A program made the position numbers and the translations under genes. Positions 1 to 35,708 of a stretch of 35,708 bases of DNA are shown piece after piece. The DNA is taken from NCBI GenBank assembly GCA_004524595.1, contig SDOA01000031.1:1-35708 (forward strand). Direction: 5' to 3'. Origin of the DNA: Candidatus Thorarchaeota archaeon (GTDB taxonomy: Archaea; Asgardarchaeota; Thorarchaeia; Thorarchaeales; Thorarchaeaceae). Every line of letters starts with the position of its first letter. Position 1 is the stretch's first letter. Below the pieces are notes generated by a model. It was not told the DNA's origin, made no database searches, and saw only the letters and a program-made list of their open reading frames with translations.

Positions 1-365
1 GTGTCATCATCAATGACATCATCATGGATCAGACTTGCTGTCTGTACAAACTCTGTGGCAACTGCGAAAGGAAGTGCTTCGTTGAAACTGCCACCAACTG
101 CTTCACAGCTTAATGCAGTAAGAAGTGACCTGATATGCTTTCCTCCTGCTTGAAGCAGGTGTATTGCAGTATCATAGAGTATCTTTGGCTCTCCTCTCTC
201 AGATTCAAAGACTCTGATTATCTCTTCATCAATGATTGCCAGACGTTTATTCAATTCCTTACTGGCAAGAAAATCTATCTTTGTCCTCTGAGATTGAAGA
301 GACCTATTCTCATTGTCATCTGAAGCGTTTTCCAAAACATCACTTTTTGTACTAGGATCATGCAT
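1..365 (-). CDS. Polyprenyl (geranylgeranyl-type) diphosphate synthase, N-terminal part, cut by window edge
   Basis: The reverse strand reads from an ATG at 365 to the window edge without a stop, giving about 121 residues. The end of the visible part has the trans-prenyltransferase signatures: a GGKHIR segment (isopentenyl diphosphate binding) and, about 40 residues later, SLIHDDVIDDD, the first aspartate-rich DDxxD-type motif. The family condenses isopentenyl diphosphate units into C15-C50 isoprenyl diphosphates for archaeal lipids or quinone tails; chain length cannot be judged without the rest. A GGTGA sequence lies about 8 nt before the ATG, and an in-frame TAG upstream limits any extension. 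The first 40 residues are polar and poorly conserved. It lies downstream of the GlcF-like gene on the same strand after a gap of about 100 bp. Confidence 0.85.
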   Translation of the reverse strand, partial: MHDPSTKSDVLENASDDNENRSLQSQRTKIDFLASKELNKRLAIIDEEIIRVFESERGEPKILYDTAIHLLQAGGKHIRSLLTALSCEAVGGSFNEALPFAVATEFVQTASLIHDDVIDDD

Positions 366-466
366 TAACAGAATCACCAATTGAAGCTTCAGATGTACTA
401 TATTTTTCAGTCTAAAAAATACCTTAAAGCACTTACTTTCTGACACACATCTACTCTGATCTTGAA

Positions 467-1690
467 CTACTCATATATCTCATCAAGTCCATCCCAAGTT
501 AGCCCCATTGCCTCTGCTACAAGGACTGCAAGATCTTTAACTGTTTTATTGCATCCTGATTGTGGTAATTGATCCTTCATGTATTCAACACAGGAGGGAC
601 ATCCTGAAGCTACAACATCCGCCTGAGTTCTCTCTATATCTTCTGCTTTTAGCTTACCAATATCTGATGCAAACTGATTATCGAAGGCTCTGAGTACACC
701 ACCACTACCACAGCAATAACAATTATCTCTGTTATGAGGTAGTTCTTCAAATTCGATACCTGGCAGGGCTGCTATCACATCTCGGGGTTCATTATAGAAA
801 CCAGAATTACGACCAGCATCGCAACCATCGTGATAGGTCAGTTTGATATTGAGAGGTTTTGTGAACTTGATCTTTCCTTGCTGAATGAGTTCTCTCAAGT
901 ATGAGTATCCATAGACTATCTCAAAACCATGATCAATGTTCAGGAACTCCTTGTATTCATGAGCCCACATCTTGTAACAGCCAGGGCAGTTTGTGATTAT
1001 TCTCTTTACACCAAGTTCTTTGTATTTCTCGATGTTATGTTCTGCAAGTGTGCGTGCTCCTTCAAAATCTCCAGTCATGATCAGAGGCGCACCACAGCAG
1101 TACTCCTCTTCGCCAAGGACAGTGTAATCTTCACCTATTTTGTCCATGATGAGCGTTGTAGCAATTGTTGCTTGAATTGAAACTCCTCTGTAAGATGATG
1201 AACAGCCAAAAAAGAACGCAGTTTCAGCAGGCTTGCTCTGTCTATCAATGAGTTCGTCTTCATTTGGGGTCCAATATGACCATCCTTCGATTCTATCCAT
1301 CTGGGACTGTCCTTGGATATTGCATGATTTGAGGAGGGTTTCTTTGGCCATATTCATTGCTTCTGGCCACATCCCTCTTTTCATGAATTCACCTCTGAGG
1401 ATCTGATAGATCTTTACAAAGGGAATATCCGTCTGACAAATTTCTTCACAACCGCCACATAACGTACAACCAAAGATTGCATCTTTCAGTCCTTCTAATC
1501 CGTCTGTAGCGCTAATCCTTCCCTGAATGAGCCCCCGAGCTAGTAACATCTTTCCCCTCCCAGAATAGCTATCTACTCGCTTTACCTTATAGGTTGGACA
1601 TGCACCATGCCCAATCTGACAATAGCTACACTGAGCACATATGTAGGGATATTCTTCTAATCCGTATTTCTTCAATGCCGGAAATTCCAT
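467..1690 (-). CDS. GlcF/HdrD-like iron-sulfur protein with two CCG domains
   Basis: A 407-residue soluble protein. The N-terminus has two [4Fe-4S] motifs: C18, C21, C24, C31 (with a few extra residues before the last Cys) and C75, C78, C81, C85. Two complete cysteine-rich CCG domains follow (first CCG in EEYCCGAP with NCPGC; second in NCYCCGSGG with GCPSC), the type that holds the non-canonical cubane clusters of HdrB. The layout matches GlcF of glycolate oxidase, LldE/DLD-associated proteins and HdrD, which pass electrons between a GlcD-type flavoprotein and a membrane acceptor. I chose the ATG at 1690, preceded by GGAGAAG at 9 nt; the frame could extend to 1804, but those 38 residues lack family similarity. 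It diverges from the GlcD-NuoB fusion gene, so I infer the two proteins work together. Substrate unknown. Confidence 0.85.
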   Translation of the reverse strand: MEFPALKKYGLEEYPYICAQCSYCQIGHGACPTYKVKRVDSYSGRGKMLLARGLIQGRISATDGLEGLKDAIFGCTLCGGCEEICQTDIPFVKIYQILRGEFMKRGMWPEAMNMAKETLLKSCNIQGQSQMDRIEGWSYWTPNEDELIDRQSKPAETAFFFGCSSSYRGVSIQATIATTLIMDKIGEDYTVLGEEEYCCGAPLIMTGDFEGARTLAEHNIEKYKELGVKRIITNCPGCYKMWAHEYKEFLNIDHGFEIVYGYSYLRELIQQGKIKFTKPLNIKLTYHDGCDAGRNSGFYNEPRDVIAALPGIEFEELPHNRDNCYCCGSGGVLRAFDNQFASDIGKLKAEDIERTQADVVASGCPSCVEYMKDQLPQSGCNKTVKDLAVLVAEAMGLTWDGLDEIYE

Positions 1691-1819
1691 TGAGCACTTC
1701 TCCAGAGATTGGATTAGGACGACTATGTATTCTGTCCAATTAGGAGCAGCGTTACCTAGCCGCCTTAAAACCTTTCCACACGACATTGATATTAAACTGC
1801 ACAAGCCTCTGGCTCGCTA

Positions 1820-1828
1820 GGTTTTTAT
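1820..1828 (+). promoter_or_regulatory. Candidate TATA element for the GlcD-NuoB gene
   Basis: GGTTTTTAT lies about 62 nt before the fusion start codon in the divergent interval. The identical 9-mer occurs at 4806-4814 before nuoA. A T-rich, A-terminated element is a plausible archaeal TATA box, but the orientation is ambiguous because the reverse strand (ATAAAAACC) could serve the divergent GlcF gene. Confidence 0.35.
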
Positions 1829-1889
1829 GTAGCTAGGCATCCTCGCCTCTCAACACCCCTCCTTTGGTTTAGTGCCGGAGAGATATTTC

Positions 1890-3830
1890 ATGGGACTCAA
1901 ACAGAAACAGATTGATCATCTCAAAGAGATCTTTGGAGACCGAGTAGTCACCGCCAAGCATGAACTGTTTCTGCAGTCAATGGATGTAGGTTCTCTGCCA
2001 AAACAAGTAGGTTGGTTGATGAACCTAAAACCTGATGTTGTTGTCCAACCTCTAATACCTGAAGAAATTCGTTCTCTTTATCGATTTGCCAATGCAGAAA
2101 AAATTCCTCTTGTTCCGAGAGGTGCGGGGACTTCAGGTTATGGCGGAGCCATTCCAAGAAAGGGTGGAATTGTTGTTGATATGCGTCGTATGGACAATAT
2201 CCTCTCTATCGATGAAGAGAACCTTACAGTTGTTGTTGAACCAGGAATCTGCTGGTCAAATCTCCAGCTAGAACTGAATCGTCTTGGTCTTGATTTACGA
2301 TGTTATCCATCTTCTGCACTCTCAGCTACAGTAGGTGGATGGGTAGCTCAAGGCGGGGACGGGATTGGCAGTCTAAAGTATGGAACAATCAACGAAAACT
2401 GTGTTGAGTTCGAAGTAGTTCTTCCAAATGAAAGGATAATCCGAACGAGTGATACAGACTTATTCTGTGATACAGAGGGTATTCTGGGGATCATAACTAA
2501 AGTGACCTTGAAGATTAAGCCCCTTACTAAGGTCAAGGCCTTTGTTTCAAGCTTTCCAGAGAACTATCTTATGAATCTGGCAATTGAGAAGATTCTAGAA
2601 GATGGTCCTCTCCCATATACCATAAAGTTCGAGGAATCTAAATATACTGATTTGAAGAAGTCAGTTTGGGAAGAGGATTGGAAGTTCCCCTATCCAGTCC
2701 ATCACTGCACTATCATGGTCGTCTATGAGGGTGATGAGGAAGAGATTAAGGTCGGTGCTGAGGTCATTCGCCGAGTGACTGAAGAACACAAAGGCATCAA
2801 TTATGATGACCATGTGGGAGAACATGAGTGGCACGAGAGGTTCTATCCAATGCGAATTAAAAAGGCTGGACCTACACTAGTGGTTGGACAGGCTTTTGCG
2901 CCTCTCGAAAATCTGAGTGCGATCTTTGATGACTTCCAATTCGAACAGGCTTCTGCAAAAGCTGGCATTGATGGTTATGTGAATTCCAAGAATGCTGTGA
3001 CTATGATGGGGTATTTCTTAGAGGATGAGCGACGCGCATTCTACATGCTCTCATGGTCACAGAGCTTTGTAATCTTCAAGATAGCACAACGTCATGGCGG
3101 TCACCCGCATTCAACAGGAATTTGGTTTGCCAACTATGCTCACATTTACTTTGGTAAGGAGCGCCTAGCGAGGATTCGCGCAGCCAAGCTTAAGTGGGAT
3201 AGAAAGGAGATATCTAATCCTGGCAAGATTTTTGCCTACTGGCTACCATTTATGCTTCGAATTGGCAAGTATTTCATGTGGTTAGGTTTCGACATGTTCC
3301 GGAATGGATTTGGTCGGATTGCTCCTATTCTCTTAAAATGGCTACAGAATGTCCCGCCTGTAAAATGGTTGTTGCGATGGGGTCGCGCTCATAGTCCGTG
3401 GCCTATTCAATATGGTCTTGGATGTTGTATGGTTGATGGAGCTGCGGCAGTAGCCTCACGCTGGGATATTGAAAGATTTGGAATGCTCCCCCTCTTTGGA
3501 CCAAGACAGACAGATGTCCTTTGGATATCCGGTTCTCTCACGAAGAAGATGGCACCAAGACTTCGTAGAATCTACGAACAAATGCCGGAACCAAAATTTG
3601 TTATCTCTTATGGACAGTGTGCTGCCTCTGGTGGAATGTTTTACGATGGATATTCATTGGTTACACCTGCTGAAAAAGTTGTACCTGTTGATGTCTATAT
3701 ACCCGGGTGTCCACCCAAACCTGCGGACTTTGTTAGAGCACATCTGATACTACAGAATAAGATTCGAGCTGGTACTACCCACTGGCAACGCCGCTATGAA
3801 AACCAGGATGCAATGGGGTTGATTCAATAG
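1890..3830 (+). CDS. Fusion of GlcD-type FAD dehydrogenase with complex I subunit NuoB
   Basis: One uninterrupted 646-residue frame. Residues about 35-215 are a PCMH-type FAD domain (PRGAGTSGYGGAIP; GGWVAQGGDGIGSLKYG). Residues about 220-450 form the FAD-oxidase cap and end in the typical ISNPGKIF. A hydrophobic, basic linker (about 450-495) leads into a full NuoB domain: tandem Cys 512-513 in YGLGCCMVDG, Cys577 in YGQCAASGG and Cys607 in PGCPPKP, the four ligands of cluster N2 at standard spacing. The ATG at 1890 has GGAGAG 7 nt upstream; a GTG at 1872 would add six residues. The HxGDGN motif of GlcD/lactate dehydrogenases is absent (GYVNSKN sits in its place), so the substrate is uncertain. 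The complex I operon downstream lacks nuoB, nuoE, nuoF and nuoG. I infer that this protein feeds electrons from a flavin donor directly to N2. Confidence 0.9.
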   Translation: MGLKQKQIDHLKEIFGDRVVTAKHELFLQSMDVGSLPKQVGWLMNLKPDVVVQPLIPEEIRSLYRFANAEKIPLVPRGAGTSGYGGAIPRKGGIVVDMRRMDNILSIDEENLTVVVEPGICWSNLQLELNRLGLDLRCYPSSALSATVGGWVAQGGDGIGSLKYGTINENCVEFEVVLPNERIIRTSDTDLFCDTEGILGIITKVTLKIKPLTKVKAFVSSFPENYLMNLAIEKILEDGPLPYTIKFEESKYTDLKKSVWEEDWKFPYPVHHCTIMVVYEGDEEEIKVGAEVIRRVTEEHKGINYDDHVGEHEWHERFYPMRIKKAGPTLVVGQAFAPLENLSAIFDDFQFEQASAKAGIDGYVNSKNAVTMMGYFLEDERRAFYMLSWSQSFVIFKIAQRHGGHPHSTGIWFANYAHIYFGKERLARIRAAKLKWDRKEISNPGKIFAYWLPFMLRIGKYFMWLGFDMFRNGFGRIAPILLKWLQNVPPVKWLLRWGRAHSPWPIQYGLGCCMVDGAAAVASRWDIERFGMLPLFGPRQTDVLWISGSLTKKMAPRLRRIYEQMPEPKFVISYGQCAASGGMFYDGYSLVTPAEKVVPVDVYIPGCPPKPADFVRAHLILQNKIRAGTTHWQRRYENQDAMGLIQ

Positions 3831-4364
3831 ATGAGATTACGAGAAGACAGTGATCCATATTGTTTGCTCTGGATTGGATTGCTCCTTCTGGGGTCGTACT
3901 ATGCGAACTTTGGCTATATGATGTGGACTAGTGCATCAGCTGCTGCAGATTTCTTGATTAGTGTTAACTTCTTCTACATACTTCTTCTTCTTGCCTTCCC
4001 GCCTTTGATGGCGCTCCTTTTTACTGGTTATCTACGACCTTCACATGGAAAGGCTAAGATGTCCATGCTCGGTCCATCTGTCATTTCAGCATTGTTTTTC
4101 GTAATAGTCTCCAATCTGGTTTCTTTAAACACAGATATTCTTGGCAATCTCATATTCTTCTCTGGATGGGGAATAGGTAGTTCACTCCTAATAGCTGGTG
4201 GACTCTCAATAATGCAAACATTAAGACAGAGTACGAGTCCGGGTATTCTAGATGTTGCATCCCTTCACTATGGTCCACCTAAATCTGTTCCAGAACCTGT
4301 TGTTGAAGAAATACTTACTTCAGAAACCGTCAAATCTGATGACACTCGTTCTGAAGTTAATTAA
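3831..4364 (+). CDS. Small membrane protein coupled to the GlcD-NuoB fusion
   Basis: A 177-residue protein that I do not recognise. Its ATG directly follows the TAG of the fusion gene with no spacing, suggesting translational coupling; only a weak GGGGTTGA-like site precedes it. It shows about four hydrophobic segments (near residues 12-32, 42-64, 80-102 and 106-126), then a polar, Pro/Glu-rich cytosolic tail of about 45 residues. There is no signal peptide cleavage site or metal motif. Its position makes it a candidate membrane anchor or accessory subunit of the unusual complex I; this is inference from context. Its stop overlaps by 4 bp the stop of the convergent gene at 4361-4717. Confidence 0.7.
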   Translation: MRLREDSDPYCLLWIGLLLLGSYYANFGYMMWTSASAAADFLISVNFFYILLLLAFPPLMALLFTGYLRPSHGKAKMSMLGPSVISALFFVIVSNLVSLNTDILGNLIFFSGWGIGSSLLIAGGLSIMQTLRQSTSPGILDVASLHYGPPKSVPEPVVEEILTSETVKSDDTRSEVN

Positions 4365-4717
4365 TCCGTTTCTGGTATCCATGCCAGTGCAGCATAAGCT
4401 AGCAGCAATCCAAAAGCAATCCATCCAAATAACAAAGCTCCCCACAGACCCTCTTGAAATAAGACTATGTCTAGATATCCATGGATACCTCCAGAGAGTC
4501 CTGAGATTGTTGTGAAGGCAATTCTTGATACTCTCTTTGTTGCCCCTGCCAGAGCGAAGGTTGAAAGTACTAAACAAAAACCAGTCAAAAAGAAAGCCAT
4601 CTTAACCATTCGATCTGTTATGTCTGCAGTTACGATTAACCAGAAATAAGCTCCAATGAGTCCCATTCCAATTAACAATACGAGATAGTAAAAGAGTGTG
4701 CCACGGATCAAAGACAT
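4361..4717 (-). CDS. Small four-helix membrane protein, unknown function
   Basis: A 118-residue, very hydrophobic protein with four predicted transmembrane segments (about residues 7-27, 38-58, 64-86 and 90-112) and short loops. I recognise no family motif. The ATG at 4717 has an AGAGG-type site about 10 nt upstream. It converges on, and overlaps by 4 bp, the preceding membrane protein gene, and diverges from nuoA across a 260-bp spacer. The location inside the complex I locus suggests a link to it, but the opposite strand makes co-transcription impossible. Coding status rests on composition, length and start signal. Confidence 0.6.
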   Translation of the reverse strand: MSLIRGTLFYYLVLLIGMGLIGAYFWLIVTADITDRMVKMAFFLTGFCLVLSTFALAGATKRVSRIAFTTISGLSGGIHGYLDIVLFQEGLWGALLFGWIAFGLLLAYAALAWIPETD

Positions 4718-4805
4718 TTCACTAAATCCTCTCTCTGAATTGCTTAATCCCCCTCGGGATGATGTCTGGCATATAACTCCTTTGAGTGTTAATTTTAAGG
4801 CGAAT

Positions 4806-4814
4806 GGTTTTTAT
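4806..4814 (+). promoter_or_regulatory. Candidate TATA element of the nuoA-N operon
   Basis: GGTTTTTAT preceded by CGAAT, in the 260-bp gap before nuoA (4718-4977). The 9-mer is identical to 1820-1828 upstream of the fusion gene, consistent with shared control of the two transcription units. It would give a leader of about 140 nt. The rest of the gap shows no other clear element. Confidence 0.35.
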
Positions 4815-4977
4815 CATCCTTCCTGATTGCGCCTTTCTAAGTCTGAAGAGTACAGACCGATATCATAGAGATAGGTACGTAATTCATATACGGAACAGTC
4901 TTTGTGCCCCAATATCGACATTGTACTAATCGGATACGAAAGCAACCAGATCCAATCTTGGAGGTCGAGAGAACACG

Positions 4978-5421
4978 ATGAGATTATTCATCGATTTTAT
5001 CCCTGTACTTGTTTGGGCCGTACTGGCCATTGTGCTTGTAGTTGGTATGTTAGTAGGGTCTTGGATTCTCAGACCGCATGTTCTTCAGAATAGTGAAAAG
5101 ACCTCAAGTTATGAATGTGGTGAAGAACCAATTGGACCAGCGAGAATTGCCTATCCATATAATTACCTTGTTTATACGATTCTCTTTTTAGTTGTTGATG
5201 TCCTAGGAGCATTTCTTTGGCTGCTATCAGCATCTTCCTTTCGACTAAGTCCATCCGTTGTTTGGCAAGTGTTGTTATTTGTTCTATTACTATTAGGCGG
5301 ATTAGGGTATGCAATGAAGAGACTTCCCGAGACTTTCCTAAGTGGGCAAGAAACCTTGATACTTTACCAAGAAGCCAAAGCTGTTCAAGCTGAGCAAGAA
5401 AAACATACAGGAGGTCATTAA
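4978..5421 (+). CDS. nuoA: Complex I subunit A
   Basis: A 147-residue membrane subunit with three transmembrane helices, near the quinone channel at the junction of the two arms. Diagnostic is the YECGEEPIGPARI segment in the first loop, which matches the NuoA consensus. In the second helix the usual DxE pair reads VVDVLGAF: Asp74 is kept but the conserved Glu is Leu76. The ATG has GGAGG 13 nt upstream. It is the first gene of a compact operon in the order A-J-K-C-D-H-I-M-L-M-N; two bases separate it from nuoJ. The C-terminal tail of about 25 residues is hydrophilic and longer than in most bacterial NuoA. Confidence 0.92.
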   Translation: MRLFIDFIPVLVWAVLAIVLVVGMLVGSWILRPHVLQNSEKTSSYECGEEPIGPARIAYPYNYLVYTILFLVVDVLGAFLWLLSASSFRLSPSVVWQVLLFVLLLLGGLGYAMKRLPETFLSGQETLILYQEAKAVQAEQEKHTGGH

Positions 5422-5423
5422 GT

Positions 5424-6074
5424 ATGTTACAGTTTGAAGTCTGGTTTGAGCAAGCTGAGTTTCTTGTTATCGCATGCATAGTTATTTTCCTTGCTTACCT
5501 TGCTTTAGAGCACAAAGATATTGTCTACGCAGCATTCTTTTTCGGTTTCATGGCTTCATTCGTAGCAGGATTCTTCTTACTTCTTGAAGCACCTTTCATT
5601 GCTGGTATGCAAATCGCAGTGTACACCGGTGGAATCAGTGCGCTCATCATCTTCGCAGTCCTCCTCTTACCGCGTGCACAAGATTCCTCTCTTGAGATCT
5701 TTGCATCTCCAAGACGTCAACGGGCAGGATTGGTACTCTCTGCTCTAGTTGGCTCTCTTTCAGCTGCACTTGCCTTAGTATTTCCATGGTACGAGACCTT
5801 CTCTCCAACGACTCCTCCACTAGAGGATAATTTAGAATTATTGGCGAAATGGCTATGGTCTGATCATGGTATCTATGTTCAGATGGTTGCTCTTATACTC
5901 CTTACAGCAATAGTAGGGTCTATTGCAATTCTTAAGATGGAGAAAGCTGAACGTCTTGATCCAATCGTGGGTACATTTGGTATTGAATCAATTGATGAAC
6001 CCATTGATGATATTCCTTCAAAGGTTGAAGAAGACAAACCCTCGAATTCCGAGCAGGAGGATGATATTTCATGA
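5424..6074 (+). CDS. nuoJ: Complex I subunit J
   Basis: A 216-residue membrane subunit with five predicted helices. The family signature is VYTGGISALIIFAVLLLP, the third helix (TM3) that contains the pi-bulge and rotates in the coupling mechanism. The ATG is preceded by GGAGGT at 8 nt. The C-terminal 45 residues are acidic and cytosolic. Its stop overlaps the nuoK start (ATGA). NuoJ normally sits between NuoA, K and H in the membrane arm. Placing J and K right after A is a rearrangement relative to the common A-B-C-D-H-I-J-K order; J and K occupy the slot where nuoB normally lies. Confidence 0.92.
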   Translation: MLQFEVWFEQAEFLVIACIVIFLAYLALEHKDIVYAAFFFGFMASFVAGFFLLLEAPFIAGMQIAVYTGGISALIIFAVLLLPRAQDSSLEIFASPRRQRAGLVLSALVGSLSAALALVFPWYETFSPTTPPLEDNLELLAKWLWSDHGIYVQMVALILLTAIVGSIAILKMEKAERLDPIVGTFGIESIDEPIDDIPSKVEEDKPSNSEQEDDIS

Positions 6075-6391
6075 TCCCGCTCTCTTGGTACCTTGTTGTT
6101 GCCTTTATAATGATAGGTCTCGGTGCCTATGGAATGATGGTCAAGAGAAACCTGATTCGTATACTGATTGCTGCAGAAATAATGGGAAACGGCGTGAATA
6201 TTGCCTTAGTTGCTGTTTCCATTTATAACCCTATTTTTTCCTTCACAGGTCAAGGTCTTCTCATTCTCGTTATATCTGTTGCAGCTGCCCATACCGCTCT
6301 TGCGATGGTTCTCATGCTTATGTACCACAGACGTTACGGTACTGTAGATCTTGGACAGCCAATCTTACCGGAGGATGATATTAATGGTTGA
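6071..6391 (+). CDS. nuoK: Complex I subunit K
   Basis: A 106-residue subunit with three transmembrane helices, the first part of the proton channel beside NuoN. Glu36 in the second helix (LIAAEIMGN) is conserved. In the third helix, ISVAAAHTALAMVL carries His74 where E. coli and most homologues have Glu72 (AAAE). Both residues are normally needed for full pumping, so the change is notable. GGAGGATG precedes the ATG, which overlaps the nuoJ stop. The 3' end overlaps the nuoC start. Confidence 0.92.
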   Translation: MIPLSWYLVVAFIMIGLGAYGMMVKRNLIRILIAAEIMGNGVNIALVAVSIYNPIFSFTGQGLLILVISVAAAHTALAMVLMLMYHRRYGTVDLGQPILPEDDING

Positions 6392-6896
6392 TGCATTAAC
6401 TCTGGGACGAATAATTATTAACAAATATCCCGATGTTTCATCTAAACCACTTGTGGGCAATAAAATAGAGCTTATTGTTCCATCAACTGAGATTCGTGAT
6501 GTTCTTATTATGATTGAGGAGAACGTTCCTGATGCTTTACCTGAAGCAGCCTTTGGAATAGATTTAGAGAACGACAAGTATGAAATCATCTACATCATCT
6601 GGTCGCATGAATCAAAACTGCTCTGTCAGCTTCGTGTAGCTTTAGATGATGAGAATCCTGAGGTTGATACTGTGAGTGATATCTTCCCGGGGTTTGAATG
6701 GCATGAACGAGAAACTTCAGAGATGTTTGGTATAACCTTTAAAAATCACCCTGACATGCGTCCTCTCCTACTACCTGATGAACTAGTCGGACAGTACCCC
6801 ATGAGAAAACGGTTCTTAACAGATAGAAGTAGGATTGATGAGACTGGTCTTACACCTCCACGACCAAGATCAACAAGTGGAGGTGGGTCATCATGA
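6384..6896 (+). CDS. nuoC: Complex I subunit C (30-kDa type)
   Basis: A 170-residue soluble subunit of the connecting module. The hallmark is the segment from EWHERETSEMFGI through NHPDMRPLLLPDE to YPMRKRF, the NuoC/NdhJ consensus that packs against NuoD and NuoB. It is a separate gene, not the CD fusion of E. coli. I chose the ATG at 6384, 9 nt after GGAGG; an in-frame ATG at 6375 is too close to that site. It overlaps nuoK by 8 bp and nuoD by 4 bp (ATGA), indicating tight translational coupling. Confidence 0.92.
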   Translation: MVDALTLGRIIINKYPDVSSKPLVGNKIELIVPSTEIRDVLIMIEENVPDALPEAAFGIDLENDKYEIIYIIWSHESKLLCQLRVALDDENPEVDTVSDIFPGFEWHERETSEMFGITFKNHPDMRPLLLPDELVGQYPMRKRFLTDRSRIDETGLTPPRPRSTSGGGSS

Positions 6897-8029
6897 AGTC
6901 GGATATTCTTGAAGAAGCAAGTGAGATCTGGTTTGGCCCTCAACATGTCAGTGCACATGGTTGGGCTACGAAACTCACTCTTGTTGGTGACTATATTGTT
7001 GAGTGTGATCCAAATGCAGGATATTTCCATCGTTCAGCAGAGAAGTGCCTTGAGTTCCGGAATTTCAGACAGGGTTCTATGATTCTTGAACGAATTTGCA
7101 TGATAGAGGCTTTCATATCTGAGTATCCATATGTGGCTGCAGTAGAGAAGATGGTTGATCTGGAGATACCCGCGCGTGCGAAAATAATGCGCACAATAAT
7201 GATCGAGTTAAACCGAATTCATTCTCTCCAGTTTTGGTGGGGCCAGTTTGCTGGTGAGCTCGGGCTCTTTGCGATGCTTCTCTGGCCGTGGGTCGATAGA
7301 GAGTATACACTTGATGCCTTCGAAGAACTAACAGGTTCTCGTCACTCAGTTTCATATAACACTCCAGGTGGTGTGAAGTATGATTTCACGCCTCAATTCT
7401 TAGAGAAGATGGAGGTGGCATTATCTCGAGTTGAAGAGAGAATACCCGTCTTTAGAGATATGTTTCAAAGAAGTCCTACCTTTAGATTACGTGCTGAGGG
7501 AGTGGGTCATTATACTGCAAAACAGGGGCTCAAGTGGGGCCTCAGTGGTCCAAATATCAAAGCCTGTGGGATTCCCATGGACCTACGAAAGGATGACCCT
7601 GATCCGAATTTAGCTTATGATCTCATTGATTGGAAAGTTCCTATTATAATAAACAAGCAACATCCTGGAGAATGTGATGCCTACGATAGACTTCTTCAGA
7701 GGTTCAAAGAGATAGAAACTTCAATCGATATTATACGCAAACTCCTGCCTCTCCTTCCTGATGGTGATATTGTTGATCCTAAGGCGCGCGCTAAAGTTAA
7801 CCGACTCCCTGAGGCTGAGGGATACGGAAGGATTGAAGGTACTCGTGGAATCACAACCGTATGGTTGAAGACATTTGATAAAGCTCAGACTCCTTATAGG
7901 GCAAAGATACGTGGACCATGCTTCGCTTCTTACTATGCTCTAAAACATATAGTCCCTGGTGCTCGTTTTGCTGATTTTCCCGCAATCTTTGGGAGTCTAG
8001 ACCCCTACCCAGGATGGTGGGATCGCTAG
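6893..8029 (+). CDS. nuoD: Complex I subunit D (49-kDa type), atypical quinone site
   Basis: A 378-residue homologue of the [NiFe]-hydrogenase large subunit that forms the quinone pocket with NuoB. Seen: GPQHVSAHG (quinone-loop His), GYFHRSAEK, LNRIHS, RAEGVGHY, PEAEGYGRIEG and the C-terminal LDPYPGWWDR. Only one Cys (Cys69, in ERICMIE) remains of the first hydrogenase CxxC pair, and the second pair is absent (DPY), so no NiFe site is possible. The conserved Tyr of complex I (Y87 in Thermus, in a PYxxR motif) appears replaced by Ile in MILERIC. It starts with GGAGGTG upstream and overlaps nuoC. Not fused to nuoC. Confidence 0.92.
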   Translation: MKSDILEEASEIWFGPQHVSAHGWATKLTLVGDYIVECDPNAGYFHRSAEKCLEFRNFRQGSMILERICMIEAFISEYPYVAAVEKMVDLEIPARAKIMRTIMIELNRIHSLQFWWGQFAGELGLFAMLLWPWVDREYTLDAFEELTGSRHSVSYNTPGGVKYDFTPQFLEKMEVALSRVEERIPVFRDMFQRSPTFRLRAEGVGHYTAKQGLKWGLSGPNIKACGIPMDLRKDDPDPNLAYDLIDWKVPIIINKQHPGECDAYDRLLQRFKEIETSIDIIRKLLPLLPDGDIVDPKARAKVNRLPEAEGYGRIEGTRGITTVWLKTFDKAQTPYRAKIRGPCFASYYALKHIVPGARFADFPAIFGSLDPYPGWWDR

Positions 8030-8042
8030 GAGGTGCTATGAC

Positions 8043-9188
8043 GTGCAGTTCGATTTCTTTGCCTGGCTTGATGGAATATGGAACTGGTTTATAGGAGTCC
8101 TACTCTGGTTCTGGGGTCTTGTCGAATGGTTATTTGCATGGGTCATAGATGTCCTTAATGCTATTTGGGCTATTATTATCTTGCCAGAGAACTTCATGTT
8201 TCTATTCAGATCTCTCATATTCCCAGGATTGGTCTTCATTGTTTTAGCTCTTATCTTTACAATTTGGTTTACACGTAAAACTTGGGCAAGAATCCAAGAC
8301 CGACGCGGTCCAACACACTTGGGCAAATATGGTGGTCTCCAGCTGTTTGCAGACGCAATCAAACTCATGGGAAAAGAAACAATCATCCCTGACAAAGCAA
8401 AACGGTGGGCATACAGAATTCTTCCGTCACTATTGCTATTGATTGTTCTTCTACCCTTTGCATTCATTCCTTGGGACCCCATTTGGAATATTTTGGGACA
8501 TCCTGCTTTTCCAGATTTATCAGTTAGTCTCGTTCTAGTCTTTGCAATTCTTACTGCAGTCCCTGTACTATCACTACTTATTGGGTGGGTTTCTGGATCC
8601 AAGTATTCACTAATTGGTGGATTTCGAGCTGCAAACAACCAGTTTGCCTCAGAGATACCCATGGTCGTTTCATCAATTGGGCCAGCTATGCTTGCAGGTT
8701 CTCTCAGTTTGTTTGGAATTGTTCAAGCTCAGACCAATATCTGGTATATTGTGCTTCTCCCAGTGAGCTTTGCTACATTCTTGGTAGCTGCCATTGCATC
8801 TGTTGGAACATTCCCCTTCGATGCTCCTGTTGCAGACTCTGAGATTATTTTTGGTTGGAGAACTGAGCTATCAGGTATTTATTTCACACTTGTCTATTTT
8901 GCGGAATTTGCTGAACAAATTCTCTACAGCGCCCTCATGGTTGCTCTCTTCTTTGGTGGATTCAATGGGCTTCCCTTCTTACCTGGTGTTGTCAACTTTG
9001 CAATCAAATGGCTTGTAGTCTTCTTCTTCTTCATAGTGGTGACTTCTTCCTTCTACAGGATACGACAGGATCAGATTGTCCATCTATGCTGGAAGTATCT
9101 ACTACCATTGTCGATACTGAATGTTGTCGTGGTGATGTTTGCTCTAGTCTACATTCCAGGACTTGTGCCACTTGTCATAGGAGGTTGA
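8043..9188 (+). CDS. nuoH: Complex I subunit H
   Basis: A 381-residue membrane subunit with eight or more helices, lining the quinone entry and the E-channel. Signatures: DRRGPTHLGKYGGLQLFAD followed by KLMGKE, and FPFDAPVADSEIIFGWRTEL followed by the AEFAEQ helix. The usual PEAE reads PVAD, keeping one acid. The N-terminus has about 50 residues more than E. coli NuoH, rich in Trp and Phe, with an additional hydrophobic segment. The start is GTG at 8043, 9 nt after GGAGG; the ATG at 8038 is in another frame. It lies 13 bp after nuoD and 4 bp before nuoI. Confidence 0.92.
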   Translation: MQFDFFAWLDGIWNWFIGVLLWFWGLVEWLFAWVIDVLNAIWAIIILPENFMFLFRSLIFPGLVFIVLALIFTIWFTRKTWARIQDRRGPTHLGKYGGLQLFADAIKLMGKETIIPDKAKRWAYRILPSLLLLIVLLPFAFIPWDPIWNILGHPAFPDLSVSLVLVFAILTAVPVLSLLIGWVSGSKYSLIGGFRAANNQFASEIPMVVSSIGPAMLAGSLSLFGIVQAQTNIWYIVLLPVSFATFLVAAIASVGTFPFDAPVADSEIIFGWRTELSGIYFTLVYFAEFAEQILYSALMVALFFGGFNGLPFLPGVVNFAIKWLVVFFFFIVVTSSFYRIRQDQIVHLCWKYLLPLSILNVVVVMFALVYIPGLVPLVIGG

Positions 9189-9192
9189 TGTG

Positions 9193-9624
9193 ATGGGATT
9201 CCTTAGTACTCTTGGCGACATCTTTAGAATCTTGAAACATGTATTCCGTCAAGCATTTCGCAGACCCTTTACGTACTTCTACCCATACGAGGACAGACCA
9301 TATCCTGAGCGGACTCGTGGTAGACACATACACATTCGTGAGAACTGCACAGCTTGCGCTCAGTGTGTCAGAGCCTGTCCTGTGGTCGCTATTCGTATAG
9401 ATAAAGAAGATCGTAAGTTTGAGAAAGATGCAGCTCTGTACTTTGATTATACTCGGTGCATCTTTTGTGGAGATTGCGTCGCTGTCTGTAGATTTTATGC
9501 GTTGTATCACACGAAAATTGTTGATATCTCTGAAGGCGATAAAGAAGATCTCCTCTATGGTCCAGACAAAATTACCACACTCGACAGAGACCCGTTAGAA
9601 TGGCGTGGAGGGAGGTTCCGCTAA
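9193..9624 (+). CDS. nuoI: Complex I subunit I (2x[4Fe-4S] ferredoxin type)
   Basis: A 143-residue peripheral subunit with two complete [4Fe-4S] motifs, CTACAQCVRACP and CIFCGDCVAVC, holding clusters N6a and N6b, which relay electrons to N2 in NuoB. The second motif ends CRFYAL instead of CP. The N-terminus is basic and amphipathic, as usual for attachment near NuoH. The ATG at 9193 follows GGAGG by 8 nt; a GTG directly before it is also in frame. Its stop overlaps the next ATG by one base. With NuoE, F and G missing, the donor to these clusters is open; the GlcF-like protein or a ferredoxin are candidates. Confidence 0.93.
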   Translation: MGFLSTLGDIFRILKHVFRQAFRRPFTYFYPYEDRPYPERTRGRHIHIRENCTACAQCVRACPVVAIRIDKEDRKFEKDAALYFDYTRCIFCGDCVAVCRFYALYHTKIVDISEGDKEDLLYGPDKITTLDRDPLEWRGGRFR

Positions 9625-11102
9625 TGGTATTTGGAATTCCTTTCATGGCTCTTTCATTAGCTGTAATGTTTATTGGTGGTCTGCTAATCTATGTTTTAAG
9701 AAGCAATCTGAAAGAGAGTGCAGGAAATGTTGCAGTAGGAATCTCACTCTTTGCAACGATCCTCATGATTCCTCCTTTCTATGAACTTCTAACTAAAGGT
9801 TCTTCTATTGAGACCGTCATCTGGTCGAACATCCTCGAACCTTTTGGTCTATTTCTCGACCCTGTAGCATTTCCAATCACGTTTGCTGTTGTCATCCTAG
9901 GTTTTCTCTCGGTAGTCTACGCAGTTGGATACACTGAGCATACAGAGAATAAACCGACCTTCTTTGCCAACCAGCTCTTCTTCATCATGGGTATGACCTG
10001 GGTCACTCTTGCAACCAATATGATTGAATTTTTTATAGCTTGGGAGATCATGTTAGTGCCGAGCTATTTCCTCATCCTCTTCTGGGGATTCCCTGAAACC
10101 AGAAAGCGAACAGCACTCAAGTTTTGGCTTTATACTCAATCTGGAGCTGTATGTATCCTGATTGGTTTTGGTTTACTCTATGCTCAGGGTGGTTCTTTCG
10201 TGCTGGCTAACATCGTGACTAATGGTGAACTGATTTTCAAGGTTATTTTCATCCTTCTTGCAGCCGGCTTTCTCGTGAAGATGGCAGTCTTTCCGATCCA
10301 TTGGTGGCTCCCTCCTGTTCATGCGGAGGCTCCAACTCCAATCTCAGTGCTCTTGTCTGGAGCAATGATTGAAACTGGCGCATATGCCCTTGTCCGTTTT
10401 GGCATGTTGACTTTGAATGAGGCTGCAATCTCTCTCTCCCTCTGGGTTGCCGCCCTCGGAGTCATCACGATGTTCTATGGAGGGTTCATGGCACTAGCTC
10501 AGCTAGACATCAAACGACTCCTTGCTTACTCATCTGTTTCTCAGATGGGGTATGTCCTTTTTGCATTGGGGACAGTGACAGTAGCTGGTGTATCTGGTGG
10601 TATGTTCCATCTTATCAACCATGCATTCTCCAAAGGTCTCTTGTTTATGACTGCTGGAGCTGTAATCCATCAGACTGGTCTACGTGATATCAAGAAGATG
10701 GGAGGTCTATCAAATAAGATGCCAATCACTGCATTCGCAGCGGCAATTGGTATGATGAGCATTGCTGGAAGTCCTCCCCTCTCAGGCTTTGCCAGCGAGT
10801 GGATGATGTTCCTTGGAGGATTCAATGCAGCTATATCAGGAGCTGGTCTTAACATGGGTTTTCTCATATTGACAATTCTGGCTGTTGCGAGTTCAATTCT
10901 CACCGCTGCATATATGCTTCGATTCTTCTGGAGAGTCTTTTTAGGTACACATCCAGAGGAGCTTGAAGATGTGAAAGAGAGTCCCAACTCCATGACCATC
11001 CCTATGATTATTCTTGGTGTACTCATTGTGATCTTTGGAATATTCCCGAGCTTGGCACTTGATGTCATAGTTCCGGCGTTTGCAGGTATTACAGGTCCAT
11101 AA
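9624..11102 (+). CDS. nuoM: Antiporter-like subunit, NuoM family, first copy (M1)
   Basis: A 492-residue polytopic protein of the proton-translocating antiporter family (about 14 helices). Key residues: TM5 Glu in FIAWEIMLVPSY, TM7 Lys in LVKMAVFPIHWWLP, DIKRLLAYSS, and TM12 Glu in SGFASEW. The TM8 Lys, present in the other three antiporter subunits here, is Glu250 (SGAMIETGAYAL). The ATG at 9624 overlaps the nuoI stop (TAATG) and follows GGAGG by 8 nt; an upstream in-frame ATG at 9600 lies inside nuoI. Unusually it precedes nuoL; a canonical nuoM lies after nuoL, so this is an extra pump module or a divergent homologue. Confidence 0.85.
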   Translation: MVFGIPFMALSLAVMFIGGLLIYVLRSNLKESAGNVAVGISLFATILMIPPFYELLTKGSSIETVIWSNILEPFGLFLDPVAFPITFAVVILGFLSVVYAVGYTEHTENKPTFFANQLFFIMGMTWVTLATNMIEFFIAWEIMLVPSYFLILFWGFPETRKRTALKFWLYTQSGAVCILIGFGLLYAQGGSFVLANIVTNGELIFKVIFILLAAGFLVKMAVFPIHWWLPPVHAEAPTPISVLLSGAMIETGAYALVRFGMLTLNEAAISLSLWVAALGVITMFYGGFMALAQLDIKRLLAYSSVSQMGYVLFALGTVTVAGVSGGMFHLINHAFSKGLLFMTAGAVIHQTGLRDIKKMGGLSNKMPITAFAAAIGMMSIAGSPPLSGFASEWMMFLGGFNAAISGAGLNMGFLILTILAVASSILTAAYMLRFFWRVFLGTHPEELEDVKESPNSMTIPMIILGVLIVIFGIFPSLALDVIVPAFAGITGP

Positions 11103-11112
11103 GGTGATTATG

Positions 11113-13302
11113 ATGTTATTCGGCTTACCTTACTATCTCATCCTCGTAATCCCACTTGCAGGCTCACTATTTGTTCCTATCATTGGCAGATTCAATGAGA
11201 AACTTCGCGACTGGACTCCTGCAATCTTCATGGGAGTTTCAATGGTACTCTGCTGGTCTCTCCTAATGGATTTGGGAACAACACATATGCCACACTGGGA
11301 ATGGATCAATATCCCAGGGCTCTATGTCCCCTTTGAGATGCTACTGGATCCTCTATCAATCATTATGGCAATACTTTCAAGTACTCTCTGTTTTCTCATC
11401 TATGTTTATTCAACAGAGTACATGGCACATGAAGGTGACCGAAATCGCTTCTTCTTCCTGATGCTAGTCTTCGGTGGTGGAATGCTCACTCTAGTTTTGA
11501 GCAATAATTTACTGATTGCATTCATTGGCTGGGAGATTATGGGTTTTTGCAGCTATGGTCTAATTGGCTTCTGGAATGACAAAAGGAATCCTCCTGAAGA
11601 AGATCCACTTGGATACGAACAACATAATCCCTTACTAAAGTTTGAGACCGAAGGTGAATACAACACACACTGCGGAACAAAAGCCTTCATCGTCACAAGG
11701 GTCGGGGATGCTTTTATGCTGGGTGGTATTCTCCTTCTCTTCACATTTACTGGGTCCTTCCTCTTCACTGATCTAGCAAGCAATCTGAACGACTGGTGGG
11801 GGACCATGGCTGCGTGGGGTCTCTTGATTCCAGCACTAGTACTCATTTTTGCAGGCGCTATTGGAAAGTCTGGTCAGGCTCCCTTGCAGGTCTGGCTCCC
11901 TGAAGCCATGGCAGGTCCAACTTCCGTATCTGCATTGATTCATGCTGCTACCATGGTCAAGGCTGGTGTGTATATCAGTGCTAGATTCTTAGTGACAATC
12001 GTTGAAGCAACTTCAGGTCATGGTGAAGAGCATGTTACAGGATTTATACCATTGCAGATGACATTTGGTATCGAGATGGTTGTTTCCTTCTTCATCCTAG
12101 TTGCTGTGGTGGGAGGTATCACAGCTTTCATGACTGCCACAATGGGTATGGTTTCTAATGAGTTGAAACAGGTTCTTGCCTTTTCTACATTGAGCCAACT
12201 CGGTTATATGATCCTAGCTATCGGCACTAGCGGAATCCTTGCCCTCGATGGACACTACGAGCATGCTTACCTGAGTGGAGTCCTTCACATAGTAGCTCAT
12301 GGTGCTTTCAAAGCACTACTCTTCCTTGCTGCCGGTGGAGTCATTCATGCAGTACATACGAAGTATATGTCAAAGATGGGCGGACTAAAGAACTTCATGC
12401 CTTGGACCTATCGGGTCATGCTGATAGGTGTCTTGGCATTAGCCGGTATCCCGCCAATGTCTGGTTTCTGGTCAAAGGACTCCATCATTGAATACACGTA
12501 TGAACTTGCTACACACAATCTTATTGGACTGTTCTTGTTTGGATTAGCAGTGGCTGCTGTTGCATGTACTATCTTTTACAGTATCCGTCTTATGGGAATG
12601 GTCTTCCACGGAAAGCGACCCGAACATCACGGAGAGAACCATCATAATGAACCTCACGATCCTGGTCCTGCAATGATGATTCCATTATTTGTTCTTGCAG
12701 CCTTTACAATTGGGGCATTTCTTATCTTTCCATTCATTCAGACAATTATCTTTGCAGAGGGACCGATGACTGCTACACTATTCTTTGAGCTACTCACAGA
12801 GATGATCATGGTCAAGCTGACAATGCCGGGGCTTGTGCCTTTTGCAATCACAATTGGTGCACTGTTTCTTGGTGGTATTCCAGCTTATCTTATGTACATC
12901 AAGAATGCTGATACTCCAAATACGAGAATACCTGCACAAGGCATTCGTAGGGGAATCTACAACTTTCTGAAACATCGATGGTATATCAACGAGGGATACT
13001 ATTGGTTAGTTAATAAGTTCCTGCTATTTGCAGATCTCTGGAGAAGGGAGGTTGACGACAAGGTCATTGATGGTATCGATTTCAAATCCGCAGATGCTGC
13101 CCAGACCATCTCTAGGAAAGTGAGATGGTTTGATGATAATGTAGTGGATGGTTTTGCTGAAGGAATTTCTACAGCAAGTGTTGAAGCCTCAGAGATCGGA
13201 CTTGAGTCTCAGACTGGCAAAATCAACGACTATGTTGGAGTTGTGATTTTTGGCTTTGGGCTACTAATCATAATAGCCCTTTTATCATTGGGGGTGATCT
13301 AG
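11113..13302 (+). CDS. nuoL: Antiporter-like subunit L with extended lateral helix
   Basis: A 729-residue distal-arm subunit, longer than E. coli NuoL (613). Seen: FIGWEIMGFCSY (TM5 Glu), GKSGQAPLQVWLPEAMAGPT (TM7 Lys), ATMVKAGVY (TM8 Lys), LAFSTLSQLGYM, and SGFWSKDS (TM12 Lys). Extra length lies in an acidic loop near residues 155-185, a His-rich loop near 510-520 (HHGENHHNE) and the C-terminal lateral helix. From YYWLVNKF to QTGKINDYV the helix region is about 80 residues against about 50 in E. coli, with two similar segments (DDKVIDG and DDNVVDG). This fits an arm lengthened by one subunit. The ATG at 11113 fits the AAGGTGAT site better than the ATG at 11110. Confidence 0.92.
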   Translation: MLFGLPYYLILVIPLAGSLFVPIIGRFNEKLRDWTPAIFMGVSMVLCWSLLMDLGTTHMPHWEWINIPGLYVPFEMLLDPLSIIMAILSSTLCFLIYVYSTEYMAHEGDRNRFFFLMLVFGGGMLTLVLSNNLLIAFIGWEIMGFCSYGLIGFWNDKRNPPEEDPLGYEQHNPLLKFETEGEYNTHCGTKAFIVTRVGDAFMLGGILLLFTFTGSFLFTDLASNLNDWWGTMAAWGLLIPALVLIFAGAIGKSGQAPLQVWLPEAMAGPTSVSALIHAATMVKAGVYISARFLVTIVEATSGHGEEHVTGFIPLQMTFGIEMVVSFFILVAVVGGITAFMTATMGMVSNELKQVLAFSTLSQLGYMILAIGTSGILALDGHYEHAYLSGVLHIVAHGAFKALLFLAAGGVIHAVHTKYMSKMGGLKNFMPWTYRVMLIGVLALAGIPPMSGFWSKDSIIEYTYELATHNLIGLFLFGLAVAAVACTIFYSIRLMGMVFHGKRPEHHGENHHNEPHDPGPAMMIPLFVLAAFTIGAFLIFPFIQTIIFAEGPMTATLFFELLTEMIMVKLTMPGLVPFAITIGALFLGGIPAYLMYIKNADTPNTRIPAQGIRRGIYNFLKHRWYINEGYYWLVNKFLLFADLWRREVDDKVIDGIDFKSADAAQTISRKVRWFDDNVVDGFAEGISTASVEASEIGLESQTGKINDYVGVVIFGFGLLIIIALLSLGVI

Positions 13303-14886
13303 ATGCAACTAGGTTTAGCTTCTGATTTGATTACTGCACTTCCTATGAATATTCTCGTATTCATGCTTCTAGCTCCCCTCATTGGTGCTCTTATTGCATA
13401 CCTGATTGGAGCAAAAGGGGCACGTGCAATTACGCTCCTTATCACTACAGTTGAGCTAGGTCTATCGTTACTATTGATTCTCGGAACACCCTCTCTTGGC
13501 TCAGATGCTGGTGGAATGAGTCATACAATTAGCTATCTCTTAGCTCGACTTGGCACCACGTCCGAAGCACCAGTCTTCGAGATTATTCTTGGTGTTGATG
13601 GTGTTTCTATGGTAATGATTCTGCTGTCAAATCTTGTTATCTGGATTGCAGCTATAAGTTCAAATCATATCAAGACATCTGAGGGGCTCTACTATATGCT
13701 CTTTCTAGTGCTTCAAACAGGGCTTCTAGGGGTCTTCATGGCATTAGATTTGATTGGATTTTTTATATGGTGGGAGCTGGTCTTAATCCCGATGTTCTTC
13801 ATAATCGGGCTATGGGGCGAACAAGGTTCCCGTCATGCTGCTGTTAAATTCTTCATCTATACCCATCTTGGTTCAGCAGTAATGTTAGTCGGATTCTTCT
13901 ATCTATACTTCCAATCTTCTATGATTAATGCGATTGGTATTGCAACTGAAGTACCAACTTTTAGTATGGTCGCACTACGAAATCTTGGTCTGGACCCTTG
14001 GATTCAGATTGGTTTTGCTCTCGCTCTCTTCATGGGAGCTGGTGTCAAGTTACCCGTCTTTCCTTTGCACAACTGGTTACCATGGGCACATGTGAAGGCT
14101 CCAACCCCCGGTTCTGTTATCCTTGCAGGCATCCTTCTGAAGATGGGTGGTTACGCTTTCATTCGTCTAGGTCTTTGGATGATTCCTGATGCTATTGCAA
14201 GGTTAGCTATTCCATTTGCGATTATTGCGATATTCACCTGCATTTATGCTGCATTCACAGCAATGGCTCAGACGGACATGAAGAGTCTGGTTGCTTATAC
14301 TTCAATCAATCATATGTCTTGGGTTCTTCTTGGTGTCGCAGCATATGCCGCTGGCGCTAGTTCTGCTGACCCGATAATTCAAGCAGCTGCGAATCTTGCT
14401 ATTCAGGGTTCAATTTTCATGATGTTCTCCCACGGAACGATCATATCTGTCATGTTCATCGTAGCAGGACAGCTCAAATATAACACGGGAACAAGGGAGA
14501 TTCCCGAAATCAAGGGTCTCATGACAAAAGCACCTAAACTATCTGCTGTGCTTATTCTCGCAACACTAGCAGCTTTTGGGCTTCCTGGATTCAGTGGATT
14601 TATTGCTGAGGCTCTCATTATGTTTGGCTCTATTGTTGTCTATTCCTGGTCCGCGTTGATTGGTCTTGGAATATTCATCACAGTAGGATACATGCTTTGG
14701 ATGCTCAATCGAATAGTCTTTAGTGATGTAGATCCAGAGAAAGAAGTGTCTGAAGCACCGTGGAACGATCTCATTGCGCCTATTCTAATGCTCATACCCG
14801 TGATTCTTCTGGGAATCTGGCCTGATTTAATTCTTGATTTCGTAAAACCTGTCATTGATGCTATGTTAGCAGGAGGTCTACCTTAA
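13303..14886 (+). CDS. nuoM: Antiporter-like subunit, NuoM family, second copy (M2)
   Basis: A 527-residue polytopic protein and the more canonical NuoM of the two: FIWWELVLIP (TM5 Glu), AGVKLPVFPLHNWLPWAH (TM7 Lys), PGSVILAGILLKMGGY (TM8 Lys), AQTDMKSLVAYTSINHMSW and SGFIAEALIMFGS (TM12 Glu). The ATG at 13303 directly follows the nuoL TAG, with GGTGAT 4-9 nt upstream. It overlaps the nuoN start by one base. Together with M1, L and N it gives four antiporter modules instead of three. An extra Ala/Ser-rich loop sits around residues 345-365. Confidence 0.92.
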   Translation: MQLGLASDLITALPMNILVFMLLAPLIGALIAYLIGAKGARAITLLITTVELGLSLLLILGTPSLGSDAGGMSHTISYLLARLGTTSEAPVFEIILGVDGVSMVMILLSNLVIWIAAISSNHIKTSEGLYYMLFLVLQTGLLGVFMALDLIGFFIWWELVLIPMFFIIGLWGEQGSRHAAVKFFIYTHLGSAVMLVGFFYLYFQSSMINAIGIATEVPTFSMVALRNLGLDPWIQIGFALALFMGAGVKLPVFPLHNWLPWAHVKAPTPGSVILAGILLKMGGYAFIRLGLWMIPDAIARLAIPFAIIAIFTCIYAAFTAMAQTDMKSLVAYTSINHMSWVLLGVAAYAAGASSADPIIQAAANLAIQGSIFMMFSHGTIISVMFIVAGQLKYNTGTREIPEIKGLMTKAPKLSAVLILATLAAFGLPGFSGFIAEALIMFGSIVVYSWSALIGLGIFITVGYMLWMLNRIVFSDVDPEKEVSEAPWNDLIAPILMLIPVILLGIWPDLILDFVKPVIDAMLAGGLP

Positions 14887-16391
14887 TGATGCAACTTGAT
14901 ATTATAGCTGAATTCATTCGAAATGTATTATCTCCCGTGAGAGAATTTCTGCAGTTATATGTTCCAACTGAATGGATAATGTCACTTCCTGCAATCACTC
15001 TTGTTGCTTTTGGATTAATTTCTCTGGTAGTTGGAATGCGTTACAATCCACTTGCAGTCAGTTTTCTGGGTGTTGTAGTAGCTACACTCCAGATGATACT
15101 ATTTGAACCAATCGTGCTGTCTGGTTACTCCTTTGGCACGTTATTTGTCAGAGATGCGTTTACAGACTTTTTCATTTACATAGTCTTAATTGTCGCATTT
15201 CTTGTCTTGATGTCATCGACCCTCTGGGGTGGTGATAAAGGAACCTATAACTTCCTCTTGATGATCTCTTTTGCTGGTGCACTCTGGGTAGTTATGGCGA
15301 CAGATCTTGTTGCATTATTTTTAGCATGGGAAGTGATGAGTACACCAACATACGTACTTGTTGCGTTAAGCCCGCGACGTGAAGCTGTTGATGGAGCTAC
15401 AAAGTACTTTGTTATCGGTCTCTTGGCCACGATGCTCATGCTCTTTGGCATCGCACTCACGTATGGTGTTGCAGGAACAACAGACCTAAGCGCTCTTAGT
15501 GCATATGTGAACACAGTATGGTCCTCACCAACAGGTAATGAACCAGCAGCTTATACTTTGCTCCTTGCTATGGTGCTATTCATTGTATCCTTCGGGTTCA
15601 AGGTAGGAATATTTCCTGGATGGCAATGGGTGCCAGATGCTTATGCTAGTGCAGATGGAAATGTGACTGCATATCTTGCAGGCGGTTCAAAGAAGACTGG
15701 TGTAAGTGCTCTCCTGCGAATTCTCATGATTGGGTTCTTCTTTGCCAAAACTGAATGGGCACCCCTAATTGCTGGGGTGGCAATTCTAACTATGGTGATT
15801 GGAAATGTCTTGGCACTAGCACAAAAAGACATCATGAGGATGCTTGCCTACTCGAGCATTGCGATGATGGGATATCTCTTCATAGGTGTCGCAGCAGGGA
15901 ACGAGATTGGTCTTGCTGCTGCTGGATTCCATGCATTCACTCATGCCATCATGAAAACTGCTGCTTTCATCCTCATTTGGACAATGTCCTATAAACTCAC
16001 AAAGAGGATCACTTATGATGATCTTGCTGGACTTAGTAGACGCGCTCCAGTTGCTTCTGCAATGTTTGCCATTCTGATGTTATCTCTTGCTGGTATGCCA
16101 CTGACTGTCGGTTTCTGGTCGAAACTGGTCTTATTCCAGAGCGCGGTAGTTGCGAATATGTGGTGGCTTGCACTCATTGGTCTACTTAATTCTGTATTCT
16201 CACTTGGATATTATCTTCGTGTACTGAAATACACCTATATGGAGGAACCAAAAGATGAATCTAAATTGACTCTTCCAATAATCCCTATGATTGCAGCTGC
16301 CATCTGCGTCGTAGCAGTGATTGCTTTGTTTATCTTTCCGAATGTAATTCTAGATTATGCATTTGCTGCTGCTCAAACATTCTTTCCATAG
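14886..16391 (+). CDS. nuoN: Antiporter-like subunit N
   Basis: A 501-residue polytopic protein and the last gene of the operon. Motifs: FLAWEVMSTPTY (TM5 Glu), FGFKVGIFPGWQWVPDAYA (TM7 Lys), AGGSKKTGVSALLR (TM8 Lys), AQKDIMRMLAYSSIAMMGY, GFHAFTHAIMKTAAF and VGFWSKLVLF (TM12 Lys), typical of NuoN/NdhB next to NuoK. The start ATG at 14886 overlaps the M2 stop and lies 9 nt after GGAGGT; the following ATG (14889) is less likely. The gene ends 60 bp before a convergent GTPase gene. No nuoE/F/G follows. Confidence 0.92.
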   Translation: MMQLDIIAEFIRNVLSPVREFLQLYVPTEWIMSLPAITLVAFGLISLVVGMRYNPLAVSFLGVVVATLQMILFEPIVLSGYSFGTLFVRDAFTDFFIYIVLIVAFLVLMSSTLWGGDKGTYNFLLMISFAGALWVVMATDLVALFLAWEVMSTPTYVLVALSPRREAVDGATKYFVIGLLATMLMLFGIALTYGVAGTTDLSALSAYVNTVWSSPTGNEPAAYTLLLAMVLFIVSFGFKVGIFPGWQWVPDAYASADGNVTAYLAGGSKKTGVSALLRILMIGFFFAKTEWAPLIAGVAILTMVIGNVLALAQKDIMRMLAYSSIAMMGYLFIGVAAGNEIGLAAAGFHAFTHAIMKTAAFILIWTMSYKLTKRITYDDLAGLSRRAPVASAMFAILMLSLAGMPLTVGFWSKLVLFQSAVVANMWWLALIGLLNSVFSLGYYLRVLKYTYMEEPKDESKLTLPIIPMIAAAICVVAVIALFIFPNVILDYAFAAAQTFFP

Positions 16392-16425
16392 ATAATATAC
16401 AGTCCGATATCTGGAGATTTTTAAA

Positions 16426-16439
16426 AATCAATGAAAGGA
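16426..16439. terminator. AT-rich palindrome between convergent nuoN and GTPase genes
   Basis: GATTTTTAAAAATC is a perfect 14-bp palindrome in the 60-bp convergent gap, with T-runs on both strands. It would suit a two-way transcription end in archaea, where T-rich tracts suffice. No loop-bearing hairpin is present, so this is tentative. Confidence 0.35.
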
Positions 16440-16451
16440 TGGGTACCATCA

Positions 16452-16997
16452 TCAAGTGCACCTAAAGGTCTCCTTCCGTATTGCCATTTTTGTGCAATCT
16501 ATGAATAAATCATCAATGTTTTTACCAGTTTTAGCAGAGGTTTCAAAATATTTTAGATTCAGCCATTTCGAGAGCATCATCCCCGCTTCCAGTGGAACAA
16601 GACGATCAGCTCTATCTACTTTATTAGCAACTAAAGCTATTACTGCTTCTGGGCATACTGCACGGAAATTGCGATACCATTCGTAAATATTCATGAATGT
16701 ACTTGGTCTTGTGACATCATAGACCATGAATGCCATTGATGAGCCAACCATGTATCTGCTCCGCAAGTCTTTGTAAGATGGTTGTCCTGCAAGATCCCAA
16801 AGAACAATTTGTGTCTTTGATTGAACACCTGGATTAAGCTCTACTTGTATGTTTTTCACTGCAATATTCGTACCAATTGTTGCCTTGTATTTTTCCCCAA
16901 AACTATTTTCTGTGAATCTCATGATGCATGATGTTTTGCCTACTGCCCCGTCTCCCAGCGCGACCATCTTCAAGACATATTCCGGGCTATTATCCAT
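16452..16997 (-). CDS. Ras/Rab-like small GTPase
   Basis: A 181-residue protein with all G-boxes: G1 GDGAVGKTS, G2 Thr in ATIGTN, G3 WDLAGQ (catalytic Gln present), G4 NKVD, G5 ETSAKTG. It is therefore a complete, GTP-hydrolysis-competent small GTPase of the Ras superfamily, closest in pattern to Rab/Ras. The C-terminus ends FRCT: a Cys is second from last, but no CAAX, CC or CXC prenylation signal exists, and there is no transmembrane segment. The start is ATG 16997 (TTG directly before it); an AAGGTG lies about 11 nt upstream. Expanded sets of such GTPases are typical of Asgard archaea. Target process unknown. Confidence 0.93.
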   Translation of the reverse strand: MDNSPEYVLKMVALGDGAVGKTSCIMRFTENSFGEKYKATIGTNIAVKNIQVELNPGVQSKTQIVLWDLAGQPSYKDLRSRYMVGSSMAFMVYDVTRPSTFMNIYEWYRNFRAVCPEAVIALVANKVDRADRLVPLEAGMMLSKWLNLKYFETSAKTGKNIDDLFIDCTKMAIRKETFRCT

Positions 16998-17081
16998 CAA
17001 GACTCATACACCTTTAAGAATGAATTAGCTTGTAATTGATGATTTAATCCTTCTGGGATATATATCCATAAAATCAATTGT

Positions 17082-19052
17082 CTAACATCCATGAGGAATA
17101 TGAATAATAAATCGTGAACCCTTTGAATAATCTCCCTGTACTCGATCCTCAACTGAAATCTTACCATTATATTGACTGATGATTTGTTTTACTAATGTCA
17201 AACCTACACCAGACACTCTTCTCACGGGTTCGTCAAATCCCAATAACATAGTTTCTTTGAGTTTGTCTTCTATTCCCACACCCCAATCAATAAAGTCCAT
17301 TCGTAAAAATTCACCTTTTTCTGTAAGACCTACATCCACCTCAAGTCTAACATCATCAGTTTCTGTTGCTTTTACAGCATTGTGTAGAAGATTATAGAAT
17401 ACATCTTCTAGGAATTGATTTGCCATAATGCAAAATTGGTTTTTGTTGATATTGGTCTTTATGTTGATTTTTCTATTTGGAAATGATTGTTTTACAATCT
17501 CAATAGCAACTGTAAGAGAAAATGCAGGATCTGTCTTTTCAAGGGTGAAATCTCCTTGATTTACCATTGAGAATCTCTTCACATTGGTAATCAAAGATAC
17601 GCTTCTGTTCACTTGAAGTAATGCTCTCTCGGCAATAATTTTTAGGTGAGCTGGTAATGATTCATTTCCTATTATCAATTCAAGACTTGCCATGATACCC
17701 TGATGCATATTATTCAAGTCATGCGACATCAAATCATTGAAGAATTCTGCACGAGCATGAGCTTCCTCCCGCTGTTTTTCTGCTTCTACTTGCTCTGTTA
17801 TGTTGAGAGAAAACCCTCCTATTAAGGGAGGTTTCCCCTCACGAAAAATAGGAAACTTATGACTACGGTAAGTGAGTATTTTTCCATCTTTTCCAATTGT
17901 CTGTTGAATTCTATCGATTGGTCCTCTTGCTAATACCTTCTGGTCTTCTATAGTAAGTTCTTCTGCTCTTCTAGGTACAAACAGGTCTTCATTGCTCATC
18001 CCTTCTCGATACGGTTTCTCTGGATAATCTTTCATGAATCGATTAATGAAAATGACCTTCGATTGGTGATCTTTGATAAAGACTGGACCTGGCATATTAT
18101 CTGCAAATGCAATGAATTGTTCTTGACTCTCTTTCAGCTGTTCTTCTGCCTTACGCCTTTCGATGATTGTGGCAAACATACCCGCAACTGTTTCGAAAAA
18201 ACTTCTATCCTCTTTTCGAAGGGGTTTTTCGGTTCTTGATGCTACATTGATCACACCGAGTAGATCATTATCTGCTCCAACGATTGGCCAGAAAATCAAT
18301 GCCCGAATGCCCAGTCTAATGGCTTTCCACATGCGTTCCTTACTCTCTGTTGCTTTCAATATGTCTGAAACAAAGAGAGGTTGCCTAGTTCTTGCAGTAC
18401 GGGCAGTGAGATAATTTGCATCATCAATATGAACCTCTTCTTCTACTTCATCATCATCTATTCCATAGTGAGCTAAAACATACAAAACCTGTCTTTCTTT
18501 ATCGAAAATACGTATTATGCCCAAATCAAAATGTAGAGTCTGAATGAGTCCTTCCAAAACATTTTGGCATATATTCTTTGTTGACTCCGTGCTTAAGGCC
18601 GCCTGAGCAATTAATCCATATGCTTTTCTTTCACGTTTCGTGGTTTCTCTTACTAGTTCATCACTCGTGACATCTTCGCTATACGCAATCACATAATTTT
18701 TGCCTGATATAGTAACTAAGGTCCCTGTAATCTCTAAGACTCTAACAGTATTATCCGGAGTAATGAATTTGTACCTGTCCTTATCATGAGCTTGCTTACC
18801 CTGACCAATCTTTGTGAATCTTTCAATCGCTATATCGCGATCGTCGGAATCAAGGATATTAGTTAACTCAACTAAATTATAGCTAGAGATTATCTCCGTT
18901 GGTATTCCTAGTGATTGACAAAAAACCTGATTTGTATAGACTATCCTTCCTTCGTGGAAGATTACTACACCAATCGGTGATGAATCGAAGAAAGCTTCAA
19001 GTGTTTCAATGTTGAAACTGCTGCTGTCATTTTGTTTGATTATATCACTCAT
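17082..19052 (-). CDS. Cytosolic PAS-GAF-PAS sensor histidine kinase
   Basis: A 656-residue soluble kinase. Domains: PAS near residues 15-130, GAF near 145-300, short coiled linker (about 295-315), PAS near 315-420, HisKA-like segment with H-box LMSHDLNNMHQG (His near 444), and HATPase_c with N-box FYNLLHNAVKA, G1 DWGVGIED and G2 SGVGLTLVKQII. There are no transmembrane helices, so it senses an internal signal such as redox state, gas or small ligand; no heme or flavin residue can be assigned. I chose the ATG at 19052 with GGTG 6 nt upstream; a TTG at 19091 would add 13 residues. No receiver or output domain is fused. The nearest response regulator is at 23903-24310; pairing is only a guess. 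Confidence 0.88.
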   Translation of the reverse strand: MSDIIKQNDSSSFNIETLEAFFDSSPIGVVIFHEGRIVYTNQVFCQSLGIPTEIISSYNLVELTNILDSDDRDIAIERFTKIGQGKQAHDKDRYKFITPDNTVRVLEITGTLVTISGKNYVIAYSEDVTSDELVRETTKRERKAYGLIAQAALSTESTKNICQNVLEGLIQTLHFDLGIIRIFDKERQVLYVLAHYGIDDDEVEEEVHIDDANYLTARTARTRQPLFVSDILKATESKERMWKAIRLGIRALIFWPIVGADNDLLGVINVASRTEKPLRKEDRSFFETVAGMFATIIERRKAEEQLKESQEQFIAFADNMPGPVFIKDHQSKVIFINRFMKDYPEKPYREGMSNEDLFVPRRAEELTIEDQKVLARGPIDRIQQTIGKDGKILTYRSHKFPIFREGKPPLIGGFSLNITEQVEAEKQREEAHARAEFFNDLMSHDLNNMHQGIMASLELIIGNESLPAHLKIIAERALLQVNRSVSLITNVKRFSMVNQGDFTLEKTDPAFSLTVAIEIVKQSFPNRKINIKTNINKNQFCIMANQFLEDVFYNLLHNAVKATETDDVRLEVDVGLTEKGEFLRMDFIDWGVGIEDKLKETMLLGFDEPVRRVSGVGLTLVKQIISQYNGKISVEDRVQGDYSKGSRFIIHIPHGC

Positions 19053-19210
19053 CCTGTGCACCAAGAAAGAGGTATCCTTTTCATCTAACAAGGGGAGTTT
19101 ACGGGGTAATTCCTATAGAAATGTCCTATTAGGTTTCTGTATTAAGATATCTGCGATTGTCTGTAGATGCTTCGCCACTTAATTGAGTTATAAACCATAA
19201 GTCAAATATA

Positions 19211-19247
19211 TTGTACATTTTTGTACAATGAAGTACGTTTCTGCACA
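19211..19247 (+). promoter_or_regulatory. TRP-box-like operator array upstream of trpB2
   Basis: Four hexamers begin at 19212, 19222, 19232 and 19242, exactly 10 bp apart: TGTACA, TGTACA, AGTACG and TGCACA. The first two form the perfect inverted repeat TTGTACA-TTTT-TGTACAA. The array ends 3 bp before a TATA box. Archaeal TrpY of Methanothermobacter binds TGTACA boxes at trp promoters, including trpB2. The same type of repressor site is likely here, placing proteins on one DNA face next to TBP. No trpY gene is in the window. Confidence 0.65.
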
Positions 19248-19250
19248 ATG

Positions 19251-19258
19251 TTTATAAG
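19251..19258 (+). promoter_or_regulatory. TATA box of trpB2
   Basis: TTTATAAG is a good archaeal TATA match, preceded by GCACAATG as a possible BRE. Transcription would start near 19280, leaving a leader of about 240 nt before the trpB2 ATG. It sits directly downstream of the TGTACA array. Confidence 0.55.
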
Positions 19259-19333
19259 AGAACTGATTTGGGCGACTATAACCGTTTCTGAGTGTGAAAG
19301 GATGACGCGAGTGTGCGATGGCCAATGGCTGTT

Positions 19334-19349
19334 GGGCCTTGCAAGGCCC
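19334..19349 (+). other. GC-rich palindrome (hairpin) in the trpB2 leader
   Basis: GGGCCTTGCAAGGCCC is a perfect 16-nt palindrome that folds to a 6-bp stem with a UGCA loop. It lies in the long leader between the TATA box and trpB2; about 19265-19350 is more GC-rich than surrounding DNA. It may be a structured 5' leader or a small RNA. The short in-frame stretch here is not Trp-rich, so a classical attenuator is not supported. Confidence 0.4.
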
Positions 19350-19518
19350 GTTTAGTCACTTCGCTATACCACACATTTTACGATTTCATTTCTTCTCAAA
19401 GAGCACTTACAGCTCGACTAGTCAGAAGTCCATTTGGATGTTATTTGATTTTCATGATCATTTCAAGATTAGGTGAGACACCACTTCCCAGAAGCGGATA
19501 ACATATGGAGATAAGTCA

Positions 19519-20880
19519 ATGAAACGAGAACATGCTAGAATTTCTCTAGATTGTGAAGATACACCGAAAGACTATGTCAATATTTTACCACATTTAAAGA
19601 ACCCCCTTCCGCCGCCTCTCAATCCAGCAACAGAAGAGCCAATTGCTCCTGAAGCGCTCTTGGCATTGTTTCCAGCAGAGTGCGTTAAGCAAGAGGTATC
19701 GATGCAGAAGAAAATCCCCATTCCCTTCGAAGTGCGGGAGATACTGATGAGGTCTGGAAGGCCAACTCCTCTACAAAGAGCAGTTGGTTTGGAAAAAGCC
19801 TTGAAGACCTCTTGCCGAATCTATTACAAACGTGAGGATGTTTCACCCACAGGTAGTCACAAGCTAAATACTGCTGCCGCTCAAGCCTACTACGCCCAGA
19901 AAGAAGGCGTTGAACGTCTGGCTACCGAGACTGGCGCAGGTCAGTGGGGAAGTGCTGTTGCTTTAGCTTGCGCGCATTTTGGACTTGAAGCAATGATCTA
20001 CATGGTAAGAGTCAGCTATGAGCAGAAACAATATCGCGGGATATTAATGCGAACATACGGAGCTAACGTCGTTCCAAGTCCCTCTGATAAAACTGAGTTT
20101 GGTCGGAAACTGAACAGTGAGTATCCCAATCATCCTGGTACACTTGGAATTGCTATTAGTGAAGCCTTAGAAGATACTATCAATAATCCAAACACGAAGT
20201 ACACTCTCGGATCTGTGCTAAATTTTGTACTTCTCCAACAGAGTGTGATTGGTCAAGAAACAATTGCTCAGCTAGAAAGCAATGATGAAAATCCTGACTA
20301 TTTAGTTGGATGTGTTGGTGGAGGAAGTAATTTCGCTGGAATGATCTATCCCTTTCTTGCAAATAATAAGTTCAAAGATACTGAATGCATTGCAGTGGAA
20401 CCAACAGCTTGTCCCTCCTTAACTAAAGGAGAATATAGGTATGATTTTGGTGATACTGCAGGACTTACTCCGAAACTGAAGATGTACACACTTGGAGCTG
20501 ATTTCACACCTCCAAGAATTCATGCTGGAGGATTACGCTACCATGGCGTTGCTCCATCTATTAGTGTATTAGTTGAGGAAGGAAGAATCAAGCCACGTGC
20601 ATATGACCAGCTTGATGTCCTCAATGCAGGAGTGCTGTTTGCAAGGTCAGAGGGTGTAATTCCAGCTCCAGAGTCTGCTCATGCCATCAAAGCTGTTATT
20701 GATATTACACTTGAAGCTGAGAGGAACGGAGAATCAAAAACAATTGTCTTCAATCTATCAGGACACGGTCATTTTGATATGGGTGCATACGGAGCACTTC
20801 TCGATGGAACTTTGAATGAAGAAACATCGAATGGATCTTCCTTATCAAAACAGGAAATCTCACTAATTCAAAAGAGATGA
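19519..20880 (+). CDS. trpB: Tryptophan synthase beta chain, TrpB2 type
   Basis: A 453-residue PLP enzyme that joins indole and serine to tryptophan. The PLP-lysine motif is [10 protein letters not shown], followed by [10 protein letters not shown] and the phosphate-binding loop GCVGGGSNF. The long N-terminal extension of about 90 residues before GRPTPLQRA, and [10 protein letters not shown], mark the TrpB2 branch, which often acts without TrpA. No trpA or other trp gene is adjacent, fitting a stand-alone role in indole salvage or as the only beta chain. The ATG has GGAG 8 nt upstream. The promoter carries a TGTACA array; a hairpin and U-rich tract follow the stop. Confidence 0.95.
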
Positions 20881-20887
20881 ATTTTCG

Positions 20888-20925
20888 TACCGCTGCCAGC
20901 ATCAGCGGTATACTTTTTCTTTTTC
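20888..20925 (+). terminator. Hairpin plus T-rich tract after trpB2
   Basis: TACCGCTG and CAGCGGTA form an 8-bp stem (20888-20910) with a 7-nt loop, followed by TACTTTTTCTTTTTC. It starts 8 bp after the trpB2 stop and runs into the 3' end of the convergent gene. It looks like an intrinsic-type terminator for the plus strand. Confidence 0.6.
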
Positions 20926-22323
20926 AAAATGAAATTTCTTATGGATTTTCAACAAATTAGCGAGGGCTTGTGCAGCTCGTTGAGGGTCTGAGAAAAACGG
21001 AATGCCTGCTTCCTCAAGTATTTCATGACCTGGTGGTTTCTTGCTCTCTGGAGAGCTAAGTACACTGACGATAGGTTTAGTTGTTTCACTTGCTGTCCTG
21101 ACAATATCAGTAATTGGCATTCCTCCACCAATATCCTCCTGGTAATTTGGAGCAAAAACTATCATCAATGCATCATATTTGTCTTCGTTCAAAACAAGTC
21201 TAAACGCCTCCGCAAAAATCTCAGGTTGTGCCCAACCCTGAGCAAGCAAATCGATGGGATTTTTGATTTCAATATCTACAGGCATCCTAAGCATATCTTT
21301 TATTTTCATCGCTGTTTCTTCTGAAGGTAATGGCATTACGGCATGGTTCATCTCCAGAGTCTCTGTTGCTACTAGTGCAATACCAAGAGTATGGGTGACA
21401 ACAGCTACTCTATTTCCTTGTGGAGTACCCCTGCAGACTGATAAGCAATATGCTGTATCTATCATTTCTGTGACTCCTCCAACTTCTAAACCTCTGCTCT
21501 GTCTTATTGCTGCTGAATATAGTTCTGCATTACCAGCGAGACTTCCAGTATGACTCAAAGCTGCATCACATGAAGCAGGAGTCTTTCCTACTTTGAAGAC
21601 AATGACTGGTTTCTCCTCTGTTGTTAATAACATCTCATTTGCCATCTCTCGACCGCATTCCGTGCCTTCTACAAATAGACAGATTATCTTTGTATCAACA
21701 TCCTTTCTGAGATAATGCAACATGTCGTGAAAATCAATATTTACTCTATTTCCTACACTGGCGAACTTTGAGACTCCTACACCACGATCCGATGCTTGAT
21801 ATAACATCGAACCAGTCACTCCTCCACTCTGACTGACCATAGCAACTTCTCCGACTTTCAGTGGGATTGGATGGGGAAAAAAAGTTGCATTAAGTCGAAT
21901 ACTTGGATTCCCTGCACCAAGACAATTGGGTCCTATGACTGCAATGCGAGCTCTGTCAACAATGCCTTTCAATTGTTCTTGGTGCTCAATGCCAATATCT
22001 CCAAGTTCTTTGAAACCTGCAGTGAATATGATTGCTCCTCCAATTCTAGCATCTGCACAATCCCTGACCGCTGAGAGAACTTGTTGTGGTCCAACTGCTA
22101 TCATTGCCAAATCTACAGTATCACCAATTTCACTCACACTAGGATAGCAGGTTCTATCTGCAACTCTCTTTAGTCTAGGATTCACTGGATATACTTTTCC
22201 ACTGAATTGATTCAAAGCTGACAAAGTAAGAGACCCAAGTTTCTCAGGTTTATCAGAAGCTCCTACTACTGCGATGGATTCAGGTCTAAACAATCTGTCC
22301 AAGGAATTTCTTTTCCAAGACAT
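20902..22323 (-). CDS. ADP-forming acyl-CoA synthetase, alpha-type subunit
   Basis: A 473-residue protein with an N-terminal CoA-binding Rossmann domain (SIAVVGASDKPEKLG; IGPNCLGAGNP) and succinyl-CoA-ligase-like domains (AMVSQSGGVTGSM; the phospho-His motif ALSHTGSLAG). This is the alpha half of NDP-forming acyl-CoA synthetases, which make ATP from acetyl-CoA or other acyl-CoA in archaea. The ATP-grasp beta half is neither fused nor adjacent, so a partner must be elsewhere. The start is ATG 22323, 8 nt after GGAG; a TTG at 22329 is in frame but too close. It lies 13 bp after the 2-phosphoglycerate kinase-like gene on the same strand. Confidence 0.9.
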   Translation of the reverse strand: MSWKRNSLDRLFRPESIAVVGASDKPEKLGSLTLSALNQFSGKVYPVNPRLKRVADRTCYPSVSEIGDTVDLAMIAVGPQQVLSAVRDCADARIGGAIIFTAGFKELGDIGIEHQEQLKGIVDRARIAVIGPNCLGAGNPSIRLNATFFPHPIPLKVGEVAMVSQSGGVTGSMLYQASDRGVGVSKFASVGNRVNIDFHDMLHYLRKDVDTKIICLFVEGTECGREMANEMLLTTEEKPVIVFKVGKTPASCDAALSHTGSLAGNAELYSAAIRQSRGLEVGGVTEMIDTAYCLSVCRGTPQGNRVAVVTHTLGIALVATETLEMNHAVMPLPSEETAMKIKDMLRMPVDIEIKNPIDLLAQGWAQPEIFAEAFRLVLNEDKYDALMIVFAPNYQEDIGGGMPITDIVRTASETTKPIVSVLSSPESKKPPGHEILEEAGIPFFSDPQRAAQALANLLKIHKKFHFEKEKVYR

Positions 22324-22336
22324 AATCAACTCTCCA

Positions 22337-23230
22337 TTACTGATATGATCTAATGAGTTGGTTCATTTTCATCACAATCAATCGATAAATCTCCTGATTG
22401 GCTTGCTCATAATCCTGCATATTGATAATGGTGATTTCATTTTGTATCGCATGTTTCTCTAAATACTCTTGGATGATGCGTGTTGAGATGAATTCATCTT
22501 TTCTCACTTGTTCATCAGAAGAAACCGATCTAAGTTTTCCAATCCCACTCTTACTACTAAACATCATCTGGTGTATCTGGTAACTTGGATTTATTAGAAT
22601 TTCAAGAACGCCTTCACTAATGTTCTTCATTGATCCTGGCTGAATGTGAACTCCCTCTATAACAGCTATAGCTCCTTCAGAGATGATTCTATATACCATT
22701 TCTTTGACCTGTGATGTTACGAGTTCACACTGGGCTTTGTAACCCCGAATCATCGGATTTTGGTCAACACCTACTTGTCTGTACTTGAAGGCTTGATATG
22801 TATGACAATGGAGTTCAGGATACTCTTCCTTTGAATAAATATTTCGAAGTAATTGGCGTATTGTATCTGTACTAATGAATCGAGTCGAAGCTATTACTTG
22901 GATAAGGTCTAAAGCTATCATTGATTTGCCAGTTGCTGATGCTCCTTCTATAACGACTATTATCGGTGGCATGTCTTCATGCTCACTTCGCAGATTCTCA
23001 TAGGTGATAATCGTATTGAATGAACTGATTCTTTCTGAACTCTCTGTCTGGAGTTTTCCCTGCACAAAAGAGAGAAGATCTTTCTCTGACATATTTTCAG
23101 ATTCTGATTCATCCAATAATTTTGAAACTATAGCAGCTATCTTCGTATCATCTAGACCACTTAGTCTAAGACGCCCCTTCATTATAGATAGGGGGTATGG
23201 AATCTCAGCATCTTGAAATTGTATTTTCAT
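22337..23230 (-). CDS. 2-phosphoglycerate kinase-like P-loop protein
   Basis: A 297-residue protein. The N-terminal 90 residues resemble an ATP-cone-like region (PYPLSIMKGRLRLSGLDDTK). Then comes a P-loop kinase with Walker A GASATGKS (residues 96-103) and the motif FISTDTIRQLLRNI, typical of archaeal 2-phosphoglycerate kinase, which makes 2,3-bisphosphoglycerate on the way to cyclic 2,3-diphosphoglycerate. The cyclase gene is not in the window, so another phosphotransfer role is possible. The ATG at 23230 has AGGTG 8 nt upstream. It lies between the OB-fold gene (40-bp gap) and the acyl-CoA synthetase subunit, probably one transcript. Confidence 0.78.
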   Translation of the reverse strand: MKIQFQDAEIPYPLSIMKGRLRLSGLDDTKIAAIVSKLLDESESENMSEKDLLSFVQGKLQTESSERISSFNTIITYENLRSEHEDMPPIIVVIEGASATGKSMIALDLIQVIASTRFISTDTIRQLLRNIYSKEEYPELHCHTYQAFKYRQVGVDQNPMIRGYKAQCELVTSQVKEMVYRIISEGAIAVIEGVHIQPGSMKNISEGVLEILINPSYQIHQMMFSSKSGIGKLRSVSSDEQVRKDEFISTRIIQEYLEKHAIQNEITIINMQDYEQANQEIYRLIVMKMNQLIRSYQ

Positions 23231-23270
23231 CACAGTGACACCTGAATAATTGTGTCATTAGTAAACTCAC

Positions 23271-23750
23271 TCAAAAGGACTTCCGTCCACAGAATCGCCG
23301 TATGTTTCTTCCAGCTCTACCATCGAACGACCTACCAGTCAGTGAGCGCGGTTTTGGTTTTCGTTTTGGGTATCCCATGAAAGGCTTGCTCATGTCTACT
23401 GTCTTATCTACATCTTCAATCGGATTCTCAAATTCTTGAATTTGACCAATACTGCCTTTTGATAGAGTCATACATTCATCATAGAGATTAATTCGACCAT
23501 TCCTAAGTGAATACGTGTGGTGTATCTTTATTGAATCGATATCATCGTTCCAAAGAACCAGAGTGATTATACCACTACAATCTCCCACTATACATTCAAG
23601 TAATTCATTTTCTTTTCCTGTAGACTTTGAGAAAACATGTCGTGATTGCTTAATGTCTAATACAAGAAATCTAAGATTGATATTTTTCGAATTTGGATTT
23701 AGTTTGATGATATGAGTCCAGTCTGTTGTAGTTTCGTCTATCTTCTCCAT
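23271..23750 (-). CDS. OB-fold single-stranded-DNA-binding protein
   Basis: A 159-residue protein. Residues about 8-105 form an archaeal RPA/SSB-type OB fold: strands FLVLDIKQSR, GIITLVLWND, YSLRNGRINLY and MTLSKGSIGQI follow the usual pattern, including the LVLWND core. The C-terminal 40 residues are basic and Arg/Gly/Lys-rich, unlike the acidic tip of bacterial SSB. The start is ATG 23750; an upstream extension of the frame runs back through the divergent response-regulator gene and is spurious. A TATA-like element lies about 35 bp upstream, so the mRNA probably has almost no leader. Confidence 0.82.
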   Translation of the reverse strand: MEKIDETTTDWTHIIKLNPNSKNINLRFLVLDIKQSRHVFSKSTGKENELLECIVGDCSGIITLVLWNDDIDSIKIHHTYSLRNGRINLYDECMTLSKGSIGQIQEFENPIEDVDKTVDMSKPFMGYPKRKPKPRSLTGRSFDGRAGRNIRRFCGRKSF

Positions 23751-23780
23751 TATGGGCTCACATACATAGGTGGTCCTGCT

Positions 23781-23793
23781 AGCTTTAAAAAAC
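23781..23793 (-). promoter_or_regulatory. Candidate TATA box of the ssDNA-binding protein operon
   Basis: On the minus strand this reads GTTTTTTAAAGCT, 30-40 bp before the ATG at 23750. The spacing would put the start of transcription almost at the start codon. It lies in the divergent interval with the response regulator. Confidence 0.4.
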
Positions 23794-23902
23794 ACCTCTA
23801 CGTTTCTCAATGATACTAGCACATTTACGATTTTTACAAAGCGTACTATTGATAAGGTGCGCTTACAAGTTATAGCATTGAAGTCTTTGCGAGGAGTATT
23901 AG

Positions 23903-24310
23903 GTGACATTACGAATTCTAATTGTGGACGATGAACCTGCAATTCATGAAGTGATGGACGCATATCTGAAAAAGTATCTCGATGATTACGAAATACTTTC
24001 AGCAAAGAACGGTACTGATGCACTTGGCAAAGCTCAAGAATGTATCAATGAAGGACACCCTCCTGATTTTGTACTAATGGATTTGAAAATGCCAGAAATG
24101 AACGGCATTGAATGTACAAAGAAAATGAGCGAGATTGGAATTCGAAATATTCACCTTCTTACCGCATATTTTGACAAAGAATCATTGCAACGTGCGGCTG
24201 ATGTTGGTGCAAAAGGTGTCCTAAAGAAGAGTGAGGGTTTTGCATCTATTGCTAGAAAAATCGCTGATATGGTCAGAGGAATGCGTGAACCTACATCCAG
24301 TATTGTTTAG
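23903..24310 (+). CDS. Single-domain response regulator
   Basis: A 135-residue CheY-like receiver with the acidic pair D9/D10 (IVDDEP), phospho-acceptor Asp60 (LMDLKMPEMNG), Thr87 (LLTAYFDKE) and Lys108 or 109 (GVLKKSEG). No output domain follows, so it acts by protein-protein contact, as a phosphate relay or on a separate effector. The start is GTG 23903, 6 nt after GAGGAG. It diverges from the OB-fold gene. No adjacent histidine kinase; the kinase at 17082-19052 is the only one here. Confidence 0.93.
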   Translation: MTLRILIVDDEPAIHEVMDAYLKKYLDDYEILSAKNGTDALGKAQECINEGHPPDFVLMDLKMPEMNGIECTKKMSEIGIRNIHLLTAYFDKESLQRAADVGAKGVLKKSEGFASIARKIADMVRGMREPTSSIV

Positions 24311-24387
24311 AGTAGAGCAACAAAACCCTTTTCAATTAAGAATCGCAGAGATTGAACCCATGCTCTCTAGCTGGAGTTGATATATTA

Positions 24388-25995
24388 ATGCTTCAAACCC
24401 CCTCAAAGATGCTACTTCTTGGAATTACTGCATTCTTCATTGTTTTACTTGTGAGTAGCTATAATACAACTACAACAACTGCCCAGATACCGTTGTCTGA
24501 TGCGGAGTTTGTAAATGATGGCAGACTTTGGGTATATGCCAGTCTTGATGGAGAAAACATGAAAACTTCTGGAATTGACAATCCTCTTGAGATCAATATG
24601 GAGGGACCAATGGAACTTTATCTCCAGGTGAACGTAACGGGTACACAAGATTTGAATATGAGTGGAAAAATAACATTCTTCTATCAAGGTATAGCAATTT
24701 TCCCAATCCAAATTATTGACCAGGCAACCAATTCAACTTGGGTTGCTGTAAATCATCTTTCAGCACCTCCCCCAGTACGAGCAAATATCGACCTCGCTTC
24801 AGCATTAACTTATGGACCTGTCAAATTGACCACTGGTATCTTTGAGGCGTCTATCGAATTTAATTACTATATAGAAGGTGATCCTGTGACTCTTCACACA
24901 ATATCTAACAAATTCTACTTCAGTATTGAGGCAGGATTACTGGATGTTATCACTTCTGTAACAGGTATATCAGCTTCGGTTGCTACAGTTGGTGCAGTTG
25001 TTGGAGTTGGAAGAGGTTTCATGAGTCTTTTTGAGGGTCTTAAGACTGCATACAAATTAAGAGGTATTCACAAGAAAGCATCAGAACTCCGATCACTTCC
25101 CAATTTGACTGTAATCGGGGCACTTCCACTCCTCTTCTCTATGCTTGCTGGTATGACTAAGATGGGTAAGAAGAAGAAGGGTCAAACGAAGGAAGAAGCT
25201 CAGGAAGAGAGTAAGGTCAGTGAGTACATAGTTCGCCAAAGATTACGAGAAGTTGCTCCTGATGCATGGCCTAAGGATAAATGTCCTAAATGCACTCGTC
25301 AATGGAATACAAAACTCAACAAGTGTAAGAAATGTAATCTAACAGAAGAAGAAGCTCGCATCGAATATGCTGATCTTCTAGCTTCAAAGGTTCCGGTTGC
25401 TTTAAAGGTAATGGGGCGAAAGAAGTCCTCAGACATTCGAACACTTGCTAAGAAGACAAAATCGACTGACTACAACGCAGGGGTCATTGCAGCTGCAATG
25501 GTCGATACAAATGTGACTGAAATCGTGAAGGTTGGAACGCCTCTTCGAAGTTTCGTGTTAAATATCGCTGGACTTGCTTTCCTAGTAATAACATGGCAGC
25601 AACTACTTGGTGATAGTGCAAGCACCTTTCAAACAACCATTACAATCATAGGAGCTGCAATGTCTCTAGCTGTTATTGTTGCTCTTTATGTAAGCCGAAG
25701 AACCCAGATACAAAAGTTCCAAGCTGATATGGACGATGGAAAGAAATGGATGCCCACTGAAGCAGAATCTGCTGAAGAGGCTAAAGAAGAAGAGGAATCT
25801 AACGAAGTGGAAGATTCTGATGGAGAAATTGTTGATACAGAACCTGAGGAAATTGAAATACCCGAGGAAGATGAAACCGAAGTCGAATCTGATGAGGAAA
25901 TAGAAAATTCTGAAATTGACAATTCTAGAGGTTCAACAGATGAGGATAATGAAGACTTCGATTCAACCTCTAATGAAGACTCTATCGAAGACTAG
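24388..25995 (+). CDS. Membrane protein with extracytoplasmic domain, zinc ribbon and acidic tail
   Basis: A 535-residue protein not assignable to a known family. Order: N-terminal signal or anchor helix (about 8-26), a Thr-rich stretch, an extracytoplasmic beta-rich domain with NxS/T sequons (about 33-185), hydrophobic segments near 190-215 and 240-258, a basic KKKK stretch, then a cytosolic zinc ribbon CPKC-x10-CKKC, an alpha-helical Lys-rich region, two more transmembrane helices (about 397-415 and 425-445), and a tail of about 80 residues dominated by Glu, Asp and Ser. The start is ATG 24388, with GGAG upstream; a TTG at 24352 is in frame. It follows the response regulator on the same strand by 77 bp. 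Function unknown; the tail suggests binding of basic partners. Confidence 0.72.
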   Translation: MLQTPSKMLLLGITAFFIVLLVSSYNTTTTTAQIPLSDAEFVNDGRLWVYASLDGENMKTSGIDNPLEINMEGPMELYLQVNVTGTQDLNMSGKITFFYQGIAIFPIQIIDQATNSTWVAVNHLSAPPPVRANIDLASALTYGPVKLTTGIFEASIEFNYYIEGDPVTLHTISNKFYFSIEAGLLDVITSVTGISASVATVGAVVGVGRGFMSLFEGLKTAYKLRGIHKKASELRSLPNLTVIGALPLLFSMLAGMTKMGKKKKGQTKEEAQEESKVSEYIVRQRLREVAPDAWPKDKCPKCTRQWNTKLNKCKKCNLTEEEARIEYADLLASKVPVALKVMGRKKSSDIRTLAKKTKSTDYNAGVIAAAMVDTNVTEIVKVGTPLRSFVLNIAGLAFLVITWQQLLGDSASTFQTTITIIGAAMSLAVIVALYVSRRTQIQKFQADMDDGKKWMPTEAESAEEAKEEEESNEVEDSDGEIVDTEPEEIEIPEEDETEVESDEEIENSEIDNSRGSTDEDNEDFDSTSNEDSIED

Positions 25996-26162
25996 TAGTC
26001 CAACTTTAGAACTTGAAGTGCAATGGTAGGTCTCATCTTTTACCTCTCATTTCATTCCTTAGTAAATCTTAACCATTACTATGTGTTATTTCCAAACATT
26101 CAAGTTGTACTCTAATTTGACAAAACCTACCTGTTTAGATGAAAGGATAGAAGGAACTTGAA

Positions 26163-27524
26163 ATGGTAGATCATATTGCTATAATTGGATGTGGCGCAGC
26201 TGGTGCAACAGCAGCCATGCAAGCCAGGAAATTTAATCGTAAGGTGGAAATATCACTCTATAATTCTGAACAATATTCCCAATACTCACGATGTGGATTA
26301 CCATATACAATTTCCGGTAAAGTGAGAGCATTTGACGATTTGGTTCTAATGCCCCCTGATAATTGGGCTGGACTCAATATCCAAGCAAGACTCGGTGTGA
26401 CTGTGACAGATATAGATCAGAACACTCGTACACTCACATATACTGGTGAGCAGGGTGAAGAAGTGCAAAAATATGATGCGCTCATCTTTGCTACTGGTGC
26501 AATAAATGCTGATCCTCCAATCAAAGGTCTTGATAAGAAACGAGTCTATGGTCTGCGTACACTTGAAGATGCAAAGGTATTAGCTGATGAGGCAAATAAG
26601 GCAAAGAAAGCTGTAATCATCGGTGGAGGGCTCGTTGGAATGGAAGCCGCAGAAGCTTTTCATGAACGAGGTCTGGACGTCACTGTGGTCGAGTTCCTTC
26701 CTCATATCCTTCTTGCAATGGTTGATTCAGACATGGCTGAGATCATTGAGGAACATTGTCAAGAACATGGTCTCAAAATTCTAAATAATACTGCTGCTCA
26801 AGAGATTACAGGTGTTGACTCAGTAAAAGGTGTCTTGATCAAGGACAGGGCTACTGAGCAAATCACAGAGATTCCTGCTGATTTTGTCGTTGTTGCAACA
26901 GGAGTAAGACCAGTAACCGAATTAGCTGAGAAGATTGGAGTTGAGATTGGGTCAAGTCGTGGAATAAAGACAGATGATAGAATGATGACTAATGTCCTCA
27001 ATGTTTACGCTGTTGGCGACTGTGCTGAAAACAGGGAATTCATAACAGGAAATCCGATGGCTGGTGGACTTGGAACTGTCGCAGTCCGTCAAGCCAGAGT
27101 TGCAGGTATCAATGCTGCTGGTGGCGACGTGCGATTTCCTGGTATTGTTGGAGCAAAAGTAACAAAATTGTTTGGCCTTGAGATTGCTAGTACAGGACTC
27201 ACTGATGACCTAGCAAAGAGGTATGAGATTGATACTGTAAAAGGTTCAATGAAAGGAAGTACAAAACCTCCCTATTATGTAGGCGGGAAAGAACTTAAGA
27301 TTAAAACATATTTCAATAAAGAAACAGGAAAACTAGTGGGTGGTCAGCTAGTGGGTCTTGAAGATGCTGCGATGCGCTTGAATGTCATCACACTCGGAAT
27401 TCAACAGGACATAGATGCGAGCGAACTTTTCGATTTTGAGAATTGCTATGCTCCTGCAATCTGTGATACATGGGATCCTTTAGTGCAATCTGCTGATGCT
27501 GCACGGAAACGATTGAAGATTTAG
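26163..27524 (+). CDS. CoA-disulfide reductase / NADH oxidase-family flavoprotein
   Basis: A 453-residue enzyme of the single-cysteine pyridine-nucleotide disulfide reductase family. FAD motif IIGCGAAGATAA at the N-terminus; active Cys44 in SRCGLPYTISG; NAD(P)H motif IIGGGLVGMEAAE; second FAD motif NVYAVGDCAE; C-terminal dimerisation domain. Relatives reduce CoA disulfide, reduce O2 with NADH, or reduce polysulfide; sequence does not separate these. No rhodanese domain is fused. The ATG has AAGGA 7 nt upstream. The 167-bp gap before it contains nothing clear. It ends 3 bp from the convergent macro-like gene and lies near other oxygen-defence genes. Confidence 0.9.
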   Translation: MVDHIAIIGCGAAGATAAMQARKFNRKVEISLYNSEQYSQYSRCGLPYTISGKVRAFDDLVLMPPDNWAGLNIQARLGVTVTDIDQNTRTLTYTGEQGEEVQKYDALIFATGAINADPPIKGLDKKRVYGLRTLEDAKVLADEANKAKKAVIIGGGLVGMEAAEAFHERGLDVTVVEFLPHILLAMVDSDMAEIIEEHCQEHGLKILNNTAAQEITGVDSVKGVLIKDRATEQITEIPADFVVVATGVRPVTELAEKIGVEIGSSRGIKTDDRMMTNVLNVYAVGDCAENREFITGNPMAGGLGTVAVRQARVAGINAAGGDVRFPGIVGAKVTKLFGLEIASTGLTDDLAKRYEIDTVKGSMKGSTKPPYYVGGKELKIKTYFNKETGKLVGGQLVGLEDAAMRLNVITLGIQQDIDASELFDFENCYAPAICDTWDPLVQSADAARKRLKI

Positions 27525-27527
27525 AAA

Positions 27528-28022
27528 CTATCTCTGTCTAATCAGTATAAGGTTGTTTAAGGCAAACTGGAAAGAGCTCATCTGAATTGGTGAGCTCACT
27601 ATTATTATTACCTTGTTAATGGCTGTTTCTTCCTTCGAATGATCATTAATTGCTTGTACAATCTCCTCTGCGATTTCCCAGCTTGGTATTCGTGATACTT
27701 CAAGCCCCATTGTAAAAAGACCTACACTAGGTGCTTCCATCTCCTCTGCTGATTTCAATGCATTTCTTGTTGTTTGATAGATAACATCTCTTCTATCAGG
27801 GTCTTCTATGGATACTCCAGGCCACTGAAGAACTACCTTTGCATTGCTTGCTTCTTTTATTGTAATACCAAATCCTCCAACTGTACCACCTGCTCCAATG
27901 ATACCAGATGGCGAGAGCCCCAAGGGTATATCATGTGCCTTTACTACAAGGTCTAGTTCCGAATCGTCGAATTTCCCAAGTACAACTTGGACTTCAATAC
28001 TACCAAGATGTCGATATGCCAC
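27528..28022 (-). CDS. Divergent macro-domain-like protein
   Basis: A 164-residue protein. I infer a degenerate macro-like fold: an early strand and glycine-rich turn (SPSGIIGAGGTVGGF) sit where macro domains bind the ADP-ribose phosphates, and the stretch TTRNALKSAEEMEAPSVGLF resembles the helix and strand before the second phosphate loop. The family NAAN signature is missing. The start is GTG 28022, 8 nt after AGGGGA. It follows the true macro-domain gene by 5 bp on the same strand, which supports a related job. It could be an unrelated small alpha/beta protein. Confidence 0.6.
   Translation of the reverse strand: MAYRHLGSIEVQVVLGKFDDSELDLVVKAHDIPLGLSPSGIIGAGGTVGGFGITIKEASNAKVVLQWPGVSIEDPDRRDVIYQTTRNALKSAEEMEAPSVGLFTMGLEVSRIPSWEIAEEIVQAINDHSKEETAINKVIIIVSSPIQMSSFQFALNNLILIRQR
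27574..27597 (+). terminator. Possible terminator hairpin for the flavoprotein gene
   Basis: GAGCTCA and TGAGCTC form a 7-bp stem with a 10-nt loop, followed by ACTATTATTATTACC. The convergent genes are only 3 bp apart, so the stem lies inside the 3' end of the minus-strand coding region. Weak evidence. Confidence 0.3.
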
Positions 28023-28027
28023 TTTGT

Positions 28028-28555
28028 TTATTCCCCTAGTTCATCAAATGCTTTGCTGAAGCAATCGCATACATATTTGTTAAGTCCAACAAGGGTTATT
28101 TCTCTTACTGAACGTGGTGATTGGGAATAATGATAGATTCCAGCAATGATAGCTTTCGCAGACTCTTGTTCCGAGAGACCTCCTACACCAGCTCCGATTG
28201 CAGGGAATGCCATTGATGTCAGATTATGGTCTGATGCTATGTTTAGTGCATTCTGGACTGAGGAAAGAACTTTCCAATATGTTGCTCTCCCACCCGGGGG
28301 CATTCCTGCACAATGAATGATATATCTTGCAGGTAATCTTCCTCCAGTGGTTAAAACAGCGTCTCCTGGTCGAATAGGTCCAAGGGATAATGCTTCATCC
28401 TCAATCTCTTGTCCCCCCTTTGATTTTATTGCTCCTGCAACTCCTGATCCCATCCAGAGATCTGAATTGGCGGCATTCGCTATCGCGTCAACAACAAGCT
28501 CAGTGATATCCCCAAGGTATGTCTTAATTAAGACATCACCGAGTTTCCTCTCCAT
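28028..28555 (-). CDS. ADP-ribose-binding macro-domain protein
   Basis: A 175-residue stand-alone macro domain: LGDITELVVDAIANAANSDL (adenine Asp and NAAN loop), GSGVAGAIKSKGG, AFPAIGAGVGGL (distal phosphate loop) and a C-terminal helix. Such proteins bind ADP-ribose or O-acetyl-ADP-ribose, and some remove mono-ADP-ribose from proteins. The ATG at 28555 has a strong GGAGGT 7 nt upstream; longer in-frame readings overlap the divergent Nudix gene and are rejected. It is followed by a macro-like gene and faces a Nudix hydrolase across 70 bp, suggesting an ADP-ribose turnover unit. Confidence 0.92.
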   Translation of the reverse strand: MERKLGDVLIKTYLGDITELVVDAIANAANSDLWMGSGVAGAIKSKGGQEIEDEALSLGPIRPGDAVLTTGGRLPARYIIHCAGMPPGGRATYWKVLSSVQNALNIASDHNLTSMAFPAIGAGVGGLSEQESAKAIIAGIYHYSQSPRSVREITLVGLNKYVCDCFSKAFDELGE

Positions 28556-28625
28556 TTTATGACCTCCTTTACTCTTTAACATACTAATCATTTTCGTAAA
28601 AAGTTGTTGTCCACAAGCCTTTTTG

Positions 28626-29237
28626 GTGATAATTGTTGCATTGAGACTGGCGAGTATTCTGAACGATATCAGTGACATTGAAGTAAAAGATTTGATTGAG
28701 CGATATGGTGCACCTAAACGACTCTCTTACAAAACAAAGTTCCTGGATTTTGAATGTGGCCTCATCCGGAGTAGTCAACAGAAAGGAAGGCTTCATGATG
28801 TCACATGTTTCATTCGCCATCAGAGTGGTGGATATGTAGTTATCCAAAAACATCAGTATGGTCGATCTGGTATATACCGCGCGCCTTCTGGTGGTTCAGT
28901 CATAGGTGAATCCATCGAAGAAGCTGCAATCCGTGAGATGCGTGAAGAAACCGGTCTTGACATCAAACTTACACAATTTATCCTTGACTTATCTCTTGAT
29001 ATTATATGTGGTTCAGAACGAATACCCTGGCGGTCTCTCATCTTTCTTGCTGAAATAATAGGCGGGGAGATGAAACCTATAGATACTTTTGAGATATTTG
29101 ATGTGAAAATCATGACCCGTGACGAGTTACTCGGTGGTGTAGATAGATTAATGCAAGAATCTGGATGGGGCGGATTTGCCTACAGATCATTTCTTACAAG
29201 AGAATTCTTCAAAGCACTAGATGAGTTGCATATCTGA
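28626..29237 (+). CDS. Nudix hydrolase
   Basis: A protein of about 203 residues with a complete Nudix box, GX5EX7REXXEEXG: it begins GGSVIGESIEE and ends REMREETGL. These enzymes cut nucleoside diphosphates linked to another moiety; ADP-ribose is a reasonable guess because of the divergent macro genes. The N-terminal 45 residues form a separate short region. The start is uncertain: no ATG is available; GTG 28626 would be leaderless or nearly so, and TTG 28641 has GGTGA 11 nt upstream. Confidence 0.88.
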   Translation: MIIVALRLASILNDISDIEVKDLIERYGAPKRLSYKTKFLDFECGLIRSSQQKGRLHDVTCFIRHQSGGYVVIQKHQYGRSGIYRAPSGGSVIGESIEEAAIREMREETGLDIKLTQFILDLSLDIICGSERIPWRSLIFLAEIIGGEMKPIDTFEIFDVKIMTRDELLGGVDRLMQESGWGGFAYRSFLTREFFKALDELHI

Positions 29238-29537
29238 GTGAGTGTTACTCGAATTCTAATTGCGAGAGCTATTGACATATTGTGGAGCAGAAGTATATCG
29301 ACAGGCTGAGTTTTCTTAGCGACATCATTAACGCAATCACTCAACTTCATTACCCCACGAACTTGTCATTTACCTTCTGCTCATTATTTCATATCCTATT
29401 ATTTTATAGCTGCTTAATCTTGAAATAGTAATAATAAGTGCCTAGAAGATTCTTTTATCATAGGATTACCGTAGAAGAGAGCAAAACAAGAACACTATTG
29501 TGGTCATATCTACTTGTAAGTCAAATAAAAATAAAGA
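29238..29537. other. Intergenic stretch without a detectable gene
   Basis: About 300 bp between the Nudix stop and the rubrerythrin terminator. AT-rich, with stop codons in all frames. I see no tRNA, repeat or strong promoter. Confidence 0.6.
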
Positions 29538-29568
29538 ACTAGACCCCATCATGATCGATAGGGCTAGT
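29522..29568 (-). terminator. Hairpin and T-rich tract after rubrerythrin
   Basis: On the minus strand ACTAGCCC and GGGTCTAGT pair with one bulged base (29538-29568), followed by TCTTTATTTTTATTTG. It begins 12 bp after the rubrerythrin stop and fits a minus-strand terminator. Confidence 0.55.
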
Positions 29569-29579
29569 ATGAAGAGTGT

Positions 29580-30161
29580 CTATTGGAAGACATGTGGGAA
29601 GAAGTACCCCTTCTCATGATCACATGCAGGACATTTGTCAGGTGGATGGTCTCCTTCGTGAATATAACCACAGTTTGAACATCGCCATTGAATCTTTTCT
29701 TTCTTTTTGAGAATTGAACCATCAGCTATCGCATCAGCAAGAGCTAGATATCTCTCATGATGCCAGGTTTCAGCATGAGCAATTCTTCTCCAGGCAGTAG
29801 CAATTTTAGTGAATCCTTCTTTGTCAGCGATATCTGCATAACCAGGATACATATCTGAGAATTCGAATTTTTCTCCAGCAGCAGCAGATCGAAGGTTCTC
29901 CTCAGTAGTTCCAATATGACCAGTTGGAAAAAGCCATTCTATCTTTAATTCAGGTGTACATCCACCTTCATCCATGAATTTGAAGAATCTTGAGGCATGT
30001 TCAACCTCTTCACTAGCAGTTTCTTCGAACACTTTTGCTATATACTGATAGCCATCATTCTTTGCGGCTTTTGCGTATCTTAGGTAGCGGTTTCTTGCCT
30101 GAGATTCACCTGCAAAAGAAGTCAGTAGATTCTTTTCAGTCTGTGTTCCTTTCAATTTCAT
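29580..30161 (-). CDS. Rubrerythrin
   Basis: A 193-residue protein with a ferritin-like diiron domain (residues about 1-145; ligand motifs in FAGESQARNRY, ETASEEVEHASRF, and AHAETWHHERY) and a C-terminal rubredoxin-like Fe site (CSNCGYIHEG and CPACDHEKGYF). It reduces hydrogen peroxide in anaerobes. Start ATG 30161, with GTGAGAG upstream; five more codons are in frame. Between promoter and start lies the inverted repeat AAGAAC-TCC-GTTCTT (30185-30199). It lies downstream of the FprA gene on the same strand with its own leader of about 120 bp. Confidence 0.96.
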   Translation of the reverse strand: MKLKGTQTEKNLLTSFAGESQARNRYLRYAKAAKNDGYQYIAKVFEETASEEVEHASRFFKFMDEGGCTPELKIEWLFPTGHIGTTEENLRSAAAGEKFEFSDMYPGYADIADKEGFTKIATAWRRIAHAETWHHERYLALADAIADGSILKKKEKIQWRCSNCGYIHEGDHPPDKCPACDHEKGYFFPHVFQ

Positions 30162-30184
30162 AATTCTCACTCTCACAACGGAGA

Positions 30185-30199
30185 AAGAACTCCGTTCTT
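30185..30199. promoter_or_regulatory. Inverted repeat in the rubrerythrin leader
   Basis: AAGAAC-TCC-GTTCTT is a perfect 6-bp inverted repeat with a 3-bp spacer, 24 bp before the rubrerythrin ATG and downstream of TATA-like AT-rich sequence (30214-30248). It may be an operator for a stress regulator or a small RNA stem near the ribosome site. Confidence 0.3.
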
Positions 30200-30284
30200 C
30201 ATTTTCTCTATACGAGATAAAGAATCGATATCTTTTTTATTAATAAGACTGTCTTTAGACACGACTAACTTATTTTAGAGTCTT

Positions 30285-31469
30285 CTAATGAAGTCTTAAG
30301 GCAATTGCTTTTGCTAACTTCTTTACCATCTCATTCTCTTCTTCTGATGGTCTTCCACGAACCCTAACAACAGGCTCTAATACTTCGAATTTTATCTCAT
30401 CAATCATTTTCTGAAGTTTTTTAACACCACCACCACCCCAGCCAAAAGTTCCGAAGAGACCCACCGGACGTGGAGCGAATCGTTTTCCTTGCAATTCATT
30501 GACATATGCCCAAATTTTAGGGAACGGATAAGCATCGTAGGTAGGTGAGCCAATTATAATGACTCCAGTTCGAACAGTGTCAGTGATGACCTTACTCATC
30601 TCACTGTAAGAAACATTGTGAATTGTGACATCTACCCCTAATTCGAGCAACTCCTTCTTAAGCTTCATTGCGAGTCTGTGGGTATATCCATACATTGTGC
30701 CATATACTATAGTGCAATTTTTTTCGAGTTCAGGGCTACTCCATTCATCGTACTTATTCACGATCCATAGTGGGTCTTTCCTATAGATGACACCATGACT
30801 TGGAGCTATTATCTTAATTTTGATACCAAGATCCTTCACTTTTTTAATGGCATTCTGTACGAATTTGAAATAGGATGTAATGATTGCAGACACATACCTC
30901 CTGCTCTCCTTCTCAACAAGCTCCATGTTAGCTTCATCATCAAAGTGTTTTCCATTCAATGCTCCGAATGCTCCAAAGGCATCACAACTGAACAAGATTC
31001 CATCCTCAGCAAGCCATGTGGCCATGGTTTCAGGCCAGTGAAGGAAGGGAATATGAACAAACGTTAAGGTCTTAGAACCAAGTGAGATCTTGTCCAAATC
31101 CTCAACAGTCTTCTCTTTGAGGTCAACATCGTAGAATGACTTACGCATGTCTGAAGCCCTTGGCGTATAAATGAGTGTAGCATTAGGAGCCAATGTTGCT
31201 ATATCAGGAAGTGCGCTGGTATGGTCTGGTTCCATATGATTCAAAATAATATAGTCGATTCTAGAAGGGTCGATAATCTCTTTGATATTGTCAATCCACT
31301 CATCAGCCCATGGACCCTTAACGGTTTCAATGAGAGCAATCTTTTCATCTACTATCAAGTAACTGTTATACGAAACGCCATAAGGAAGTTTCCAGAGGTT
31401 TTCAAACAACTCGGTATGATGATCATCAACACCAATGTAATAGACACCCTTAACAATTTCTCTGTTCAT
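30285..31469 (-). CDS. A-type flavodiiron protein (FprA family)
   Basis: A 394-residue enzyme with an N-terminal metallo-beta-lactamase diiron domain (HMEPDH with HxExD, HWPETM, SCDAFG and SHG ligands) and a C-terminal flavodoxin domain (YGTMYGYTHRLA FMN loop; GSPTYDAYPF; FGTFGWGGG). Members reduce O2 to water, or NO, with electrons from rubredoxin or F420H2; the two uses cannot be told apart here. Start ATG 31469, with GGTGATAATA directly upstream. A TATA-like TTTTATCA lies near 31517-31524. Its neighbours, rubrerythrin and the CoA-disulfide-reductase-like protein, point to oxidative defence. Confidence 0.95.
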   Translation of the reverse strand: MNREIVKGVYYIGVDDHHTELFENLWKLPYGVSYNSYLIVDEKIALIETVKGPWADEWIDNIKEIIDPSRIDYIILNHMEPDHTSALPDIATLAPNATLIYTPRASDMRKSFYDVDLKEKTVEDLDKISLGSKTLTFVHIPFLHWPETMATWLAEDGILFSCDAFGAFGALNGKHFDDEANMELVEKESRRYVSAIITSYFKFVQNAIKKVKDLGIKIKIIAPSHGVIYRKDPLWIVNKYDEWSSPELEKNCTIVYGTMYGYTHRLAMKLKKELLELGVDVTIHNVSYSEMSKVITDTVRTGVIIIGSPTYDAYPFPKIWAYVNELQGKRFAPRPVGLFGTFGWGGGGVKKLQKMIDEIKFEVLEPVVRVRGRPSEEENEMVKKLAKAIALRLH

Positions 31470-31516
31470 TATTATCACCCTTCATTTACAAATGCATTTA
31501 GAACCCGTATCTGGAA

Positions 31517-31524
31517 TGATAAAA
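31517..31524 (-). promoter_or_regulatory. Candidate TATA box of the flavodiiron gene
   Basis: Minus strand TTTTATCA, about 48 bp before the ATG at 31469. Spacing leaves a leader of about 25 nt containing the GGTGA site. Confidence 0.35.
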
Positions 31525-31656
31525 GACCTTCCCTATATGACTCTGTTAGATGTATTACCCATAGCCAAATTGTTCCGTGTATTCTTTTGGAATCCGACTC
31601 TTTGTATGAATGCCTTTACCAACGACAGACTAGCATAAATGCATCGTAATCAAGAA

Positions 31657-31663
31657 TATATTA
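31657..31663 (+). promoter_or_regulatory. Candidate TATA box of the 31733 gene
   Basis: TATATTA preceded by CAAGAA, a reasonable TATA/BRE pair about 70 bp before the GTG at 31733. It shares the 260-bp divergent gap with the flavodiiron promoter. Confidence 0.4.
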
Positions 31664-31732
31664 ATGCAAAAACAAGAGAGATTATTTTTGAGATTCTAGA
31701 AAGTAAATGACAATGAGTTCGGGTGTGATAAT

Positions 31733-32278
31733 GTGAAGAAACGATTTGCGCTGATTGTGGTAGTTATCACTCTTTCGTTTATTGTTGGAGTAACCGCTTG
31801 GACTCAGGACTCATATGCTAGTAGAGGAATAAATTCAGTGACTAATATTCAGTTGGATGCTCTTTCATGGAAATCTTTCGCTGTTGCATGTGAAAGGGGT
31901 GATACACTCTCTGGTTCCTTCAGATTGACAAGAGATGGTGACCTGTTCATCGGAGACCAGACCAAATATGACAATTGGTTACTTGGAGGAGTGAATTTCA
32001 GGATTTTCAGTGAAGAGGATTTTCAGTCTTGGAATCAAGGATTGAATGTGACTGCTGATTTTGAACGTACTAATATCGAACGACTTGATTGGTCTTTCAA
32101 GATACCCACAACAGGAATTTGGTATATAGTCTATTCTAATGACAGCATATTCATGAAGCAAATTGAAAGTAATATCACTCACAAAGGAGAGATAAACTTA
32201 GGACGTCTTGAGATATCCATCTTACTAGGAATAGTAGCAGCTCTTGGAATAGGTCTAATCTTCAAAAGAAAAAGATGA
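31733..32278 (+). CDS. Exported membrane-anchored protein, possible GOLD-like beta domain
   Basis: A 181-residue type I membrane protein: signal peptide (KKR then a hydrophobic core, about 4-23), an extracytoplasmic beta-rich domain of about 125 residues with sequons, one transmembrane helix (about 157-176) and a basic end, KRKR. The domain pattern (SGSFRLTRDGDLFIGD ... FKIPTTGIWYIVYSND) resembles beta-sandwich sensor domains and loosely the GOLD/p24 layout, including the short basic cytosolic tail; this is inference. The start is GTG 31733 with GGTGTGATAAT upstream. No operon partner. Confidence 0.7.
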   Translation: MKKRFALIVVVITLSFIVGVTAWTQDSYASRGINSVTNIQLDALSWKSFAVACERGDTLSGSFRLTRDGDLFIGDQTKYDNWLLGGVNFRIFSEEDFQSWNQGLNVTADFERTNIERLDWSFKIPTTGIWYIVYSNDSIFMKQIESNITHKGEINLGRLEISILLGIVAALGIGLIFKRKR

Positions 32279-32281
32279 GTG

Positions 32282-32306
32282 TGCTGTGGTATACAATACC
32301 ACAGCA
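32282..32306. terminator. Bidirectional hairpin terminator
   Basis: TGCTGTGGTAT-ACA-ATACCACAGCA is a perfect 11-bp stem with a 3-nt loop, between two convergent stop codons only 38 bp apart, with a T-rich tract (ACTATTTTC) on the plus side. Strong candidate for a two-way terminator. Confidence 0.65.
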
Positions 32307-32316
32307 ACTATTTTCA

Positions 32317-32769
32317 TTATTTCTCGTTGGTACTCTGAGCAGGATCTAATGTAGAATCTTTTTGATCATCTTTTGAATAAGTGACAATCAACTCATCTAC
32401 AAACTCGTAGATAGCTCTTCCTAGAACAGCTCCGAACCCTCCAAGAAGTGCACCGATAAGAACACTGATTATAATGACCAATGCCCCAAGACCATCAAGT
32501 CCAAGTAATGCAATAAAGAAGTTGGCTACATTCAATGCTTGAGCAGTTACTACAAGATACACAAAGAGAATAGACCATGCAATCCCTACTCCAAGGAATC
32601 CGACTAGGAATGCTTTCCTAATTCTTCGCACGAAGAGAGCTCCAAGAGCGCCAGCGATAAACATAGTCCGCCAATCTCCGGTTAGTTCAAACACAATACC
32701 AAATACAGTCGTGATGACTAGTGCAGGGAGCAATCCCAATTCAGGCATAATTTCGTCTATCTTTTTCAT
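32317..32769 (-). CDS. Small membrane protein downstream of penicillin acylase
   Basis: A 150-residue protein, not recognised. Hydrophobic segments at about residues 11-28, 34-50, 54-76, 82-112 suggest four helices with Gly-rich packing (LIGALLGGFGAVLGRA). The C-terminus of about 25 residues is polar. The ATG at 32769 has AGGAGG at 8 nt. It follows the acylase gene by 11 bp on the same strand, so it is very likely co-transcribed and may help export or anchor it; that role is a guess. Confidence 0.7.
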   Translation of the reverse strand: MKKIDEIMPELGLLPALVITTVFGIVFELTGDWRTMFIAGALGALFVRRIRKAFLVGFLGVGIAWSILFVYLVVTAQALNVANFFIALLGLDGLGALVIIISVLIGALLGGFGAVLGRAIYEFVDELIVTYSKDDQKDSTLDPAQSTNEK

Positions 32770-32780
32770 TTCTTTTCCTC

Positions 32781-35354
32781 CTATGGAACAAACGTAATCG
32801 TTCTCTCTATTAGAGAGCCATCAGTATCTGCAGAGTTAAATGCTTCAACAGTTGAGTAGAAGTACATTATATGATATCCATAATGGTTAGTTGATGAATC
32901 AAAAGCATACCAGAGATCAAAGTTATCATCCCAATGGGGACTGAACATATTACCACTTTGTCCACCAGGATATGCCATATAGGACATCTCTATTTGACTA
33001 AAATCTGCAATCAATCTTGTTGAGGGACCATGTCTAACAGTCCAACCACCTGCTACATTGATGGTATTTTGACCACGTTGAGAACCTCCTCCGATGTAAG
33101 TGAGACCCGCAAGATGCTCTATGTATACGATATGTCGATTACCATAATTCCAATCTGGTTCATCAATCCACTCTTGTGCAAGATTATCAAGAGCTCTTGA
33201 CAATGCTCGGACAAGTATGTCATCTCGAGATTCTCGAATTCCATTTGTTGACTTGTCATCAAAGTAATTGGTGTTATTAGTCACAATCAAATGCTCAAGA
33301 ATTGGTGTCCTCGATAGAGGAATGGCTGAATTAATATCTCGAAGTTCATCAAAGGTTTCGTAGTGAATTGCATCAAGAAGATACATCCATATAGTAGGTG
33401 CGACATGATGCGTTTCCATATCATATGTCCAACTTCTAAGAATATCAACTGCATCTGCGATAGTAGTATTTTCTATTTCTGCATTATCCCAAGCTGACAC
33501 AACATGTGGGACAATTACTTCCGCACGTACTTCAACAACATCTGCTTGAATCCGTTTCATTTCCTCAACAGTGATGCTATCATCAAGATCTAGTAGGTGA
33601 TAGATCCGCCTAGCACGATATCCATTTGCTTGGGGGCCTAGAATATCATATCCATATTCACTTGGAGCGATTGTTCGCTGATTGGCAGACTGAACAAATC
33701 CACGGGAAGGATTGATCTCTCGAGGATTGTAGGCATACGGAATATTGCTGACCATTCCAACAGAATCGTTCAATGCTGTGATAGGATATTCACCAGTGTA
33801 TCCAGCCCGAACTGGGAATCTTCCGACAACAAGCATAGCAATATTTCCCTCATCATCACCAAAAACACAGTTCTGTGGAGGACTGTCCCACCAATACATG
33901 GCATCAATAAACTCTTCGAGAGTGTCAGCTCTCATGAATCCAGCTGCTGCAACCATTTCATGGGTGACTCCAGATCCTGTCCAATTCATAGCAAGATTGG
34001 GATGAGTTCCAATTTCATAATCATATGTAGAAATTACTGAATCAATTAAAGGTCCATGCACTGACTCTTTTACAGTGAAGGCAATATCCACTCCTTCCTT
34101 TGTATGAATTGTTTCATCATGAATGATAAAGTCCTGATATTCTCCGTTGTACATGTATTGATTAGGATTAGATGGATTCAGCTGTTCTACAAAAATATCA
34201 TTTACATCAGCACCAACATTAGTGAAGCTGTATGCTAGATGATCATTATGACCAATAAGAACTGCAGGAAGTCCAGGAAAAGTTGTTCCAGTCACATCCA
34301 ATCCTTCATCGGGAACCACAATATGAGCTTCGTACCAGACAGAAGGTGCTTGAAGACTAAGATGTGGGTCTCCAGCCACGATAGGCATTCCAGTGGAAGA
34401 CTTGGAACCGTTGATAGCCCAATTATTACTTCCGACTAATTCTTCATCTCCAAATGGTTTGATAATATCATTCAAGCTTGCAAGCAAAGCTTCTAACTTG
34501 TATTCAGGAAGAATTTCTTCACTCGCAAGAGCAGTTGTGTACATACTTGGATTTTCAGTCGCAGGAAAACCACCAGGTGCAAGAGGATATTCTGCGATAC
34601 TAAGATTGACTTGTTCTTGGACTACGGGAATAGTATAGGGCATTAAATCGGGGAAGAGATCTTCATACATTGTATCATTGTCGATAGTAGTTCTAATCCA
34701 TTGTCGTTGAAAATCCATAATGGAACCAGATAATCCCCAGGTAAGCATTTTAGCATTGACAAAACAATCAACAAAAGTCCAAGGCTCTGGAGTGAATCCA
34801 AGTATTTTGAACTCAATAGGGGTATTTGCTGCTGTCATCGATTTTATGAAAGCATTCGCTCCAGCCACCTCAGCATAGATAGCATCTAGTGCAGTTCGGA
34901 TATCAGGATTAGTTGCTGCATTTGCTTCATACCAATCCAATGTGAGCTGTGCAGAGCGTTTGAGACCAATCGTTCGATAGAATTTATCTGAGCTGGCAGC
35001 ATATTGCCCTACGATTTCACTAATTCTACCGGCTGCCACATAGTTCTGCATAGTAATTTGAAATAGCCTATCCTTTGCATGCATATAGCCTAATGCCATG
35101 AAGGCATCATAGCTTGAATCAGCATAGATATGCGGTATCCCCATATGATCTATTATTACATCAACTTGAGCTTCAAGACCTATTAGCTGAATCCTCTGTG
35201 ATCCAGGATCGGGTGATCCATTATCGAAAATACCACCAATGGGTTGGATGATTCCCAGTCCCCCTGCTAAGGGGCCAATTGGCATTGTTAAAATCACTAT
35301 TAATGCAATAGGGCCAATTGTCGATAGTCCAAGATTAATGATTCTTCTCTTCAA
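32781..35354 (-). CDS. Penicillin-acylase-family N-terminal nucleophile hydrolase
   Basis: An 857-residue precursor. The N-terminus has a basic stretch and hydrophobic helix (about 4-28), so it is exported or membrane-anchored. The alpha-chain region (VDVIIDHMGIPHIYA; ALGYMHAKDRLFQ) leads to the autocleavage site VGSNNWAING; Ser309 would become the catalytic N-terminal Ser of the beta chain. Later motifs include VAGDPHLSLQAPS and PGGQSGNMFSPHW. The family hydrolyses amide bonds (beta-lactams, N-acyl-homoserine lactones and other acyl amides); substrate unknown. The start is TTG 35354, 5 nt after GGAG; no ATG exists before the conserved region. Confidence 0.88.
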   Translation of the reverse strand: MKRRIINLGLSTIGPIALIVILTMPIGPLAGGLGIIQPIGGIFDNGSPDPGSQRIQLIGLEAQVDVIIDHMGIPHIYADSSYDAFMALGYMHAKDRLFQITMQNYVAAGRISEIVGQYAASSDKFYRTIGLKRSAQLTLDWYEANAATNPDIRTALDAIYAEVAGANAFIKSMTAANTPIEFKILGFTPEPWTFVDCFVNAKMLTWGLSGSIMDFQRQWIRTTIDNDTMYEDLFPDLMPYTIPVVQEQVNLSIAEYPLAPGGFPATENPSMYTTALASEEILPEYKLEALLASLNDIIKPFGDEELVGSNNWAINGSKSSTGMPIVAGDPHLSLQAPSVWYEAHIVVPDEGLDVTGTTFPGLPAVLIGHNDHLAYSFTNVGADVNDIFVEQLNPSNPNQYMYNGEYQDFIIHDETIHTKEGVDIAFTVKESVHGPLIDSVISTYDYEIGTHPNLAMNWTGSGVTHEMVAAAGFMRADTLEEFIDAMYWWDSPPQNCVFGDDEGNIAMLVVGRFPVRAGYTGEYPITALNDSVGMVSNIPYAYNPREINPSRGFVQSANQRTIAPSEYGYDILGPQANGYRARRIYHLLDLDDSITVEEMKRIQADVVEVRAEVIVPHVVSAWDNAEIENTTIADAVDILRSWTYDMETHHVAPTIWMYLLDAIHYETFDELRDINSAIPLSRTPILEHLIVTNNTNYFDDKSTNGIRESRDDILVRALSRALDNLAQEWIDEPDWNYGNRHIVYIEHLAGLTYIGGGSQRGQNTINVAGGWTVRHGPSTRLIADFSQIEMSYMAYPGGQSGNMFSPHWDDNFDLWYAFDSSTNHYGYHIMYFYSTVEAFNSADTDGSLIERTITFVP

Positions 35355-35444
35355 TATCTCTCCTTCCTCATGAATCGTATTTTATATTGATGTACTTCGT
35401 GACTCTTAAGCATACGGAGAGACCCTCCAAGTCATTGAAATCTA

Positions 35445-35708
35445 TCAAGGAATCAGGTTTATTCTTCGCTCAATCATTGTTTCATCAATATCAGCATCAA
35501 TGAAGTCGTCAATTGACACGAATGCATAGACTTCGTGGTAATGATAGTGATGTGATTCTTCATCAAAATCGAAATACAATTGGAAGAGGTCATCAAAGTG
35601 CTTACTAAAGATATTGCCGCTCTGTCCTCCAGCTACAACAATTCTTGAACTCATTCTATCATTTAGATCAAGTACGTATCGGTATACAGGTCCTGAACTC
35701 ATCTCCCA
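35445..35708 (-). CDS. Second penicillin-acylase-family protein, C-terminal end only
   Basis: The last 87 residues of a gene running off the right edge. AGGQSGNIFSKHFDDLFQLY and the ending MIERRINLIP match the end of the neighbouring 857-residue acylase (PGGQSGNMFSPHWDDNFDLW; LIERTITFVP). A tail insert is His/Tyr-rich (HHYHYHE). The two are tandem paralogues on the same strand, 90 bp apart. The upstream part, including the catalytic Ser, is outside the window. Confidence 0.8.
   Translation of the reverse strand, partial: WEMSSGPVYRYVLDLNDRMSSRIVVAGGQSGNIFSKHFDDLFQLYFDFDEESHHYHYHEVYAFVSIDDFIDADIDETMIERRINLIP

Follow-up and report, generated by a model that had tools for sequence, protein, structure and literature searches.

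The window, a stretch of 35,708 nucleotides of DNA from a Candidatus Thorarchaeota archaeon, holds a complex I operon that begins with a gene joining a flavoprotein to NuoB (Table 1). The open reading frame (1872..3830) opens with GTG, and the ATG at 1890 gives a protein of 646 residues read in one frame, without an internal stop, from 1890 to 3830 of the plus strand (ORF list and translation). Along this chain follow a FAD_binding_4/FAD-oxidase_C protein, a helical linker and NuoB. Pfam searches placed FAD_binding_4 at residues 48-187 (E 1.8e-37), FAD-oxidase_C at residues 231-447 (E 1.8e-8) and Oxidored_q6 at residues 513-617 (E 7.1e-25). The NuoB part scored 177.6 bits against TIGR01957 (nuoB_fam; NCBI cut-off 142.7) and matched the B subunits of solved complex I with a best E-value of 2.9e-43. 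Its N2 cysteines, residues 512, 513, 577 and 607, are kept in 44/44 rows with a NuoB part in alignment A2, whose other 26 of 70 rows are FAD-only or end early. An earlier note on this DNA had described a single frame joining a FAD protein to a full NuoB with all four N2 cysteines, and both points hold.

Nine residues of the FAD part (W314, R317, P320, K324, D379, E380, R381, W412 and K433) are invariant in all 70 FAD rows of alignment A2. Fold searches gave matches for the FAD part alone, and the identity of the NuoB part rests on sequence. A first structure model, built on alignment A2, gave a pLDDT below 50 for most NuoB residues because few NuoBs were present in that alignment; a second one, built on alignment A5, reached a mean pLDDT of 85.0 and a pTM of 0.73, with helices at residues 451-472, 474-486 and 489-500 (pLDDT about 64-80). 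The best 19-residue Kyte-Doolittle mean between residues 441 and 500 is 1.03. The linker is thus weakly hydrophobic and therefore probably amphipathic, with no clear transmembrane helix.

Table 1. Genes and protein parts at the fusion locus, in positions of the window
Feature	Positions	Strand	Basis
Polyprenyl synthetase, cut by window edge	3..446	-	83% to L001 polyprenyl synthetase (PF00348)
Fe-S protein, Fer4_8 and two CCG domains, divergent from the fusion	467..1804	-	Pfam
Fusion, FAD_binding_4 and FAD-oxidase_C part (residues 1-455)	1890..3254	+	
Fusion, helical linker (residues 456-490)	3255..3359	+	Hydropathy and structure model
Fusion, NuoB part (residues 491-646), four N2 cysteines	3360..3827	+	Pfam, TIGR01957, alignment
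U177, 177 aa, three hydrophobic stretches, adjoins fusion	3831..4364	+	Hydropathy, conserved position in loci
NuoA	4978..5421	+	Pfam
NuoJ	5424..6074	+	Pfam
NuoK	6071..6391	+	Pfam
NuoC	6351..6896	+	Pfam
NuoD, without Ni ligands and without canonical quinone tyrosine (ERICM replaces DRLDY)	6893..8029	+	
NuoH	8043..9188	+	Pfam
NuoI, two [4Fe-4S] motifs	9190..9624	+	Pfam, alignment
First NuoM-like antiporter subunit	9600..11102	+	TIGR01972, 307.3 bits (cut-off 263.8)
NuoL	11080..13302	+	TIGR01974, 459.8 bits (cut-off 407.5)
Second NuoM-like antiporter subunit	13303..14886	+	TIGR01972, 409.5 bits (cut-off 263.8)
NuoN-like antiporter subunit	14886..16391	+	TIGR01770, 305.7 bits (just below cut-off 332.6)

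The fusion is real, old within its group and under constraint. PF01565 and PF01058 occur together in at least 46 homologues among the best 120 of 1302 matches; the two-domain homologues listed are 73-100% identical over most of their length, and the database entries among the matches listed label it simply as NuoB or as a hypothetical protein. Thirty genome loci were compared, 26 labelled Thorarchaeota, two Lokiarchaeota and two only 'archaeon', in agreement with an Asgard origin; 29 carry the fusion and one (L029) is FAD-only. Contig ends or starts cut the fusions of L004, L027 and L030. A six-frame search for the same architecture in other Asgard genomes, as the earlier note had suggested, showed that 31 of 227 have the FAD and NuoB parts in one long frame of 540-719 aa. 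Twenty-seven of the 29 fusion loci read without a stop before the end; the stops in L021 and L030 arose because reading started at residues 14 and 107 and passed the natural end, and both frames are stop-free in the six-frame search. No stop or frameshift lies at the FAD/NuoB junction in any of the 29 loci. That we are dealing with an assembly or annotation artefact, or with a decayed flavin domain, is extremely improbable: an assembly artefact is rejected because the same frame recurs in those 31 genomes, which come from independent projects, and decay is contradicted by the nine invariant residues and by a dN of 0.04-0.22 in the FAD part over 11 loci, while dS is too saturated in 30 of 33 comparisons, where it is undefined and dN/dS unusable.

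Behind the fusion the gene order is U177-A-J-K-C-D-H-I-M-L-M-N, so that the A, B, C, D, H, I, J, K, L, M and N genes all lie in one operon. Within the limits of their contigs, the other loci show the same order and likewise lack a further nuoB, a lack that had been pointed out for the window, where Pfam agrees. U177 matched no Pfam or NCBIfam family; in L011, L013, L019 and L025 extra DNA parts it from NuoA. Between U177 and nuoA, the window (4361-4717), L001, L002 and L003 have an ORF of 118-147 aa on the minus strand, either a genuine small gene or a chance frame. The two NuoM-like subunits bring the antiporter-like subunits to four, a set that resembles the '2M' type of complex I with extra pumping capacity. 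A Ras-family GTPase gene (16452-17000, minus strand) directly follows nuoN, likewise in L068, L069 and L070, and is not found at that place in L071. All eight cluster cysteines of NuoI are present in 22/22 rows; its clusters are intact, and ferredoxin-type entry is therefore kept. The Pfam search found no NuoF in the window's operon, and NuoF (PF01512) occurs in three of 15 genomes searched, G026 being among the 12 without. The idea that the flavoprotein bypasses most of the Fe-S chain is thus not supported in that form, as NuoI retains its clusters and NuoEFG is simply absent from the operon. It is highly probable that the 646-residue fusion serves as the N2 (NuoB) subunit of a complex I lacking the NADH module, and we consider it quite likely, from gene order and conservation, that the fused protein is physically present in that complex.

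A second separate nuoB in the same genome, which the earlier note had named as a refutation, was sought in the single-contig chromosome of G026 (CP070761.1), and none of complex I type was found. A search with the NuoB part returned only the fusion there, and Pfam two further PF01058 proteins beside hydrogenase-type genes, whose neighbours look HdrA/MvhD-type and group 3 hydrogenase-like, judged by their sequences and CxxC positions. A further NuoB-like frame of 148-204 aa occurs in nine of the 30 genomes. The five neighbourhoods that were read (L031, L032, L034, L035 and L036) each have their own C- and/or D- and H-type genes and, as read from their sequences, are separate hydrogenase-like clusters, with both nickel CxxC motifs in the D subunits of L031 and L036; these five were rejected as a second complex I nuoB. 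This classification covers those five, with L033, L037, L038, L039 and several other PF01058 matches outside it. By eye, several of the five adjoin 2-hydroxyacyl-CoA dehydratase-like and oxoacid:ferredoxin oxidoreductase-like genes. NuoB frames of 668-671 aa in other Asgard genomes had the look of rival fusions; those that were read (L051 and L052) proved to be NuoI-B-D and not FAD fusions, and such single frames occur in part in L054 and L056. That of L051 adjoins a NuoC-like gene and a 676-aa molybdopterin oxidoreductase-like gene, and these neighbours point to formate-hydrogenlyase-like clusters in other Asgard genomes. A NuoA-B fusion (371 aa, one frame) is found in G197 (L053:7972-9084), beside a NuoC-D fusion.

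The FAD half is a GlcD relative by fold, and it is not shown as a GlcD-type enzyme. Fold searches assign it to the D-lactate/2-hydroxyacid dehydrogenases, with the PCMH/FAD-oxidase_C fold present; LctD, the lactate dehydrogenase of Ldh-EtfAB (7qh2), and mouse LDHD (8jdb and others) share the fold and the FAD-binding part, and the ether-lipid enzyme AGPS matches as well. Unlike LctD and LDHD, the fusion lacks the GH-x6-H and EHG motifs, which we take to be the substrate/metal site of GlcD/LDHD/LctD, and forms a subfamily of its own with W314, R317, K324, DER 379-381 and W412. The earlier designation 'GlcD-type' therefore stands for the fold and falls for the substrate site. Four FAD proteins of more distant relationship likewise gave no match to the motif pattern, which thus marks an absence and not a special trait. 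The same subfamily is fused to NrfD, a membrane quinone-type protein, in P0059 (Hydrothermarchaeota, 867 aa), which is another membrane link of these FAD proteins. Genomes of this group hold many FAD-oxidase candidates, for instance 5 to 18 per fused genome, and some linkages may therefore be due to chance.

The divergent neighbour of the fusion is likely the partner of the FAD half. Its gene probably starts at an internal ATG near 1690, giving 407 aa as in its relatives. The protein fits the HdrB/HdrD/GlcF type, with two CX~34CCX~36CXXC motifs and two ferredoxin motifs; the eight ferredoxin-type cysteines are kept in 33/33 rows, and no ungapped row departs from either CCG motif except for one V at position 328. 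A CCG gene lies within 10 kb of the fusion or FAD gene in 27 of the 30 loci (kilobases away in L008 and L023), and in the three without one (L014, L017 and L030) the upstream sequence extends to 2.6 kb at most. In P0054, P0056, P0091, P0113 and P0120, FAD_binding_4/FAD-oxidase_C, Fer4_8 and CCG, the same set, are combined in a single chain; there FAD is fused to CCG, whereas here it is fused to NuoB and the CCG protein has its own gene. From this context we judge it fairly likely that the FAD and CCG proteins act together. Polyprenyl synthetase (16), UbiA (14) and geranylgeranyl-reductase-like (GGR; 12) genes are neighbours among the 30 loci, many of whose contigs are too short to show them. 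These are also archaeal-lipid enzymes.

The FAD/CCG pair is also found unfused near complex I genes. One contig of G208 (L063) carries nuoL-nuoM-nuoN-...-FAD-CCG-amine-oxidase-like-UbiA-GGR-polyprenyl synthetase, and G207 (L062) has the same order; the FAD gene of L063 is unfused, with a C-terminal hydrophobic stretch of its own. In the NuoB tree the fused NuoBs are sister to standalone NuoBs (100/100) and far from the G205/G207 type, and in the FAD tree the fused clade lies apart from the G207/G208 proteins, some forks being weak (90/87). With both halves apart from these types, the links between FAD/CCG and complex I may be independent, and an association that has perhaps arisen more than once argues for a functional link. 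In G031, of a third lineage (L050 and L061), two FAD-oxidase/CCG pairs share a contig with nuoN, nuoJ, nuoA and nuoB. Its standalone nuoB is 61% identical to the fused NuoB; the similarity of the pairs to their Thorarchaeal counterparts is just 29-35%, and chance may have placed them near the nuo genes.

In L029 (G029), a FAD gene (57-59% identical) lies with a CCG gene, without NuoB and the complex I operon, and the only PF00346 match of G029 is a hydrogenase-type NuoD; the pair can thus act without N2. The flanks are collinear with the window, with CCG/UbiA/polyprenyl synthetase/GGR on one side and homologues of the window genes 20905, 22340, 23274 and 24352 on the other. At its C-terminus the L029 FAD protein has a PPLKW segment that resembles the PPVKW of the fusion, and this segment aligns with the N-terminal extension that standalone NuoBs carry. 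We lean towards an origin of L029 by deletion of NuoB and the operon and not towards an ancestral FAD-only state. The order nuoN-Ras-...-20905 is common to the window, L068 and L070, and a deletion is not proven because L069 and L071 lack it.

NuoD bears on what the complex reduces. Of the two positions that we take to be quinone-site residues, the histidine is kept and the tyrosine has become methionine in 26/26 Thorarchaeal rows, so that the complex cannot be classed as a proven quinone reductase. The tyrosine is also missing in L057 and L059 (two rows from other lineages) and in P0182, P0184 and P0186, relatives outside the fused group. The nickel CxxC motifs of [NiFe] group 4 hydrogenases are absent from the window's NuoD; among solved structures, its top match is an MBS/MBH-type subunit from Pyrococcus (6u8y, E 1.2e-55), presumably of the sulfur-reducing MBS complex. 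MqnA/D was found in none of 15 genomes and in one of the 227 of the Asgard set; MenD reached its cut-off in none of 11 genomes, three of which gave weak matches. With these standard menaquinone genes not found, the carrier is hypothetical. That NrfD was found in just one of 18 genomes counts against a tidy quinone story. In the part of a published reconstruction considered here, Sifarchaeia and Jordarchaeia have a near-complete menaquinone pathway (PMC9723677), and other pathway families may therefore have been missed in our genomes.

The same part of that reconstruction describes, as a hypothesis for Sifarchaeia and Jordarchaeia, an Fpo-like 11-subunit complex I without NuoEFG, with the same A-D and H-N set, no NADH module and a two-cluster NuoI; ferredoxin is proposed as its donor, and ferredoxin and menaquinone are hypotheses for Asgard complex I (PMC9723677). 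As far as the type is described there, the Thorarchaeal complex differs in the FAD enzyme on NuoB, a fourth antiporter-like subunit, the lost NuoD tyrosine and the additional membrane protein U177. The archaeal complex I fusions reported in the main text of a survey that includes Thorarchaeota are B-C and B-C-D, which join NuoB to complex I subunits and not, as here, to a FAD enzyme; leaving its supplementary tables aside, that main text contains neither FAD nor NuoB as a word (PMC11237513). The MBS and MBH complexes (6u8y and 6cfw) likewise have a NuoD-like subunit without the quinone tyrosine and a ferredoxin-type entry, whereas the present operon has a full NuoA/J/K/L/M/N arm, a complex-I-type NuoB, no Ni ligands and a FAD module. 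We found no description of a FAD-NuoB protein, or of a complex I built this way, in the literature searched, a scope outside which subscription papers and preprints fall; the impression of novelty in the earlier note agrees with this. That account was incomplete: it recognized the fusion and missed the divergent Fer4/CCG gene and the loss of the NuoD tyrosine.

In known complex I, NuoB has its N-terminus close to both membrane and quinone cavity, and this position together with a helical, probably amphipathic linker would bring the flavoenzyme close to the lipid carrier or to N2. On balance, we favor a reading in which the fusion tethers a FAD/CCG redox module at the N2/carrier end of complex I and not at its NADH end. 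NuoB would then be the N2 subunit of a complex I devoid of the NADH module, with a second redox module on its N-terminus; the FAD protein, of a subfamily that would have lost the metal site of 2-hydroxyacid dehydrogenases, would most likely work with its Fer4/CCG neighbor. Ferredoxin would most likely deliver electrons at NuoI, and FAD/CCG would exchange electrons with the same N2/lipid-carrier site, either supplying it as a dehydrogenase or, with lower probability, withdrawing electrons from it as an oxidant. The chances of input via FAD/CCG come close to even, and those of output are appreciably lower. Several points weigh against a tethered module: FAD/CCG persists in L029 without a complex I operon, the CCG gene is divergent and lies outside the operon, the carrier is hypothetical, and some of the gene linkages may be due to chance. 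A putative direct electron transfer from FAD to N2 is tentative, with somewhat less than even chances. It is possible, if doubtful, that the FAD and HdrD-like CCG proteins exchange electrons directly with N2 and that quinone chemistry is altered or replaced; ferredoxin (via NuoI) and the FAD/CCG substrate would in that case meet at one cluster, and complex I would be a ferredoxin:X oxidoreductase with a second substrate site built into NuoB.

Three other accounts draw on the same data. The covalent link to the N2 subunit, the LDHD/LctD-like fold and the absence of NuoF from 12 of 15 genomes searched would suit a 2-hydroxyacid-like dehydrogenase that passes electrons directly to N2 and replaces NuoEFG. 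We find this improbable in view of the missing GH-x6-H and EHG motifs, the kept NuoI clusters and the L029 pair without complex I; in addition, 2-hydroxyacid-type couples have a potential too high to drive full pumping into quinone. Electrons might instead leave through the flavoprotein, from ferredoxin over NuoI, N2 and FAD/CCG to a non-quinone acceptor, perhaps a disulfide, which would make the complex a ferredoxin:X reductase pump. The lost NuoD tyrosine (26/26 Thorarchaeal rows) and the two intact CCG motifs of the HdrB/HdrD kind leave room for such an exit, as do the relationship of NuoD to MBS/MBH-type 6u8y, the extra pump subunit and the failure to find the menaquinone genes tried. However, the NuoD histidine kept in the same 26 rows and the carrier-type prenyl genes nearby favor carrier chemistry, and the tyrosine is missing in P0182, P0184 and P0186, outside the fused group, as well; an exit is therefore conceivable and not probable. 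FAD/CCG could also be an enzyme of lipid or carrier biosynthesis, fused to NuoB only for membrane placement or co-assembly. The prenyl-type genes at 14 (UbiA), 12 (GGR) and 16 (polyprenyl synthetase) of 30 loci, their recurrence in L062/L063 and L029, the persistence of FAD/CCG without complex I in L029 and the AGPS match all agree with this, but it leaves unexplained both the fusion to the N2 subunit itself and the unfused pair behind nuoN in G207/G208, which makes it unlikely.

From a biological perspective, the usual picture of complex I is that of a fixed Q/P core which receives electrons from exchangeable modules at the NADH end (NuoEFG or FpoF) or from ferredoxin at NuoI. If, as in the reading that we favor, the flavoenzyme is a module in the N2 subunit, it would sit at the opposite end of the wire, beside the site where redox chemistry is coupled to pumping. 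The fusion thus suggests an unfamiliar route of electron entry to, or exit from, complex I. Its hosts are close relatives of eukaryotes, whose genomes did not yield the standard menaquinone genes for which we looked, and the fusion offers an experimental way to ask what Asgard complex I reduces or oxidizes.
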